A DNA stretch of 64,000 nucleotides, from contig JAATFL010000033.1 in NCBI GenBank assembly GCA_015655215.1, positions 1-64,000 of the forward strand. Direction: 5' to 3'. Below, one piece after another: positions 1-64,000 of the stretch (position 1 is its first letter; each line of letters begins with the position of its first letter). Below the pieces are notes generated by a model. It searched no databases. It saw only the letters and a program-made list of their open reading frames with translations, and was not told where the DNA came from. Origin of the DNA: Coriobacteriia bacterium. Its GTDB lineage: Bacteria > Actinomycetota > Coriobacteriia > Coriobacteriales > RUG033. Both the position numbers and the translations under genes were made by a program.

Positions 1-379
1 CGATGTCAATGAACCGTGCACGCTTGGTGATGCGGTTCAGGATGGAGTCGGCAATCACCTCAGCCTCTATCCTCAGGTACCACTCCGCCGGGTCGATCTG
101 GCTTGCGAAAACCGTAGCTCCTCGACCCTCGCGTGCCTCAGGTATCTCGAAGAGATCGATGATGCCGCGTTCGGATACCGGGGTTGTGAAGAAATCATCC
201 AGGATGAGAAGGTCAGTCCCCGACATCCTGTCCATCTCGACATAGAAGTTCCCGTGTGCCCTCGCGATGTCCAGATCACGTATGAGGTCTGCAAGTCTGC
301 GATAGATGACCGAGTGCTCGCTCCTGCAGGTTGCGTTGCCGAGGGCTTGTGCGACATACGATTTGCCGTTATGTTGAAT
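1..379 (-). pseudogene. Truncated IstB-like transposition ATPase (IS21 family)
   Basis: Read on the minus strand, this frame stays open from the palindrome at 360-397 to the window edge. It starts at the end of a Walker A motif (G-K-S-Y-V-A-Q-A-L-G-N). It continues through a Walker B-like stretch (D-L-L-I-L-D-D-F-F), a sensor-like segment (F-A-S-Q-I-D-P) and an S-I-L-N-R-I-T motif. These follow the order in IstB, the helper ATPase of IS21-type elements. The first part of the P-loop and everything before it are missing. An in-frame TGA at 382-380 lies just upstream and no start codon is available. The frame leaves the window at position 1, so the C-terminus is unknown. It is best read as a dead mobile-element remnant. 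Confidence 0.75.
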
Positions 380-397
380 TCAACATAACGGCAAATC
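360..397. repeat. Perfect 38-bp palindrome at a transposase junction
   Basis: The two 19-base arms (360-378 and 379-397) are exact reverse complements with no spacer; the centre is GAATTC. One arm belongs to the end of the small truncated frame at 369-470 and the other to the start of the IstB remnant. A spacer-free palindrome is typical of a recombination or inverted-duplication scar at mobile-element ends, and is less like an operator or an intrinsic terminator. Confidence 0.9.
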
Positions 398-470
398 CTT
401 CATCTAACAGGTTCTCTATCAGGCGTCTGTCGCCCGTTTCCAAACGGAAGCTCTTTCGTCCTTTCGGCAT
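369..470 (-). pseudogene. Short truncated frame, possible transposase N-terminus
   Basis: A 33-residue frame starts at an ATG at 470 and stops inside the palindrome. A GGAG-type ribosome binding site lies upstream, and an in-frame ATG at 479 could add three residues. The peptide has a basic start (M-P-K-G-R-K) followed by R-L-I-E-N-L-L-D-E-G. That segment resembles the first helix of the N-terminal helix-turn-helix of IS30-like transposases, where a segment of the type R-x-x-I-x-x-L-L-x-E-G precedes the recognition helix. The frame ends before a recognition helix could form. The reading as an amputated transposase start is inference; it could also be an unrelated small protein. Confidence 0.35.
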
Positions 471-479
471 GGCGATCAT

Positions 480-792
480 CTCTCCTCTTGGTATCTGCCG
501 AAAGGCGGACACGAGAGAAGAGGTTAACCATCAGACAGGAGTCTTGCCAGACTCAAAGCTAGCTAACTTGCGGTGTCGGTGGCAATCAACGTCGCTATCG
601 ATCTGACAACCAACCCACTACAATGGAACCATATGCACTGCCTGGCATGGTATCCTGCAGCGGACGGACCACACGCGGGCTCTCCGTCGTATAGGGTTCT
701 GCAAGAAGACCTGCCCGTTTGATTCGTCCTCGATCGCAACGGTATAGCGTCCCCTCTTCAAATGGCCAAGACACCTTTCATCAGGGAGCCGC
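480..792. other. Intergenic stretch without a convincing gene
   Basis: No open frame with coding character was found in about 310 bases between the transposase remnants and the antiporter gene. The stretch presumably holds the antiporter promoter, but no well-spaced -35/-10 pair stood out. Confidence 0.5.
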
Positions 793-2841
793 ATGCAAAA
801 CGACGTCGTTCTTCTCACCAGCATAGTCATGGCACTCGTGGCGGCTTTCGCGGGGGGTCTCATCGCCCGGCGATTCAAGCTCCCTACGATCGTCGGCTAT
901 CTGGTAGGTGGAATGGTGGTGGGGCCGTTCACGCCGGGCTTCGTCGGCGACACGAGTGCCTTGAGCCAACTCGCCGATATCGGCGTGATGTTCATGATGT
1001 TCGGTGTTGGCCTGCATTTCTCCCTGCGCGATCTATGGGAGGTGAAGAGCATCGCGATCCCCGGGGCGCTTCTGCAGATAGTGATAGGCATCCTGGTCGG
1101 TTTCCTCGTCGCATGGGCATGGGGATGGACCGACGCCGCCGGGCTCATCCTCGGTATCTCGATATCGATCGCAAGTACCGTCGTGCTGGTTCGCAACCTC
1201 ACCGACCATGGGCTGTTCAACACGCCTGGTGGTCAGGTGGCGACCGGGTGGCTCATCCTTGAGGACCTTGCGACGATCGTGATCCTCGTCATACTGCCCG
1301 TGGTATTCGGCTCCGAGGAATCGGGAGGGGTCGCACTCGCCGCAGACGTCGGGTTTGCGCTTCTCAAGGCGGCGGCATTCGTCGCGATCATGCTGTTTCT
1401 CGGCTCGCGCATCATGCCGTGGCTCCTCACGCGCATCGCGAAGTTCCAGTCACGTGAGCTTTTCCTGCTTGCGGTCGTCGCGATCGCCCTCGGAACCGCG
1501 TTCGGTGCGACCGAGCTGTTTGGCGTATCGCTTGCACTGGGCGCATTCCTCGCCGGCGTGGTTCTCGGGGAATCCGGGCTTTCCCATCAAGTCGCCGCCG
1601 AGGCGATACCGTTCCAGGACCTGTTCTCGATCATCTTCTTCGTCTCGGTGGGAATGTTGGTAAACCCCTTGGTGCTTGTCAACAACCTGGAACAGGTGTT
1701 GGTGCTCACGCTGATCGTCGTCGTGGGCAAGTGGCTCATCAACATGTTCCTGGCCTTGTTCCTACCTTCGAGTGCCCATACGTCGCTCACCGTGGCGGCC
1801 GGGTTGAGCCAGATCGGTGAGTTCTCGTTCATCATAGGGCAGGCCGGCCTGTCGCTGGGTATCCTGAGCGCCGATCAGTACAGCTTGATCCTTGCGGGTT
1901 CTGTCCTGTCCATCGCGGTCAACCCCTTCGTCTTCAAGGCCACTCCCCATATCGAGAAGTGGATGCAGTCGAGACCTCGGCTATGGAAACTCCTCCAGAG
2001 GAAGCCGGAGGTCCTCGAAGCCAAGTCGGAGACCTACAGGGACCATGTGATCATCGTGGGGTACGGCCGGTCGGGTAGATACACCGCGCGCATCCTCCAG
2101 GAAGTGGGCGCACCCTATCTGGTGGTCGAGCTGGACATGGCCCTTGCGGAGAAGGTGAGTGCAGAAGGTGTCCCGATCCTCTACGGTGATGCCGCGAACT
2201 CCGAGATATTGGAACACGCCGGATTGCAACGGGCTGCCATCTTGGTGGTCACGGGTTCGGAGCAATCCGCGGCCGAACTCATCGTCATCAACGCGCGCGC
2301 GGCCGCTCCTGATTTGAAGATCATCGCCCGCGCATCCACGGAAGATGGGATCGAGCGCCTCGTGGAAGCCGGTGCCGACGACGTGGTGCATCCTGAGCTG
2401 GAGGGTGGACTTGAGATAATGCGCCATACGCTTCTCGACCTGGGATACCCAGCCGGTCAGATCCAGCAATACGCCGACGCGGTGCGCCATAACGCCTACT
2501 CTGCGATTTCGGAGAACACCAGCCGGCCACATGCCTTGGACCAGCTTGTCACCTCGGTCCGCGGAGTCGAGGTGCAATGGAGTGCCGTGGAAGAGGGGAG
2601 CGCGGTCGTTGGAAAGACCATCGCAACAGCCAATCTCCGGGCGGAATCGGGCGCCTCGATCGTCGCGCTGATGCGGGACGGGACGGTCACAGCCAATCCC
2701 GAGCCGAATACCGTCATATTGCCGGACGACCTTATGGGCATGATAGGAAACTCGCAGGAGCTTGCCGTGGCGGGTTCGATTCTCGCCTCCTTGGACGACG
2801 TGTCGTCCTCGTCTCGTCCGTCCCAGCCCTTACGTGGGTAG
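793..2841 (+). CDS. Monovalent cation:proton antiporter, Kef/YbaL type (CPA2) with RCK domains
   Basis: This 682-residue protein has the full architecture of a CPA2 antiporter of the KefB/KefC/YbaL kind. Residues about 1-385 are a run of hydrophobic helices beginning V-V-L-L-T-S-I-V-M-A-L. A TrkA-N (RCK) domain follows from about residue 416, with the nucleotide-binding motif V-G-Y-G-R-S-G. A TrkA-C-like domain lies at about 570-665. Family members exchange K+ or Na+ for H+ across the cytoplasmic membrane under nucleotide control. The start is supported by GGGAG seven bases upstream. The gene stands alone, and its 3' end overlaps the convergent kinase gene by 12 bases. The exact ion cannot be read from sequence. 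Confidence 0.9.
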   Translation: MQNDVVLLTSIVMALVAAFAGGLIARRFKLPTIVGYLVGGMVVGPFTPGFVGDTSALSQLADIGVMFMMFGVGLHFSLRDLWEVKSIAIPGALLQIVIGILVGFLVAWAWGWTDAAGLILGISISIASTVVLVRNLTDHGLFNTPGGQVATGWLILEDLATIVILVILPVVFGSEESGGVALAADVGFALLKAAAFVAIMLFLGSRIMPWLLTRIAKFQSRELFLLAVVAIALGTAFGATELFGVSLALGAFLAGVVLGESGLSHQVAAEAIPFQDLFSIIFFVSVGMLVNPLVLVNNLEQVLVLTLIVVVGKWLINMFLALFLPSSAHTSLTVAAGLSQIGEFSFIIGQAGLSLGILSADQYSLILAGSVLSIAVNPFVFKATPHIEKWMQSRPRLWKLLQRKPEVLEAKSETYRDHVIIVGYGRSGRYTARILQEVGAPYLVVELDMALAEKVSAEGVPILYGDAANSEILEHAGLQRAAILVVTGSEQSAAELIVINARAAAPDLKIIARASTEDGIERLVEAGADDVVHPELEGGLEIMRHTLLDLGYPAGQIQQYADAVRHNAYSAISENTSRPHALDQLVTSVRGVEVQWSAVEEGSAVVGKTIATANLRAESGASIVALMRDGTVTANPEPNTVILPDDLMGMIGNSQELAVAGSILASLDDVSSSSRPSQPLRG

Positions 2842-4134
2842 GGGGATGATGATGTTGAGTGTGAACACGCCATCGCTTGCATCGTACCCCATGTTCCCAC
2901 CGTACTTCGTGACAACGGCATCTATGCTTCCCAGACCGTAGCCGTGCTGCTCCTTGTCGGGTTTTGATGTACCGGGCCATCTGCCGGTGCCGATGAGCTT
3001 ACCCACATAGTTGTTGCTCAGACGCATGACCACGAGCTTTCGGGCATATGAGACCTTCAAGGATATCTCCCGGGTCTCGGAGGTGACTTCCATGCTGGCC
3101 TCTATGGCGTTATCGATCGCGTTTCCGAGAAGCGCGCAGATATCGAAACTGCTGATGAAGTCAAGGCGGCTTGCGTCGACGTAGGGGACGAGTCGGATAT
3201 GGTGTGCCGTGCAACGGGTGATCTTATCGGAAAGGATCACGTTGACGACCTCGTTTCCCGTCTCGATCGATGTCTCGTACGGTGCGATGCTATGGTTCAC
3301 CGCATCGATGAACTCCTTCATCTGCCCATCGCCCCTGCTTGCCTCGAGTGCGTTGAGATAGTACTTGATGTCGTGGTATTGATGGTTGATTGCCTCCGCA
3401 GCGCTTTTCTTCATCGCATATTGCTCATGTTGCTTTTTGAGAAGGGACTCCATCTGCAGCAGTTCCGTCTTTCTCACCGCCGATGAGACGTTGATGGCGT
3501 TTGCGACGATGATGACGATGGTGCTGCCAAGCAGCATGAGCAAGGTGAGCACCGTGTCTTGATAGAGGGCCACGTCTTGGACGGAATAGGCGTAACTCCT
3601 CGAGCGCAGGAATGCAAAGGGGAGGATGGGGAGGAGGATCGACAGGCACTGCGGCCATGATAGGTTCTGAACGCCCTCCAAAAACGTCCAACGGCGTATC
3701 GCAAACATCGTGATGGCATCGACGCTGATGACAAGCGTGAAGTTCAGGGCTGTCACGGCAAGTGGGACGAGGGATGAGAGCTGAGGATAGAAAGGTTGCA
3801 TGAGCAGGTCGTTGGTGACGATCTTGCCGACTTCGAAGCACAGCAAGGCGATGCAGGAAACGTAGAGATACTCCTGCTTCGTCGATTTCTTGGCAAATAT
3901 CAGGTAGGTGACGTAACCGATGAGGCAGAGAGGAAAGTCCAAGATGAAGAGAAGGTGGAGGTAGCGGACGAACATCTCGTAGGAGATCAATCCGGCGGCC
4001 AATCCCATGGCTCGCCAGCCAAACGGATACCGGTCGTCCATGCTGCAAACGAATAGGAGGAAGAGCACGCATTCGAGCGCCTTGGGAATGGTCCAGATGG
4101 AGGCGGTGCTTGATATCATGATCTCCGGGATCAC
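2830..4134 (-). CDS. AgrC-like sensor histidine kinase with GHKL ATPase domain
   Basis: This 434-residue protein has about six or seven membrane helices in the first 215 residues and then a coiled linker. A histidine box follows with the motif N-H-Q-Y-H-D-I-K near residue 254. The C-terminal GHKL ATPase domain shows an N-box (L-L-G-N-A-I-D-N-A-I-E-A-S) and a G-box (G-Y-G-L-G-S-I). This is the layout of AgrC/ComD-type kinases that sense peptides or other extracellular signals. It follows the LytTR response regulator with a 4-base overlap (4131-4134), so the two are cotranslated partners. Its signal may be linked to the divergently placed exported flavoprotein at 5063; that link is inference. 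Confidence 0.88.
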   Translation of the reverse strand: MIPEIMISSTASIWTIPKALECVLFLLFVCSMDDRYPFGWRAMGLAAGLISYEMFVRYLHLLFILDFPLCLIGYVTYLIFAKKSTKQEYLYVSCIALLCFEVGKIVTNDLLMQPFYPQLSSLVPLAVTALNFTLVISVDAITMFAIRRWTFLEGVQNLSWPQCLSILLPILPFAFLRSRSYAYSVQDVALYQDTVLTLLMLLGSTIVIIVANAINVSSAVRKTELLQMESLLKKQHEQYAMKKSAAEAINHQYHDIKYYLNALEASRGDGQMKEFIDAVNHSIAPYETSIETGNEVVNVILSDKITRCTAHHIRLVPYVDASRLDFISSFDICALLGNAIDNAIEASMEVTSETREISLKVSYARKLVVMRLSNNYVGKLIGTGRWPGTSKPDKEQHGYGLGSIDAVVTKYGGNMGYDASDGVFTLNIIIPLPT

Positions 4135-4850
4135 AGGAGCCGTCCCTTGTAGTTTGTGAGGGTCGCGAGGAAGAGTCGCTTGCGATATTTGCTGATGGGG
4201 ATCTTCGAACCGTCCACGATGACGTCGTTCGCGACCACCGTATCGACGAAATCCATGTTTATCAGGAACGATGCATGCACGCGAAAGAAATGCCCTGAGT
4301 CGAACTTCCTCTCGAGTGCCTGAAGCGTCTCGCTACACGGGATGTCCTCCTGCTCGGTGTGGATGAGCGTGCGTTTCTTGTCGGTTTCGATGAAGGTGAC
4401 ACGGTTTCCGTTGATTGCCGTCTGCTCACGTCCGCTCTTCACGAACACGAGATGCGACCGTCTTCGTTCCAGCGTGGCGAGCGCTCGGAGCATATGGCTC
4501 TTCAATGTCGGGTAACGGAGGGGTTTGACGATAAACGCCGATGCGTTCACCGTGTAACCTTCCAGCGCGAACTGGATCATCTTGGTCACGAAGAAGATCA
4601 TCACATCCTCGTCGATTTCCCGTATCGAGTGTGCTGCGCTCATGCCATCCTGCTGCTTCATCTCGATGTCGAGGAAGAGGATGTCGATATCGAGAGGGGG
4701 ATCCCTTGGGATATCGGCTCCGTCCGCATAGGCGGTCGTCATCAGGCGGATGCCCTTCTCGTCCGCGAATTGGGTCAACGCATAGCGGAGGACCGCCAGG
4801 TCCTGTGGGTCATCCTCGACTATGCAAACCCGTATCTCCTCGATGGCCAC
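4131..4850 (-). CDS. LytTR-family response regulator
   Basis: The N-terminal receiver domain begins I-R-V-C-I-V-E-D-D and carries the phosphoacceptor region L-F-L-D-I-E-M. The C-terminal half is a LytTR DNA-binding domain, ending in a segment of the type I-S-K-Y-R-K-R-L-F. The frame is open to a GTG at 4865. The GTG at 4850 is preferred because GAGG precedes it at a good distance, giving about 239 residues. It is cotranscribed with the AgrC-like kinase. It lies head to head with the flavoprotein gene at 5063 across about 210 bases, which makes that gene a plausible target. LytTR proteins typically bind direct repeats, which should be sought in that gap. Confidence 0.88.
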   Translation of the reverse strand: MAIEEIRVCIVEDDPQDLAVLRYALTQFADEKGIRLMTTAYADGADIPRDPPLDIDILFLDIEMKQQDGMSAAHSIREIDEDVMIFFVTKMIQFALEGYTVNASAFIVKPLRYPTLKSHMLRALATLERRRSHLVFVKSGREQTAINGNRVTFIETDKKRTLIHTEQEDIPCSETLQALERKFDSGHFFRVHASFLINMDFVDTVVANDVIVDGSKIPISKYRKRLFLATLTNYKGRLL

Positions 4851-5062
4851 GTGGGATATCCTCACCTATCGGATCTGCTCCATCGATACGAATATACCAC
4901 ACGATATCTACGGACCGATGAGTAGCGTCGGCCCAATCAGTCGTCTCTCGCGTCCAGGTATCCCCTCTGTGTTGAAGCGGCTTTCCCGTCTCCACATCAT
5001 GGTGGTATGAGCATGTGGACAACGTCAAACAATGGGTTCACATGGATGTCTGGAGGAACAGC

Positions 5063-6931
5063 ATGGAACAAGGGGAATTGAGAAATCCATCGGTCATTTC
5101 ACGGCGTTCGTTCATTCTAGGGGCTGCCCTCGCTGGTGCGAGCGCGGTTGGCACGGGGCTTGTCGCTTGCTCGCCGAGTGCAAGTACGACAAGTGCATCG
5201 ACCAACGACGCCGACGACGCCTCTTCCGGCACCACGACGCCTTCGGCTGGTGGTGTGGCATCTGCGACGCCCACCACCCCTCCGTATTCCGGAGAGGACG
5301 ATGTCATGCGCACCGACGCCAACGGCGATTCCGTCTACTACTCCATGCGACGGAACTGGGTCGACGAGGCTCCCGAGATCTCCGACAGCGAGATAGCGGG
5401 GGAGTATGACGCCGACGTGGTGGTCATCGGAGGTGGCTATTCAGGGTGCAACTGCTTTCGCATGGCATGTGAGAAGGGGCTCACGTGCATCTTGATAGAC
5501 ACCCAGTCGAAGGATGGCTTCACGACGTTTGGCGGCGAGCTCGGGCACTTCAACTCGACGTGGCAAGAGCAGGTGCTCGGTGTTCCAAAGTCGACGTTCG
5601 ATCCGGTGGACTTCATCGACAGCTATCAACTCCAGTCCGCTGGGCGCGCACAGCCAGACCTTATCCGCAAGTGGGCGAAGCGCAACGGCGAGCTTGTCGA
5701 TTGGATGATGGAACTCCAACCCGATATCACCAAGGTCACGAGCGTCTGCACGCTCGACCCAACCAATAACTACAGCTATCAGAAGGGGCATTTCTGGACC
5801 TATCCGGCGGTGATCAACCTCGGATCAGGTGTCTTCTCGACGTCGGGGGCGTTTTGCACCGCCAGCGTCGACGAAGGGGTCGAGAAGAGCCCTGACTCCC
5901 AGACGTTCTACGGACACACGGCAAAGGTCCTGGTAAAAGATGGTGATGCGGTCGTGGGTGTGATCGCCCAGAGCGAGAGCGATGAGAGCTACCACCGCTT
6001 CAATGCCAAGAAGGGCGTTGTCCTTGCCACAGGTGACTTCAGCGCCAACTCGGACATGTACGACGCGCTGTGCACCGAGGTCCAGGAGTGCAACCCGTAT
6101 ACGCAGCTGGTCGGCTCGGGTCGCAACGGGTACGGACATAAGATGGGTATCTGGGCTGGTGCCGTGATGGAGATCGGTCCTCGTGCCGCCATGGGCGGTT
6201 GCACCTCGGCGCTCCCCACGGGGAACTTCGGCGCGGCGGCCGGTCTGTGGATCAACGAATACGGCAACCGTTATTGCAACGAGGCTTTTGGCGTTCCCTT
6301 CGTCGCAGGCGTCCAGTCGGCGCGCCAGCCCATCGAGAGCTATATAACCCAGGTGTTCGACAACGGTCACTGGAGGGAGTTCTTGCAGAATCAGACGCTT
6401 GGGCACTTCAACTCTGCCGATCTCAGCAGCACGAAGATGGATACGTACGCGACCTTGCTTCAACAGGCGGTCGATGCCGGGGCGACTGGCGTCAACGACA
6501 ACCTCTGGGCTGCGAATACGCTCGAGGAGCTCGCGGGCTATCTAGGTTTCGAGGGCGATGCAGCGACCAACTTCGTCAAGGCGGTGAACACGTATGACAC
6601 ATACGCCGTCGCGGGCAAGGACGAGGATTACGCGAAGACACCCAACATGATGTTCCGCATCAGCGAACCCCCCTACTACGCGGAGAAGCTCCAGCGCAAT
6701 GCCAACATCGTCCTCGTGACCCTTGCAGGATTGTTCATCGACGGAAACGGGCAGTGCCTCGACCAGAGATTCGAGCCGATCCCGGGTCTCTACGCGACGG
6801 GCAATGCATCTGGAGGGCGCTTCCCCTTGCAATACACCGCACCCATGAATGGGATCAGCATCGGGTTCGCCACGGTGTTCGGTGCCTTGCTCGGCGAGTA
6901 TCTGGGAACCGAGGCAGCAAACATCGCATAG
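5063..6931 (+). CDS. Exported FAD-dependent reductase 1 (fumarate/urocanate reductase-like flavoprotein)
   Basis: The start is the ATG at 5063, with GGAGG six bases upstream; the open frame reaches back to 5015 without a good ribosome site. The protein is about 622 residues. It opens with a twin-arginine signal (S-R-R-S-F at 13-17) and a lipobox (L-V-A-C36), so it should be exported folded and lipid-anchored. A threonine-, serine- and alanine-rich linker follows, then an FAD-binding Rossmann motif (V-V-V-I-G-G-G-Y-S-G) near residue 117. The C-terminal flavin motif is G-L-Y-A-T-G-N-A-S-G-G. No haem or FMN domain is visible, so an electron donor must be encoded elsewhere. The canonical fumarate-binding motif with N-R-x-G-G-N is absent, so the substrate is unknown. 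It is divergent from a two-component system. Confidence 0.88.
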   Translation: MEQGELRNPSVISRRSFILGAALAGASAVGTGLVACSPSASTTSASTNDADDASSGTTTPSAGGVASATPTTPPYSGEDDVMRTDANGDSVYYSMRRNWVDEAPEISDSEIAGEYDADVVVIGGGYSGCNCFRMACEKGLTCILIDTQSKDGFTTFGGELGHFNSTWQEQVLGVPKSTFDPVDFIDSYQLQSAGRAQPDLIRKWAKRNGELVDWMMELQPDITKVTSVCTLDPTNNYSYQKGHFWTYPAVINLGSGVFSTSGAFCTASVDEGVEKSPDSQTFYGHTAKVLVKDGDAVVGVIAQSESDESYHRFNAKKGVVLATGDFSANSDMYDALCTEVQECNPYTQLVGSGRNGYGHKMGIWAGAVMEIGPRAAMGGCTSALPTGNFGAAAGLWINEYGNRYCNEAFGVPFVAGVQSARQPIESYITQVFDNGHWREFLQNQTLGHFNSADLSSTKMDTYATLLQQAVDAGATGVNDNLWAANTLEELAGYLGFEGDAATNFVKAVNTYDTYAVAGKDEDYAKTPNMMFRISEPPYYAEKLQRNANIVLVTLAGLFIDGNGQCLDQRFEPIPGLYATGNASGGRFPLQYTAPMNGISIGFATVFGALLGEYLGTEAANIA

Positions 6932-6997
6932 TCCGATGCCATGCGGTACTCGATCCTGTGCGCTACATGCTGTAACGGAGAAGCATCGGAGGGATAC

Positions 6998-7025
6998 TGG
7001 CCGCCCCGCTTTTGTGGGGCGGCCA
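6998..7025 (+). terminator. Terminator-like hairpin without U-tract
   Basis: A perfect 10-bp GC-rich stem (6998-7007 with 7016-7025) and an 8-base loop lie between flavoprotein 1 and the radical SAM gene. No run of T follows. It could attenuate readthrough from the flavoprotein gene into the downstream gene or protect the upstream mRNA end. Confidence 0.55.
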
Positions 7026-7044
7026 GACGGGGGAGAGGGAAGCG

Positions 7045-7980
7045 ATGGAGAGCCGTGGGAAGAGGGATCTGCTGCTGTACCTCGGGGTGCCTTTCTGCCC
7101 TCAGCAGTGCAGATACTGCAGAAAACGATCGGTCGAAGCGCTTCCTGGTCTCAGGAAGCGCTATGCGACGGCGCTCAGGCGGGAGATCGAGTTCTCCGCC
7201 CCGGACTTCTCGGACTGCACGGTCCCTGCGGTGTGGGTTGGCGGGGGCATTCCCGGGCACATGTTCGACGAGGAGCTTGGGAAGCTCTTGCGGGACATGC
7301 CTTCGCTATTCGATATGCAGGGTGACCCCGAAATCACCCTGAAGGTGCATCCAGGCATGGTGAGCATCGAGACCGTGAACAGCTGCCGGCGAGGACGGGT
7401 CACGAGGCTCAGCGTCGAGTATGCGACGGGGAGTACGTTCGAGCACAGGGAACTGGGGCGTTTTCTGGGTACCAAAGCCATGGACATCTCGAAGATGGTC
7501 CTGGCAAACACCGATTTCGTTTTGAGCTTCGATATCATGGTAGGCGCACCGGGGCAGACGCAGGCGACGCTTCACCAAAGCCTCGATGCCGCCCTGCTCT
7601 ACGGAGCCACTCATATCTCGATACACCCGTTTGAGCTTATCTCCGGCACCGAGCTCTGGAAGGACCGGCAGGCAAATGGTGGGAAGTATCAGATGAATCC
7701 ACACAGACGTCTGCCTTCGCCATCTGAGAGGGACGGATTTTTGGCAGACGTCGATGAGTACCTTGTGCGCCAGGGGTTTGCCTGCTATCTGCCCAACCAC
7801 TATGCGCTTCCCGGTGCCGAATGCAGGTATCGGCTCCTCGAGGCGCGAGGCGAGGACGTGCTCGGCTTCGGTCTCGGCGCCGAGACGCTCTTTCGTGGGG
7901 CCCGTTCGGTCAATACGGACGATATGGCGACGTATCTCGGTCACTCGGACGATCCAGAGAGGTGCATCGCGCGAATATGA
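7045..7980 (+). CDS. HemW/HemN-family radical SAM protein
   Basis: This protein of about 311 residues starts at the ATG at 7045 behind a purine-rich ribosome site. Its N-terminal segment L-Y-L-G-V-P-F-C is followed by the CX3CX2C cluster motif (C-P-Q-Q-C-R-Y-C) of radical SAM enzymes. A G-G-G-I-P segment follows, where HemW has G-G-G-T-P. The later segments H-I-S-I-H-P-F-E-L and G-F-G-L-G-A-E-T also match the HemW/HemN layout. HemW is a haem chaperone and HemN an oxygen-independent coproporphyrinogen oxidase; sequence alone does not choose between them. The protein is shorter than typical HemW. It lies about 110 bases downstream of flavoprotein 1, so a link to cofactor supply for that system is possible. 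Confidence 0.75.
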   Translation: MESRGKRDLLLYLGVPFCPQQCRYCRKRSVEALPGLRKRYATALRREIEFSAPDFSDCTVPAVWVGGGIPGHMFDEELGKLLRDMPSLFDMQGDPEITLKVHPGMVSIETVNSCRRGRVTRLSVEYATGSTFEHRELGRFLGTKAMDISKMVLANTDFVLSFDIMVGAPGQTQATLHQSLDAALLYGATHISIHPFELISGTELWKDRQANGGKYQMNPHRRLPSPSERDGFLADVDEYLVRQGFACYLPNHYALPGAECRYRLLEARGEDVLGFGLGAETLFRGARSVNTDDMATYLGHSDDPERCIARI

Positions 7981-8045
7981 TGGCGCGGTACCACAAAACC
8001 TCGGTGAGCTTTGAGCAAGCTTGCCTCGACGCTCCGGAGATTCGC

Positions 8046-10178
8046 CTAGAGCCAGAACTGCACTCCTTGGAGAATGGCCACATAGAGCGTGTTGTTCATC
8101 CAGGGAAGTCGTACGAACGCCTCCGCGAAGTAGGTCAAAAGATAATAGGCTCCCGTCGCGAGCATCGCCACATCGAGGAGATAGATGAAGTTCTCCCTCC
8201 ATCTGCCCGATGGCAACTGTTCCTCGGCACAGAGGATGAGCAATGCCGCGGCAAAGCCGAAGAGCATCGAGAAATCGATGGTGTACCGATAGAGCAATCC
8301 GCCCACCTCGGCATCCAAAGCGGCTATCACCGTCCCCAGTATGAGGGACAGCACGACGAAGGAGGATACGAGGACATTCTTCTTGCGCTTCAGAAGTGGC
8401 TTTATGAAGAGGAGTATCCATATAAAGGGGGCGCAGGTGATGATACCCCCGTAGGTGTGCTCGGAGTAGGTCTGTCCAAGGTACGTGTTGGTGATATCCG
8501 CCGGTGTCACGAAGGGGAAAACCGATGTCACTCCCCAAGGCTGGAACAGATAGGTGAAGATGCCCAAGGGGACGCGAGCGAGGTAGACCCCGCGATTCGT
8601 GAGATCGTTCGTCGTGAGGTTGTAGTTCGATCCGAAATTTGTCAAAGAGCCAAAGCGTGCATAGTTATACCAACCAACCCCACACGCGACGATGAGGTAA
8701 GGCGCGAGGAGCACCAGGAGATTTCGTGCACTTATGCGCGTGAACCTTGGTCTACCCCTTATGAACACCGCCCAAAAGAGGGGGAGCCCGAACAGGGAGT
8801 ACAGAAGAAACTGTGGGCGAGTCGCAAGGACGAGGGCCATGAGGGTCGATCCGACCGCGAAGCAGGTCGTCTGTCGCTTAGAATCGAGTCCAGTGAGCCA
8901 AAAGTAGAGGCCCCATATGGTCAAGGCGAGCGCCATGGTATTGGGAATCGTATACATGGAAGCATACCACTGCACGTACATGCTCCCGCTTGATATGTAG
9001 ATGCCAGCGCAGAGCAGCAGATAGACCCCAACGCTTGCCTTGGGGAACCATAATCGGGCGATGCGGTAGAGAAGGGCCATCAGTCCCGCTATCAACAGCT
9101 CCAAGCAGATGAAGGCGACCACCGCGGTGGGAAGCGACGCACCGGTGAGCAAGTAGAAGGGTAGGTAGAACACCAAGACGGGCAGCACGCCGAAGTACAC
9201 GTAATAGTGCCCCTGATAGTATGCGGCATCCCAAAAATAGGCGTCGGTAGGGTCGTCGACCCCCGTCGCCTCAGCCAAGGTGTCCCGAGCTTCCGTGTCG
9301 TAGGGGTTGTCCATCTCCACGAGCCAACTCGGGGGGGTCTCGGACAGGTAGAGGTTGCCGTTGGCGAAGCTCTCGGCGAGCATCTCGTACTGACGCTCGT
9401 GATGGTCGACCACGTTGCTGATGTTGACGAGGCTCACGCCATCCCAACCATCGGAGTTGTACGTGCTCGTCGAGAGGTCGACGGAGTGGTTGTCGAGAAG
9501 CCCGAGGGTGACGACGCTGATGGATGAGATGACGAGGGCGTAGACGAACAGTTTCCCTATCATGCCCTTTTCACTGAGGAGCTGCTTGTAGATACGGCTT
9601 TTGGGGCGGAAGAGATACAGGGCAGAGATGATACACGCAAGGAGCAGCATGCGGGTCATGTTGAACTGGAAGGGTATGTTGGCGTTGATGACGATGTCAT
9701 CAAGGGAGATCGGGTAACCGTTCATGTCAGAGAACGTGAGTTGCAGGGAGTCCGTCACCCCATCTGGATGCAGGGTCACATAGGTGCTCTTGGCAACCGA
9801 CGTGTTCACGTCCGTTGGCGACAGGTCATAGAGGGATTCGTTGCCAGCGTCCGAGAGGGAGACCTTCAAGGTGAAGGAGTAGTACTCGCCGTCGACTGGT
9901 TTGACGTAGATGTTCTCCGTGTTCGTGTCGATGCCCGCCAACAGGATGGTGTTGCTGTCGGGGGTGACGTAGATGTCCCCATTGGCATCGGTTTCGCAGA
10001 GGGACTTCAGGGAGATCGGATTGTTGGAGAGCGTCGAGAAGTAAGCGATGTTGAAGACGAACGTCTCGACCGCTGCGCTTACGGCAAGGATGGCAAGAAG
10101 CGCAAGAATCAGTCTCTTGCCGCTGGTCAGAGCGCCCCAGCGTGATCGTATCGTTTGAATCTTGTTTTTGATCACCAT
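8046..10178 (-). CDS. Polytopic membrane protein, GT-C glycosyltransferase-like
   Basis: This 710-residue protein has an N-terminal membrane helix at about 22-45. A mostly polar, probably extracellular beta-rich region spans about 46-170, followed by about ten or eleven hydrophobic helices. The topology, with large loops and clusters of W, Y and P near the membrane, resembles GT-C fold polyprenyl-phosphate-sugar transferases, but no diagnostic catalytic motif was identified. It is the last gene of a minus-strand set with a GtrA protein and a glf-like FAD enzyme, which supports a cell-surface polysaccharide role. The 3' end converges with the radical SAM gene at 7980, 65 bases away. Confidence 0.6.
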   Translation of the reverse strand: MVIKNKIQTIRSRWGALTSGKRLILALLAILAVSAAVETFVFNIAYFSTLSNNPISLKSLCETDANGDIYVTPDSNTILLAGIDTNTENIYVKPVDGEYYSFTLKVSLSDAGNESLYDLSPTDVNTSVAKSTYVTLHPDGVTDSLQLTFSDMNGYPISLDDIVINANIPFQFNMTRMLLLACIISALYLFRPKSRIYKQLLSEKGMIGKLFVYALVISSISVVTLGLLDNHSVDLSTSTYNSDGWDGVSLVNISNVVDHHERQYEMLAESFANGNLYLSETPPSWLVEMDNPYDTEARDTLAEATGVDDPTDAYFWDAAYYQGHYYVYFGVLPVLVFYLPFYLLTGASLPTAVVAFICLELLIAGLMALLYRIARLWFPKASVGVYLLLCAGIYISSGSMYVQWYASMYTIPNTMALALTIWGLYFWLTGLDSKRQTTCFAVGSTLMALVLATRPQFLLYSLFGLPLFWAVFIRGRPRFTRISARNLLVLLAPYLIVACGVGWYNYARFGSLTNFGSNYNLTTNDLTNRGVYLARVPLGIFTYLFQPWGVTSVFPFVTPADITNTYLGQTYSEHTYGGIITCAPFIWILLFIKPLLKRKKNVLVSSFVVLSLILGTVIAALDAEVGGLLYRYTIDFSMLFGFAAALLILCAEEQLPSGRWRENFIYLLDVAMLATGAYYLLTYFAEAFVRLPWMNNTLYVAILQGVQFWL

Positions 10179-10481
10179 AACCGTTTTCTATTCAGAGCAC
10201 TTCGTTGTGCAGGCGCGCATGAGCTTACGGCGATTGCAAGACATTTGAAACCAAAGTACACAGTATAGGGGAAAGGTTTTGTAGGAAACAGCTCGGTCAG
10301 TAAAGGGTCAGAAACCACGCGTGAGATTGGCAGGGAACCGCTGCCCATGGCGATGCGCCCGCATGGTACAGGAGAGCGCCCCTCGGGGCAAGGAGAATGC
10401 CTACCTGACCGGCGCCAGGTTCGCGTGTTGGCCAGGTAGGCATCGTGGAAGCCGGCGTCTGCATGAGTTTCGTAGGAAAGC
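10179..10481. other. Intergenic stretch between polysaccharide genes, with a hairpin
   Basis: About 300 bases separate the glf-like gene from the membrane-protein gene in the same transcription direction. No coding frame was seen. The only clear structure is an 11-bp inverted repeat (10397-10407 with 10433-10443, loop 25 bases), which could attenuate minus-strand transcription. A separate promoter for the membrane-protein gene may lie between the hairpin and 10179. Confidence 0.5.
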
Positions 10482-12071
10482 TTACTGTTGACCCTTCGGC
10501 CCCTCGCCGGTCTCATGGTAATCCTTCTCGGTGTTGACGTTCCAGACGTTCGTCTTGTCCGTGGTGTTCCTCTTGATGCAGTCGACGGCCTCGAAGGCGG
10601 TGAGCATGGAGTGGTCCATGTTGTTGTAGCGATGCTGCCCGTTCCGGCCGATGCAGAAGAGGTTTCCAAACCCATCGAGGTACTCGCGGACCTTGGGAAA
10701 CTCCTCATAGGTGTCGAAGTAGGCCGGATAGGCCTTCTTGACGTTGATGCGCACGGAGTCGAGCACGTCCTTCCTGTCGATGATGTCGATGCTCTCGAGC
10801 TCGCCGGTCGCGAAGTCGATGAACGTGTCATCGGGCATGGTCCACATCTCGTCGCCCTCGTTGCAGAAGTACTCGAGGCCTACCCAGACGGTCTCCTTCG
10901 GCTTGGCGACCATGTAGGGGGACCAGTTGTTGAATACCTGGAGGCGACCGATCTTCACGTCACGTTCCTGGATGTAGATCCAGCAGTCAGGAACGATGTC
11001 GTTGACGGTGGGAGTGCTGGTCGTGTTCTTGATGAGAAGCTTGTTGAGAAGCAGGCCGACGGTGATGAAGTCACGGTATGGAAGGCCATCGGCGATGCGC
11101 TTGATGTCCGTGGGTACAATCTGGCCCATCTCGTCGACGAGGTCCTTTATGGGCATGGTCGAGACGAAGTAATCACCACGGACCTGTTCTTTGGCACCAT
11201 CATGCTCGACGGTGAAGGAGTCGATGCCATCGCCCTTGGCGTTTGCCTGGACACCTACGACCTTGGTGTCGAAGTGGATCTCGCCACCGAGCCTGACGAC
11301 CTCGTCCGCGAGTGTCTCCCAAAGCTGACCAGGGCCCTTCTTCGGATACCAGAACTGTTCGATGAGCGACGTCTCGACCTTCTGCTGGTCGACCGAACCC
11401 CGATCGGGTTTGGAGCTCTTCTGGAAGGCGGCCTTCACGGTCTTCCAGAGCGAGAGGCCCTTGATGCGCTGGGCTCCCCAATCGGCGGACATGGCACTGG
11501 GGTTCCTACCCCAGACCTTTTCGGTGTAGTCCTCGAAGAACATCTCGTACAGCGGGCGTCCGAACCGGTTGACCATGAAGTCCTCAAGGGTGACCTCGGG
11601 GCGCTTGTGCAAGGCCGACCCGATGTAACCGAAGCCGGCGCTCATCGTGCGTGGAAGGCCCATGTTCGCGAACGTCTGCCATTTGAGGGAGATGGGGTAA
11701 TCGAAGAACTTGCGCAGATAGAAGATGCGCGACACGCGATGTCGGATGAGCAGCGTGCGATCGGTCTTCTCCGGGTCGGGACCGCCGGGGACGAGCGGTT
11801 TCTCACGGCCGAGGTCCCTGTCGTCGCTCGACGGGGCACCCTGGACGGGCATGAGCTTCTCCCAGAAATCCATGACATCCCGGTTCTTGGAGAAGAACCG
11901 GTGACCGCCGATGTCGATGCGGTTCCCGTTGTGCTCGACGGTCTTCGAGATTCCGCCGATCATGTCGGTCTCCTCATAGATGATCGGCTTCACGTCAGTC
12001 TCGGTGAGGAGCTTATACGCGGCGGTCAGGCCTGCGGGGCCGGCGCCTGCGATGATCATGGTTTTTGACAC
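10482..12071 (-). CDS. FAD-dependent oxidoreductase, UDP-galactopyranose mutase/amine oxidase-like
   Basis: This 529-residue protein begins with an FAD Rossmann motif ([10 protein letters not shown]), followed by [10 protein letters not shown] and [11 protein letters not shown]. That order is characteristic of the Glf/protoporphyrinogen-oxidase-like group in bacterial polysaccharide clusters. A late segment [11 protein letters not shown] fits the C-terminal flavin-contact region. Such proteins often sit beside GtrA-type membrane proteins and polyprenyl-linked sugar transferases, and the same neighbours are found here. The likely role is modification of a sugar or sugar lipid for export, by inference from context. 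It lies 32 bases after the GtrA gene and is probably cotranscribed with it. Confidence 0.75.
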
Positions 12072-12103
12072 CTTTTCCTCTTTCTTCCCTCGTCCGTCTA
12101 CCG

Positions 12104-12532
12104 CTATTGCTTGAATATGGTCACTTTCCGTGCGATGTAGTTCCAGAAGAGCACGAGTGCTGCCACGACCACCTTGATGGCGAGGTAATGGGCATCACCG
12201 ACCAGCGTTATCCCTGCCATCATGCCCAACTCCGTGAGCACGAGGCCGATGGCCCCGATGGCTCCGAAGATGAGGAAGGACTGGGTCTGCTTGCCTCTGA
12301 CCTTCTCCTTGCCGTTCTTGAAGACGAAGATGATCGAGAAGATGTAGTTGAAGATGAGTCCGATGACGAACCCGATGGCGGTGGCGATGTACGTGCCCGT
12401 CTCGCCCATCTGAGAGAAGAAGAACTCCTTGCAGACGAACAGCGTCCCCGTGTCGATGAGGAACGCCAGGCCACCCACCAGACCATACCGCATGAACTCC
12501 AGGAAAGGTTCCCTGAGACCCTGTTTAGCCAA
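12104..12532 (-). CDS. GtrA-family membrane protein
   Basis: This small protein of 142 residues has four predicted membrane helices. The first begins at about residue 11 with the typical GtrA pattern [13 protein letters not shown]. GtrA proteins are thought to help flip polyprenyl-phosphate-linked sugars across the membrane for wall or O-antigen modification. It is the first gene of the minus-strand polysaccharide set, followed closely by the FAD oxidoreductase. The length and helix count are normal for the family. Confidence 0.88.
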
Positions 12533-12881
12533 GCGAAGTCCTCCGTTGCTACGTGACAGAGAGTTACCGATATCACAGGTGCGTCCTAGCGTGGTATTGG
12601 TTCGTACGACAATTGAAAGATGATATCATCAACTGACCGTGCGGGACTTCGAGAACGTAAGGGCATTCTTCTGGAAAGGGGTACGGGTATCCTTTGAGGT
12701 GATGGTGGTTCGCGCCATCGGCGCCGAGCGAGGCTCCGGGGACGGGGTGCCTCAACCCACGACGGTATCCATGGAGTCGACGGTATCGTATCGGTATCCC
12801 CAGGTGGGTAGGTTGCCAAATCGAGCTACGATGGTGGCAAGATGCTCCCGATGATATGAGAAGGAGAGTGAAGGAGACTCG
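12533..12881. other. Divergent intergenic region with short direct repeats
   Basis: This 349-base gap separates the GtrA operon from the zinc-ribbon-like membrane protein. No gene is supported. It contains two exact copies of GACGGTATC at 12761-12769 and 12779-12787, 18 bases apart, and a third partial copy starting at 12792. Such phased repeats could be a regulator site for the gene at 12882; this is inference. Confidence 0.4.
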
Positions 12882-14045
12882 ATGTCCTGCCCAAATCGTG
12901 GAGGCGATACACCTGAAGCGGAATTCTGCGATATGCATGGAGTTCCCCCGAAGGGTCCCATAGCACAGTCCAACCTCCCGTCGGCTCCCGGGGATCTTCC
13001 AAATCCCAAAGCTGGGCACGGCGAACACCTGGAGGGGACGACCGGTGATGATGGTGGTGCGGACGAGGCTGTGCCGCCAAGGCGTGGGATGTCAAAGAAG
13101 CTGAAGAGGGTCATCGCGGGTGTCGCGGCCGGTGCACTCGTCGTGGTGCTCGGCCTTGGAGTTCTCGCATCCCATCAGCAGGACCTTGTCCAAAAGCGAC
13201 AGGCTCAAGCGGCGCAGGAGGTGCAGGCGGCGCAGGATGCGCAGGAGAAGTGGGATGAGCTTCCCACCCAGACGGCATATCTGAACCTTGCATCGCTCGT
13301 GAAGGGCAAGGCCACCATCGAGGAAAGCGGCTTGCAAAAGCGGACGGTGACGATTGCCGGCAAGGAGATCGTCTACTATCTTCCCAACGCGAGGATTCTC
13401 GCTGCAAAGAGCGGGGTGGATGATGCCAATGAGGCCGAGGCCACCGCACAAGCCTATTATGGCGCTGCGAACGCGCTCATCAACGCGCTCCTCGATCACT
13501 ATGGGACGTCCACGGATCGTTTCGTATCGCTTGACGGGCTGTTGGATCGCGGTCTTACCCAAGAGCAGCTGGACACCATGGAGGACATACCGCTGTACAT
13601 CTGTTTTTCGACGAGCGTCGAGAAGACCAACGGAGGTACGTATCCCGAGCTGAGCAACGCCGCCTATGTGATGGTGAGCGATGAGTCGGCCTCTGCCGCG
13701 TCCGACATCCTGTCCGCCGTCGAGCTGGATGCCCTGCTCCCCGTGGTGACGACGGAGGCTTCCGATGCGCCGATACTCGTTGGCTACGATGGGGATCCCT
13801 ATATCAGCGCCAGGGGCACCACGGGTTTGATGTACCAGGATACAAGCGCATGTGCGATGGGGTATCGGAAGTATGTGAGCACGGATTCATACGATGGGTT
13901 GTCCATACGCACGATGTACTGTGTCGGGACATTCGACCTGATCTCCATCAACGACGAGTTCAGCAAGTCGTTGACCTTGAACAAGCGTGATAATCTCTTC
14001 GAAGGGACGATCGCCGATATCGTCACCGAGGACACGGAAAGCTAG
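12882..14045 (+). CDS. Membrane-anchored protein with degenerate N-terminal zinc ribbon
   Basis: This 387-residue protein is of unknown function. Residues 1-20 have the spacing of the small zinc ribbon that opens many Gram-positive membrane proteins (C-P-N-C-G, then F-C-x-x-C-G). Here the second cysteine is Arg (C-P-N-R-G) and the last is His (C-D-M-H-G). A proline- and glycine-rich linker follows, then one membrane helix at about 80-100. A short coiled segment rich in Q, A and E (about 103-130) precedes an extracellular domain with no motif that I recognise. A GGAGA-type ribosome site precedes the ATG. It is isolated from its neighbours and convergent with the LysR gene. Confidence 0.75.
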   Translation: MSCPNRGGDTPEAEFCDMHGVPPKGPIAQSNLPSAPGDLPNPKAGHGEHLEGTTGDDGGADEAVPPRRGMSKKLKRVIAGVAAGALVVVLGLGVLASHQQDLVQKRQAQAAQEVQAAQDAQEKWDELPTQTAYLNLASLVKGKATIEESGLQKRTVTIAGKEIVYYLPNARILAAKSGVDDANEAEATAQAYYGAANALINALLDHYGTSTDRFVSLDGLLDRGLTQEQLDTMEDIPLYICFSTSVEKTNGGTYPELSNAAYVMVSDESASAASDILSAVELDALLPVVTTEASDAPILVGYDGDPYISARGTTGLMYQDTSACAMGYRKYVSTDSYDGLSIRTMYCVGTFDLISINDEFSKSLTLNKRDNLFEGTIADIVTEDTES

Positions 14046-14096
14046 AAGGCCGAGGAGCATGCTTTTAGCTGCCACACCGAGCGGGACGGAAGTCCT

Positions 14097-15026
14097 CTAG
14101 CGGCGATTGAGCTTGTAACGCGTGCGTGCGGATCGCTGGAGTCTCTCGGTGTAGGAAACGCAGTAATCGATGAAGAGTCGCTCGGGGTCGGTGATCGTGT
14201 GCAAGGGGAGGTGTGAGATACCTAAACTCCAGCTGATGCCATCGAGGGGAATGTCGATGACCCTGCTGTCGCGGCTGAATATGGCAAGGTCGGCAAGGTG
14301 CTGAGGACAGAACCCGAGGCCGTTGTCATCGAGGGCGAACTCGTATATCCAGAAAAGCTCTCGTGATTGCGTGACCTCTGGGGGCTCGATGCCCGCCTTC
14401 TTGCACGCGTCGAGCAGCAGCAGATAGCATTTGAACTCCTCGCCTGGGATGGCGACGCTCTGTCCCGAGAGGTCTTCGATGGTGAGGGCTCGTTTCTTGC
14501 TGAGGGGGTTGTTCCGATTGACCCAGTACCTCACCTCGGAACGGTAGAGCTCGGTGGTGGTGAACTCGCAATCGTAGGGATAGATGGTGAGAGCGAGGTC
14601 GAAGACGGCGCTTCGCAGCGACTCCTCGCATATCGCATCCGTCTCCTCGGCATAGGTCACCTTGATTCCCGCGTGCTCGGCTTCGAAACCTCTGAGAAAA
14701 TCCGGGCCAAGGAAGCCGATGATGCCCAGGGAGGTGCCCAGATGTATCCTACCCACCTGCGCTTTCTTGATGTGGTTGAAGTTCTCACGGAGAAGCAGGT
14801 AATCATCCTGCCACTTCCGCACGAAGCAGACAAGTTCATCGGCATAGGCCGTTGGCCTGCGTGAGCCGTCCTTCTCGAATACGAACAGGGGAACGGCCAG
14901 TTCGCGTTCGAGAGATTGGATTGCCTTCGTGAACCCCTGCGAGGACATGGGGATCTTCTCGGCAGCCGCTGCGAAACTCGGTGTCTCGTAGGCTACGACA
15001 AAATAATCCAGTTGTTCTTTTCGCAT
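14097..15026 (-). CDS. LysR-family transcriptional regulator
   Basis: The protein is 309 residues when started at the ATG at 15026, which has GAGGGA nine bases upstream. The open frame extends further but that part is not protein-like. Residues about 1-60 are a winged helix-turn-helix (E-Q-L-D-Y-F-V-V-A-Y followed by F-A-A-A-A-E-K). The rest matches a LysR effector-binding domain. It is divergent from exported flavoprotein 2, with about 257 bases between the starts. The usual LysR arrangement suggests that it activates that gene in response to the substrate or a product. LysR T-N11-A sites should lie in the gap; I did not assign one. Confidence 0.88.
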   Translation of the reverse strand: MRKEQLDYFVVAYETPSFAAAAEKIPMSSQGFTKAIQSLERELAVPLFVFEKDGSRRPTAYADELVCFVRKWQDDYLLLRENFNHIKKAQVGRIHLGTSLGIIGFLGPDFLRGFEAEHAGIKVTYAEETDAICEESLRSAVFDLALTIYPYDCEFTTTELYRSEVRYWVNRNNPLSKKRALTIEDLSGQSVAIPGEEFKCYLLLLDACKKAGIEPPEVTQSRELFWIYEFALDDNGLGFCPQHLADLAIFSRDSRVIDIPLDGISWSLGISHLPLHTITDPERLFIDYCVSYTERLQRSARTRYKLNRR

Positions 15027-15283
15027 GGATGACCATCCCTCATGATATCCCCAAGAACATGAACCCCATCGTGAGTATACCGGTTTTGGGTCAACAGGTT
15101 TCCTACAAAACGTGCTTCCTCGCCGTTTCCGCATCCTGCGTGAGGGGGATGTAACTTTATCGCTCAGGGGGTAACTTTTCGTTCCATGGTTTCTCCACAT
15201 TGCGTTTCGTGGCGCCTGCATACTTGGGACATGCCATCGGGGGATGGCGATTCGAAAACCGGGATCCGAAGAGAGGAGTTCCA

Positions 15284-16984
15284 ATGAAACGTAGCAAGCA
15301 GGACTATGACGAACCCATGGACGAGAGGATGGGCGGCACGGGTATCAGTCGTCGCGCCTTCCTCGCTGGCGCCAGCATCATGACGGCAGGTGCTGCGACG
15401 TTCGCCCTTGCGGGTTGTGGTGCATCGAATACGAATACGACATCATCCGCAGCCGACAGCACGGACACCGCGTCCTCGACTGACATCTGGGCCATTGAGG
15501 ATCTTGCCAGCCCCTCGGAGACCATCACGGCGGATGTGTGCATCGTCGGCGGGGGCGGTACGGGAACGGCCGCTGCCATCGAGGCGATCGACCTCGGACT
15601 CAAGACCGTCGTCATCGAGCGGTTGGGCGGCTATGGCGGTTCGTTCATCGGCACGGAGGGTATGACCGGCTTCGAGACCCATTGGACCAAGGCGGCGGGC
15701 GTCACCTACACCGTCCAGCAGGCCGTTGCCAACTGCCTCAAGTACCACCACTGGATCCCTCAGCATCAACTGTACGAGAACTTCTTCGGGCAGACGGCCG
15801 AGACCATCTCATGGCTCGAGGGCCACGGAATCAAGTTCGACTCCGTCGTCGCCTTGGGCACTTCGCCGGTCGCGTGGCACGTCTACGACAAAGGCACCGC
15901 AGCGAGCCCCGGCGGCTATTTCATGCAGTGCTTTGGCGCCGAGGCGCAGAACCTTGGCATCGAGGCGCACTTCAACACCTACGCCAAGAAGATCGTCATG
16001 GAGGATGGCAAGGTAGCCGGTCTCCTCGCGCAGAAGGACGATGGGTCGATCCTCAAGGTCGAGGCGCCGGTCGTCATCCTCGGTGGCGGCGGGTATGCCA
16101 ACAACGAGGACATGCTCTACAGCATCTCCGAGACCAAGAACGAGAACATCCAGGCACTGGGCATGAACTGCCGCAACGGAGACAGCCTGGTCATGGCGAA
16201 GGATGCGGGAGCGGCCTTCGCCGAGAGCGTCGGCACCGTGATGTGGTGCGGTCCCGTCGCCATCGGTGCCATCCAGGCCACGTGGACCACGGATGCGTAT
16301 TCCGCCGGCGTGCAACCGGTGCTGTGGCTCAACGAGAAGGCCGAGCGCTTCTGCCGCGAGGACCTCTGGCTCGACGATTTCGCAGGTGCGGGGATTTGCG
16401 TGCGCAACCAGACCAAGACATACGTGATGTTCTCCGATGCCGACATGCAATACTGGGAGACGACCGGTCCGTACGGCCAGGTGTTCTCGTTCGGGGCGAT
16501 CGGTAAGGCGCTCACGACGGCACGTGCCACCCTGCAGGCGTGCGACTCCGTGCACGTCGGCGGCAGCATCGCCGAGGTGGCTCAGGCCGCCGGACTCGAT
16601 CCCGACGCACTTGCGGCCACCGTCACCCGCTACAACACGCAGTGCGCTGCTGCGAAGGGCCTAGGCGATGACGATACGACCGCCGATGCGGATTTCGGCA
16701 AGCGTGCACGGTACATGCATGGGCTTGATGCAGGTCCCTACTGGCTTCTTGAGGTCGCGGACGGCTACTACACCACATGTGGTGGCATCAAGGTAAACGA
16801 GAACATCCAGGTCGTAGGCACGGACGGGGAGGTCATCCCCGGCCTGTACTCAGGTGGTTCGGATGCGGGTGGACTCTATGGCGATTCGTATGACGTCTCC
16901 TGGGCGCCTGGCTCGCAAGCCGCATGGGCGGTCAACTCCGGGCGTCTCGCCATCAAGGACGCGGTCGACTACCTCAAGAAGTAG
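15284..16984 (+). CDS. Exported FAD-dependent reductase 2 (fumarate reductase-like flavoprotein)
   Basis: The protein is 566 residues, starting at the ATG at 15284 behind GAGAGGAG; the longer open frame lacks a ribosome site. A twin-arginine motif (S-R-R-A-F at 22-26) and a lipobox (L-A-G-C45) indicate export as a folded lipoprotein. The FAD motif is V-C-I-V-G-G-G-G-T-G near residue 85. The C-terminal flavin motif is G-L-Y-S-G-G-S-D-A-G-G, followed by G-D-S-Y-D. Neither the N-R-x-G-G-N substrate motif of fumarate reductases nor any haem or FMN domain is seen. The substrate is therefore probably not fumarate. Its divergent LysR neighbour is the likely regulator. Confidence 0.88.
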   Translation: MKRSKQDYDEPMDERMGGTGISRRAFLAGASIMTAGAATFALAGCGASNTNTTSSAADSTDTASSTDIWAIEDLASPSETITADVCIVGGGGTGTAAAIEAIDLGLKTVVIERLGGYGGSFIGTEGMTGFETHWTKAAGVTYTVQQAVANCLKYHHWIPQHQLYENFFGQTAETISWLEGHGIKFDSVVALGTSPVAWHVYDKGTAASPGGYFMQCFGAEAQNLGIEAHFNTYAKKIVMEDGKVAGLLAQKDDGSILKVEAPVVILGGGGYANNEDMLYSISETKNENIQALGMNCRNGDSLVMAKDAGAAFAESVGTVMWCGPVAIGAIQATWTTDAYSAGVQPVLWLNEKAERFCREDLWLDDFAGAGICVRNQTKTYVMFSDADMQYWETTGPYGQVFSFGAIGKALTTARATLQACDSVHVGGSIAEVAQAAGLDPDALAATVTRYNTQCAAAKGLGDDDTTADADFGKRARYMHGLDAGPYWLLEVADGYYTTCGGIKVNENIQVVGTDGEVIPGLYSGGSDAGGLYGDSYDVSWAPGSQAAWAVNSGRLAIKDAVDYLKK

Positions 16985-17059
16985 GTTGACCGAAGGGGTG
17001 GGTGGCTGAGTGCGCAAGCACCGGTGCGCCCAGAAGGGAACTCCGTCCCGATGAGGCTT

Positions 17060-17092
17060 CTCCCGGCAGCATCACCATCGTGCTGTCGGGAG
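17060..17092 (+). terminator. Hairpin downstream of flavoprotein 2
   Basis: A 12-bp stem with one G-T pair (17060-17071 with 17081-17092) and a 9-base loop lies about 75 bases past the stop of flavoprotein 2. No T-run follows. It is likely a terminator or mRNA-stabilising hairpin. Confidence 0.5.
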
Positions 17093-17171
17093 GAGCGAGG
17101 TTCGCCTTGCCTGCCCTGCCGTACAGCCTGCTGTGCGGACCAGGCTCTGTGTTCTTTCTCGGCCATTCCCG

Positions 17172-17209
17172 GTTGTCGAGGGTGGCAATGGTACCATCGT
17201 CTCGACAAC
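17172..17209. promoter_or_regulatory. Inverted repeat upstream of the membrane-protein gene
   Basis: A 9-bp inverted repeat (TTGTCGAG core, 17172-17180 with 17201-17209) encloses a second, 10-base palindrome (ATGGTACCAT, 17188-17197). It ends about 60 bases before the ATG at 17270. Its position fits an operator or a leader hairpin. Confidence 0.35.
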
Positions 17210-17269
17210 GCGTTCGAGCATACTCGGCTGACCTCATGGCGGGTGTCGGAGCGTGAGGGAGGAGAGACG

Positions 17270-18949
17270 ATGGCCGGCGAGAGGGGACGGATGGTCGACG
17301 CGGTGACTCCGCGAACGTCGGAGCAACCAGACCAACCTGAAGCATCCGGGGCCCCGTGGGGCATCGGGGGTCTTGCATCGCGCCCCTTGGGCCGTCATCG
17401 TCCGGCGCCGCCATCCACGCCATCCGTCTCGTATCCCCGCAGACCTTCGCGCACCAATCGCACGACGTTCCTGCTGGCGATGCTTCTCTTGGTGATCCCC
17501 TTCGCCATGGCAGTCGATTCGATCCTGGACAACGACATGTGGTTCATGTTGGCGACGGGGCGCGAGATCGTCCAAAGTGGATTCCCGTACACCAACCCCT
17601 TCATGTTCCATCCCGATTGCGCCATCGTGATCCAGCAATGGGTACCCTGCGTCGCGCTCTACCTTGCCTACTCCCTTCTCGGATACGTGGGCATCGGTGT
17701 CCTGGTGCTTGCGTTGTTCGCACTGCTCGCCTTTCTGACCTGCAAGCTGGCATCGCTGTTCTTCGCGCGCGACAACCATGATGTGATGCTCGTGGTGGTG
17801 GCGATCCTCATGTCGATGCTCGTCTCCTACATCTCGGCTCGGCCGAGCGAGTGGAGCATGATCCTCATCGTCGGGGAGCTCTACGTCCTGGAGAAATACC
17901 GTCGCACCAACGACAAGCGGTACCTTCTCCTCTTGCCGCTCATCTCGATCTTCCACAGCAACATGCATGCCTCCATGTGGGTGCTGTGCTTCGCGTTCGC
18001 GGTGCCCTACCTTCTCAGCGGTTTGCCACGGCGGCTTTCATCGCTCTATACGTTCAAGCGCTATGATTACGACCGCCGTTGGCTGTTTGCCGCCATCGTC
18101 GCCATGGCCATCGTGGGGCTTATCAACCCCTATGGGGTCAACGGGGTGATGTACCTCGTCAACTCCTTCGGGTCGGCGGACTACCGCTCCCAGATATCGG
18201 AGATGAACCCGATCAAGATATGGAGCTTCTACGGCTTCGTCATCGCGAGCCTCTCCGCGATCTGCCTCTACGAGATAGGCCGTCGGCGTCACGCTGCCAC
18301 GATAGCGTTGTCCGACGTCCTGATATTCGCGGGGACGGCGCTCGTCTCATGCACGTACATACGCAACTACTGGTTCATCGTCTTGGGTGCGATGCCGATC
18401 CTCTTCGAGGCGTTGGGTGCGGTGAGGCTGCCCCGAATCTCCAATCTCCTCGGGTTCGAGGTACTGCGAGACGGGCCCGTCAAACGAGCTGCGATCCTCA
18501 TCATCTTCGCGCTGCTGATCGCCATCTTCGTCGGTAGGCCTCTCGATGAGGAGAGGGACTACGTTCCGACGGATAGCTCCATGACGCCGGTGGAGGCCAT
18601 CGAGTACCTTGATGCGAACGGTGTCGACAAGGGTTCGGTCAGGATATTCAACCACTTCAACTCCGGTGGGTACTTGGAGTGGAACGGGTACCGATGCTTC
18701 ATGGATCCGCGCCCCGAGCTGTGGGATAGCGGGATAACGGGGCAGTCGGTCGACTACTATCAAGAGTACGTCGACGCCACCTTGGGTAGCATCACGTCAT
18801 CCTCCATCATAGATGAGTACGATTTCGACTACCTCATCGTCGATCACAACTCCAACATGGAGAAGGCCCTTGACGTCGATCCGGACTACACCGTGCTCGT
18901 CGATGAGGGCACGTATAGTCTGTGGGGGAGAACCTCGACGACGGGTTAG
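17270..18949 (+). CDS. Polytopic membrane protein of unknown function
   Basis: The protein is about 559 residues, starting at the ATG at 17270 behind GGAGGAGAG; the longer open frame has no such site. The first 65 residues are polar, rich in proline and arginine and probably cytoplasmic. About ten hydrophobic helices follow up to residue 430, including segments of the type D-N-D-M-W-F-M-L-A-T-G-R-E and N-P-Y-G-V-N-G. A polar C-terminal domain of about 120 residues has F-N-H-F-N-S-G-G-Y-L-E-W-N-G-Y. This layout recalls bacterial GT-C-like membrane glycosyltransferases of unknown substrate, but no catalytic motif is certain. It stands alone. Confidence 0.6.
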   Translation: MAGERGRMVDAVTPRTSEQPDQPEASGAPWGIGGLASRPLGRHRPAPPSTPSVSYPRRPSRTNRTTFLLAMLLLVIPFAMAVDSILDNDMWFMLATGREIVQSGFPYTNPFMFHPDCAIVIQQWVPCVALYLAYSLLGYVGIGVLVLALFALLAFLTCKLASLFFARDNHDVMLVVVAILMSMLVSYISARPSEWSMILIVGELYVLEKYRRTNDKRYLLLLPLISIFHSNMHASMWVLCFAFAVPYLLSGLPRRLSSLYTFKRYDYDRRWLFAAIVAMAIVGLINPYGVNGVMYLVNSFGSADYRSQISEMNPIKIWSFYGFVIASLSAICLYEIGRRRHAATIALSDVLIFAGTALVSCTYIRNYWFIVLGAMPILFEALGAVRLPRISNLLGFEVLRDGPVKRAAILIIFALLIAIFVGRPLDEERDYVPTDSSMTPVEAIEYLDANGVDKGSVRIFNHFNSGGYLEWNGYRCFMDPRPELWDSGITGQSVDYYQEYVDATLGSITSSSIIDEYDFDYLIVDHNSNMEKALDVDPDYTVLVDEGTYSLWGRTSTTG

Positions 18950-19357
18950 CGATGCTGGGTGTCAGCGGACGCCTGATGCCCCTCCTCCCGCGCTTCACCG
19001 CACTCCTTCGAGGCGGAGGGGTCACTGAGGAAGAAGTAGTGCCGATGTGTGTCGCTTGGGTTCGCGATGTCCGCGAATTCGGTAACAGAGTAGAAATATA
19101 CATGTAACATAGTGATGACTAGGTCTAAACGTGCATTTGATGCAATATCAAAGCCATTCATGCACCGTGAGTGGTGGAAGTTTACCATCGTGTTACGGTC
19201 CTGATGCTCCAATGTTAAAGGTCACCGTTAATTGTTCTCAAAATCACTTGGTCGCGGCATAGTGGTTGAGCCGAGAAACAGTCTGCGGACTGATGCTTGG
19301 TTCTTGCTTCACGTACGTAGTGCCACGCAATGGACAAGGAATGCGACCAAGAAGGGG
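18950..19357. other. Intergenic region upstream of amtB, AT-rich in its middle
   Basis: About 410 bases lie between the membrane protein and the ammonium transporter. A 61-residue frame runs from 18922 but overlaps the preceding gene's end and has no good ribosome site, so it is not called. The middle is AT-rich, as expected for a promoter. It carries a 6-bp inverted repeat TTTGAT-N5-ATCAAA at 19136-19152 that resembles an FNR/Crp-type half-site pair. Confidence 0.45.
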
Positions 19358-20608
19358 ATGATGATGATGGACGTGATTTCTGCGGGCGATACCGCCTTCG
19401 TGCTCATCTGTACGATGCTGGTGTTCTTGATGACCCCAGCCCTGGCGTTCTTCTACGGCGGCATGGTTCGCCGGAAGAACGTGCTTAACACGATGTTCAT
19501 GTCGTTCATGGTATGCGGCGTCGTGGGATTGCTGTGGATCGTCGCAGGCTACAGCATTTCGTTTGGAGGCGACAAGACCGCCCTGTTCATCGGTGGTTTT
19601 GACAAGTTGTTCCTATCGGGTGTGACGGTTGATTCGGTCACGGGTACCATCCCTGAGTTCGTTTACATCGGATTCCAGGGTATGTTCGCCCTTATCACCG
19701 TCGCCATTCTCACCGGCTCCGTAGCGGAGCGGATGAAGTTCACCCGCGTGGTAGCGTTCGTCGCCGCTTGGTTGCTCCTCGTATATGCCCCTCTCGCCCA
19801 CATGGTGTGGGGCGGCGGGTTCATCTCCCAGCTTGGCGCACTCGACTTCGCCGGTGGTGACGTGGTCCATATCTCCTCGGGTGTCTCGGGTCTGGTGCTC
19901 TGTCTCATGTTGGGTAAGCGCCGCGGCAGCGGGATCGTGTCCTACACACCTCACAACATCCCGTTCGTGCTGCTTGGTACGGGTGGTCTGTTGTTTGGCT
20001 GGTTCGCGTTCAACGCTGGTTCCGCGCTTGGTGCCAACGGTCTCGCCGGTCAGGCTCTCATGACCACGTTCGCCGCTTCCGCCACCGCCATCTGCTCTTG
20101 GATGATCGTGGAGCGCGTCAAGACCGGCAAGCCCACTCTCATGGGTGCATGCACCGGGTGTCTGGCCGGCCTGGTCGTCATCACCCCGGGTGCTGGATTC
20201 GTTCCGATCTGGGCTGCCATCATCGAGGGTATCATCGTCTCTCCCATCTGCTACTTCGCCATCACGGCTCTCAAGAAGAAGTTTGGCTATGACGACGCAC
20301 TCGACGCATTTGGCTGTCATGGCATCGGTGGTATCGTGGGCGGCATCTGCACGGGACTCTTCACGATGCCCGAACTTGCACTCGACCCCAACACCTATGG
20401 CCTTGTCTATGGTGGTTCGCTTCTCCTTCCGCAGCTCGAGGGCATCGGCATCACCATCGTGTTCGTAAGCGTCATGACGTTCCTCATCGCGACGGTCATC
20501 AAGCTTGTGGGCGGCGACCTGCGCGTGAGCAAGGAAGAGGAAGCCAACGGACTCGATATCGGCGAGCACAACGAGTCCGCCTATCCGGCATTCCTCGGCA
20601 TGGACTAG
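19358..20608 (+). CDS. amtB: Ammonium transporter AmtB
   Basis: This eleven-helix ammonium channel of about 416 residues begins near D-V-I-S-A-G-D-T-A-F-V-L. The signature F-F-Y-G-G-M-V-R-R-K-N-V-L is near residue 35. The twin-histidine region is visible in H-M-V-W-G-G-G-F and in the late F-G-C-H-G-I-G-G-I segment. Four ATG codons in a row (19358-19367) follow GAAGGGG; the third or fourth has the best spacing, so the true start may be 6 to 9 bases later. It is followed by glnK, the standard pair in which GlnK blocks the channel when nitrogen is plentiful. The role is ammonium uptake under nitrogen limitation. Confidence 0.95.
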   Translation: MMMMDVISAGDTAFVLICTMLVFLMTPALAFFYGGMVRRKNVLNTMFMSFMVCGVVGLLWIVAGYSISFGGDKTALFIGGFDKLFLSGVTVDSVTGTIPEFVYIGFQGMFALITVAILTGSVAERMKFTRVVAFVAAWLLLVYAPLAHMVWGGGFISQLGALDFAGGDVVHISSGVSGLVLCLMLGKRRGSGIVSYTPHNIPFVLLGTGGLLFGWFAFNAGSALGANGLAGQALMTTFAASATAICSWMIVERVKTGKPTLMGACTGCLAGLVVITPGAGFVPIWAAIIEGIIVSPICYFAITALKKKFGYDDALDAFGCHGIGGIVGGICTGLFTMPELALDPNTYGLVYGGSLLLPQLEGIGITIVFVSVMTFLIATVIKLVGGDLRVSKEEEANGLDIGEHNESAYPAFLGMD

Positions 20609-20662
20609 CATGTGGAGCGGTATGGTAACGACGATGACCATCGGATTGAGAGGCGGTGCACG

Positions 20663-21001
20663 ATGAAGAAGATCGAGGCGATTGTCCGCCCTGCAAAGTT
20701 CGAGGAGATAAAGGAAGCCTTTCTCGAGGCAAAGCTCCCCGGTATAACAGTGAGTCAGGTGCAGGGGTGCGGTAATCAGCACGGATGGGTTGAGTACTAT
20801 CGTGGCAGCGAGGTGATCATGAACATGCTGCCCAAGATCAAGGTCGAGGTCGTCGTGGACGATCCAGAGGTGGACGAGGTGGTCAAGCTCATCCTCACCA
20901 TCGCGCGGACCGGTGAGGTGGGGGACGGGAAGATATTCATCAGTCCCGTGGAGGAGACCATCCGCATCCGCACCGGAGAGCGCGGCCCGGCAGCGATCTA
21001 G
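20663..21001 (+). CDS. glnK: PII nitrogen regulatory protein GlnK-type
   Basis: This 112-residue PII protein lies 54 bases after amtB. It opens M-K-K-I-E-A-I-V-R-P and has the ATP-binding motif T-G-E-V-G-D-G-K-I-F and the C-terminal I-R-I-R-T-G-E-R-G. The T-loop reads Y-Y-R-G-S-E-V-I-M-N-M-L-P-K. Where most bacterial PII proteins have Tyr51 (R-G-A-E-Y), this one has Val, so classic uridylylation or adenylylation at that site is impossible. The preceding Ser is kept. Control is probably by ATP/ADP and 2-oxoglutarate binding alone. The start at 20663 is chosen because the upstream extension is unlike PII. Confidence 0.95.
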   Translation: MKKIEAIVRPAKFEEIKEAFLEAKLPGITVSQVQGCGNQHGWVEYYRGSEVIMNMLPKIKVEVVVDDPEVDEVVKLILTIARTGEVGDGKIFISPVEETIRIRTGERGPAAI

Positions 21002-21040
21002 CCTGGTCTCCGGCCAGGTGCCATCTGAGAAAACGTTTCA

Positions 21041-21080
21041 CGTGATGCCCGCGGTGCCCTCTGGTGCCGCGGGCATCACG
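21041..21080. terminator. Strong hairpin between glnK and the convergent regulator
   Basis: A perfect 14-bp stem (21041-21054 with 21067-21080) has a 12-base loop and GC-rich arms, 40 bases after glnK. It is placed to terminate amtB-glnK and perhaps also the convergent LuxR-type gene. No T-run follows on either strand. Confidence 0.7.
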
Positions 21081-21193
21081 CACTCTCAGGCTCTCGGTCC
21101 CACCGGTACCATCGCACTGCGGACAGATACGTGTTAGGGGTGGACGTGTCGCTGATGTCGCATCGACTCTTCGCGAAGGCGCCGCGCAACCGA

Positions 21194-22729
21194 CTACGAG
21201 GTGTAGTTTTGCATGTAATCGAGGATCTCCTGACGTGAGTGCATGCCGGTCTTGGCGTAGAGGTGCTTGATGTGCGCATGTGCCGTCCCTGGCGAGACGC
21301 AGAGCTCCTCGGCCACGCGCCTCTGCGTATATCCGAGCGCGTAGAGGGCCAAGACATCGATTTCACGCTCGGAGAGCATGAACTGCCGTCCCATCTCCTC
21401 GGAATTGCGACGCATGGAGACCTGTCGGATATCGGAGAAGCTCTGATTGCCGTCGAGACCCATGATCTTGACGAGCGTGCTGCGCTTGTTGAAGGCCGCC
21501 TCCTGTTTGGTATGCTCCTGCAAAAGAGTGGTGAGGAACTGCATGAAGATCATCTGCGCGGAGAGGAGAAGGAGGGCTGAGAGGAGCGCGTTTACCAAAG
21601 GACCGTTCGGGTCGACGGGATAGAGGTTGAGAAGAACGATTCGCGCGATCGAGCGACTACCCAACCAGACAAGCCATCCTGCGAAGCAGTAGTAGTAGGG
21701 GGAGCGCCAACCAAAGCCCATGAACTCGATGATGACATACCAGCAGTAGACCACCATGATCGAGTTGAGGCACGTGGTGAAGACCGCACCCACGTCCAAT
21801 GACTGGGGCAGCAGCGCATAGAGGATCAACGCACCCGATGCGAGTACCTGCATGAGGACCCACAGGGAGACGACGGGGAGACGGAGTTTGCCCTTGACGA
21901 CGAGCACGAGCACACCCAAGCAGATGGCCTGTATCAGGACGAAGTCCAGGAAACGGGTGGTCGGGGTAAAGGTGATGGGCATCCCATCCGGGTAGCCACG
22001 CAGGAATCCCGTGACGATACCCATGGTGCATACGGCAAGCGAACTTACGATGAGCAACCATTTATTTGAGATCTGGTCTTGGAGGAAATTGGGTGATGCG
22101 GTGTCGAGGATGGAACCATCCACCAGGTATGGTTGCGGACGCGAACGGGCCCAGAGCATGCACGGGAACTGTACGATAACGAAGCACCCCGAGATCAGAT
22201 AGTTGACGCCAGGGGGGGTGAGAGCACCCAGGTACACCACGATCTCGCTGATGAACAGCGCGGAGAAGACGAAGATGAGCGATGTGGCCCTTGAGGATCC
22301 ACGGACCCTCCGCAACCAATAGAAGATGGCCCCCGAACCAAAGAGCGAGTCGATGACGCTCAAGGTGAAGTGCAGGGGATAGGCGAGCGTGTTGGTGAGG
22401 CTGAAGATACCGAGGGCGATGCAGACGCCAAACTCCACGATGACGCAGATGCGCATGGCCCGATTGATGATGGTCTTTGAAAAAAGGGGCTTGCGCATCG
22501 CGATGAGGAGAAGGAGCACGGCCATGATGGCAAGCGCGATCAGCATGCTGCCATCGGTGAACATGCCGTCATCGGTTCTGTTGTAGCTACCGTAGTTGGT
22601 GATGATCAGTCCAGCTCGACCAAACGCAAGGCCGAGGATACTGGGCCAGAGCGCGGCATATATCCGCTTTCCAGTTCGAATCCGCGTTTCGCGTTCGTGT
22701 TCTACCCCAGTGGACACACGTATTCCCAA
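21194..22729 (-). CDS. LuxR-family regulator with polytopic membrane N-terminus (1)
   Basis: The protein is about 511 residues. The first 400 or so form about twelve hydrophobic helices. The last 60 are a LuxR/GerE helix-turn-helix beginning L-S-E-R-E-I-D-V-L-A-L-Y-A-L-G-Y and ending K-T-G-M-H-S-R-Q-E-I-L-D-Y-M. This membrane-sensor plus LuxR design is strongly expanded in Eggerthellaceae, where such genes sit beside inducible reductase genes. Here it is divergent from the YdhW-like gene at 22980, a possible target. The start is uncertain: TTG at 22729 has GGAGGAG five bases upstream and is preferred, while GTG at 22717 or ATG at 22801 are alternatives. Confidence 0.85.
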   Translation of the reverse strand: MGIRVSTGVEHERETRIRTGKRIYAALWPSILGLAFGRAGLIITNYGSYNRTDDGMFTDGSMLIALAIMAVLLLLIAMRKPLFSKTIINRAMRICVIVEFGVCIALGIFSLTNTLAYPLHFTLSVIDSLFGSGAIFYWLRRVRGSSRATSLIFVFSALFISEIVVYLGALTPPGVNYLISGCFVIVQFPCMLWARSRPQPYLVDGSILDTASPNFLQDQISNKWLLIVSSLAVCTMGIVTGFLRGYPDGMPITFTPTTRFLDFVLIQAICLGVLVLVVKGKLRLPVVSLWVLMQVLASGALILYALLPQSLDVGAVFTTCLNSIMVVYCWYVIIEFMGFGWRSPYYYCFAGWLVWLGSRSIARIVLLNLYPVDPNGPLVNALLSALLLLSAQMIFMQFLTTLLQEHTKQEAAFNKRSTLVKIMGLDGNQSFSDIRQVSMRRNSEEMGRQFMLSEREIDVLALYALGYTQRRVAEELCVSPGTAHAHIKHLYAKTGMHSRQEILDYMQNYTS

Positions 22730-22979
22730 TCGTTCTCCTCCGCATCCGCCCCGACATCCTCGATGCCCCCCGGACATCTGGCACATCCTGTGAAGCAACA
22801 TGATGAAGGTATCGTAACCACGGATATTCCCACAGGGTTTCCACCTTCCCCAGAGGTCATATGAGATGAACGGAGTACCTCATGTGACGACAGACGAAGT
22901 TTACCTCTTTGAGGGGAGGAACGCGGGGGAGATCCGTGCATGATGGTGGAGGTACATCGCGATCGAGAGGGGTGAGAGT

Positions 22980-24137
22980 GTGGATAGGGACCCTGGTTCG
23001 TTTGATCTCTCGAAGGCCACCATCGAGTCCGTCGAGGTTGAAGGGGCGCCGGCGAGTGGCTTGCCGTCGCAGAAGCCGTCATCCGACGAGGAGTGTGCGG
23101 CACGTCGTGCCGATGCGACTTCCCTTGAGGACGATCCAGAGGCCCCTTCGTCTCCCGGGGAGCGAGAGGTACGAGAGGCCCAGGCTGAGGACAGGGCTCT
23201 CGCGACGGTGTTCGAGGACGTCCGTCGGCAGTCAGCGCGAGGCGAATTGGTGATGCCCGGGCGTTGGACCAAGCTCGGGTTCGCACCGGAGCATATGGAA
23301 CCCCAGGACTTCGAGGCGTTCGTGCAGGATTTCATCGTAGCGTACCAGGATCACGGTGAGGGGACTCCCGTCGAGAGACCCTCGAGTCGCACGGCGACGC
23401 GAGGGGTGGGCATCCCTCATCTGTCGGCCTCGCGGAAGGGCGAGGAAGAAGGGGATGGGTGCGATTCGCCATCGGATTCGGGAGATGGCGAGGCCTCTTC
23501 GCAACCGGTCCCGCATGCCGACCCGGCCCTGGTGTCCTCTCCCGACTCCGATGGCGAGGACGCCGACTACTCGGACATCGTCCTTCCCGCGGGATACCGG
23601 CTTACCAGGATCGAGGGGGAGATGCAGATGGTACCCATCGAGGATGATATCGATGGTGGCGGTGAGGTGCTTGATGCCGTCGAGGGTGAGGGCGAGGCCG
23701 GGATCCGTGGGTCTGCCGACGCAGGCGATGATGGGGATGTCCTGGCGCTGTCCTGCGACGATATCGCCGTGCTGCAAGGCGTGGGAGGCGCATACCTCTA
23801 CTCGCGCACCCATATGACCGACACGTACGCGCATTGGTCGTTTCTCGCCAAGGAAGACAACGACGTCACGACCTTCGTGGAGACGGTCCGCGAGGAGTCT
23901 CGCGTCTATCCGCGTCCGATGCCGGTCGTTTCACTCTGCAACGCCCCCTTCCGCTTCGACGTCAACCGCATCACCGCGGCATGGGAGGTGGCGCGCGAGT
24001 CGGGGGACTATCCTGACATCGAGACGCTTACGGCCTCCAACGGCGACGTGTATTACTTCTCGACCGATTCCCTGAGCCGGGTCCACGCCCAGTCCCTGGC
24101 CGAATGGGCCTCCGTGGAGCGGTTCCTGAGTGTCTGA
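22980..24137 (+). CDS. YdhW-like protein with long acidic N-terminal extension
   Basis: The protein is 385 residues, starting at a GTG behind GAGGGGTGA. Residues about 1-250 are low complexity, rich in D, E, G, S and P, and probably disordered. The last 130 residues form a folded domain with L-Y-S-R-T-H-M-T-D-T-Y-A, followed by E-E-S-R-V-Y-P-R-P and later D-V-Y-Y-F-S-T-D-S-L. From memory this matches the YdhW protein of the enterobacterial ydhYVWXUT set; YdhV- and YdhX-like genes also occur in this window (28826, 31285). YdhW has no defined activity. The N-terminal extension is unusual, since enterobacterial YdhW lacks it. It is followed by an IscU-like gene. Confidence 0.6.
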   Translation: MDRDPGSFDLSKATIESVEVEGAPASGLPSQKPSSDEECAARRADATSLEDDPEAPSSPGEREVREAQAEDRALATVFEDVRRQSARGELVMPGRWTKLGFAPEHMEPQDFEAFVQDFIVAYQDHGEGTPVERPSSRTATRGVGIPHLSASRKGEEEGDGCDSPSDSGDGEASSQPVPHADPALVSSPDSDGEDADYSDIVLPAGYRLTRIEGEMQMVPIEDDIDGGGEVLDAVEGEGEAGIRGSADAGDDGDVLALSCDDIAVLQGVGGAYLYSRTHMTDTYAHWSFLAKEDNDVTTFVETVREESRVYPRPMPVVSLCNAPFRFDVNRITAAWEVARESGDYPDIETLTASNGDVYYFSTDSLSRVHAQSLAEWASVERFLSV

Positions 24138-24192
24138 GGGCGTTTTGCCCGACTACATGTCAATACGTCGAGGGAGATCGAGGAGACTGGTC

Positions 24193-24777
24193 ATGAGCGA
24201 TGTGCGCAACGTGTACAAAGATGTGGCGAATCGGTTGGTCATCCGCACGCAAGATGTCTATCAGATGGAGCGTGAGGATGGCGTCGAGGATTACTCGGAA
24301 ACCCTACTTGCCGTGGTTGCCGCCTTCGACAACAGCGGCATCCCCGAAGGATGCAACGCGCGCAGCATGGTGGGGAGGTCGAAGCGCGGCGAGGTCGCGG
24401 TCCAGCTGTTCGCCGTCGTCGACTCCGGTACCGAGACGTTCACGCATGTGGGGTTCCGGTCACGTGGGTGCCTGGCGATGACGGCGTGTGCCTCCCTGAT
24501 AGCCAAGATGATCACGGGCAAGACCTTCGAGCAGGCGCTCGCCATCAAGCCGGAGAAGGTGCGCGATGCGCTTGACGGCATTCCTGCCGACAAGATTCAC
24601 ACCATGTACTTTGCCACCGAGGCCGTGAGGGCCCTCGTCGGAGACCACCTCATCCGTAGCGGTGCCGTCATCGAAGAGCTTGACAGACGTGTGCCGTGCG
24701 AGGGATACGGGGTTGCCTGTCTGATGTGCGAGCACTGCAGCCTGCGCGACGGTCGTGTCGACATGCGGTTCGACTGA
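24193..24777 (+). CDS. IscU/NifU N-terminal-like Fe-S cluster scaffold protein
   Basis: The protein is about 194 residues, starting at the ATG at 24193 after GAGGAGA; the frame also opens at 24130, overlapping the YdhW-like gene. The fold follows NifU_N/IscU: an early cysteine in G-I-P-E-G-C-N-A-R, then R-S-R-G-C-L-A-M-T-A-C-A-S-L-I and G-K-T-F-E-Q-A-L. The C-terminal half adds V-A-C-L-M-C-E-H-C, a CX2CX2C motif not standard in IscU. It probably assembles or delivers an iron-sulfur cluster to a neighbouring redox enzyme. It lies directly after the YdhW-like gene and is likely cotranscribed. Confidence 0.75.
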   Translation: MSDVRNVYKDVANRLVIRTQDVYQMEREDGVEDYSETLLAVVAAFDNSGIPEGCNARSMVGRSKRGEVAVQLFAVVDSGTETFTHVGFRSRGCLAMTACASLIAKMITGKTFEQALAIKPEKVRDALDGIPADKIHTMYFATEAVRALVGDHLIRSGAVIEELDRRVPCEGYGVACLMCEHCSLRDGRVDMRFD

Positions 24778-24947
24778 CTCCGTTGGTATCGGATGATGGG
24801 AACCATGGGACCGTATCACGAGTAACTGCTCTCGGAGAGCCAAATGCATCAGAAGCAGGGACCCTGCGTTCAGAAGACGCATCTCGGTGTGGAGACCGTC
24901 TTCGGGGACATGTCGAGCTTTCCCCCAGACAAGGACCAGGAATAGCG

Positions 24948-24983
24948 AGATCGGGTCGGAACCTTTCGATTCCGACCCGATCT
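24948..24983 (-). terminator. Covarying hairpin terminator, copy 1
   Basis: A 16-bp stem (24948-24963 with 24968-24983) closes on a GAAA tetraloop when read on the minus strand. It lies past the stop of exported flavoprotein 3. A near-identical block lies at 28734-28769. The pair 24962-24969 is G-U on the minus RNA but a C-A mismatch on the plus RNA, which points to minus-strand function. It should end transcription of the flavoprotein gene. Confidence 0.8.
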
Positions 24984-25051
24984 GATTTCAGAGGCTTTTG
25001 ACTCAGTCCCCTGAAGAATCTTTTGCTGCTGAGTCGTCAGATAGTCAACGT

Positions 25052-26803
25052 CTAGACAGCACCAGTCGCGATATCCTTTCCGGTCGTGTATCCAAAGGTC
25101 ACACAGTTGGCGCCCAGGTTATTGCCCTCGATATTGAAGTTATAGATGTTGGCGAAGTAATCCCCCACCATGGTGCCGATGTTGAAGAGACCGGGAATCG
25201 GTTCATCGTTCTCGTCGCATACCTGCATGTTGATGTTGGTGCGCAGGCCTCCCATGACTGTGAGAACCGCAGGTTTCTCGGAGATGGCCCCATAGAAGGG
25301 ACCGGTGCCGATGGGGATGAGGAGCTCCTTGCTCTTGAAGAAATCCTCGTCGACCTCGTTCGCGCAGAGCTGGTTGTACCGGTCGACCGTGGCTTTCGTC
25401 TCACCGGCCGGCAGGCCGAGCGCACTTATGACTCCTTCCACGGTATCGGCCTTGACGAAGGTCTTCGCGGTGACGAAGTCCTCCCAACCCTGGATGATAG
25501 TAGCGGGTGGGGTAGGGTCTCCGGCACCGCGAATCGTCTGCTTGGAAACCCAAGGGGCGGCATCGGACGCATAGTTCGTACCCCAGATGGCGAACGACTC
25601 CATATCCGGTTGGTGCATCTGGGCGAAGCAGGCGTAGGCGAACGCAGCGTTCTCGTTACTGTAGCGATATCCGTTCTTGTTCACCAGCAATCCCAGATGA
25701 CCGCTGTCATATCGTGGGGAGGGAAGTCCCGTGCCGCCCGCACCTATCAGAAGCATCGGGGCGCAAGGCTGGGTTTTCTGCCAAGCGGCACCAACCCACA
25801 GTCCCATCTTCTGCCCGTCGCCTTTGTACAGCCCACCGAGTTTCAATGCTGTGTCATAGCCTTGATCTCCGGTGCTGTCGAGGAGTGGGAGGAGTATCGG
25901 ACAGTATTTCGCGATCATGTCCACATCCGCCGAGAAATCACCGGTGGCCAATATAATGGCTTTGATACCCGTATATTTCGTATAGGTCCCGTCCTCACCC
26001 TTGGCGATTACCGCGGTGACGCGGCCGGTATTGTTGTCTTCGCGCACAAGCTGCTCGGCTACGGTCTTGTAGATGATCGTGACGCCGTCTTTCCTCGCGT
26101 TGGCGGCCAAGGTGTCGACCACGAGTTGCTGTCCGGCGCCTGCCGTCGCCACGCCCCCACCGAGCCAAGAGTGGGACCCCACCTCCTCGTTCATCGGGCC
26201 GTTGTCCGGGTCGCTGAAGCCGGCTTCCAAGACTGTCTGGTAACCAGCAGCTTCCATCTTGTCGATCAGCCAGTCCATGGCCTCCTCGCTGTATTTGGCG
26301 AACTTCCACCACTTGTCCTGGTCGACGTTGTATCCGGCCGCGACAAGTTGCTGCCGGAAATACTGTGCGGTGTCGGGAGGTGGGAACTCGTCTGCGTTCG
26401 CCCTCATCACCTTGCTGTTCATCGCGTGGTTGGACCCGCCACGGGCGATGTTGATGGAACTCGCAGTTATGAGCACCACCTTCGCACCGTTCTCGGCAGC
26501 TGCGTTCGCCGCCACGAGGCCGGCTGTGCCAGCACCCACGATGACGATGTCGCTTTCCACCGTGTTGGCGATGTCGCTGTCTGCGATCGATGCCGGCGGG
26601 ACCTCGAAAGCCCACTTCTGACCAGTGGCGATATCTGCTGTCAAGAGTGTGTCTTCATCGGCAGAGGTTCCGGTGGTAGAACTGTTGTTGCTCGTTGACG
26701 AGCAGCCCAGGAGTGCACCAACCGTTCCAGCCGCACCCGTGGCGAGTGCTCCTTTCAAGAAACTCCGACGATCGAGAGCAGCTCGATCATGTACAGCTTT
26801 CAT
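25052..26803 (-). CDS. Exported FAD-dependent reductase 3 (fumarate reductase-like flavoprotein)
   Basis: The protein is 583 residues from the ATG at 26803 behind AAGGGGA. A twin-arginine motif (D-R-R-S-F at 11-15) and a lipobox (L-L-G-C34) mark a folded exported lipoprotein. The FAD motif is I-V-I-V-G-A-G-T-A-G near residue 86. The C-terminal flavin region is G-L-F-N-I-G-T-M-V-G-D-Y-F, followed by N-N-L-G-A-N. As in reductases 1 and 2, the N-R-x-G-G-N motif of fumarate reductases is not present and there is no haem or FMN domain. The LuxR-type membrane regulator at 26991 is divergent from it and is the likely controller. A stable hairpin (24948-24983) lies downstream. Confidence 0.88.
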   Translation of the reverse strand: MKAVHDRAALDRRSFLKGALATGAAGTVGALLGCSSTSNNSSTTGTSADEDTLLTADIATGQKWAFEVPPASIADSDIANTVESDIVIVGAGTAGLVAANAAAENGAKVVLITASSINIARGGSNHAMNSKVMRANADEFPPPDTAQYFRQQLVAAGYNVDQDKWWKFAKYSEEAMDWLIDKMEAAGYQTVLEAGFSDPDNGPMNEEVGSHSWLGGGVATAGAGQQLVVDTLAANARKDGVTIIYKTVAEQLVREDNNTGRVTAVIAKGEDGTYTKYTGIKAIILATGDFSADVDMIAKYCPILLPLLDSTGDQGYDTALKLGGLYKGDGQKMGLWVGAAWQKTQPCAPMLLIGAGGTGLPSPRYDSGHLGLLVNKNGYRYSNENAAFAYACFAQMHQPDMESFAIWGTNYASDAAPWVSKQTIRGAGDPTPPATIIQGWEDFVTAKTFVKADTVEGVISALGLPAGETKATVDRYNQLCANEVDEDFFKSKELLIPIGTGPFYGAISEKPAVLTVMGGLRTNINMQVCDENDEPIPGLFNIGTMVGDYFANIYNFNIEGNNLGANCVTFGYTTGKDIATGAV

Positions 26804-26990
26804 GACATCCCCTTTTCTCTTGATATGGCTCACATATTTTCAACGAGATGATGGTATTACTCGATATCAGCCTGTCGGGGTTGTCTAAGGGATTGAAAAA
26901 GGTGTTGAAATTGGTATTGGCCCCGATTTTCCTATTACAATCATGCAGGGGTATTCGAAAAACGATATCCAAGAGGCAATTGGGGAAACT

Positions 26991-28538
26991 ATGATTTTCC
27001 ACCATATCGAGGATAGAGGGCCTGCTTTGATAGGTAAGAGAATTATCTTGCTAGGGTTCAGTTCAGTTTGGGCGGTTTATTTTATCTGCATGTTTGATTC
27101 CCCGCTGTCCGAGTTCACCTCAGGCCCCCGTGCAAACAACGAGTTCAACATGGCCTTACTGGGTGTCCTCTCCATCGTTCTTGTCCTGGGAGGGCTGTAT
27201 CTTCATTTTCGCGGCAGAGGTTTCTCGGAAAAGATGAGAGCACGCTTCGTGATCGCTGCTACCATCTCACTTGTCTTGGGTTTTGTCCTAGAGACGACGG
27301 TATCGTTTGCCGGTATCGATACCGGGGCTCTTTATATCTTATCAGGGACACTCTCTGGTTTTGGTCTTGCACTGTTGATGATATTCTTGATGAATCGCCT
27401 TGCTTTTGAGACGGGGAGTCTGTACCGGCAGTATATTCCCCTGTCATTTGTAGGGGGCTCTCTTATTTCTCTCCTTACTCTATCCATTCCAAGTTCTATC
27501 GCGATAGCCATCGTCCTTGCACTAGCTTGCTTATCTGGTTACTGCGCTTTGCGCAGCGATCCTACTGTGAAGGTGCTGCATGCTTTGGGAAGCGAGTCGA
27601 TTCCGATAGAAGTGGATATCGATAATAAGAGCAATATGATCAGATATGCCTTTTGCGTTGTTATGTTATCTTTGATTTACGCTCTCATCGGTCAGATAGC
27701 CCTATCAGCGCCTGCAGGCTATAGCTTTACCACCAAGCTTACCGTTCTCGTTATCGGGGCCTCGGGTTTATTGGCATACATCATCGAGTCGATATTCCAA
27801 GATTATTTGGACTTGAAATCCACCTACAAGGTAGTATTCGCGGTCATTGCGACGGGGCTTCTCTTTCTCCCCTTTCTTGGAGAGCATTATTGGGTTGTCT
27901 TCAATATGATTGTCGTTCTGTCCTTCTACCTTTTCTTCATCCGTTTGATCCTGCTTATTCCTATGGCTTACGCGAACAATAGGGTACAGGGCGTCGCGGC
28001 ATTCGCATCGGTCGCCGGTCTCACCTTCGGGGTTAGTCTAATTGGCGTATTGGTAGGTGCGATCTTCTCAGAAGCAGGCGGTTTCAGTTTGGTCGCGTTG
28101 CTGTCTATCGCCTTTGGGTCGGTTTATCTTATCTCAATGGGTTTGCTCCCCCTTGTCAAACGAAACAGGAGAATCGCGACGATAGATATAGATGATGCTG
28201 ATTGGGATGAGACCAAACTCTACGTCCAGCGTGATATGGAGACACTGCACTCCAATGTTGAGCGTTCCATCGAGAAACCGCTCTGGTCCCTTTCTAAAGG
28301 GGAGTTGGGTGAGTTATGCGATCTCTTTGGTAAGCACTACAAGTTGACGAAACGGGAAAGAGAGGTTTTGTCCCTTGTTCTTGGAGGGCGCACTTCTACT
28401 GAGATATCTGATATCCTCATACTTTCTCATAGTACGATCAAAGGTCACACCCGTACGTTATATCGGAAGTGCGATGTCCATTCGAAATCTGAATTGCTGA
28501 GTATGTTCGAACGGGACCGAATCATTCTTAATTTATAG
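26991..28538 (+). CDS. LuxR-family regulator with polytopic membrane N-terminus (2)
   Basis: The protein is about 515 residues, starting at the ATG at 26991 behind GGGGAA; an ATG at 26943 has no ribosome site. About twelve hydrophobic helices fill residues 1-400. A LuxR helix-turn-helix at the C-terminus begins L-T-K-R-E-R-E-V-L-S-L-V-L-G-G and ends K-C-D-V-H-S-K-S-E-L-L. It is head to head with exported flavoprotein 3 across about 190 bases, a pairing seen widely in Eggerthellaceae. The gene is visibly richer in A+T than its neighbours (28 of 60 G+C in the line at 27421 against 35 of 60 at 17701), suggesting a different origin. Confidence 0.87.
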   Translation: MIFHHIEDRGPALIGKRIILLGFSSVWAVYFICMFDSPLSEFTSGPRANNEFNMALLGVLSIVLVLGGLYLHFRGRGFSEKMRARFVIAATISLVLGFVLETTVSFAGIDTGALYILSGTLSGFGLALLMIFLMNRLAFETGSLYRQYIPLSFVGGSLISLLTLSIPSSIAIAIVLALACLSGYCALRSDPTVKVLHALGSESIPIEVDIDNKSNMIRYAFCVVMLSLIYALIGQIALSAPAGYSFTTKLTVLVIGASGLLAYIIESIFQDYLDLKSTYKVVFAVIATGLLFLPFLGEHYWVVFNMIVVLSFYLFFIRLILLIPMAYANNRVQGVAAFASVAGLTFGVSLIGVLVGAIFSEAGGFSLVALLSIAFGSVYLISMGLLPLVKRNRRIATIDIDDADWDETKLYVQRDMETLHSNVERSIEKPLWSLSKGELGELCDLFGKHYKLTKREREVLSLVLGGRTSTEISDILILSHSTIKGHTRTLYRKCDVHSKSELLSMFERDRIILNL

Positions 28539-28733
28539 TATCTATGAATACTCGCCTCAGATTAAGTGATTCATCCTTGAATCCCCATGAAGTCTGTGCG
28601 CTGACGTGAAAGATGGTATAGCGCCTTTTTCGCTGTCTTGACGAGCCGGTGTTGGCATCGCCGTTGTTTTCGGGATTAGGCACAGGGAGCACAGAACCTT
28701 TCAGCTTTCCTCAGACAAGAACCAAAGATAGCG

Positions 28734-28769
28734 AAATCGGGTCGGGACCTTTCGGTCCCGACCCGATTT
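28734..28769 (-). terminator. Covarying hairpin terminator, copy 2
   Basis: A perfect 16-bp stem (28734-28749 with 28754-28769) has a GAAA loop on the minus strand. It lies downstream of the YdhV gene and sits inside an 88-base block (28703-28790) matching 24916-25002. Two base pairs differ from copy 1 by compensatory change. Confidence 0.8.
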
Positions 28770-28825
28770 CATTCCAGAGGCCTTTGGTACAGCTCTTGTT
28801 CGACTCAGACATGAAGCAATAGCTC

Positions 28826-30928
28826 TTACATCAGGCCCTTCGATTGCAGCTCGGCCTTGACGTCGTCCATACTGCCGTATGAATCAAGGCATTCGGCGGT
28901 GGGAGATCCCGTCTCCGTATCCCAACCGAACTTGCCATAGAGCATCCCAAGGGCACCGTCGAAGTCGGTGTGGTCCAACTTGGTGGTGCCCGCGGTGAAG
29001 ACCGGTATGGTGGGGTCCATGCTGAACGGCCATTCGGTGATCGTGTCGTGACGTGTGCGCATGTCGGTGGTGCCCATTCCACGCACCGTGTTGCAACGCT
29101 GCAGGGTCATGATCTTCGCGGCGGCCGCATAGAGGTCATCGGTGGAGACGCTCTCTCCGGTGACGGCTGTGAAGAACTTGGCCTCGAGGTCGAGGTCACC
29201 ACGGTAATCACGGTCCTTGCTGGGGCTCATGGTCATCGGCCATACCCAGTTGCACAGCACGAGGCTGTCGTGCAGCACGTCGGTCACGATGCTCCACCAG
29301 GCGAAGTTCGCCTTGTGGTCGTTCATCGGCGTGTAGTTCTTGTCCTGGTCGATGGCATCCGCACCACCCCAGACCTCCTCGGCGATCTGCTGCTTGATCT
29401 CGAAGGGCAGTCCGCACCCTTGGAAGTTTACCGCGGAGTGGATCATGTCATCGCGGTTGAACATCATGTTGTAGAGGGCCCCGACCTGGGCAAAACACTC
29501 ATTGGCGTGATGGACGGGCCAGCCACGGTAGTTGATGAGCTGCGACGCCTGCGTGTCCCACCAGGTCGGGTCGTTCCAGCGCTTCGTCCACACGACGGGA
29601 CCGTAGGCCACATAGGACATCTCGGTCTTGTTGCTCGCGATGGCGGGGAGTATCTCGGCCATGATGCTCGGGTCGTTCTTGTAGAACTTGCTCCAATCGT
29701 AGGCGTCGTACTCCTCGGGCGGAAGGTTCTTCTCGAAGATACCGGCCTTGACGCAATGGGCGATGTCCCGGTAGAGCTGGGCGTAGTTGCACCATAGGCC
29801 CAGATCGTCCACCAGGGTCCCGATGAGGGTGTTCCATATGACGGTGTCATCGCCCCCGAGGCCCGTCTTGAGGATGCCGTCCATGTAGGTGAAGGGGAAG
29901 TTGCCCACGCAGGTGTTGCCGGAGGTCGCGTAACCGCCGAGCTCCTCCGTCTTCTCCACACGCAGGTCGGAGTAGCAGTGGATGGGACAGCTGTGGCAGC
30001 CATTCATCTTGATGGTGTACTTCTCGGCCGCGTCGCCGAGGTCCTTCGTCGACTTCATGCAACGGTACCCGACCGTGTTGAGCTCGCCCGGCTTGGGCTC
30101 GCCAGTCTCGATGGGATCCCCCTCGGCGAGGGCCCAGTACAGACCATTGCGCGCGGTCCAGCGTGAGCCCGCATCGTAATACTCGGCCCATTCCTGCTGG
30201 GTGGAGGGTACGACGTGGTTGTTGTTGGACCCGATGACGTGACCGAGCATGTAGTCGGAGAGATCGGCGATCGCCTGGGGATCCTTCACATACACGCTCC
30301 CGTTGCCCTCGACGACGAGAGCCTTGCAGTTCTTCGAACCCAGCACGGCACCCACACCGGCGCCAGCGGAGTGGTTGCGGGAGTTGATGAGGCAGGCATA
30401 GGGTAGAAGGTTCTCGCCGGCCATCCCGATCGTCGCCACGCATGCCTGGTCGCCTTCGACGCGGTTGAGCGCCTCGGCGGCCTCGCGGGTACCGAGGCCC
30501 CAGACATCACTGGCATCCTTGATCTCGACCTGATCGTCCTTGATATGCAGATAGCAGTGGCTCGTGGCCTTGCCCTCGAGGATGATGACGTCGTAACCTG
30601 CCTGCTTGATGCGGGCTCCCAACATGCCACCCGTGTGGGCATCGACCACCAGATGGTCCTGGGTGAAGGTGGACAGCGAGCAGATGGTCATGCGGCCAGC
30701 CAGGGGCACGCCCGTGGCCGTGAGGGGGCCAACGGCAAAGACGACCTTGTTCTCAGGTGCAAACGGATCGGTACCTGCGGGGACCTCGTCGAACATGATC
30801 TTGTTCGCGATGCCCATGCCGCCAATATAACCTTTGTACGGGTCGGTTGGCTCGGTCGAGATTGCGCCGGTCGTGAGGTTGACGCGCAGCATCTTTCCCG
30901 TCCAGCCATATGACTTTTCGTCAGCCAT
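28826..30928 (-). CDS. ydhV: YdhV-like aldehyde:ferredoxin oxidoreductase-family enzyme
   Basis: The protein is 700 residues from the ATG at 30928 behind GGAGA. It has the AOR-family layout. The N-terminal pterin-binding domain begins Y-G-W-T-G-K-M-L-R-V-N-L-T-T-G. G-A-R-I-K-Q-A-G-Y-D follows, then a CX2CX3C cluster motif (C-H-S-C-P-I-H-C) near residue 310. AOR-family proteins bind a tungsten or molybdenum bis-pterin cofactor and one 4Fe-4S cluster. The E. coli orthologue YdhV has been reported to bind a molybdenum bis-pterin; its substrate is unknown. The divergent YdhX-like ferredoxin gene at 31285 is the likely electron partner, and the YdhW-like gene at 22980 completes a split set. Confidence 0.85.
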   Translation of the reverse strand: MADEKSYGWTGKMLRVNLTTGAISTEPTDPYKGYIGGMGIANKIMFDEVPAGTDPFAPENKVVFAVGPLTATGVPLAGRMTICSLSTFTQDHLVVDAHTGGMLGARIKQAGYDVIILEGKATSHCYLHIKDDQVEIKDASDVWGLGTREAAEALNRVEGDQACVATIGMAGENLLPYACLINSRNHSAGAGVGAVLGSKNCKALVVEGNGSVYVKDPQAIADLSDYMLGHVIGSNNNHVVPSTQQEWAEYYDAGSRWTARNGLYWALAEGDPIETGEPKPGELNTVGYRCMKSTKDLGDAAEKYTIKMNGCHSCPIHCYSDLRVEKTEELGGYATSGNTCVGNFPFTYMDGILKTGLGGDDTVIWNTLIGTLVDDLGLWCNYAQLYRDIAHCVKAGIFEKNLPPEEYDAYDWSKFYKNDPSIMAEILPAIASNKTEMSYVAYGPVVWTKRWNDPTWWDTQASQLINYRGWPVHHANECFAQVGALYNMMFNRDDMIHSAVNFQGCGLPFEIKQQIAEEVWGGADAIDQDKNYTPMNDHKANFAWWSIVTDVLHDSLVLCNWVWPMTMSPSKDRDYRGDLDLEAKFFTAVTGESVSTDDLYAAAAKIMTLQRCNTVRGMGTTDMRTRHDTITEWPFSMDPTIPVFTAGTTKLDHTDFDGALGMLYGKFGWDTETGSPTAECLDSYGSMDDVKAELQSKGLM

Positions 30929-31284
30929 TTGGATCTCCAAATCTCCTCGTCGTTTCCTGTTGTGTGGGACGGCGGAGTGGAGAAGACCATGGTGTTACGT
31001 CTGTCCATTATCAAAGGGGAGCGCTCGGTGCCATTCCCTCTTTCAGGGCAATTCCACGCATTCGGTCATTTATCCCCAAAGAGGGCATGGCGTGCGCGAG
31101 CGATGCGCCAGGATAACCAACGTTGTGTGAGATGAGCGAACGAGGGAATACCGGATTCCATCCATGCCTGAATGTGCGTGTCTGCCAGAGCGGGCTTGCC
31201 TGATGGCCGCCACCCGCGCGCGTCGTCGTGTTACGGCGGGTGGTTAGAGATCAAACCCACATGAGGAAGAGGGGGTAGACGAGG
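30929..31284. other. Divergent intergenic region between ydhV and the ydhX-like gene
   Basis: About 356 bases separate these divergent genes and should hold both promoters. No gene is supported. An 8-bp inverted repeat (CCACCCGC at 31210-31217 with 31236-31243) lies 40-75 bases upstream of the plus-strand start and may be an operator or a leader hairpin. Confidence 0.45.
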
Positions 31285-32079
31285 ATGACCGATAACGAGC
31301 TGCACGAGCAGCCTGCATCCGAGGATTCCGTGAGAGCCGACGCTTCGGCTGCCGTGAAGAGGGTTGACGAGAAGCTGGCGGCCTCGGAGGACGCGGGCAG
31401 GAAGAGCGGCAAGAGGACCGTCACGCGTCGCCGGGTACTCGAGATGGCCGGATGTGGCGTGGCCGGCCTGATCATCGGAGGCGCACTGGCGAAATGGGGT
31501 GTCATCGAGGACAGCATCGAATCGGGTCGCATCTCGATTCGCACGACACCCCTGAAGATGGTCATCACCGATCGGGCCCGCTGCTCGGGATGCCAGCGCT
31601 GCGAGCTGATGTGCACCCTGAAGAACGACGGTCGAGTCTGCCAGCACATCGCGCGCGTGCATGTGTGGCAGAACTACCAGTACGGGGCAAGCCCCGACAC
31701 CAACGACGGCATCTACGATAACTGCCAATTCACCATCGAGAGCTGCAAGCAGTGCGAGGACCCGCAGTGCATGAGGTACTGCCCTGTCGACGCCATCACG
31801 TCCGACAAGAAGAGTGGCGCCCGCATCGTCGACACCACCAAGTGCATAGGGTGTGGCATGTGCCACATGGCCTGTCCGTGGCATATGCCGGTCATCGACA
31901 CCGAGCAGAACGTCTCCACGAAGTGCATCTCCTGCGGACGCTGCGCGGACCAGTGCCCCAACGGCGCCATCAAGTTCATCGAGTGGCAGGACATCGCAGA
32001 CGAGGTCATCGCGAAGGGTATCGTCTCGACGGTCAACGCGGTCGACATGAACACGGTGACGTACGCGCAGTCGGAGTAG
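31285..32079 (+). CDS. YdhX/YdhY-like ferredoxin with four 4Fe-4S clusters
   Basis: This 264-residue protein has a twin-arginine-like signal after a long polar start (T-R-R-R-V-L-E-M-A-G-C-G at about 50-61). The four cluster motifs are C-S-G-C-Q-R-C-E-L-M-C, C-K-Q-C-E-D-P-Q-C-M-R-Y-C-P, C-I-G-C-G-M-C-H-M-A-C-P and C-I-S-C-G-R-C-A-D-Q-C-P. This is the electron-transfer subunit pattern of DmsB/YdhY/YdhX proteins. It is divergent from ydhV and lies upstream of a TorD-like chaperone and a molybdoenzyme trio, so it may serve either system. Start choice follows a GAGG ribosome site just before the ATG. Confidence 0.85.
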   Translation: MTDNELHEQPASEDSVRADASAAVKRVDEKLAASEDAGRKSGKRTVTRRRVLEMAGCGVAGLIIGGALAKWGVIEDSIESGRISIRTTPLKMVITDRARCSGCQRCELMCTLKNDGRVCQHIARVHVWQNYQYGASPDTNDGIYDNCQFTIESCKQCEDPQCMRYCPVDAITSDKKSGARIVDTTKCIGCGMCHMACPWHMPVIDTEQNVSTKCISCGRCADQCPNGAIKFIEWQDIADEVIAKGIVSTVNAVDMNTVTYAQSE

Positions 32080-32134
32080 CGGGGCGTCCGAACGTGTGCC
32101 GGTGGATGGTAGCTGCGACCGAGGGGGTGATGAC

Positions 32135-32878
32135 ATGGAAGACGAGGCGCTGTTCTCGGTGATATCGAAGTGCTTCGCCCCGTTGGGTGAAACCGATTGG
32201 AACGAACTGACCGAACGGACCTTGTGGACGGACTTCATCGACAGCGCATGCGGAGCGTCGCAAGATGAGAGGGCGCTGGGACCGGAGGTACGGTGCGACG
32301 GCGGGGGAGGCGAAGGGCGATTGACCCTTTTCCGAAAGCACCGTCGCGTCACGGAGATCGAAACCCTGTGCGTTCCGCCGACGTATGCGGAGCGTCGAAC
32401 GTTCTTCGCCCGGCACTTCACGGGGGGGCTTCCCGAATCGGCCCTGCCCATCGAATCCCTCTACACCGAGTGGTCGGACGCTCCCGGTTCATGCTTCGGG
32501 AGGCAGAGGGGGCTGTATCTCGGCGATTCCGCAACCTACATGCGTGAACTCGTCGAGCGCATGGGCCTGCGCGTGCCCGATGGGTACTCGGCTTGTCCCG
32601 ACCATCTCGCCCTTGAGCTCGATCTCGTCGCGGTGATGCTGCGCAACGGCATCAGGACCGAGGCGCATCGGTTCATCGCGGAGCGGTTCAGGTGGCTTCC
32701 CGATTATCGGGTTCGTCTTATCGGTATCCAAGACGATGCCCGTTTCTACATCGCCCTCATCGACCTGCTCATCTGCATCCAGGTGCGTGAAGATCGTCGG
32801 ATGCGGACGAAGACGGTTGCGGAACGGAATGTATCTGCGTGTCAGAGAGAGGAAACGTCATGTCAGAGAAGGCAATAA
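32135..32878 (+). CDS. TorD/NarJ-family molybdoenzyme chaperone
   Basis: The protein is 247 residues from the ATG at 32135 behind GAGGGGGTGA. Visible segments match the all-helical TorD family: P-P-T-Y-A-E-R-R-T-F-F, then E-S-L-Y-T-E-W near mid-length. Y-M-R-E-L-V-E-R-M-G-L and P-D-H-L-A-L-E-L-D-L-V follow. Such chaperones bind twin-arginine signals of molybdoenzymes and hold the apoprotein until cofactor is inserted. Its last 19 bases overlap the start of the twin-arginine molybdoenzyme at 32860, which is its expected client. Assignment rests on pattern and context. Confidence 0.78.
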   Translation: MEDEALFSVISKCFAPLGETDWNELTERTLWTDFIDSACGASQDERALGPEVRCDGGGGEGRLTLFRKHRRVTEIETLCVPPTYAERRTFFARHFTGGLPESALPIESLYTEWSDAPGSCFGRQRGLYLGDSATYMRELVERMGLRVPDGYSACPDHLALELDLVAVMLRNGIRTEAHRFIAERFRWLPDYRVRLIGIQDDARFYIALIDLLICIQVREDRRMRTKTVAERNVSACQREETSCQRRQ

Positions 32879-35058
32879 CCAGGCGAAGCTTCCTGGCTGG
32901 AAGCGCAGGGGTGGCAACCCTCGTCGCTGGCGGCTTCGTGGGCTTCGGTTCCTGGAAGCAAGCGAAGGCGGCGGAGAAGACGGAGCAACCCGTCCTCGCA
33001 ACGGCCCATTCGATGTGCAACGCCTGCTCTTCGAAGTGTGGGTTCACGGCATACACCATCGATGGCAAGCTGCGCAAGCTCATCGGCGATGCCGAGAACC
33101 CCATGTGCAAGGGCAAACTCTGCGCTCGCGGCTATGGGTACTCGCAGATAGCCTATTCGAAGGACCGTCTCACCGATCCCTTGAGGAAGAACGAGAGAGG
33201 CGAGTTCGAGGCCGTATCCTGGGATCAGGCTTACAGCGAGATCGCCGAGAAGGTCGCCTCCATCATCGGCTCAGACGGTCCGCAGGCCATCGCGGCCGTG
33301 CAGGACCCGCGGCCGTCGGGAAAGTATTACACCACCCGTTTCGTGAACGCGCTGGGTTCGGCGAACGTCTACACGCATGCAGCGGCTTGCGACCTTTCCC
33401 GTGCAAGCGGGTTTCTCCAGACGATCGGGGCGTCCACCTACTCTTCCGATATCGTCAACTCGAAGATGACGATGTTCATCGGGCGGAACTACGCCGATGC
33501 GATACGTCCCTCGTCGGTGGCGCAACTGCAGCAGGCCCATGAGAGTGGTGCGCGCATCGTCATAGTCGATCCTCGTTGCAACAACACGATCGCCTTTGCC
33601 GATGAGTGGGTGCCCATCAATCCCGGCACCGACCTCGCCCTCATCCTGTCGATGGCGCACGTGCTTGTCGCCAAGGGCCTCTACGACCAGGAGTACGTGA
33701 AGGCCAACGGCGTCGGATTCGACGACTGGGCTGCCAAGCTCGTATCGTACACGCCGACATGGGCCGAGAGGATAACCGGGATATCCGCTGGGATCATCGA
33801 GCGCCTCGCCCTCGAGTTCGCCGAGGCCGCACCCGCCGCATCGATCGAGCAGGGCTGGCGTGCGGCCATCGGCTCCGCCTATCGGAACTCCGGCGAGACC
33901 GCTCGCGCGGTGTGCCTCTTCAACACGCTCCTCGGGTGCTGGAACCAGAAGGGTGGCGCGCTCTTCACGTCAACCGTCAACTCGGGTGCCCTTGATGAGG
34001 GGAGGTTCCCAAAGGTTCCCAAACCCGCGGTCCCGCTTCTCGGACTCGATGACTACCCTCTTGCGAATCCGGCCACGGGATCGGTGCTTCAGGCCGCAAA
34101 GCTCGCCAAGGACGGTGCGATCAAGGGCATGTTCTTCTACCAATCCAACATGGCGGCTGGTTATGCGAATCCCGCGTATCTTGCCGAGGCTCTGGGTTCC
34201 CTCGACCTCATGGTCGTCATCGACGTGCAGATGAGCGAGACCGCGATGCTTGCCGATTACGTCCTACCCGACACGAGCTACCTCGAACGCACGGAGATAC
34301 CGGAGTTCATCGATGGCATGGTCCCAGCCGTCGCCCTACGTGACCAGGTCATAGACAAGGTGCTCCCCAACACCAGGCCCGTCGACCAGATCTACGGTGA
34401 GCTCGCCGAGGCATGCGGCGTGGGCGAGTACTTCCCGTTCACCGTCGAGGAGCTTGCGGATGCGCAGCTTCGAACCGTCGGGCTATCACTCGAATCGTTG
34501 AGGGAGGTGGGAACGTCCTTCTTCGCCGACAAGGCCTATGCCTATGGCGCGGTGCCCATCTGGAATACCCCGACGGGGAAGATCCAGTTCACGAGTGACG
34601 CTTGCGTGAAAGCCGGGCTCACGGCCACACCGGAATGGCTTGCGCCATCGGTCATGCCAGGAAGCGACGACTTCCGCCTGATAGGTGGCAAGCAGCCCAT
34701 CCACAGCCACACGCAGACGACCAACATCGAGGACCTGATGCAGATCACGAAGGATTACGACCTGACCCGCGTGTGGATGAACGCCGACAGAGCCGCGCAG
34801 ATGGGCATCTCCGATGGCGACACCGTCCAGATATCCTCGTCCGTGCATTCCGGGACGGTCCGGGTCAAGGTGACAGAACGTTTGAATCCGACGGCGCTGT
34901 GGATACCGAGCCATTACGGCTGCTCATCTCCCGAGCAGCACACCGCGTACGGTGTCGGTCTGCGCCAAATGGACTTCGTGCCGTTCCATATCGAACCGGC
35001 ATATGGTTCGGCCATGACGGAAGAGGTCATCGTGACGGTCAAGAAAGTGGGTGCGTGA
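32860..35058 (+). CDS. Exported molybdopterin oxidoreductase, Psr/Phs-type catalytic subunit
   Basis: The protein is 732 residues from the ATG at 32860 behind GAGAGGAAA. The twin-arginine signal is T-R-R-S-F at 7-11. A 4Fe-4S motif near residue 53 reads C-N-A-C-S-S-K-C, with a fourth Cys in G-K-L-C-A-R-G. The likely metal-ligand position reads A-A-A-C-D-L-S-R, a cysteine as in polysulfide and thiosulfate reductase A subunits, not the serine of DMSO reductase. The late segments H-S-H-T-Q-T and H-Y-G-C-S-S fit pterin-binding regions. It forms a translationally coupled trio with the ferredoxin at 35058 and the NrfD-like protein at 35603. The natural acceptor is probably a sulfur compound, by inference. 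Confidence 0.85.
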   Translation: MSEKAITRRSFLAGSAGVATLVAGGFVGFGSWKQAKAAEKTEQPVLATAHSMCNACSSKCGFTAYTIDGKLRKLIGDAENPMCKGKLCARGYGYSQIAYSKDRLTDPLRKNERGEFEAVSWDQAYSEIAEKVASIIGSDGPQAIAAVQDPRPSGKYYTTRFVNALGSANVYTHAAACDLSRASGFLQTIGASTYSSDIVNSKMTMFIGRNYADAIRPSSVAQLQQAHESGARIVIVDPRCNNTIAFADEWVPINPGTDLALILSMAHVLVAKGLYDQEYVKANGVGFDDWAAKLVSYTPTWAERITGISAGIIERLALEFAEAAPAASIEQGWRAAIGSAYRNSGETARAVCLFNTLLGCWNQKGGALFTSTVNSGALDEGRFPKVPKPAVPLLGLDDYPLANPATGSVLQAAKLAKDGAIKGMFFYQSNMAAGYANPAYLAEALGSLDLMVVIDVQMSETAMLADYVLPDTSYLERTEIPEFIDGMVPAVALRDQVIDKVLPNTRPVDQIYGELAEACGVGEYFPFTVEELADAQLRTVGLSLESLREVGTSFFADKAYAYGAVPIWNTPTGKIQFTSDACVKAGLTATPEWLAPSVMPGSDDFRLIGGKQPIHSHTQTTNIEDLMQITKDYDLTRVWMNADRAAQMGISDGDTVQISSSVHSGTVRVKVTERLNPTALWIPSHYGCSSPEQHTAYGVGLRQMDFVPFHIEPAYGSAMTEEVIVTVKKVGA

Positions 35059-35597
35059 TGGCGCGGTATGGAATGCTCATCAATACCAAGAAGTGCATCG
35101 GCTGCTACACGTGCCTGGTCGCCTGTCATCGCCAGAACAACCTGCTCCCCACGGAGAACTTCATCCGCTTCGAGGAGCGCGAGACGGGCACGTATCCCAA
35201 CGTGGGCGTCGAGAACATTCCCTTGCAGTGCATGCACTGCGAAGATGCTCCCTGTGCCGCCGTCTGCCCCACGGGCGCTACCTACATAGGTCCCGGCGGC
35301 GTCGTCGCGGTCGAGGAGGGGCGCTGCATCGGGTGCAAGTACTGTATGGCGGCGTGCCCGTACCAGGTCCGCGTCGTCAACGAGAGCACCGGCACCGTCG
35401 ACAAGTGTCGCTTCTGCACGGTCACGGCCACCGATGGCACGAAGACCTGCTCGTGCGTCGAGGCGTGCCTCACGGGCGCCCGCACGTTCGGCGATCTGGA
35501 TGACCCTGAAAGTGACGTATCCAAAGCCATCGTCGAGTTGAACGCGAAGCCCATCGCGGGAGACCTGACCAAGGCCAAGATCTTCTACGTGAGGTGA
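35058..35597 (+). CDS. Ferredoxin subunit of Psr-type molybdoenzyme
   Basis: This 179-residue protein has an ATG that overlaps the previous stop by one base (TGATG). Four 4Fe-4S motifs are visible: C-I-G-C-Y-T-C-L-V-A-C, C-M-H-C-E-D-A-P-C-A-A-V-C-P, C-I-G-C-K-Y-C-M-A-A-C-P, and the spaced C-R-F-C ... C-S-C-V-E-A-C. This is the DmsB/PsrB type that carries electrons between the membrane anchor and the catalytic subunit. Length and motif order are normal. It has no export signal, so it is expected to leave the cell as a complex with the twin-arginine partner at 32860. Confidence 0.92.
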   Translation: MARYGMLINTKKCIGCYTCLVACHRQNNLLPTENFIRFEERETGTYPNVGVENIPLQCMHCEDAPCAAVCPTGATYIGPGGVVAVEEGRCIGCKYCMAACPYQVRVVNESTGTVDKCRFCTVTATDGTKTCSCVEACLTGARTFGDLDDPESDVSKAIVELNAKPIAGDLTKAKIFYVR

Positions 35598-35602
35598 TCG
35601 AT

Positions 35603-36463
35603 ATGACATTCGTACCTGTCTGGGGCGGTATCATCGCCTGCTATCTGTTCCTTGCCGGACTGGGTGGTGGCGCGTTCATCACGGCGTCCCTGGTCAAGAG
35701 GATGCATCCCGAGGCGACCGGTGTGGTCAGGGTCGGGCGCGTCATCGCTCCGATCGTGGTCATCGTCGGTCTCTGCCTGCTCATGGTGGATGCCCGTGGT
35801 GGCCTGTACAACCCGCTCCGCTTCGTCTTCCTCCTCACGAACCCTGGATCCGTGATGACCTGGGGTGTCGTCATCCTCGCGGTGTTCGTGCTCGCCGCGC
35901 TCATCGTCCTGCTCATGGACCTCATCGGCAAGAATGAGGCGCCGGCGTGGCTCGTGTGGGTGGGCAACGTCTTCGGGATCCTCACCGCCGCCTACACGGG
36001 CGTGCTGCTGGGTGTGGTCAACACGTTCCCGCTGTGGAACAACGCGCTGCTCCCGGTCCTCTTCATCGTGTCGGCGCTCTCCACCGGCATGGCGGCCGTG
36101 ATGCTCGGTGGGCTCATCACGTGCCCTGAACAGGTCAAGGGCATGGTGGACCTGACGAAGGTGCACCTCGTGCTCCCGGCGATTGAGATCGTGCTCTTCT
36201 TCTTCCTGCTCTTCATCGTCGCCCACGTGTCCACCGCCGGTGCGGCCTCGGTGGCCGCCATGGTGAGCGGGGGTTACGCGCTGGCCTTCTGGGTCGGCAT
36301 CATGGCCGTGGGTCTCGTCATACCGCTCGTCATCGAGATCCGGGCGTTGCGCAGCGGCGATAATCGCGGGCTCGCCATCGCAGGCGACGTGGGCGTGCTG
36401 ATCGGTGGCTACCTGGTGCGCTACATCATCATCGTGGCGGCCCTCCCGGTGGTCCTCCTCTGA
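35603..36463 (+). CDS. NrfD/PsrC-like membrane anchor subunit
   Basis: The protein is 286 residues with eight or so hydrophobic helices, beginning W-G-G-I-I-A-C-Y-L-F-L-A-G-L-G-G-G. That is the family's typical opening. NrfD/PsrC subunits take electrons from the quinol pool and pass them to the ferredoxin subunit. The ATG at 35603 follows GAGGTGA at six bases; a GTG at 35594 that overlaps the previous stop is an alternative. It is the last gene of the trio beginning at 32860 and is followed by a 12-bp hairpin at 36528. Confidence 0.9.
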   Translation: MTFVPVWGGIIACYLFLAGLGGGAFITASLVKRMHPEATGVVRVGRVIAPIVVIVGLCLLMVDARGGLYNPLRFVFLLTNPGSVMTWGVVILAVFVLAALIVLLMDLIGKNEAPAWLVWVGNVFGILTAAYTGVLLGVVNTFPLWNNALLPVLFIVSALSTGMAAVMLGGLITCPEQVKGMVDLTKVHLVLPAIEIVLFFFLLFIVAHVSTAGAASVAAMVSGGYALAFWVGIMAVGLVIPLVIEIRALRSGDNRGLAIAGDVGVLIGGYLVRYIIIVAALPVVLL

Positions 36464-36527
36464 TCGAGGGTATCTCGACGGAGGTCCGTCGACAGGGAGT
36501 CGCACCGTGCTCTTGCGCGGTGGTCAG

Positions 36528-36559
36528 CCGGAGGGCGCCGTATCCATGGCGCCCTCCGG
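36528..36559 (+). terminator. Hairpin after the Psr-type operon
   Basis: A perfect 12-bp GC-rich stem (36528-36539 with 36548-36559) has an 8-base loop, 65 bases past the NrfD stop. No T-run follows. It probably ends or attenuates the operon before the DmsA-like gene. Confidence 0.65.
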
Positions 36560-36697
36560 TGCCGATGAGCCATGGAGCACCTCGGCAACTCGGCGCGGCA
36601 GTCCGTGGAGAAGTGCATGTCGTGCGGCACTCGCGCACGCGGTGGGCAGGGTAGACTTCCCCTGACGGGTCACTTCGACGATGGAGGCTGAACTGCG

Positions 36698-39001
36698 GTG
36701 TCCGATGACACACGAACCATCTGGAGTCACTGCACGGTGAACTGCGGTGCTCGGTGCCCGCTGCTCTTCCATGTGCGCGATGGTCGCATCATCTGGGTCG
36801 AGGGGGCGTCTGCGCACGACGGCGCCCTGCCTGACGGAGGTGCCAGCCCCGCCGCATCCGTCCCCCAACCTCGGCCGTGCCTGCGGGGCCGCACGGTTCG
36901 ACGCTGGATCGAGAGCCCCCATCGCCTACGGTATCCCCAAAGGCGCGTCGGCGCCCGTGGCGAGGGACGTTTCGAGCGTATCACCTGGGACGAGGCGCTC
37001 GATGACATCTCGACGCGTCTTCGCCATACCATCGACACCTACGGCAACGAAGCGGTCTACGTCGCCTATGGTACGGGTGTGCATGCGACGACGGGGCGCT
37101 GCTTCGAACGTCTCGTGAACCTGCTCGGTGGACACCTTGGTCGCTACAACGATTACTCGACGGCGCAGATAGCCGCGGCGATGCCCTACACCTATGGAGA
37201 GGCCGATGCGTTCACCGCCTCACCTCTCATCGAGGCGGCCAGCGCACGGCTCATCGTGAACTTTGGCAACAGTCCCGCCGAGACGAGCATGGGAGGGGCC
37301 GGGGGCTCACGTGATTTCAGCTGGGTGCGTGAGGTGTCGGGGGCGAGGATCTACCAGGTCGACTATCGCTTGACCGAAACCTGTACGGGACATCCAGATG
37401 AATGGCTGCCCATTCGTCCGGGCACCGATGCCGCGCTCGTGAGCGCCATCGCCCACGAGCTCGTCGTGAACGATTGGATCGACCAGGATTTCCTCGACGC
37501 CTATACCATCGGCTTCGACGACACGACGATGCCGATGCATCTGCGAGGGCAGAATCTCGGTTATCGTGACTACCTTCTCGGGACCGGATACGATGGGATG
37601 CCGAAGACCCCCGAGTGGGCCGCGCCGATCACCCAGATTCCCGCAGAGAGCATCCGCCGGCTCGCGCGTGACGTCGGCACCATCCGCCCGCTGTTCGTCA
37701 TGCAGGGCTGGGGGCCGCAACGTCATTCGAACGGCGAACTCACTGCACGCGCCATCGCCATGCTCCCCCTCCTCACCGGCCAGGTGGGTCTGCCGGGCAC
37801 GAGCACGGGGTCACATGAGGCGTCATCGGATCGACTCATCGCGGACCTTCCCTCTGGACCCAACCCGGTCAAGGCGCGGATATCCTGCTTCACCTGGACC
37901 GATGCCGTCTCTCGTGGGACCGAGATGACCGCCGAGTCCGACGGGGTCCGTGGTGTCGACAGGCTCTCCACCAACATCAAGTTCATCTGGAGCTACGCCG
38001 GCAACTGCCTCACCAACCAGCATGGTGGGATCAACATGGTGCACGACATCCTGGTCGACGAGTCCCTGTGCGAATCCATCATCGTCACCGACACGGTCAT
38101 GACGGATTCAGCGCGCTATGCCGATATCCTCTTGCCCGACGTCATGCGCATGGAACAGACCTCCATGGCCTGTCAGGGGGAGTCCGAGTGGTACCAGGGT
38201 GTGACGTTTGGTCAGAAGGTGGTCGACGCACCGGGTGAGTGCCGCACGTCCTATGACGTCTGTGCCGCTCTCGCGAGACGCTTCGGGTTGTGGCAGCGGT
38301 TCACCAGGGAACGCAGCCAGGAAGAGTGGATCGCCCACCTGTACGAGGAGGCCCGCGACCGCGATCACGGATTACCCTCCTACGAGGACGGTGTGGCGAT
38401 GGGGCACTACTCGCGTGCGCTTCCGACCACGGTCGCCCTCGCGGACTTCCGGCGAGACCCCGCCGCCCATCCGCTTTCGACACCATCGGGCAAAGCCGAG
38501 ATATTCTCGGAGTCCCTGGCGCGCAAAGCGACGGCCTGGAAGCTTCCGGAGGGTGAGGTGATGAGCCCGCTGCCCATCTACGACGCCGGCTTCGAGGGGT
38601 GGGATCGGGCGACCGACGAGTACCCGCTCATCTGTGCCGGCTATCACGACAAGGCCCGCGCGCACTCCTCCTTCGGATCCATCGAGTCCCTCAAGCAAGC
38701 CTGCCCGCATCGGCTGTGGATCAATCCGATCGATGCGCAGCCTCGCGGGATCGTCTCCGATGACCGGGTGCGCGTGAGCTCGCGGTACGGTACCGTCGAG
38801 GTGCTGGCGCGCGTCACCCGTCGCATCATCCCGGGAACGGTGGGACTGGCGCAGGGTGCCTGGCACGAGGCCGACATGGTGGGTGACCGGGTGGATGTGG
38901 GTGGCTGCATCAACACGCTCACCTCGCTCCACCCGTCACCGCTTGCCAAGGGAAACGGAGTCCACACGAATCTGGTACAGGTGCGCCTCTGCAAGCGATG
39001 A
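36698..39001 (+). CDS. DmsA-like molybdopterin oxidoreductase without export signal
   Basis: This 767-residue protein begins directly at the 4Fe-4S domain (C-T-V-N-C-G-A-R-C at about 12-20, fourth Cys in R-P-C-L-R-G-R). It has no twin-arginine leader. The segment R-Y-N-D-Y-S-T-A-Q-I matches the region that supplies the serine ligand to molybdenum in DMSO reductase DmsA. This places it closer to DmsA/BisC/TorA-type enzymes than to the Cys-ligand enzymes nearby. No ferredoxin or membrane subunit is adjacent. It may be a cytoplasmic enzyme or one borrowing partners from another operon. The ORF shows no frameshift. The substrate is not predictable. Confidence 0.82.
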   Translation: MSDDTRTIWSHCTVNCGARCPLLFHVRDGRIIWVEGASAHDGALPDGGASPAASVPQPRPCLRGRTVRRWIESPHRLRYPQRRVGARGEGRFERITWDEALDDISTRLRHTIDTYGNEAVYVAYGTGVHATTGRCFERLVNLLGGHLGRYNDYSTAQIAAAMPYTYGEADAFTASPLIEAASARLIVNFGNSPAETSMGGAGGSRDFSWVREVSGARIYQVDYRLTETCTGHPDEWLPIRPGTDAALVSAIAHELVVNDWIDQDFLDAYTIGFDDTTMPMHLRGQNLGYRDYLLGTGYDGMPKTPEWAAPITQIPAESIRRLARDVGTIRPLFVMQGWGPQRHSNGELTARAIAMLPLLTGQVGLPGTSTGSHEASSDRLIADLPSGPNPVKARISCFTWTDAVSRGTEMTAESDGVRGVDRLSTNIKFIWSYAGNCLTNQHGGINMVHDILVDESLCESIIVTDTVMTDSARYADILLPDVMRMEQTSMACQGESEWYQGVTFGQKVVDAPGECRTSYDVCAALARRFGLWQRFTRERSQEEWIAHLYEEARDRDHGLPSYEDGVAMGHYSRALPTTVALADFRRDPAAHPLSTPSGKAEIFSESLARKATAWKLPEGEVMSPLPIYDAGFEGWDRATDEYPLICAGYHDKARAHSSFGSIESLKQACPHRLWINPIDAQPRGIVSDDRVRVSSRYGTVEVLARVTRRIIPGTVGLAQGAWHEADMVGDRVDVGGCINTLTSLHPSPLAKGNGVHTNLVQVRLCKR

Positions 39002-39014
39002 GGGCCAAGGCACG

Positions 39015-39197
39015 GTAGACTGTCTCCTCGATGGGGGGCGTCGTGCAATCGTCCTCGACAACTCGGGTACGTTCACGGTGGACGAGGCGGAAACGGCGCT
39101 CACCTCCGAATCGCTCTCTCGGTTGTATCAGACCGACCTCCACGTGGTGACGGTGGACGAGGTCAACCGGATTGCGTGCGTCTCAGGTGGGCTGTAA
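39015..39197 (+). pseudogene. C-terminal remnant of an ABC transporter ATPase
   Basis: Just after the DmsA-like stop, another frame encodes about 60 residues with the pattern L-L-D-G-G-R-R-A-I-V-L, then L-T-S-E-S-L-S-R-L-Y, and ends V-N-R-I-A-C-V. This matches the last 60 residues of FepC/BtuD-type ABC ATPases (delta-dependent L-T-x-E-x-L-x-x-L-Y region). No Walker motifs, start codon or ribosome site go with it. It looks like a stump left by deletion or by insertion of the neighbouring gene. The match is from memory of the family. Confidence 0.5.
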
Positions 39198-39323
39198 GCG
39201 CTGTTTCCCGTGTGCGGCGCCTCCTTCTCCCACGCGCCATGCCGGGGTGTGGTATAGGCTGAATGCAAAGCCGTCCCCGTCGCCGAGGTGTTGGTGTCGG
39301 GGCGCAACCAGAGGAGGACCGCC

Positions 39324-40124
39324 ATGTCGCATACCTTCACGTTCCTCGGTACCGCATCGGGCTGTGGGGTACCGGCCTTCTTCTGCCACTGCGTCGCCTG
39401 CGAGGAGGCACGTGAGGACCCCTCGTGCCGTCGCGGATGCTGCGGTGTCCTCATCACGGGCGACGGCCCCGATGGCAAGCGCCTGCTCATCGACACGCCG
39501 CCTGACCTACGTCAGCAACTCATACGCGAGGGCGTCGATGGCATCGACAAACTCGTGTACACCCATGCGCACTTCGACCATCTGGGTGGTCTGGGGGAGC
39601 TGGAGTATTTCGTGCGCCTCAACCGGGACGCTCCGCTCGACCTGTGCGCAAGCGCCCCCGCCCTCAAGGGAATCACCGACGAGTTCCACTACATGATGGA
39701 CTGCTTCGACACGCAGGTGCTCGAACCGTTTCAGCGGATCGAGTTCGATGGTCTCTCCTACCAGGCGCTTCCCGTGGCGCATGCCGAGGGCACGTACGGC
39801 TATCTCATCGAGTCTTCCTCGAGCAGTCTCTTCTATGCATCCGACACTGCGCGTCTTCCCCGGGAGACGGCGAGGAGGGTGCGGGGTGTGGAGACGCTCG
39901 TCATGGATGCGACGTTTTGGAAGGACAATTGGCGTCCCGAAGCCCATCACTCGGTACAGGAGACCATCGACGAGGGCCTCGAGTTGGGCGCGGGTACGAT
40001 CTACCTCACCCATCTCGCCATGCATTACTCCGAGCCCGTCACCGTGCGAGAGCTGGAGGGGTTCCTCAAACGATACGACGGTCGCGTGGTCCTGCCGCAT
40101 GACGGGCTCAAGCTCAACCTCTGA
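39324..40124 (+). CDS. MBL-fold metallohydrolase, PhnP/PqqB-like
   Basis: The protein is 266 residues from the ATG at 39324 behind GAGGAGG. The opening F-L-G-T-A-S-G-C-G-V-P followed by C-H-C-V-A-C is the zinc-site signature of the PhnP branch. The metallo-beta-lactamase motif T-H-A-H-F-D-H follows near residue 81, with the further metal ligands A-S-D and T-H-L-A. PhnP hydrolyses cyclic phosphate intermediates of phosphonate breakdown; the substrate here is unknown and no phn genes are seen. It is probably a single-gene unit. Confidence 0.82.
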   Translation: MSHTFTFLGTASGCGVPAFFCHCVACEEAREDPSCRRGCCGVLITGDGPDGKRLLIDTPPDLRQQLIREGVDGIDKLVYTHAHFDHLGGLGELEYFVRLNRDAPLDLCASAPALKGITDEFHYMMDCFDTQVLEPFQRIEFDGLSYQALPVAHAEGTYGYLIESSSSSLFYASDTARLPRETARRVRGVETLVMDATFWKDNWRPEAHHSVQETIDEGLELGAGTIYLTHLAMHYSEPVTVRELEGFLKRYDGRVVLPHDGLKLNL

Positions 40125-40362
40125 TGGAGTGCGTGCCGATGGGGGCGGTCTGCATCGCTGCCACCTCGACCTGAGGTGACAGCGGTCGCAGCAGGTTGGC
40201 GATTCTGGTCGGTGAGTGGCTAAACGATGGAATCTTCCCTAGTACTCCTGGTGCTATTTTGTCTTTTCGACAAGTACTGCCGGGGTGATATGACGTATTC
40301 TCGATTCCCCTTCCCAAGTACGGCTGATACTGTTAACGGGTGAGATTGTCCCGTGAATCGCC

Positions 40363-40385
40363 ACTCCCCTGCGTCCCAGGGGAGT
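40363..40385 (+). promoter_or_regulatory. Leader hairpin upstream of the octad-tailed molybdoenzyme
   Basis: A perfect 9-bp stem (40363-40371 with 40377-40385, loop CGTCC) ends about 20 bases before the ribosome site of the gene at 40423. The 298-base gap before that gene contains no coding frame. The hairpin may be a leader structure or the terminator of the preceding unit. Confidence 0.45.
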
Positions 40386-40422
40386 CTGTGCCGGGGTTGG
40401 AATCGGAGGAGAGAGGGGAGAG

Positions 40423-43032
40423 ATGGCCTACTACGACAAGGATGTCGACATTCACGCCGATGGTGTGGAAGTGAAGAAGTCGTGCTGTTACTTCTGCCAT
40501 CAGAACTGCGGCGTGCTGGCGTACGTCAAGGATGGCAAGGTCCTCAAGATCGAGGGGGACCCCGACCACCCCACCAACTCGGGGGGTCTGTGCTGTCGGG
40601 GCAACATCGCCTTGCAGCATCTCGACCACCCGGCGCGCAACAACCACCCGCTCAAGCGCGCCGGCGAGAAGGGCGAGGGCAAGTGGGACCGCATCTCGTG
40701 GGACCAGGCGATCTCCGAGATAGCCGCCAAGCTCTGCCAGATCCGCGACGAGAGCGGAGCCGAGGCCGTGGCGACGGCCGGAGGCACGCTGCGCACCGAG
40801 GACTGGGCGCGTCGTCGCTTCATGAACATGTTCGGGAGCCCCAACAGCTTCCACAACGCCCTGCTGTGCTGGATACCCACGTTCATGGTGGAGACGGCGG
40901 TGTCCGGGTGGAGCCCGTTCGAGACCGACCTGGGCGACTCGCGCTGCATCATCCTGTGGGGGATGAACCCCGGCGCCTCATCGCTTCCGGGCATGCGCGG
41001 CTACACCGACCTCCAGATGGCCGGCCTCAAGATCGTCGTGGTCGACCCCCGTTACTCCGAGACCGCCTCGAAGGCCGACCTCTGGCTACCCCTCAAGCCG
41101 GGTAGCGACACCGAGCTGTCGCTCGCCATGCTCAACACGATCATCTACGAGGGTCTCTACAACGCCGAGTTCGTCCAGAACTGGTGCGAGGGCTTCGAGG
41201 AGCTCACGGCGCATATCGCCGAGTACACCCCCGAGTGGGCGGCACCGCGCACGTGGCTTGACGCCGAGCAGATCCGCACCGCCGCGCGCATGTACGCCAA
41301 GAACACCCCCAGCAACATCCAGTGGGGTTGCACGGCCGACCAGCTCGGGCCCAACTCCGGTGCCGGCATGCACGCGCGTGCGTGCATGCGCGCCATCTGC
41401 GGCAACCTCGACTGCCCTGGTGGCGACCTCATGCCGGGACCCTCGATGGGATATTACTGCGACGAGGAGATCGAGGCCAACGACTGGCTTGACGAGGGGC
41501 AGCGCGCCAAGCAGATCGGATCGGACCGCTACCGCCTCACCTCGTGGCCCGGCTACGGCATCATCGCCGGCATCGCCAAGGAGAAGTGGGGCAAGGCCCC
41601 CACGGCCGAGTGGATGTGCGAGGCCCATGGCCCGTCGGTCTTCAAGGCGATCCTCACCGGCGACCCCTACCAGGTCCGCGCCCTCATCGTGAACGCGACC
41701 AACCCGGTCAACTCCTACGGTGACTCCAAGATGACGCTCGCCGCCCTCAGGCAGGTGGAGTTCCTCGTCACCTGCGACTACTGGATGACCCCGGCGGCGC
41801 TCTACTCCGACTACGTGATGCCCATCGCCGGCGCCCTCGAGCGCCCGACGATCCACACCAACTACGGCGTCACCGACTCCATCCTGTGCTCGCAGCGCGC
41901 CATCCAGCCCATGTACGAGCGCCATACCGACTACTCGTTCTGGCACGACCTCGCCCTCGCCACCGGCCAGGACGCCGACCAGTGGCCCTGGGATGACGAG
42001 GAGGAGGCGTTCTTCTACATCCTCTCGCCGCTCGGATACCCGGTGCAGACCTACGACGAGTTCGTCGAGAACTACCGCTTCTACTACCCGCCGCTGCACT
42101 ACTACAAGTACGGCGACAAGGGGTTCTGCACCCGCTCCGGCAAGGTCGAGCTCAAGAGCTCGGTCATGGAGGAGATCGGCCTGCCGTCGCTGCCCACCTT
42201 CACCCCCAACGCCGAGAACGAGATCGACAATCCCGAGGTCGCCGAGGAGTACCCGCTCGTCCTCACGACCGGTGGCGGGTACATGCCCTTCCACCACTCC
42301 GAGGAGTTCCAGATCGAATCCGTGCGCTATCTCTATCCCGAACCCCGCTTCAAGATGAACGCGGCGACGGCCGAGGCGTACGGTATCGGGGAAGGCGACT
42401 GGTGCTGGATCGAGACCCGGCGCGGTCGCATCAAGCAGCGAGCCGAGATCGACCAGAGCCTGCACGTGGATACCGTGTGGTGCGGGCGCGGCTGGTGGTA
42501 TCCCGAGCTGGGCATCAACGACAGGGACGACCCCTTCGGCTGCCTCGACTCCAACGTGAACGTCCTCACCTCGGTCGATGCCGAGCACTGCGATCCCATC
42601 GGTGGCAGCTGGGCCAACCGAGGGCTCCTGTGCAAGGTCTATCGGTGCCGTCCCACGGAGGCCGGCATCAACATGGGCAGGGTGGACACGGCCTTCTCGA
42701 TCCCCGGGTCGGCGCCCACGCCCGGCATCCACGTGACGCCCTCCGAGGAGCCTCGCGCCTACGACCTCATCGCCTACGATCCCAAGCCCACCTTCGACGT
42801 GCCCGAGGGCCTCGTCTGGGACAAGGGCCGCAAGGTGGCGTGGGACCCCGCCTCGAACCTCGTCTACGACCCCGAGTCCGGCTGGCTCTACGATCCTGCG
42901 ACGTACGTCTACTACGACGTGCTCACGCGGTACGCCTACGACCCCGAGGCGCAGAACCTCGTGGACATGGGCACGGGCAAACGATACGACATGGAGACCC
43001 GCGCGGAGATCGTCGGGGGAGGAGATCGGTGA
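40423..43032 (+). CDS. Molybdopterin oxidoreductase with OCRE-like octad-repeat tail
   Basis: This 869-residue protein starts behind GGAGAGAGGGGAGAG. The 4Fe-4S site is C-Y-F-C-H-Q-N-C near residue 23, with a fourth Cys in G-L-C-C-R-G. The likely metal-ligand region reads F-H-N-A-L-L-C-W-I-P, a cysteine in the position and sequence context of acetylene hydratase-like and catechol dehydroxylase-like enzymes. It has no twin-arginine signal. Residues 797-860 are eight consecutive octads of the type x-V-Y-D-P-x-x-G (for example LVYDPESG and WLYDPATY), with Asp at position 4 of each and aromatic residues before it. This resembles the OCRE octamer-repeat domain. It is translationally coupled to a ferredoxin (43032) and an NrfD-like protein (43604). 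The substrate is unknown. Confidence 0.85.
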   Translation: MAYYDKDVDIHADGVEVKKSCCYFCHQNCGVLAYVKDGKVLKIEGDPDHPTNSGGLCCRGNIALQHLDHPARNNHPLKRAGEKGEGKWDRISWDQAISEIAAKLCQIRDESGAEAVATAGGTLRTEDWARRRFMNMFGSPNSFHNALLCWIPTFMVETAVSGWSPFETDLGDSRCIILWGMNPGASSLPGMRGYTDLQMAGLKIVVVDPRYSETASKADLWLPLKPGSDTELSLAMLNTIIYEGLYNAEFVQNWCEGFEELTAHIAEYTPEWAAPRTWLDAEQIRTAARMYAKNTPSNIQWGCTADQLGPNSGAGMHARACMRAICGNLDCPGGDLMPGPSMGYYCDEEIEANDWLDEGQRAKQIGSDRYRLTSWPGYGIIAGIAKEKWGKAPTAEWMCEAHGPSVFKAILTGDPYQVRALIVNATNPVNSYGDSKMTLAALRQVEFLVTCDYWMTPAALYSDYVMPIAGALERPTIHTNYGVTDSILCSQRAIQPMYERHTDYSFWHDLALATGQDADQWPWDDEEEAFFYILSPLGYPVQTYDEFVENYRFYYPPLHYYKYGDKGFCTRSGKVELKSSVMEEIGLPSLPTFTPNAENEIDNPEVAEEYPLVLTTGGGYMPFHHSEEFQIESVRYLYPEPRFKMNAATAEAYGIGEGDWCWIETRRGRIKQRAEIDQSLHVDTVWCGRGWWYPELGINDRDDPFGCLDSNVNVLTSVDAEHCDPIGGSWANRGLLCKVYRCRPTEAGINMGRVDTAFSIPGSAPTPGIHVTPSEEPRAYDLIAYDPKPTFDVPEGLVWDKGRKVAWDPASNLVYDPESGWLYDPATYVYYDVLTRYAYDPEAQNLVDMGTGKRYDMETRAEIVGGGDR
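42811..43002 (+). repeat. Eight tandem octapeptide repeats encoded at a molybdoenzyme C-terminus
   Basis: These 64 codons make eight back-to-back 8-residue units with a strictly kept Asp at position 4 and Trp or Tyr in position 3 of seven of eight units. Codons vary between units, so the pattern is kept at protein level and is not a young DNA microsatellite. Nine residues follow before the stop. Confidence 0.85.
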
Positions 43033-43607
43033 TGGCACATTACGGAATGGTCATGGACCAGCGTAGATGCATCGGCTGCCAATCCTGCACGGTCGCCTGC
43101 CGTGCCTGGAACGACCTGCCGCTGGACATCATCTACAACCCGGTGGTGACCGAGGGCGTGCAGGGCGCGTACCCCAACGTGCACGAGACCTGGACCCCGC
43201 TCATCTGCATGCACTGCGTGAATGCACCCTGCGTGGCATGCTGTCCCACCGGTGCGAGCCAGAAGGATCCCGACACGGGCATCGTCTTCGTGGACAGCGC
43301 CAAGTGCATGGGCTGCAAGGTGTGCGTCAACGCCTGCCCCTATGGCGCTCGCGACACCTCCGGGATGGTGAGCCACCTCGAGGGGTACGTGCGCAAGTGC
43401 AACTTCTGCAGGGACCGCGTGGCGCGAGGCGAGCAGCCCTACTGCGTGGCCACCTGTCACCAGAGGGCCCGCATCTTCGGCGACCTCGACGACCCTGGGT
43501 CCGACATCTCCAAGCTCGTCGGTTCCGTGGGGACGTACCGCCTGCTCGAGGAGTACGGCACCGAGCCCTCCGTCTACTACATCCCGGACCTTGGAGGCAA
43601 GAGATGA
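43032..43607 (+). CDS. Ferredoxin subunit of the octad-tailed molybdoenzyme
   Basis: This 191-residue protein has an ATG that overlaps the previous stop (GTGATGG). Four 4Fe-4S motifs are visible: C-I-G-C-Q-S-C-T-V-A-C, C-M-H-C-V-N-A-P-C-V-A-C-C-P, C-M-G-C-K-V-C-V-N-A-C-P and C-N-F-C ... C-V-A-T-C. It belongs to the same DmsB/PsrB group as the protein at 35058 and likely arose by duplication of the trio. It should link the NrfD-like subunit to the catalytic subunit at 40423. Confidence 0.92.
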   Translation: MAHYGMVMDQRRCIGCQSCTVACRAWNDLPLDIIYNPVVTEGVQGAYPNVHETWTPLICMHCVNAPCVACCPTGASQKDPDTGIVFVDSAKCMGCKVCVNACPYGARDTSGMVSHLEGYVRKCNFCRDRVARGEQPYCVATCHQRARIFGDLDDPGSDISKLVGSVGTYRLLEEYGTEPSVYYIPDLGGKR

Positions 43608-44602
43608 GAAAGCACTACTGGTCCTGGCCCATCGCGGCCTACCTCTTCCTCGGGGGCCTCGGCGGCGGCATCTTCACCATCATCATGGTCTGCGAGAACT
43701 TCCTCGAGGGCGGCGGCTTCGGCGTCTACTGCCTGGGCTCGGCGCTCGTCGGGCTTGTCTGCCTCGCTTTCGGCACCTTCCTCCTCGTCTTCGAGCTGGG
43801 GCAGCCCCAGGTGTTCCTGCGCGTGTTCACGACCAAGACGGCCATCATCAAGTGGGGTGCCGTGCTGCTCTCCGTCTGCATCTTCGCGGGGCTGTTCTAC
43901 ATCCTGTCCTACCTCTCCGAGATATGGAGCTGGCTCGCCTGGTGCTCGTTCCTCATCCCGGTGCGCGGCTTGAGCCTCTCCGTCGCGGGCGTCACGGGGA
44001 TCTGCATCATGATCTACACCGGGGTGCTGCTCTCGAGTCTCAAGGCCCATTCGTTCTGGGCGACTCCTGCGCTGCCGGTGCTCTTCACCGTCTCCGCCCT
44101 CTCCACGGGGTGCGCCGCCGTGGCGCTCTCGCTGGGCGTGTGGCCCTACAGCGCACTTCCCGAGTTCAAGCTGCACGTGACCGACTCCCTCGCGGCCATC
44201 GCCACGGTGCGCGAGTTCATCCACTCGCTCGACATCGTCCTCATCATCGTGGAGCTCATCGTGCTCTTCATCTACCTGCTGTTGCTGCGCGGTGCGGGCA
44301 ACGTCGTGGCCCAGAAGGTCGCGGCACGCTGGCTCACCGGAAGTTTCGCCGGCTGGTTCTGGGGTGGCATGGTGGTGTGCGGGCTCGGTCTCCCCCTGCT
44401 GTGCTACACGGTCCTGGGCGGTGTCGCGGGGGCGTACATCGCTCCCATCTTCGCCCTGGCCGGTGGCCTGCTCCTCCGTTTCCTGGTCATCAACTCCGAC
44501 GACCGTCGCACCATTCCCGGAGAGGACCTCTTCTACAGCCGCCTGCCCAAGGGCGACGAGAGGTTCCTCACCGCCTGGGGCGCCGTGCCGGGGAGGAAGT
44601 AG
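43604..44602 (+). CDS. NrfD/DmsC-like membrane anchor subunit
   Basis: The protein is 332 residues, starting with a 4-base overlap (ATGA) with the ferredoxin gene. It has about eight to nine hydrophobic helices, opening W-P-I-A-A-Y-L-F-L-G-G-L-G-G-G, the family signature. It is longer than the NrfD-like protein at 35603. A polar C-terminal tail of about 30 residues ends G-R-K. It should deliver quinol electrons to the trio. A 30-bp hairpin follows at 44681. Confidence 0.9.
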   Translation: MRKHYWSWPIAAYLFLGGLGGGIFTIIMVCENFLEGGGFGVYCLGSALVGLVCLAFGTFLLVFELGQPQVFLRVFTTKTAIIKWGAVLLSVCIFAGLFYILSYLSEIWSWLAWCSFLIPVRGLSLSVAGVTGICIMIYTGVLLSSLKAHSFWATPALPVLFTVSALSTGCAAVALSLGVWPYSALPEFKLHVTDSLAAIATVREFIHSLDIVLIIVELIVLFIYLLLLRGAGNVVAQKVAARWLTGSFAGWFWGGMVVCGLGLPLLCYTVLGGVAGAYIAPIFALAGGLLLRFLVINSDDRRTIPGEDLFYSRLPKGDERFLTAWGAVPGRK

Positions 44603-44680
44603 CGAACCGAAGTAGCGAGGCGGGAACGTCGCCTCGGACGTGGGTCTCCCTGCACTCCCGTGCGCGTGGGGATGGTTCCC

Positions 44681-44746
44681 GGTCCTCGGAACCGTGCAAG
44701 CCGCCGGTGGCTGTGACCGCCGGCGGCTTGCACGGTTCCGAGGACC
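44681..44746 (+). terminator. Exceptional 30-bp hairpin after the molybdoenzyme trio
   Basis: Arms 44681-44710 and 44717-44746 pair over 30 bp with one G-U pair and a 6-base loop. It is the longest and most stable structure seen in the window. It lies between the trio and the cluster starting at 44861, and no T-run follows. It could be a terminator, an mRNA 3'-end protector or an RNase III target. Confidence 0.75.
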
Positions 44747-44860
44747 ATCGTGCCCGTGTGGGGGAGTCGTGCGCATGCACGTGCGGTTTGCTCGACGGTA
44801 TGGCCTACCGACCGGTCCTGTGAGATAATAGACTACGTCTTATACAGGAGGTGTGCACAT

Positions 44861-45736
44861 ATGGGTACGAGGTCCTTCCTCGATGCGTTGCAGCGTGAGA
44901 CCATCACCGTGGACGAGGAGACGCTGGCGTATCGTCTCGACTCGCTGCCCGATGACCTTGTGGCGGGGACCATCGCACCCTGCGAGAGGCTCTTCGTTCC
45001 CGGGTGCTCCTTCCTCAACTACTCGCCCCGCTTGATGCAGCGGACCTACGACGTGGCGCGTTCGGAGGGGCTTGCGGATGGGATATCCTTGCAGTGCTGT
45101 GGCAAGATCCTCGACTATGACGTAGACGGCCGCGCGATGAAGCCCGCATACCAGGAGCTTCTCGTGCGCTCCCTCATCGCATCGGGCGTGCGGCAGATCC
45201 TCGTCGCCTGCCCCAACTGCCATGCGGAGTTCCTCAAGCTCATCGCGCGCGACGAGCGACTCTCGGGCATACGGGTGACGGTGCTACCGGAGGAGCTCGC
45301 CGCGCGCGGGTACCGCATCGACGATGAGACCATCCGCCGCGTGGGTCCCGTCTCCATCCAGGACCCGTGCCCCGACCGGACGATGCAGGTCTTCGCCGAC
45401 GGCGTGCGCGCCATCGTGGGCGAGGAGCACGTCGTCGAGATGAGGTGCAACCGTCGTCACTCGGTGTGCTGTGGGGCCCGCGTCCGGGCGGCCGGGTGCG
45501 AGGTGGCGGCGGACCTGATGGCATGGGATCGGGTTGACGAGGCGCGTGAGGCGGGTGGCCGGATGGTGGTGACCGCCTGCATGAGCTGCAGCTATCTGCT
45601 GGACGCCGCGCAACGCGACGTCGCAGGGCCCGCGCCTCTGCCGGTGTGCCACTATCTCGAACTCCTGTTCGACCAACGGGTCGAGTGGGCTGGCAAGCCG
45701 GGGCACCTGTCCGTGAGGTTCCTTCTGGGGATGTGA
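44861..45736 (+). CDS. CCG-domain cysteine-rich protein (HdrB/GlpC-like), cluster gene 1
   Basis: The protein is 291 residues from the ATG at 44861 behind a near-perfect AGGAGGTG. It has two cysteine-rich half-sites: L-F-V-P-G-C ... L-Q-C-C-G-K in the first half and D-P-C ... S-V-C-C-G-A with C-M-S-C-S-Y in the second. This is the CCG domain of heterodisulfide reductase B, GlpC and lactate utilisation proteins, which holds an unusual iron-sulfur cluster. It has no separate ferredoxin domain, unlike its partner at 51846. It is the first gene of a tight cluster running to 53111. Confidence 0.82.
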   Translation: MGTRSFLDALQRETITVDEETLAYRLDSLPDDLVAGTIAPCERLFVPGCSFLNYSPRLMQRTYDVARSEGLADGISLQCCGKILDYDVDGRAMKPAYQELLVRSLIASGVRQILVACPNCHAEFLKLIARDERLSGIRVTVLPEELAARGYRIDDETIRRVGPVSIQDPCPDRTMQVFADGVRAIVGEEHVVEMRCNRRHSVCCGARVRAAGCEVAADLMAWDRVDEAREAGGRMVVTACMSCSYLLDAAQRDVAGPAPLPVCHYLELLFDQRVEWAGKPGHLSVRFLLGM

Positions 45737-45782
45737 GGGTCGCGCGTCGACCATGGGATCGAGGCGGGGGAGGGAGCGCACG

Positions 45783-48011
45783 GTGAGCGAGACACGCAAG
45801 ACCAACTGCCATTTCTGCGGATACCTCTGCGCCTTCCTCGCCACCGTGGAGGATGGTCGCGTGACCGACCTGGCCCCCGACCCCACGCGCTATCCCTACG
45901 ATCCCGCCATCCTCAGGGGATGCCGTCGCTGGCGCACCAACCTCTCCTTCCTCGACGACCCCGACCGGGTGAACCATCCGCTGCATCGTGTGGGCGAGCG
46001 GGGTAGCGGTCGATGGGAGCAGGTGAGCTGGGACGAGGCGCTCGATGACATCGCCACCCGCCTCGAAGGGCTCGTCGGCCAGTACGGGCCACAGGTGCTC
46101 GCGAGCATGATCGGGGGCCCGCACGCGACCTTCTGGCCCCTGCATCGATTCATGAACCTCCTCGGCAGTCCCAACAACATGGGCATCGGGCAGATCTGCT
46201 GGAACCCGCGCATCTGGATGGACACGCTCGCATTCGGCTGGCCCATCGAGGCCGATATCTCCGCGAAGACCGGTTGCGTGTTCATCTGGGGCACCAATCC
46301 GGCTCAATCCGACAACTCGGCGTTCTGGCACGCACTTCTCGACATCTCCAAAGGACCCGTCCCCCTCGTGGTGGTCGATCCTCGTCGCACCCAGACGGCC
46401 GCCGCCGCCGATCTGTGGATCTCGCCTCGACCGGGCACGGACGGCACCCTCGCCCTCTCGATGGTCGACGTGATCATCGAGAACGACTGGTACGACCACG
46501 GGTTCGTCGAGCGGTGGTGCCTGGGCTTCGAGGGTTTGCGCGAGCACGTCTCGGCGTATGCGCCCTCGTGCGCCGCCGCGGTGTGCGAGGTGCCCGAGGA
46601 GCGGATCGTCGAGGCGGCCCGGCTCTTCTCCCGTTCGGGCCCCACGGTGCTCATCAGCGGCCGCGGCATCGACCAGGTGGGGCGCAACGTGGTTCCCACG
46701 CACCGGGCCTTCACCATCTTGCGCGCCATCACGGGAAACGTCGACCGCACGGGGTCGTGCATCATCGGGTCCGCCTCCGACTTCATCCCCGAGGTGGACC
46801 TCGAGATGTCTGATCGCTTCCCGTCCGCGCAGAGGCGTGCGCAACTGCAACGGGGCATCACACCGCTGCAGTCATACGAGGGGGTGGAGGGCGCCGATGC
46901 GCTTACCGGCCGCTTCGGTCGTCACCTTCCCAAACGCTACCTCGATTCGGCGCATCCCGACCTCGTCCTCAAGGCGATGCTGACCGGCGAGCCATACCCG
47001 GTGCGCGCCCTGATCGTCGAGGCCACCAACCCGCTCCTCACCTACGCCGACACGCACCGGGTGTTCGAGGCGCTCTCGTCGCTCGACGTGCTCGTGGTGC
47101 TGGAGTATCGCATCACACCCACTGCCATGCTGGCCGACTACGTGCTGCCCGCAGCCGGGGCCATCGAGCGGCCGGTCTTCCAGGCGCATGGCGGTGTGGC
47201 CAACCTGGGTTACGGAGGCCCGGCGGCGGTTAGGCCCTACTACGAGCGCAAGACCGATTACGAGATCCTGCGCGGGTTGGCGCTTCGCATGGGCCAGGGC
47301 GAACAGTGGCCGGACGAGACGCTCGAGGATGCGTTCGACCGCATGCTCGAGCCGGTGGGTCTCACCTGGGAGACGTTCTGCGAGACGGGCATCTACGCGG
47401 GATGCGAGTCGTCTCGAAAGCAGGACCAGATCGACCCTCGCACGGGAAAGCCCGTCGGGTTCGCCACCACGACGGGCAAGATCGAGCTTGCGAACGAATA
47501 CCTGCAGACGCTGGGCGGGGAGGCGTATCCAACCCCCAAGCCCTTGCGCGACGATCTTTCCCCACGCCTCGTCGAGGCGGCCCGAAAACGCGGTGGTGGA
47601 CGGTTCGACCTCATCACCGGCGCGCGTCGTCAGCCGTACAACGCGAGCATGTTCCTCGACAACCCCCAGTACAGGAAGGGCTACCCTCGTGCGCAAGCGT
47701 CGATGAACGAGGCGACGGCCACTCGTCTCGGCGTCGTGGCTGGCGACGACGTCGTGCTCGCCACGAACCGGGGGGAGGCTCGCTTCGAGGTGCGCATCGA
47801 GCGGATGCACGACAACCTCATCAGCGCTGACTACGGCTGGTGGTACCCGGAGAGGCCGCCAGGTGCACCGGACTTCTCGGGAATGTGGGAGTCGAACGTC
47901 AACGTCCTCACCGACTGCAGCCTTGCGAACGGCGAGGAGCTCATCGGAACGTGGAGCTACAACGCACTGCCCTGCGTGGCATGGAAACCGACCGAAGGAG
48001 AAGATCGATGA
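45783..48011 (+). CDS. Molybdopterin oxidoreductase, acetylene hydratase-like branch, cluster gene 2
   Basis: The protein is 742 residues from the GTG at 45783, with GGAGGGAG eight bases upstream; an ATG at 45753 is less likely. The 4Fe-4S site is C-H-F-C-G-Y-L-C near residue 9, with a fourth Cys in L-R-G-C-R-R. The likely metal-ligand region is G-I-G-Q-I-C-W-N-P, a Cys-Trp pair as in the enzyme at 40423. No export signal is present, so it is cytoplasmic. C-terminal pterin segments include A-D-Y-G-W-W-Y-P and S-N-V-N-V-L-T. No ferredoxin or membrane partner follows. Instead a DUF2064 gene overlaps its stop, which is unusual. Confidence 0.82.
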   Translation: MSETRKTNCHFCGYLCAFLATVEDGRVTDLAPDPTRYPYDPAILRGCRRWRTNLSFLDDPDRVNHPLHRVGERGSGRWEQVSWDEALDDIATRLEGLVGQYGPQVLASMIGGPHATFWPLHRFMNLLGSPNNMGIGQICWNPRIWMDTLAFGWPIEADISAKTGCVFIWGTNPAQSDNSAFWHALLDISKGPVPLVVVDPRRTQTAAAADLWISPRPGTDGTLALSMVDVIIENDWYDHGFVERWCLGFEGLREHVSAYAPSCAAAVCEVPEERIVEAARLFSRSGPTVLISGRGIDQVGRNVVPTHRAFTILRAITGNVDRTGSCIIGSASDFIPEVDLEMSDRFPSAQRRAQLQRGITPLQSYEGVEGADALTGRFGRHLPKRYLDSAHPDLVLKAMLTGEPYPVRALIVEATNPLLTYADTHRVFEALSSLDVLVVLEYRITPTAMLADYVLPAAGAIERPVFQAHGGVANLGYGGPAAVRPYYERKTDYEILRGLALRMGQGEQWPDETLEDAFDRMLEPVGLTWETFCETGIYAGCESSRKQDQIDPRTGKPVGFATTTGKIELANEYLQTLGGEAYPTPKPLRDDLSPRLVEAARKRGGGRFDLITGARRQPYNASMFLDNPQYRKGYPRAQASMNEATATRLGVVAGDDVVLATNRGEARFEVRIERMHDNLISADYGWWYPERPPGAPDFSGMWESNVNVLTDCSLANGEELIGTWSYNALPCVAWKPTEGEDR

Positions 48012-48865
48012 AGAGGGAAGCACTGCTCATCTTCAGCAAGCCGCCAATCCCCGGCTTGGTCAAGACACGCCTCACCACTGCGAACGGCGGATTCCTCTCG
48101 GAGGAACAGGCTGCCGAGTTCTTCAGGCGCTCGCTCTTCGACGTGTCGGAGATGTGTCAGCTCGAACTGCTCGACATGCAGGCCGGAAACGACGCTGCCG
48201 TGGCCGCTGACGCCGAGGTGGAGCCGATACGGTACGATTTCTTCGTCTCCACGACGCCGGCCGACAACGTCGAGGTGATGCGCAGGACGTTTGAGGACCT
48301 GGGGCAGTGGCCGATGGAGATCCATTACCTCCATGACAGCGGCAAGACGTTCGACGACCACTTCGACGACTCGTTCAAGCAGATCTTCGACCTGGGCTAC
48401 GACTGCGTCGTCTCCGTGGGAGGGGACCTGCCCACCATGCCCAAGTCGCACATCTCCCAGGCCTTCGCCTGGCTCGAGTACTTCGACCGCCTGGGCACGC
48501 CCGGCTTCGTGCAGGCCCCCTGCCAGGAGTGCGGCACCTCCCTGGTGGGGTTCTCGCGCGACACCCCCATCGATCATCAGGACATCTACTACAACCGCGA
48601 CGGCGTACCCGCCCTCGACGGGTACGTGAGGAAGCTCGAGGCGGCGAACATCCCCAGCGCGTATCTTTCGCCCGTCTCGGACGTGGACATCCGCGAGGAC
48701 CTGGCGCACATGATCTCCTGCCTGCGTGCCATCAAGGCGGCCGCACCCTATCAACCCGACCTCTACGTCGCCCAGCGTGTGCTCGACTGGGTGGATTGGA
48801 CGGGCATCCGCGTGGGCACGCCTCCGAACGAGAACCACGACCCGCGTCAGTACATCGACGAATAG
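48008..48865 (+). CDS. DUF2064/TIGR04282-like nucleotidyl- or glycosyltransferase-fold protein, cluster gene 3
   Basis: The protein is 285 residues with an ATGA overlap with the molybdoenzyme gene. The opening L-L-I-F-S-K-P-P-I-P-G-L-V-K-T-R-L matches the DUF2064/CofC-like GT-A fold. V-S-V-G-G-D-L-P-T-M-P marks the nucleotide- and metal-binding part. Some relatives are annotated in arsenosugar or cofactor pathways. A nucleotidyltransferase fold beside a molybdoenzyme recalls MobA-type cofactor nucleotidylation, but that is only inference. It is longer than typical DUF2064 proteins of about 200 residues. Confidence 0.72.
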   Translation: MKREALLIFSKPPIPGLVKTRLTTANGGFLSEEQAAEFFRRSLFDVSEMCQLELLDMQAGNDAAVAADAEVEPIRYDFFVSTTPADNVEVMRRTFEDLGQWPMEIHYLHDSGKTFDDHFDDSFKQIFDLGYDCVVSVGGDLPTMPKSHISQAFAWLEYFDRLGTPGFVQAPCQECGTSLVGFSRDTPIDHQDIYYNRDGVPALDGYVRKLEAANIPSAYLSPVSDVDIREDLAHMISCLRAIKAAAPYQPDLYVAQRVLDWVDWTGIRVGTPPNENHDPRQYIDE

Positions 48866-48926
48866 GGTCCGCACCGGCACGTCTCGCGTGTGGAACCGAT
48901 GAGCGTGATGTTGGAAAGGTGGTCCG

Positions 48927-50255
48927 ATGAGTCCTGAAGATACGGTCCTGCGCACCACGCACGCCCTGTGCCCGGTATGCCTCAAGGAGCTTCTGGCGAC
49001 GGTCTTCTCCGATGCGGGCGGGGTCGTGTGGATGGAGCGCATCTGTCCCGAGCACGGCGAGACGGTCTCGCGCGTGTGGCCCGACGTCGACCACTATCGC
49101 TGGATGACGTCGCTCGATTTTCCCCGGAACCCGCCGCATGCGACGTGCGGCGGAGCGACGGCGACCAGGCCGTGCCCCTTCGGGTGCGGCGTGTGCGAGC
49201 GTCACGCCCGCAAGGGCACGCTGCAGGAGGTCGAGGTGACGCAGGCGTGCAACCTGCACTGCCCCGTATGCTTCATGTCGGCACAGAGCGATCGGCACGA
49301 CCCGGACATGGAAGGGCTTTCGGCCATGTTCGACGCCATCGTGCGCACGGGGGGCGTCGATACCGGTGTCCAGATAACGGGCGGCGAGCCCACGGTGCGG
49401 GAGGACCTGCCCGATATCATCCGCATGGCACGGGGCAAGGGCTTCTGGGGTGTGGAGGTCAACACGAACGGCCTGGTCATCGCCTCGCGCGACGGGTATC
49501 TCGAGACGCTCGTCGAGGCGGGGCTCACGGGTGTCTACCTCTCGTTCGACTCGCTCGTCGCGGACGTGTACCGGCAGATGAAGGGTGCCGACCTGCTTGC
49601 GGTGAAGCTCGAGGCCGTCGAGCGATGTCGGGTCGCGGGTATCCAGGTGGTGCTTGCGATGACGATCGTCGCGGGCACCAACGAGCACGAGGTGTACGAC
49701 ATCATCCGCTTCGCCCTTGACAACCCCGACGTCGTGGTGGGCGTCGCCCTGCAACCGGCGTTCACCTCGGGTCGCTTCGAGACGGGCCGGACCATCACCT
49801 ACACGATGGGCGACGTGATCGCCCAGTTGGCCGAGCAGCATCCCGACATGTTCGATTCCCATGACTTCCTGCCGCTCTCCACATCCAACCCACTGTGCGA
49901 CGCGGGCACGTATCTGCTGCCCGACCCCGACGCCCCCGCCGGCTGGACGCCTGCCACGCGCGGGCTCACGCGCGAGGGGTATCTGGCGGCCTACAACCCG
50001 GATTCCCCACAGGGGTCCGTCTTCCTCGACATCCTCTCGGGCGAAGGGCGCGACCTCTCGCACGGCCTTTCGATTGTCATCATGGACTACATGGACGCCT
50101 ACACGATGGACACCGACCGTCTGCGCGACTGCTCGATGATGGTGGCGATCCCCGACGGGCGCACCATCCCGTTCTGCTCGTACCACCTCACCGACGCCTC
50201 GGGTCGCAGGGTCTACGCGCCATGGGGCAAAGAGGGATTGCGGGGTTCGCTATGA
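48927..50255 (+). CDS. Radical SAM protein of the Tes/MJ0619-like class, cluster gene 4
   Basis: The protein is 442 residues from the ATG at 48927. The N-terminal zinc ribbon-like part has C-P-V-C-L-K-E-L and I-C-P-E-H-G-E. Another Cys group (C-P-F-G-C-G-V-C) precedes the radical SAM motif C-N-L-H-C-P-V-C (CX3CX2C) near residue 110. The SAM-binding segment Q-I-T-G-G-E-P-T-V follows. This order (ribbon, extra cysteines, radical SAM barrel) is seen in tetraether lipid synthase and in MJ0619-like pterin methylases, whose members make C-C bonds or methyl additions. Its substrate here is unknown. The stop overlaps the start of the next gene. Confidence 0.75.
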   Translation: MSPEDTVLRTTHALCPVCLKELLATVFSDAGGVVWMERICPEHGETVSRVWPDVDHYRWMTSLDFPRNPPHATCGGATATRPCPFGCGVCERHARKGTLQEVEVTQACNLHCPVCFMSAQSDRHDPDMEGLSAMFDAIVRTGGVDTGVQITGGEPTVREDLPDIIRMARGKGFWGVEVNTNGLVIASRDGYLETLVEAGLTGVYLSFDSLVADVYRQMKGADLLAVKLEAVERCRVAGIQVVLAMTIVAGTNEHEVYDIIRFALDNPDVVVGVALQPAFTSGRFETGRTITYTMGDVIAQLAEQHPDMFDSHDFLPLSTSNPLCDAGTYLLPDPDAPAGWTPATRGLTREGYLAAYNPDSPQGSVFLDILSGEGRDLSHGLSIVIMDYMDAYTMDTDRLRDCSMMVAIPDGRTIPFCSYHLTDASGRRVYAPWGKEGLRGSL

Positions 50256-51370
50256 TGGGTGCAGGGAAAGGCGGGACTTCCGGAGCGACCTCGGATGCGA
50301 CTCGCCCGGACATCTCGACCACCATGCCGAGTGCCGAGCAGATCCGCACCTCCCATGGTGCGGTGGCCGACTTCGACGTGACCAACGCCTACGGCGGTGA
50401 GCCGGACTACGCGGTTCACCTCGACGGCGCAACATGCACCGGGTGCGGCCTGTGCGCGGCGTTCTGTCCCCTCGAGATCTACACGATGGTGGATGGTCGC
50501 CCGGTGGTGGGGGACGAGTCCGCATGCTGGGGGTGCGAGACCTGCGCGGGCCAGTGCCCCGCCCACGCCATCCGCATCGAGGCGCTCCCCGCCGCGCTCG
50601 CCAAGCGCTTTGCCACCGAGGTGGCCCCGCCGATGGACGCCCAACTCGCAGGAGAGTACCGCGCGTGGGCGACCACGCTCGGGGAGGTGCTCGACCTGCG
50701 ATGGCATCCGGTGGCCGTGAGCCTCATCCCCGCCGGCGCGCCGCTACCCGACGTGCCCCAGCCCACAGAGCGCTTGCGCTACTGCCAGTCGCTCATGGCG
50801 GCGCGGCGTGGTCGCAAGCTCCTGATGCCGGCCTGCAAGCACGCCTGTCCCGACGGTACCTCGATCCTGGGTCTCACCGGAATCCCGGCCAAGCTCGCCA
50901 CGGGTGAGATATACGTGCTCTTCCACAAGATGAACGACCTCGCCGCAGCGCAGCGCATGGTGAACGAGCGCCCCATGCTGCCCCCTCGCTCCATCGCCGC
51001 CACCTGCGTGGCCCCGCTCGACGATCCGGTCGCCCCCGCGGATGTGGTCGTGGTCGTGTGCAAACCGGAGCAGGTGATGTGGATATGCATGTCGGCCTCC
51101 TACTACACCGGGCACCGCCATGACTTCCATGCGTCCGGATTCAACGCGCAGTGCGTGGAGGCGACGCTGCTCCCTTTCACCACGAAGGAGCTCAACGTCT
51201 CGTTTGGCTGCTACGGCTGTCGTGGAAGCTCGGACGTCGAGGACGAGAACATGATGATCGGCATTCCCATCGAGCTCATGCCCACCATCGTCAGAGGCCT
51301 TACCGAACTTTCGCGCACGGCGATTCCCCAGGCTCGCAGCAAGATCTACCTCGGCCCTTTCGGCGAGTGA
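50252..51370 (+). CDS. Ferredoxin-DUF169 fusion protein, cluster gene 5
   Basis: The protein is about 372 residues from an ATG (50252 or the adjacent 50255) overlapping the previous stop. After a polar start it has a two-cluster ferredoxin domain at about 68-110 (C-T-G-C-G-L-C-A-A-F-C-P and C-W-G-C-E-T-C-A-G-Q-C-P). A DUF169 domain at about 130-360 follows, with V-A-V-S-L-I-P, P-A-C-K-H-A-C and F-G-C-Y-G-C-R-G. DUF169 proteins are found in anaerobes and methanogens and have no proven function. The fusion suggests a one-electron redox role within this cluster. Confidence 0.78.
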   Translation: MMGAGKGGTSGATSDATRPDISTTMPSAEQIRTSHGAVADFDVTNAYGGEPDYAVHLDGATCTGCGLCAAFCPLEIYTMVDGRPVVGDESACWGCETCAGQCPAHAIRIEALPAALAKRFATEVAPPMDAQLAGEYRAWATTLGEVLDLRWHPVAVSLIPAGAPLPDVPQPTERLRYCQSLMAARRGRKLLMPACKHACPDGTSILGLTGIPAKLATGEIYVLFHKMNDLAAAQRMVNERPMLPPRSIAATCVAPLDDPVAPADVVVVVCKPEQVMWICMSASYYTGHRHDFHASGFNAQCVEATLLPFTTKELNVSFGCYGCRGSSDVEDENMMIGIPIELMPTIVRGLTELSRTAIPQARSKIYLGPFGE

Positions 51371-51375
51371 TCACG

Positions 51376-51816
51376 ATGCCCGCCGAGGAGCTCTTCCGCA
51401 TACGCGCCGCGACCCCTGCCGACAAAAGGGGGATCAACCTGATCTCCGTCCTTGAGGGCATGGGCGCCTTCGAGGATATCGTGGGCCTCTTCGTCGCCTG
51501 CAACGGGGATGGGGACGTCGTCGGGTTCATCCGCGTAGAGGACCATGGGGGCGTCGCCTACGTGCATCCCGTCGCGGTGTATCCCACCTGGCGTGGCCAT
51601 GGCGTGGGTCGTGCCCTCGTGGCGTGTGCCTTCGAGGTTTCCCCTCGAGTCGCCCTCGTGGCGCGCGGCGGCTCGGTCGCGTTCTACCGCGCGCTCGGCT
51701 TCAAGGATGCGACCTGGGATGAGCTCGACCAGACGGTCGTGGGCGAATGCGATGGGTGCGAGCGGCGCGACGAGTGCCAGCCGCGGTGCATGAAGATCGA
51801 CCGAGCGGGAAGATGA
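51376..51816 (+). CDS. GNAT acetyltransferase with cysteine-rich tail, cluster gene 6
   Basis: The protein is 146 residues from the ATG at 51376; a GTG at 51367 overlapping the previous stop is an alternative. The GNAT core shows V-A-V-Y-P-T-W-R-G-H-G-V-G-R-A-L, the acetyl-CoA pyrophosphate loop, and F-Y-R-A-L-G-F near the end. The C-terminus adds C-D-G-C-E-R-R-D-E-C-Q-P-R-C, a CX2CX5CX3C group that could bind a metal or cluster. The acyl acceptor is unknown. It is tightly packed between the DUF169 protein and the second CCG protein. Confidence 0.8.
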   Translation: MPAEELFRIRAATPADKRGINLISVLEGMGAFEDIVGLFVACNGDGDVVGFIRVEDHGGVAYVHPVAVYPTWRGHGVGRALVACAFEVSPRVALVARGGSVAFYRALGFKDATWDELDQTVVGECDGCERRDECQPRCMKIDRAGR

Positions 51817-51845
51817 ACGAAGGCTAAGCGAAACGAGGACGTGAG

Positions 51846-53111
51846 ATGGCGTTGCGAGAAGCGTACGAGAAGGTCCGCGATGCGAGCGTGACGTGCACGA
51901 GATGCGGTCGCTGCAAATCCCGTTGCGAGGTGCTCGGGGCCATCTCGATGGACGTGTGCGAGCTGGCCGGCGTCTTCGCGGAATGCGCGGTGGCATCGGA
52001 GCAGGCCTCCACGCTCCCTCCTGCGACCCAACTCGACACAGAGGTCTACGCCGTCGCCGTCCGTGCCTTCGCCAACGAGCATCCCGAGGTCATCTTCGCC
52101 ATCCGTCGCTGCTGCATGTGCGGGTTCTGCACGCATGGCTGCATGGCGGGGATGGACGCGCGCGCGACCTTCTCGGCGATCCGGGAGATCCTACTCGACG
52201 TGGGCGTCCTCTCGATGGCCGGCCATGGGTCGACGCAGGTGGACGGGGAGTGGGACCTCTTCAAGGCGTATCGTGCGATCTACGGCTTCTACTACGAGGG
52301 CACGCCCCGCATGGACGCGGCGCGCAGCCTTGGCGTGGACACGCTGTTCTACCCAGGCTGCACGCTCGTCTCCTACGCACCCGGGCTCACGCTCGAGATC
52401 ATCGACTGGCTCGGCGCGCATGACCATCCCTGCGTGCTGAGCGAGGCGTGCTGCGGCTCACCGCTCATCTCGGCTGGTGCCGGAGAGCGGGCCCATGACT
52501 TCCGTGTCGCGCAGGCGCGCGCGATCCGCGAGGCCGGGATCGAGCATATCGTCTTCGTCTGCCCCGGTTGCTTCAGGGAGCTCGGTGACTGCGACGGGCT
52601 CCTCGACGACGTCGAGTTCATCGGGTTGCCGGCCCTCCTCGCCGAGGAGGGCGTGACGCTGCGCGCCGACAGGGTGGGCGACGTGCGGGCGCTGAGCATC
52701 GCCGACTCGTGCCATGACGTCGCCGAGCAGTTCAGCAAGCCATTGCGCAGGATCGCCAGGGGGTTCGACCTGGTCGAGCACGCCCACTGCGGATGTGACG
52801 CTCTCTGCTGCGGTGCAGGGGGTTCGACCGCCCTGGTGGACGAGCGGATCGGGACGCGCCGGCTCGAACGCATCATCGGAGAGGGTAGGGAGGTCGGTAG
52901 CGACCTCATCGTCGCCGACTGCCCCACCTGCTCGTACAGCTTCGCGGCGTATGAGATGTCGGGTGCCAAGGCCTGCGATGACCGTCCTGCCAACGCGAAC
53001 TACCTCGACCTCGTCTTCGAGAACCGCTTCGATTGGGATGATGTCTTCAAGAAGCTCGACGGCATGTACACGGGCGAGTATGCGGAATGGGTCAATCAGG
53101 TTCTGGGTTGA
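51846..53111 (+). CDS. CCG-domain protein with N-terminal ferredoxin (HdrD/GlpC-like), cluster gene 7
   Basis: The protein is 421 residues. The N-terminal ferredoxin domain has C-T-R-C-G-R-C-K-S-R-C and C-C-M-C-G-F-C-T-H-G-C. Two CCG half-sites follow: F-Y-P-G-C ... E-A-C-C-G-S and D-S-C ... L-C-C-G-A-G-G, with D-C-P-T-C-S-Y near the end. This layout matches HdrD-, GlpC- and LutA-type electron carriers that work with flavoproteins or with other cluster enzymes. It may accept electrons from, or supply them to, the cluster's molybdoenzyme and pairs functionally with the protein at 44861. A 14-bp hairpin follows at 53145. Confidence 0.83.
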   Translation: MALREAYEKVRDASVTCTRCGRCKSRCEVLGAISMDVCELAGVFAECAVASEQASTLPPATQLDTEVYAVAVRAFANEHPEVIFAIRRCCMCGFCTHGCMAGMDARATFSAIREILLDVGVLSMAGHGSTQVDGEWDLFKAYRAIYGFYYEGTPRMDAARSLGVDTLFYPGCTLVSYAPGLTLEIIDWLGAHDHPCVLSEACCGSPLISAGAGERAHDFRVAQARAIREAGIEHIVFVCPGCFRELGDCDGLLDDVEFIGLPALLAEEGVTLRADRVGDVRALSIADSCHDVAEQFSKPLRRIARGFDLVEHAHCGCDALCCGAGGSTALVDERIGTRRLERIIGEGREVGSDLIVADCPTCSYSFAAYEMSGAKACDDRPANANYLDLVFENRFDWDDVFKKLDGMYTGEYAEWVNQVLG

Positions 53112-53144
53112 CGGCCACGGGCGGTACCATGCGTGGATGAAGGC

Positions 53145-53177
53145 GATGCGACCGTCTCGAGGGGAGACGGTCGCATC
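53145..53177. terminator. Bidirectional hairpin between convergent genes
   Basis: A perfect 14-bp stem (53145-53158 with 53164-53177) has a 5-base loop. It lies between the end of the molybdoenzyme cluster and the convergent trigger-factor-like gene. It is placed to end both transcripts, and no T-run is seen on either strand. Confidence 0.75.
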
Positions 53178-53204
53178 ATCGTGCACGGATCGTTTCGGTC
53201 GCCG

Positions 53205-54608
53205 TCAGTTGGCGTCCGGTCCGCTCTGGTCGGGCTTGGCGATGGTGGGCACGGCGTCGTCGCGGCCCGGGTCCTCCGCGTCAGCGGGCCGCGTGGCATG
53301 CGGGTCGGTGAAGGTGGAGTGCTCCACCAGCCATTCGGATGCAAGCATGCGGCTGACCCCGGTGTCGACGACGTACTGTCGCCCCGTGCCTTCGATCTCC
53401 TGGCGCATCTGGAACTCCTGCCCTGGCGCGACGAGGGAGTAGTAGCGCTTGACGTCGTCGTCGTCGGGGACGAGATGGAGATGGTCGGCCAGCGCATCCA
53501 TCGAGATCTGCTGCACCAGTTGGTCGCGAATCTGCATCATGGTCATCATCGAGAACTGGTTCTCGTCCATACCGGACTTCTGGAGGTACTCCTCCTGGGT
53601 CATGTTCTGCTGCTTGAGGAAGGATTTGAACCCCTCGAAGTACTCGTCGCGCGCGGCCTCGTAGACGGGATCCTCGATCTTGCCCTTGAAGCGCTTGGAG
53701 AACTCGCTGGTGGCATGGTACTGGCGGAACTGGTCGTACTGCTGGAGAGCAGCCTTCTCGACCTCATCGGTGACCTGCTTCTTGAAGTCGTCGGAGGTGG
53801 TGCAACCGGGGATGTTCTTCTGCACCCAGGCGTCGGTGACGGCGGGAACGGTCTCCTTCAGCAGCTCCACGATGGTGACCTCGGAGGTGTAGGTCTGCAT
53901 CTTCTGTTCCGCTGCGTCCTCGGTCGAGGGTGCAGATGTGAAATCGGGTACCTGGAAGCTGACGGTCTTGGTCTCGCCAACCTTCATGCCGAGAAGCGCC
54001 TTCTCGAAATCTTCGGGCATGAGCTGCTGCCCTGCATCATAGCGACGTGAATCGAACGTAAGCGCCTCGATCGGTTCGCCTTCGACCGAGGTCTTCATCG
54101 AGATGTTCATCTTGTCATCGGCCTGCACCGTGTCATGTGAGGTGTCGGTGATCGTCTCGGAGTGGGCCTTCGTGATCTGCGCCATGCGGTTCGAGACCTC
54201 CTCTGCGGGGATGGAGAAGGAATCGAGTGCCATGGTGATCGGCTCGTAGCTTTGCAGTTCGGACGAGGGTATCAGCAGGACCTCGGTGACGAAGTCGAGC
54301 GGTTTGCCATCGGCGACGTCTCCAGCGGTGACGATGTGGGGATTTCCCACGATACGGAGCCGGGAGCTGCTCACGGCCTGGTTGGCGAGGATGCGGAGCA
54401 GTTCATCGCGAACGACCTGATGGGCGAAGTCCGCACCGAGCTTCTCGTCGACCGCCTGCTGTGGTGTCTTGTCACGCTCCGGGGCGATGTGGTTCTTGAT
54501 GGCGGTACGAAGGTACGCCGTCTTGAGGACCGGTTGGATATCGGCGGCAGGTACCGAGCATGTCAGGGTCATGCACCCGTTGTCCGTAGGTTTCCTTGAG
54601 ATTTTCAT
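53205..54608 (-). CDS. Trigger factor paralogue with altered ribosome-docking loop
   Basis: The protein is 467 residues from the ATG at 54608 behind AAGGGAG. The overall plan is that of trigger factor. An N-terminal domain is followed by an FKBP-type prolyl isomerase domain (Y-D-A-G-Q-Q-L-M-P-E-D-F-E-K-A-L-L-G-M-K-V-G-E). A long helical C-terminal domain has many Q, E and M residues. The ribosome-binding signature G-F-R-x-G-K-x-P is replaced by I-A-P-E-R-D-K-T-P. The C-terminal tail is rich in D, A and P. It is probably a second, specialised chaperone for the neighbouring redox proteins and not the housekeeping trigger factor. Confidence 0.78.
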   Translation of the reverse strand: MKISRKPTDNGCMTLTCSVPAADIQPVLKTAYLRTAIKNHIAPERDKTPQQAVDEKLGADFAHQVVRDELLRILANQAVSSSRLRIVGNPHIVTAGDVADGKPLDFVTEVLLIPSSELQSYEPITMALDSFSIPAEEVSNRMAQITKAHSETITDTSHDTVQADDKMNISMKTSVEGEPIEALTFDSRRYDAGQQLMPEDFEKALLGMKVGETKTVSFQVPDFTSAPSTEDAAEQKMQTYTSEVTIVELLKETVPAVTDAWVQKNIPGCTTSDDFKKQVTDEVEKAALQQYDQFRQYHATSEFSKRFKGKIEDPVYEAARDEYFEGFKSFLKQQNMTQEEYLQKSGMDENQFSMMTMMQIRDQLVQQISMDALADHLHLVPDDDDVKRYYSLVAPGQEFQMRQEIEGTGRQYVVDTGVSRMLASEWLVEHSTFTDPHATRPADAEDPGRDDAVPTIAKPDQSGPDAN

Positions 54609-55026
54609 GACGCTCCCTTGTCACTGGAAAAATGGTCAGTTCTCGCTGGTAGACATCATACACGTACCGGTGCGGACAAACCTATCCTTGAAGGACCGTT
54701 TACGGTTGGAAGACTTAGTACCTCCCGTCTGGGACGCGCCACACGGTGCCTGCGTGCCGTTCTTCCGAGCGATCGGGCCGCCAAAGGGTGCAATATTATC
54801 TATATCATTATCATAGTTGACTTATATGATATATATAATCAATATGCTTCATATCAAACGATAGAACGATATCGCCATACGGGCCGAAGGCAGGGTCGTC
54901 GTCCTGCGGGCAAGGGAAAGGAGGGGTTGAGGATGAGTCTCGTAACCGTTTCCATGCGTGAGATGCGAATGCCACGGTACCCATCATCCGCCTCCACTCC
55001 GATTCGCACGTCCATGGAAGGACATC
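54609..55026. other. Divergent region between trigger-factor-like gene and nifB
   Basis: These 418 bases are divergent. The stretch about 54790-54845 is strongly AT-rich in a GC-rich neighbourhood and should be the promoter. A perfect inverted repeat TATCATA-N9-TATGATA at 54809-54831 overlaps a TTGACT element at 54817-54822. A separate short frame with a strong ribosome site begins at 54933. Confidence 0.55.
54809..54831. promoter_or_regulatory. Operator-like inverted repeat in the nifB promoter region
   Basis: The 7-bp arms TATCATA and TATGATA are exact reverse complements with a 9-base spacer. A -35-like TTGACT lies inside the spacer and right arm. The geometry fits a dimeric repressor site; the regulator is not identifiable. 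Confidence 0.45.
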
Positions 55027-55091
55027 ATGACCAACCCCCCTTCGTCCGTACAACGCTCGCATCCGTGCTTCTCGTCCAGTTGCACCGGTAG
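54933..55091 (+). CDS. Possible 52-residue leader peptide overlapping nifB
   Basis: This short frame is preceded by AAAGGAGGGG at ideal spacing, the strongest ribosome site in the region. It overlaps the nifB start by 65 bases in another frame. The peptide starts M-S-L-V-T-V-S-M-R-E-M-R-M and is rich in Met and Arg, without a recognisable domain. It may be a leader peptide coupled to nifB translation, or an accidental frame. Confidence 0.3.
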   Translation: MSLVTVSMREMRMPRYPSSASTPIRTSMEGHHDQPPFVRTTLASVLLVQLHR

Positions 55092-56352
55092 CTCCGGTCG
55101 TATCCATCTCCCCGTCGCCCCCGCTTGCAACGTCTCGTGCAACTACTGCGTACGTCGCTTCGATTGCGTCAACGAGAGTCGACCTGGCGTGGTGAGCAAG
55201 GTGCTCACTCCCGTACAGGCGCTTGAGCGCTACAAGATTGCCCAAGAGCTGCTTCCCCGTCTGGACGTGGTGGGTATCGCCGGGCCAGGTGACCCGCTTG
55301 CGAACTTCGATGCCGTGTCCGAGACGTTCGAACTCGTTCGAGCCCTCGATCCCACCGTCCTGCTCTGCCTCTCCACCAACGGACTGCTCCTGCCCCGATA
55401 CGCCGATCGGATCGCCGAGCTCGGCATATCGCATGCGACCATCACGCTCAACGCCATCGACCCGGCCATCGGCGCGAGGATCTACCGCAGGGTGGTGTAC
55501 AACGGGATGGTGTACGGAGGCTTGCCGGCGGCACGCATCCTGCTGCGTAACCAGATCGAGGGCATCACGCGCCTCGTCGGTCTGGGTGTCACGGTCAAGG
55601 TGAACACGGTGCTCATCCCGGGAATCAACGACGACCACGTCGAGGAAGTCGCCAAGGTTGCCGCCGGTCTCGGCGCCACCGTCGAGAACGTCATGCAGAT
55701 GATCCCCGTACCCGGCAGCGTGTTCCAGGACCTTCCCCAGGTACCCCAGGGCCTCTTGACCGAGAGGCGTGCGGCGTGCAGTGCGTATCTGCCTCAGATG
55801 CTCACGTGCCAACAGTGCCGTGCCGATGCGATCGGCACGCTTCGAGACGATCGACGTGCGCAGGTCGAGGAGCGCGAACGGACGTTGGCGCAGGGGCGGG
55901 CTTTGGCGGACACGTCCGAGACGACGCCTTCCAACCCCGGTGCAGCGCCGAGGACCGTCGATCCCCGTGTCGGCCATTACACGGTTGCAGTCGCTTCCCG
56001 CGATGGCGTCTCGGTCGACGAGCACTTCGGGCACGCGACCGCCTTCACGCTCTACGAGAGCGATGGGCTTGCCGTCGAGAAGGTGGGTACCCGTGACATT
56101 GAGACGTTTTGCAAGGGTTCTGATGGTTGCGGTGAGGACGAGCATGAAGCCCAGCTGTCACGTATCATCTCCGCGCTCGATGGGTGCGATGCCGTCCTCG
56201 CGCTGCGCATGGGGGACATGCCCGCCCGCACCCTGCGTCGTCGCGGCATCGAGCCCATCATGACATGCGATCGTATCGAGGATGCCGTGAGGGATGCGGC
56301 AAGCCTCCTTGCCAGTCGCCGCGCATCGCCCATGGTTTCATCGATCCGGTGA
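55027..56352 (+). CDS. nifB: NifB-type radical SAM cofactor enzyme with NifX domain
   Basis: The protein is 441 residues from the ATG at 55027 behind GGAAGG. NifB hallmarks are present: H-P-C-F-S at the start, G-R-I-H-L-P-V-A-P-A-C-N and the CX3CX2C radical SAM motif (C-N-V-S-C-N-Y-C). N-E-S-R-P-G-V and the cluster-ligand motif C-Q-Q-C-R-A-D-A-I-G near residue 260 follow. A NifX/NafY-like domain occupies about 320-435 (D-E-H-F-G-H-A). NifB makes the carbide-containing iron-sulfur precursor NifB-co. No nitrogenase structural genes lie in the window, so the product may serve another metalloenzyme. A hairpin at 56454 separates it from the cystathionine-type gene. Confidence 0.88.
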   Translation: MTNPPSSVQRSHPCFSSSCTGSSGRIHLPVAPACNVSCNYCVRRFDCVNESRPGVVSKVLTPVQALERYKIAQELLPRLDVVGIAGPGDPLANFDAVSETFELVRALDPTVLLCLSTNGLLLPRYADRIAELGISHATITLNAIDPAIGARIYRRVVYNGMVYGGLPAARILLRNQIEGITRLVGLGVTVKVNTVLIPGINDDHVEEVAKVAAGLGATVENVMQMIPVPGSVFQDLPQVPQGLLTERRAACSAYLPQMLTCQQCRADAIGTLRDDRRAQVEERERTLAQGRALADTSETTPSNPGAAPRTVDPRVGHYTVAVASRDGVSVDEHFGHATAFTLYESDGLAVEKVGTRDIETFCKGSDGCGEDEHEAQLSRIISALDGCDAVLALRMGDMPARTLRRRGIEPIMTCDRIEDAVRDAASLLASRRASPMVSSIR

Positions 56353-56453
56353 TGGAATCGGCGAGAAGAGCCGCTCACGTGCCCTGCGCATGCCCTGCGA
56401 CTCGTCACAAGTCGTCTCCCTGAAGGGTCGCTGTCGTTCACGGCGTCATCGTA

Positions 56454-56475
56454 TCCCCGCATCGTGCTGCGGGGA
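56454..56475 (+). terminator. Hairpin between nifB and the PLP enzyme gene
   Basis: An 8-bp GC-rich stem (56454-56461 with 56468-56475) has a 6-base loop. It lies just ahead of the ribosome site of the gene at 56490 and could terminate or attenuate transcription. Confidence 0.5.
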
Positions 56476-56489
56476 CGGAAAGGAAGTCC

Positions 56490-57644
56490 ATGCGATTCTC
56501 CAGTCTGCTCGTGCACCATCCTGGTGCGGTCGACCCCGTCACCGGTGCGCTCTCCGCGCCCATCTACCAGGCCTCGACGTTTCAGCAAGATGATCTTGAG
56601 AACCCCCCGCGGTTCGATTACGCACGTTCCGGGAACCCTACGCGTCAGGCGCTCGAGGACACGATCGCCGTACTCGAGGGGGGTTGTCGAGGGTTTGCCT
56701 TCTCCTCGGGAATGGCGGCGATCTCGTCGGTCCTCGCGATCTTCTCAGCCGGAGACCATCTGATCGTCTGCGAGGATTCGTACGGCGGGACGTATCGCGC
56801 CACCAGCACGATCTTCCCGCGGTTCGGGTTCGACGTCACCTACGTCGACACGACCGATCTCGATGCGGTGCGCAGGGCCGTGCGCCCCACCACCAAGGCG
56901 ATCTACTTCGAGACGCCGTCGAACCCGCTGCTCAAGGTCACCGACATCCACGGCATCGTGGCGATCGCCCACGAGCACGGTGCCGTGGCGATTCTCGATG
57001 ACACGTTCCTCTCGCCCTACCTGGTACGGCCGCTGGGGATGGGTGTGGACATCGTCGTGCACAGCGCCACCAAGTTCATCGCGGGGCACACCGATGTGGT
57101 GGCGGGGTTGGCCTGCGTGGCCGATGAGGGACTTGCCGACCGCGTCTACGCCATCCAGAACGGCTTCGGGGCGGTGCTGGGCCCCCACGACGCGTGGCTG
57201 GTGCTGCGGGGGCTCAAGACGCTCAAGGTGCGCCTCGACTACCAGCAGCGCAACGCGACGGCATTGGCACGCTGGCTCGAGGCGCGCCCCGAGGTGCGGG
57301 CCGTCTACTATCCCGGGCTCGCGACCCACGTGGGACATGACCTGCACGCCTCGCAAAGCGACGGACCGGGCGCGGTGCTCTCGTTCAGGGTGACCGACGG
57401 CATCGCGGCGCGTGCCTTCCTCGCACGGCTCAAGATGGCCAACGTCGCCGTGAGCTTGGGCGGTGTCGAGACGATCGTCTCGTATCCGGTGACGATGTCG
57501 CATGCCGCGATGCCAGAGCCCGAGCGCGCACGACGTGGCATCACCGACGACTTGCTGCGCGTCTCGGTGGGCAACGAGGACCTGGATGATCTCGAGGAGG
57601 ATTTTGCCCAAGCGCTTGTCGCCTCGTCGACATGCCCCTGCTGA
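56490..57644 (+). CDS. Cystathionine gamma-synthase/lyase-family PLP enzyme 1
   Basis: This 384-residue protein begins with F-S-S-L-L-V-H-H-P-G-A-V-D and has the family's F-S-S-G-M-A-A-I. The PLP lysine lies in H-S-A-T-K-F-I-A-G-H-T near residue 195, and S-Y-P-V-T-M-S-H near the end. The group includes cystathionine gamma-synthase, gamma- and beta-lyases and O-acetylhomoserine sulfhydrylase; sequence does not separate them here. GGAAG precedes the ATG. A second member lies at 63060 beside an amino acid transporter. Its neighbour nifB suggests supply of sulfur or recycling of SAM-derived sulfur compounds. Confidence 0.88.
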   Translation: MRFSSLLVHHPGAVDPVTGALSAPIYQASTFQQDDLENPPRFDYARSGNPTRQALEDTIAVLEGGCRGFAFSSGMAAISSVLAIFSAGDHLIVCEDSYGGTYRATSTIFPRFGFDVTYVDTTDLDAVRRAVRPTTKAIYFETPSNPLLKVTDIHGIVAIAHEHGAVAILDDTFLSPYLVRPLGMGVDIVVHSATKFIAGHTDVVAGLACVADEGLADRVYAIQNGFGAVLGPHDAWLVLRGLKTLKVRLDYQQRNATALARWLEARPEVRAVYYPGLATHVGHDLHASQSDGPGAVLSFRVTDGIAARAFLARLKMANVAVSLGGVETIVSYPVTMSHAAMPEPERARRGITDDLLRVSVGNEDLDDLEEDFAQALVASSTCPC

Positions 57645-57669
57645 AGGGGTCCCGCCTACCGCCTTCGTG

Positions 57670-58608
57670 CTACTCGCACCCCGGGCAACCGTCGCACTCG
57701 CCTGAACATCTGAAGCCGGACAGGTCGAGGTCGGACAGGGTGAGGAACCTGTTGCCCTCGATGGGGAAGGTGAACGTCTCCTTACCGTCGTCGATCGTCA
57801 CCTGTCCCTCCTCGAAGGAAAGGGTGAGCGGCAGCTTCACGAGCGTATCGTCCGTCAGGCCAATGCGCGTTCGCGACGAGACGGTCGTCCTGCCCGTCGT
57901 CTCGTTTTGGACGATGACGTCGCCCGATGTCTTGATCTGCACGAGATCGCCCTCGTGGCCGAAGTGGACCGAGTTGGAATCCGCGGTCACGCCGATCGCG
58001 TCCACATCGTATGCACGGACCTGCCCGATGGGCGTATCCAGCATGATGGGCGCGGACGGTTCGAAGGACTCGAGGGCGCCGTCATCGAACAACCGTATCC
58101 CGATGCGTGCCGAAAAATCCCCGACGGGCGTCTTGAGGGGGATGGTCTCCCCAGGCCAGAACATCAGGCTCTTCAGCTTGCCGTCGGGGTAGAACCTCAT
58201 ACCGTTGAGTTTCACGGACATGTCGCCGAATGGCAACGCGAAGTCGTAGCTCTTCGCAAGCTCGCCCTCCTCCTTCTCCGACCAGCCGAACCCCATCTGA
58301 CCGTTCAAGGGGAACACGCTGTTCAGTGCGCCGTCTGGATAGAAGGTGACGAGCTCTGCCGGGAATTCGCCGAGAGGCGTGTCGATGGCGGTCTGCTCGT
58401 TCAAGGAGACGCCATGGATGCTGCCGTCCTCGTAAAACGAAAGCGACTTCAAGTTCTTGGTGCGAACGTCCGTGTACTCGTACCGTGGTATCAAAGCTCC
58501 GACCGAGGTATGCAGGACGTTTCTCTCGTTCACCGTGCATTCGTCCATGACACCGTTGGCGTGGAACGTACGGTTCACGACGCCCTTGATGTTGCGCGCT
58601 TCGTCCAT
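57670..58608 (-). CDS. YwqK/MORN-like repeat protein with cysteine-rich C-terminus
   Basis: The protein is 312 residues from the ATG at 58608 behind AAGGTGG. It contains several repeats of the type F-Y-x-D-G-x-L-x-S (for example F-Y-E-D-G-S-I, F-Y-P-D-G-A-L, F-Y-P-D-G-K-L and L-F-D-D-G-A-L) spaced about 40-55 residues apart. These recall YwqK-like antitoxin or MORN repeats. The last 12 residues carry a CX3CX2CX2C motif. No signal peptide is present. It lies downstream of the NifX-like gene on the same strand. A function in metal or cluster handling is suggested by the tail and context only. Confidence 0.6.
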   Translation of the reverse strand: MDEARNIKGVVNRTFHANGVMDECTVNERNVLHTSVGALIPRYEYTDVRTKNLKSLSFYEDGSIHGVSLNEQTAIDTPLGEFPAELVTFYPDGALNSVFPLNGQMGFGWSEKEEGELAKSYDFALPFGDMSVKLNGMRFYPDGKLKSLMFWPGETIPLKTPVGDFSARIGIRLFDDGALESFEPSAPIMLDTPIGQVRAYDVDAIGVTADSNSVHFGHEGDLVQIKTSGDVIVQNETTGRTTVSSRTRIGLTDDTLVKLPLTLSFEEGQVTIDDGKETFTFPIEGNRFLTLSDLDLSGFRCSGECDGCPGCE

Positions 58609-58683
58609 TCTGGTCCACCTTCCGCTTCGAGGTAGTCTGTCGCTTCCGTGCTGGTGAGGGGGTGGAAAGGGTCACTCTCCTGG

Positions 58684-58746
58684 CTACGCCGTTGGAGCCA
58701 GGATGAACTCGTCGTCGAGCTCTTCGTGTGCCATGCACGTGACCAT
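58684..58746 (-). CDS. Possible 20-residue peptide after the NifX-like gene
   Basis: An ATG one base after the NifX-like stop opens a 20-residue frame (M-V-T-C-M-A-H-E-E-L and D-D-E-F-I-L-A-P). No proper ribosome site precedes it, but translational coupling is possible. It has no known match and might be chance. Confidence 0.2.
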   Translation of the reverse strand: MVTCMAHEELDDEFILAPTA

Positions 58747-58747
58747 C

Positions 58748-59128
58748 CTAGCACCTGATGTCGTTCTTGACATGGTATGCGTTGAGGAGTGCGATGGACC
58801 TGTCGAGTTCAAAGGGGGTCTCGAGAGCGGAGATGCCCCTCTGCAACAGGATTCGATGGGGTTTGGGTCCTATGCGCTGCGTCAGAAGATATGACGTGCC
58901 CTCGAGAAGCGAGGCGATCCGTTCGAAGCGGACGAGATCATGTTGAGGGGAACCTTCTCCGGTCTCGTCGTCAGATGGCGCTTCCTCCTCCGACAACGAT
59001 CGAAATCCCCTGTCTATCCAAGTTCCCGTCTCCTCGACGACCTCGATGATCAGGAAGCGCGAGGCGTGCCCGAAGTGGAGATCGACATGCTGTCCGTCAC
59101 TTGTGGTGACCGCGATGAGATACGACAT
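58748..59128 (-). CDS. NifX/NafY-like iron-sulfur cofactor-binding protein
   Basis: The protein is 126 residues from the ATG at 59128 behind AGGAGGA; the longer frame upstream is not needed. The start I-A-V-T-T-S-D-G-Q-H-V-D-L-H-F-G-H-A matches the NifX/NafY/orange-protein domain, the same domain fused to NifB at 55027. Such proteins carry NifB-co or related iron-sulfur cofactors. A loop rich in E, D and S lies at about residues 40-60. It is cotranscribed with the MORN-like protein at 57670 and is likely part of the same cofactor pathway as NifB. Confidence 0.82.
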   Translation of the reverse strand: MSYLIAVTTSDGQHVDLHFGHASRFLIIEVVEETGTWIDRGFRSLSEEEAPSDDETGEGSPQHDLVRFERIASLLEGTSYLLTQRIGPKPHRILLQRGISALETPFELDRSIALLNAYHVKNDIRC

Positions 59129-59701
59129 CAGATTCCTCCTATACCGTGGTTTACCCGCATATGCCCCCCAGGAGACCTCTTGAAGCCGAGGGCGGTGAGG
59201 TCGGGCCGTGATGGTTTTGACGTCGTATCGACGTCCATCCTCCCGTTTGCTTCCATTGCCGCTTTCATCTATAGCAGAATACACATTACTTGTTGACAAG
59301 TCATACTAAATATATAGAATTTATTTCTATGAATGTTAAATTATGGGATAGAGAGATGCCACGGATGCTTAAGCCTAAGACGATGCCTCGACATCTGTCT
59401 TGGGCCTAGAACATCCTGTCCTGTCGGGTTTCCCCTTTAGCATTCTATCGATATGGAGTCATCTTGAGTCCCCGTCCAACGAACGACGGCGCAAGCCCTC
59501 TTCCCTCCATGGGTTTCCAGGTGGACTCTCCCTTGCCGGGGAGAGCGGCCCACGGGTGGGAAAGTTGGGTTTTATCACCCCCTTCCTCCATGAAGCGGCA
59601 CAGGGAGAAGCGGGGTTACGGTGGTCTGTATCGAATGTCCTGCCTCGACGGCACATCGATCGGACTACGTAAGAATCAAACCGAGTCGTAAGGAATCCAA
59701 C
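59129..59701. other. Divergent intergenic region with long structured leader
   Basis: These 573 bases separate the NifX-like gene from the transporter operon. No gene is supported. The first part holds an AT-rich promoter at 59293-59320. The remaining 375 bases form a leader with several small hairpins (59373-59381 with 59397-59405; 59526-59532 with 59539-59545). None matched a riboswitch class known to me, including S-box and T-box. Confidence 0.55.
59293..59320 (+). promoter_or_regulatory. Sigma70-type promoter for the amino acid transporter operon
   Basis: TTGACA at 59293-59298 and TAGAAT at 59315-59320 are separated by 16 bases in an AT-rich island. This is the clearest promoter in the window. 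It points toward the substrate-binding protein gene and implies a leader of about 375 bases. Confidence 0.7.
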
Positions 59702-60649
59702 ATGAGCATCAAGCCAACATCGAACGAGAACCATGCGAACTGGAGCAAAGCGACCACTCCGCCTTTTGAGGGTGGCAAGGGGATATCAAGGCGTGCATTC
59801 ATCGGTACCACGGCGATCGCGCTCGCGTCGTTCGCCCTCGCGGGATGCGGCAGCGAGTCGTCGGCGAGCGCAAGCGACACGACGACCATCACGGTCGCCT
59901 TCGTGCAGGGTGGCAATCCGACCAGCTACATCGACGACGACGGCAACCCGGCCGGCTATGAGATCGATGTCGTCAACAAGGTCGCCGAGTTGCTGCCGCA
60001 ATACAACTTCACCTTCGCCGGCCTGGACCAGACCGCCGTCTTCGCCGGTCTCGGCAGCGGTGCCTACGACCTTGCCCTGACCAACTCGTTCTGGACCCCC
60101 GAACGCGCTGCGAACTACCTGCAACCATCGCAGAATATCGGCGTGTCGGTCCTCGGATTCTTCACGCGTGCGGACGCCACCACCATCAACACCCTGAGCG
60201 ACGCCGCCACCGCCAAGCTGAGCCTTGCCCCCATCACCGCCGGCGATGGCAACTACTACGTGGTGGAGGATTATAACGATAAGAATCCCGACAACCAGAT
60301 CTCCCTGACCGCCACCGATGACAGCAATTCGTTCACCGAGGCGTTCGGTTGGGTCGCCGAGGGTCGCTATGACTTCGCGTTGGTTCCCCTGCAGTACTGG
60401 GATTCGCTCGTCCTCGCCGAGGATGGTGCACTGCATCAATACTATAGCGCCCTGCGTTTCTCGATCATCGGCGCCACGAAGACCTGGTCGTTCCTCTCTC
60501 AGGACAGCACGGCATTCGAAGCTGACTACAGCCCCGCGCTCAAACAGCTGAAGGACGACGGCACGCTCTCGGATCTTTCGGTCAAGTGGTACGGCATCGA
60601 CAACTTCACGTACCTCACCGACGATACCGAGAACTACAACTATCTGTGA
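59702..60649 (+). CDS. Polar amino acid ABC transporter substrate-binding lipoprotein
   Basis: The protein is 315 residues. A twin-arginine-like motif (S-R-R-A-F at 29-33) and a lipobox (L-A-G-C49) are followed by a bacterial periplasmic-binding domain 3 fold (V-A-F-V-Q-G-G-N-P-T-S-Y-I, then Y-E-I-D-V-V-N). It is the first gene of a transporter operon with two permeases and one ATPase of the polar amino acid family. The cystathionine-type gene at 63060 suggests a sulfur amino acid or a related compound as substrate. Tandem hairpins separate it from the first permease. Confidence 0.9.
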   Translation: MSIKPTSNENHANWSKATTPPFEGGKGISRRAFIGTTAIALASFALAGCGSESSASASDTTTITVAFVQGGNPTSYIDDDGNPAGYEIDVVNKVAELLPQYNFTFAGLDQTAVFAGLGSGAYDLALTNSFWTPERAANYLQPSQNIGVSVLGFFTRADATTINTLSDAATAKLSLAPITAGDGNYYVVEDYNDKNPDNQISLTATDDSNSFTEAFGWVAEGRYDFALVPLQYWDSLVLAEDGALHQYYSALRFSIIGATKTWSFLSQDSTAFEADYSPALKQLKDDGTLSDLSVKWYGIDNFTYLTDDTENYNYL

Positions 60650-60694
60650 GTCATGCAAACGTCGGGCAGCATGACCGCCTGACGTTTGCATGAC
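60650..60694 (+). terminator. 18-bp hairpin after the substrate-binding protein gene
   Basis: Arms 60650-60667 and 60677-60694 pair over 18 bp with one G-U and a 9-base loop, starting at the stop codon. It is likely to protect or terminate the upstream transcript so that the binding protein is made in excess. Confidence 0.75.
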
Positions 60695-60718
60695 CGACCC
60701 GACTTCCTGCCCGGTCAG

Positions 60719-60766
60719 GGATACCCCACAGCCTCCTTACATCGAGTGCGAGGCTGTGGGGTATCC
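60719..60766 (+). terminator. Second, 17-bp hairpin before the permease genes
   Basis: This perfect 17-bp stem (60719-60735 with 60750-60766) has a 14-base loop and follows the previous hairpin by 24 bases. Together the two form a strong readthrough filter between the binding protein and the permeases. Confidence 0.75.
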
Positions 60767-60795
60767 GGAATCCGACACGTCCTTCCGAGGAACCC

Positions 60796-61521
60796 ATGTT
60801 AGATACAATCCTTTCCTACATACCAAAACTCCTTCCCTACCTGTCAGTCACCTTCGAATACGTGTTCTTCTCCCTGTTGTTCGGGTCGATCCTCGCAGTA
60901 CTTCTCGTCTTGATGAAGTTGAGCACGTCTCGCATCGCACGTGCGATCGGCTATGGGTACACGACTCTCATGCGTTGCATCCCCTCGCTCATCCTGCTCT
61001 TCCTCATCTTCTATGGCCTTCCGGCCCTGCTCAAGTCGACGATGGGGATCAACATCCAGAACGCGAACGTCATCATCTTCGTGATCGCGGCCTTCACCCT
61101 GTTCCTGGGTGCATCGCTTTCAGAGGTCATCCGCTCGGCGTACAACGGTCTCGACCACGGGCAATACGAAGCGGCGGTCTGCGTGGGGTTGACGAATCTC
61201 CAGGCGTTCAGACGGATCATGCTTCCCCAGATATTCTATTTGATGATCCCGAACCTGGGCAACACCGTGCAGTACCTCATCAAGGAGGGCTCGCTGGGCT
61301 ACATCATCGGCCTGGTCGACGTCATGGGCAAGGCGTACCTTCTCAACTCCAACACGCTGGGTGCCTACGTCCTGCAGATCTACCTCGCCCTTGCGTTGAT
61401 CTACTGGGCGATATCGATACTCGTCGAGCGGGTGTTCGCTCTTCTGGAGCGACGGTTCGAAGTCGGGTATGTCGTCAGTCCGTCATATCAGCATGACGAT
61501 GGGAAGAAGGCGACGGCATGA
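60796..61521 (+). CDS. Polar amino acid ABC transporter permease 1
   Basis: The protein is 241 residues with five or so membrane helices. The EAA loop reads E-A-A-V-C-V-G-L-T-N-L-Q-A-F-R-R-I-M-L-P-Q, the coupling motif of HisM/GlnP-type permeases. GAGGAA precedes the ATG. It overlaps the next permease by four bases (61518-61521), so the two are translated together and form the membrane channel with the ATPase at 62242. Confidence 0.92.
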   Translation: MLDTILSYIPKLLPYLSVTFEYVFFSLLFGSILAVLLVLMKLSTSRIARAIGYGYTTLMRCIPSLILLFLIFYGLPALLKSTMGINIQNANVIIFVIAAFTLFLGASLSEVIRSAYNGLDHGQYEAAVCVGLTNLQAFRRIMLPQIFYLMIPNLGNTVQYLIKEGSLGYIIGLVDVMGKAYLLNSNTLGAYVLQIYLALALIYWAISILVERVFALLERRFEVGYVVSPSYQHDDGKKATA

Positions 61522-62237
61522 AGGTGAGCTTTTCCGCCATACTCGCCTCGTTCACCTCCGCATTGGCCGGCGTACCCGTTACCTTGAAGATCGTCGCGGT
61601 CTCGTTCCTCGTGGCCTTCGTCCTCGGCTTTCTGATGGCGGTCGTCAACAAGAATAGGGTGCCGGTGCTGAGCCAGATCTCCAAGGTGTTCATCTCGTTC
61701 ATGCGAGGAACGCCCATCATCGTGCAGATATTCCTGATCTACAACTCCCTTCCCTCCCTGCTCAACGCCGTCTTCGTCACGTTCGGTGTTCCGATCGACA
61801 TCTTCGACGTGGATCCCATCTTCTACGCGATAGCCGTGTTCGCCTTGAGCGAGACCGCGATCCTGGCGGAGATATTCCGCGCTGCGTTGAACGGCGTTGA
61901 CAACGGCCAGCTCGAAGCGGCGGAGTGCGTCGGTCTGACCATACCCCAAGGGTACCTCCACATCATCCTTCCACAGGCCCTCGCCTCCGCGGTGCCGGTC
62001 CTGGGAAACGCGGTGACCGACCTCATCAAGACGACATCGCTTGCGTTCTCGATGTCCATCCTCGACGTCACGGGCATCGCGAAGATACAGGGGGCTGCAT
62101 CGCTCGACTACATCGACGCCTATCTTGCCGTAGCCCTCATCTACCTCATACTCGTCTTGATCTTCGAGAACGCGTTCAAGCTCCTTGAACGTCGCCTCAA
62201 TGCACATACCCAACCATTGAACGCACCTGCGAGGTGA
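61518..62237 (+). CDS. Polar amino acid ABC transporter permease 2
   Basis: The protein is 239 residues with about five hydrophobic helices. The EAA loop reads [21 protein letters not shown]. The opening [16 protein letters not shown] is typical of TcyL/GlnP-type permeases, some of which carry cystine. It overlaps permease 1 and precedes the ATPase by four bases. Confidence 0.92.
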
Positions 62238-62241
62238 CCAC

Positions 62242-63000
62242 ATGTTGCAGATAACCGACATACACAAGCGATTCGGCGCGAACGAGGTGCTCAAGGGCAT
62301 CGACATCACCGTCGATAAGGGCGACGTCGTCGTCATACTGGGGCCGAGCGGGTCGGGGAAGACGACGCTTCTGCGCTGCATCAACTTTCTCGAGCATGCC
62401 GATAGGGGACGTATCAGGTTGGGTGATATCGACCTCGACTTCAAGGCCGCCACGAAACGCCAGATATATGCGATGCGTCGGCATACCGCGTTCATCTTTC
62501 AGAACTACAACCTGTTCAAGAACAAGGACGCACTTCACAACGTGACCGAGGGGCTCGTCACCGGTCGCAAGGTCGATAAGAAAGAGGCACTCGAACGGGC
62601 GAAACGGGCTCTCGATGACGTCGGCCTGAGCGAGAAGTACGACTCCTACTCCACCCAACTCTCCGGTGGTGAGCAGCAGCGCGTCGGGATCGCCCGCGCC
62701 ATGGCACTCAATCCCGATGTCATCCTGTTCGACGAACCGACGTCGGCACTCGACCCGGAGCTGGTGGGTGAGGTGCTTGCGGTCATGAAGAAGCTTGCGC
62801 AAGAGGGCACCACGATGGTCGTCGTCACGCATGAGATGAGATTCGCCCGCGACGTGGCGACGAAGGTCATCTTCATGGAGGATGGTCGGATCGTCGAAGA
62901 GGGGCCGCCCGAGAAGATATTCACCTGTCCCGATGAGGAGCGAACCAAGCAGTTCCTGCGACGAATCATCGGCGACCCCGAGCCAGAGTACTTCATCTGA
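62242..63000 (+). CDS. Polar amino acid ABC transporter ATPase
   Basis: This 252-residue protein has a Walker A ([10 protein letters not shown]), Q-loop (F-Q-N-Y-N-L-F), signature (L-S-G-G-E-Q-Q-R) and Walker B ([11 protein letters not shown]). These are the standard features of GlnQ/TcyN-type importers. It is the last of the four transporter genes. The next gene, 60 bases on, is a PLP enzyme of sulfur amino acid metabolism, a pairing that hints at cystine, methionine or cystathionine transport. Confidence 0.95.
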
Positions 63001-63059
63001 GGAATCGACATGGAGCGGCACATCATGAGGAAGTCGACGGAGAGGCGAGGTCATAGAGG

Positions 63060-64000
63060 ATGAACGAGAGCAGTTTCGAGGAAATGGCGCGACTGGTCAA
63101 GGATTTGATGGGCATCGACGTCGATCGTCCTCCTCGGATGCGCGAGGCGACGCGATTCGTACGGGGCTATTCGGGTCCTGACCGGGAGACGGGTGCGGTG
63201 AACACCCCCATCTATCAGACCGCCACGTTCGCCCATCCCGGATACGATCAGTCGACCGGATTTGGCTACAGTCGCTACGGTAACCCGACCCGTCTCGAGC
63301 TCGAGAACACGGTCGCCCTTCTCGAAGGGGGACAAAAGGCATGGGCATTCGCCAGCGGCATGGCTGCGATCTCGACGACGCTCAAGCTGTTCAAGCCAGG
63401 CGACCACGTCCTCGTCGGAGACGACCTCTACGGCGGCACCTATCGTCTGATGAGCAGTTACTATGCCCCGTTTGGCATCGAGTTCGAATATGTCGATGCA
63501 ACCGACCTCGCCTGTGTGAAGCGGTCGCTGCGTCCCAACACGAAAGCCCTGTTCATCGAGACCCCGACGAACCCCATGATGAAGGTCGCCGACATCGCCG
63601 CGCTCTCCGCCCTCATCAAGGAGGTCCATGGACTTCTGATCGTCGACAACACGTTCCTGACTCCCTATTTCCAAAAGCCGTTCGACTTCGGGGCGGATAT
63701 CGTCATCCACAGTGGTACGAAGTATCTTGGCGGGCACAACGACATCATGTCAGGATTCATCGTCATCAAGGACAGGGAACTCGTCGAGCCGATCTTCATG
63801 CTCGCGATGTCGGAGGGTGGCATGCTCCCTCCGTTCGACAGCTGGCTCACCTTACGCAGCATCAAGACGCTGGGCGTGCGACTTGACCGACAGCAGGAGA
63901 GTGCCTTCAAGATCGTCGATTTCCTGAAAGCGCACGACAAGATCGAGCGGGTCTACTATGTCGGTGACCCCGAGCATCCCGATTACGGCATCTCGAGAAG
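63060..64000 (+). CDS. Cystathionine gamma-synthase/lyase-family PLP enzyme 2 (partial)
   Basis: The frame opens at the ATG at 63060 and runs open through the window edge, so only the first 313 residues are seen. It has F-A-S-G-M-A-A-I and the PLP lysine in H-S-G-T-K-Y-L-G-G-H-N-D. An N-terminal extension of about 30 residues precedes the family start (T-R-F-V-R-G-Y). It is a divergent paralogue of the enzyme at 56490. Its place right after the ABC transporter ATPase suggests a common operon and a lyase or synthase acting on the imported compound. Confidence 0.88.
   Translation, partial: MNESSFEEMARLVKDLMGIDVDRPPRMREATRFVRGYSGPDRETGAVNTPIYQTATFAHPGYDQSTGFGYSRYGNPTRLELENTVALLEGGQKAWAFASGMAAISTTLKLFKPGDHVLVGDDLYGGTYRLMSSYYAPFGIEFEYVDATDLACVKRSLRPNTKALFIETPTNPMMKVADIAALSALIKEVHGLLIVDNTFLTPYFQKPFDFGADIVIHSGTKYLGGHNDIMSGFIVIKDRELVEPIFMLAMSEGGMLPPFDSWLTLRSIKTLGVRLDRQQESAFKIVDFLKAHDKIERVYYVGDPEHPDYGISR

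Follow-up and report, generated by a model that had tools for sequence, protein, structure and literature searches.

An OCRE-like domain at the C-terminus of a conserved molybdoenzyme of Coriobacteriia

The window, a stretch of 64,000 nucleotides of a Coriobacteriia contig, contains a gene for a molybdopterin oxidoreductase that ends in eight back-to-back octapeptides. This raises the question of what such a tail is, whether it belongs to the enzyme at all and what it could do there. The preliminary description had compared the octads with the OCRE domain of eukaryotic splicing factors, knew of no other molybdoenzyme with such a tail and suggested a docking module.

The repeat tail of the molybdoenzyme

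The molybdoenzyme consists of a catalytic core (residues 1-745) and a tail (residues 746-869), in which the octads occupy residues 797-860 (Table 1). Asp was found at position 4 of all eight octads, preceded by Trp or Tyr in seven and by Val in the seventh. Self-identity of the tail was 17 at lag 8 and 16 at lag 16 vs. 0-4 at the other lags up to 15, and none of 100,000 residue shuffles reached either the lag-8 value or the octad count of Asp preceded by Trp or Tyr, so that the pattern described from the letters alone was borne out. The reading frame is unbroken from the catalytic core through the tail, and the ferredoxin gene starts (ATG at 43032) within the TGA stop codon (43030-43032). Homologous tails occur at the same place in about 60 other genomes, and a shifted frame or an assembly artefact was therefore ruled out, the former as had been concluded earlier from the continuous frame; genomes with the tail include large single contigs and one isolate, Slackia sp. 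ZJ119.

Table 1. Features of the molybdoenzyme gene and its downstream neighbours in the window
Feature	Position	Strand	Basis or remark
Molybdopterin oxidoreductase catalytic subunit (MopA), 869 aa	40423..43032	+	Pfam Molybdop_Fe4S4, Molybdopterin, Molydop_binding
Pro-rich linker joining core and tail domain (SIPGSAPTPGIHVTPSEEPRAYDLIAYDPKPTF)	42658..42798	+	Mean pLDDT 49-61 (residues 751-770), about 82 (771-790)
OCRE-like domain, one unit, about 67-69 aa (VPEG...YDMETRA), predicted beta-strands with 8-residue spacing	42799..43005	+	Pfam OCRE, own unit HMM, AlphaFold
Eight octads LVWDKGRK/VAWDPASN/LVYDPESG/WLYDPATY/VYYDVLTR/YAYDPEAQ/NLVDMGTG/KRYDMETR	42811..43002	+	Periodicity
Ferredoxin-type subunit, 4Fe-4S clusters	43032..43607	+	Pfam Fer4_11; start overlaps catalytic-gene stop
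NrfD-type membrane subunit	43591..44602 (start approximate)	+	Pfam NrfD
CCG (cysteine-rich, HdrB-type) protein	44750..45736	+	Conserved neighbour
Second molybdoenzyme, tailless	45753..48011	+	Conserved neighbour
DUF2064 protein, radical SAM protein with HMPTM zinc ribbon	48011..50255	+	Conserved neighbours

The unit that folds extends beyond the eight octads: it begins at VPEG (residue 793) and takes in the ordered residues 786-792. When an 84-aa tail fragment was modelled with AlphaFold using 78 sequences, a confident all-beta fold with a short strand every eight residues was obtained (pLDDT 92.6, pTM 0.79) instead of a coil. In the model of the full-length enzyme (pTM 0.87) the tail had a pLDDT of about 90, and the value dropped to 49-61 in linker residues 751-770. 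The tail forms a separate module of about 67 residues, predicted as a sheet with one strand per octad, and the enzyme cores of relatives do without it. Residue numbers such as W36 and Y54 refer below to the modelled fragment.

Relation to the OCRE domains of RBM5 and RBM10

Pfam OCRE (PF17780) scored 29.8 bits on the full protein and 38.4-38.7 bits on the tail by itself, in both cases above the curated gathering cut-off of 24.7 bits. Nine composition shuffles of the tail gave no match to this profile, ruling out compositional bias as the source. Among the 78 distinct bacterial units collected, 76 were matched by Pfam OCRE at E<=0.1 (best E 3.3e-16), and our own unit HMM scored 118.5 bits for the window's tail. 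A PDB sequence search with the tail placed the OCRE domains of RBM5 and RBM10 on top (E 0.004-0.012), and the profile of the 78 units found RBM5 among the PDB sequences at E 8e-4.

The six strands beta1-beta6 of the RBM5 OCRE domain (462-465, 470-473, 478-481, 486-489, 494-498 and 504-506; PMC5127646) coincided with strands 28-31, 36-38, 45-46, 53-55, 60-62 and 69-70 of the fragment when Trp36 was set to Tyr470, the register taken from the HMMER alignments. As the repeat is periodic, a shift of this register by one octad is in principle conceivable; at the sequence level, the match of SGW to SGY argues for the register used. Two additional N-terminal strands precede the six RBM5-like ones, and the predicted tail shows an ordered N-terminal extension followed by six strands with 8-residue spacing, as in OCRE. 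Together with the profile and PDB matches, these strand positions uphold the designation of the octads as OCRE-like. A Foldseek search of 350,542 PDB chains returned the OCRE domains of RBM10 and RBM5 first and second, with E 0.19 and 0.89 and TM 0.30-0.37. The superposition is poor, and the similarity of the predicted model to OCRE is a local one, short of a demonstrable global match.

Across the 78 units Trp36 and Leu61 were invariant, and Pro9, Trp14, Asp31, Ser34, Gly35, Tyr54, Asp55, Asp63, Gly67 and Tyr70 were conserved in at least 90%. RBM5 OCRE is a peptide-binding sheet in which Y470, Y472, Y479, Y486, Y488 and Y495 are reported to contact the SmN polyproline peptide and Asp481 an Arg of that peptide (PMC5127646). 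The equivalents of residues 470, 479, 486 and 488 were aromatic in 100%, 97%, 97% and 100% of the bacterial units, those of 472 and 495 in 18% and 0%, respectively; the Tyr472 equivalent was mostly Ile or Val and the Tyr495 equivalent Leu in 78/78. The aromatic face is therefore mostly kept, but its beta5 part is not. The Asp481 equivalent was Asp or Glu in 75 units. Further likenesses to the OCRE domains of RBM5, RBM6 and RBM10 are octads with YDPxTG-type turns and an excess of acidic residues. In contrast to these domains, the bacterial tail has eight octads and strands instead of six strands, invariant Trp36 and Leu61 where RBM5 has Tyr470 and Tyr495, and it stands, as one to seven tandem copies, at the C-terminus of a redox enzyme.

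The domain type is a known one, which automatic Pfam annotation would flag. Our literature search found no paper joining OCRE and molybdopterin and none describing OCRE on a molybdoenzyme; judged by title and abstract, the OCRE papers retrieved were eukaryotic, with the exception of one reporting a weak OCRE domain match in a Salmonella Rhs protein (PMC7400221). Like the octads, Rhs/YD proteins contain Tyr-Asp repeats, and some Rhs-like proteins match OCRE weakly. Their repeat units are longer than 8 residues, unlike the OCRE-like octads, and RHS_repeat matched only one of the 78 units (E 0.04), so that membership of the Rhs/YD family was ruled out. Three Rhs-like proteins of other Coriobacteriia (L106, L107, L108) contain stretches of the type YYLDAETGLYYMPARYYDPxT with weak sub-threshold OCRE matches, and such proteins explain the other weak OCRE matches in the class. 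A search for a phage, plasmid or viral origin of the tail domain gave no match. BFVD does give the name OCRE to at least one phage protein, but its match is weak.

Distribution and evolution of the tail

A scan of 84,980 species genomes yielded 50 loci with relatives of the molybdoenzyme, among which most Coriobacteriia orthologs were tailed. Orthologs from Bacillota, about 65% identical and encoded in the same operon type, end at about residue 745 without a tail. In a sample of 400 Coriobacteriia genomes (core counted at E<=1e-200) the core was found in 65, the unit in 61 and both in 60. Four of the five genomes with the core only had fragmentary or contig-cut matches, and the fifth (G023, outside the order) encodes the only full-length tailless ortholog of this sample. 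Close homologues therefore do carry the repeats, and it is the more distant ones that lack them. Fusion of the repeats to a molybdoenzyme had been read correctly, but the tail is not the singular case that it had seemed: it is the normal state of the enzyme in one bacterial order. In the 400 genomes the unit was not found in any protein lacking a molybdoenzyme core, save for ORFs cut by contig ends or stops, and a sample of 297 Actinomycetota gave no other OCRE match above the cut-off. Three of 250 genomes from the phylum of a Bacillota record (G670, locus L023) contained OCRE above the cut-off, in the form of a short OCRE-like stretch (YTYDEQTGRYVHEITGIWYVV) in putative lipoproteins or related ORFs (L127-L130).

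The number of units per enzyme ranged from 1 to 7 in the 60 genomes with core and unit. One copy was present in the window and in termite-gut-type lineages, two in most of the sampled family f3, three in one supported clade and four to seven in a few. In one genome (G312) seven unit matches were split over two contig ends (L123 on C8 and L124 on C21), which probably represent one protein with at least seven units. Tailless second paralogs stood beside tailed enzymes in the same genome in three cases (G329, G384, G273). The ortholog at G363:C12:17555-20060 has two in-frame TAA codons in its core and is either a broken gene or the result of a sequencing error.

In a tree of 59 cores the tailless Bacillota enzymes clustered, and two tailless enzymes (L020 and L034) fell inside the tailed Coriobacteriia; with midpoint rooting and moderate deep support, this tree fits one gain of the tail and one later loss in L020/L034. 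One further genome (G223) encodes a paralogous molybdoenzyme with one tail unit (L102:8179-10872, minus strand), beside which no FeS or NrfD genes were recognised. Its unit was closest (62%) to unit 2 of the main enzyme of the same genome, while its core shared 77% identity with a paralog in L020 that has no tail. The domain therefore moves as a module and has passed once onto a paralogous molybdoenzyme. At L020:2761-8280 this tailless paralog adjoins the tailless enzyme of that lineage, in which the tail was apparently lost. Pairwise dN/dS of the tails was 0.03-0.33, above that of the cores in most pairs but clearly purifying, and the tail is thus under selection at the protein level. Its retention by dozens of related bacteria, in one to seven copies, likewise marks it as genuine and under selection. 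The domain may descend from OCRE or may have converged on it.

Operon context and possible role of the tail

The operon order MopA, FeS, NrfD, CCG, second molybdoenzyme, DUF2064, radical SAM (HMPTM) and DUF169 is conserved in the tailed genomes; of these genes the Bacillota share those for the enzyme, FeS, NrfD, radical SAM and the second molybdoenzyme, with no tail. With its molybdopterin catalytic domains and the adjacent FeS and NrfD genes the enzyme belongs to the complex iron-sulfur molybdoenzymes, and, as in the PsrABC/PhsABC type, a single operon encodes the catalytic, ferredoxin and NrfD subunits. It differs from this type in having no Tat-type leader and a core nearer to acetylene hydratase, and we know of no described PsrABC/PhsABC-type member with an OCRE-like tail. 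Because no Tat leader is present, the complex would face the cytoplasm.

The closest solved structure to the core, both by sequence (E 2e-110) and by fold (TM 0.90 on target), is acetylene hydratase (2e7z). Cys149, at the metal-ligand position, is invariant. The catalytic Asp of acetylene hydratase, Asp13 next to the 4Fe-4S cysteines, aligns with His26, invariant in 59 orthologs, and the same chemistry is therefore unlikely; acetylene hydratase activity is accordingly unsupported. Arg59 in place of Lys, the FeS/NrfD partner genes and the OCRE-like tail are further differences from that enzyme. Acetylene hydratase is likewise the closest match of the catechol dehydroxylases from this group of bacteria, and molybdoenzymes of gut Coriobacteriia act on host- and diet-derived catechols (PMC7028382).

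We favour, at a probability of roughly 0.55, the reading that the tail is a portable, folded OCRE-like beta-sheet domain serving as a cytoplasmic protein-docking module. The sheet would display an aromatic face (W36, Y45, Y52, Y54), which would hold an extended, probably proline-containing partner peptide, and the domain would link the catalytic subunit with a partner from outside its FeS/NrfD complex; a polyproline ligand and a gain in avidity from extra copies are speculative. The docking role already suggested from the octads agrees with the 1-7 copies and with the passage of a unit onto a paralogous enzyme. A partner for it was not found: between tailed and tailless loci no residue, segment, extension or motif of the FeS and NrfD proteins tracked the tail, and the FeS, NrfD and CCG proteins of the operon contained no conserved proline-rich motif.

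The domain could instead be a structural cap that packs on the molybdoenzyme or on ferredoxin/NrfD, making the complex more stable or influencing electron transfer, and recruits nothing else. Its almost exclusive occurrence on one enzyme, always C-terminal and beside conserved FeS and NrfD genes, would suit such a role, as would the confident full-length model, but the orthologs from Bacillota, which have these subunits too, manage without it, as do L020/L034, its copies vary in number, one of them sits on the paralog lacking a recognised FeS/NrfD gene alongside, and residues 751-770 are predicted with low confidence, as expected of a flexible linker. We regard a cap as possible, though rather doubtful. 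Improbable, in our judgement, is a variant of the proposed mechanism in which the aromatic face grips the Pro-rich linker of the enzyme itself, or the linker of a neighbouring unit or subunit, the tail acting as an intramolecular clasp in autoregulation, self-association or gating. The linker before each unit is Pro-rich, the VPEG proline is conserved in 73/78 units, fragment residues 1-12 are confidently placed (pLDDT 90-95) in a segment without regular structure, and the N-terminal extension of RBM5 OCRE packs on one face of the sheet (PMC5127646). This is, however, the face opposite the ligand face, so that the extension alone would leave the latter free.

Two other explanations appear very improbable. 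Neutral or selfish expansion of functionless repeats would account for tandem octads and units, typical products of slippage and recombination, and for the varying copy number, but is already largely refuted by the dN/dS values, the invariant residues and the persistence in 60 genomes of the sampled class. A module for metal or substrate, with a cation held by the conserved Asp/Ser/Gly turns or an aromatic substrate taken up by the aromatic face and passed to the active site, draws on the Asp in every octad and on the catechol substrates of relatives in the enzyme clade (PMC7028382); against it, RBM5 OCRE is described as a peptide-binding sheet (PMC5127646), and the low-confidence linker separates the domain from the core.

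The domain suggests that a conserved molybdoenzyme operon of gut Coriobacteriia involves an assembly step so far unrecognised. The bacterial domain, in single copy about 70 aa long and available in 78 natural variants and tandem forms, offers a simple system for asking what the OCRE fold recognises, and also a way to ask whether this fold predates the spliceosome or evolved twice. A bolder proposal, put forward tentatively and rather unlikely as a whole, is that one bacterial order uses single or tandem OCRE domains as peptide readers recruiting two molybdoenzymes to a common cytoplasmic partner; OCRE would then not be a eukaryotic invention confined to splicing, and redox assembly would proceed via polyproline-type recognition.

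The conserved set downstream in the window (45753-51370), with the second molybdoenzyme, DUF2064, the radical SAM protein with HMPTM zinc ribbon and a ferredoxin-DUF169 protein, looks more like an undescribed pathway than a plain respiratory operon. A PP.P/P.PP match is present in 26 of 35 DUF2064 proteins. Upstream (32096-39001) lies a second molybdoenzyme cluster with a delta-type chaperone, a molybdoenzyme, a ferredoxin, NrfD and a further molybdoenzyme.
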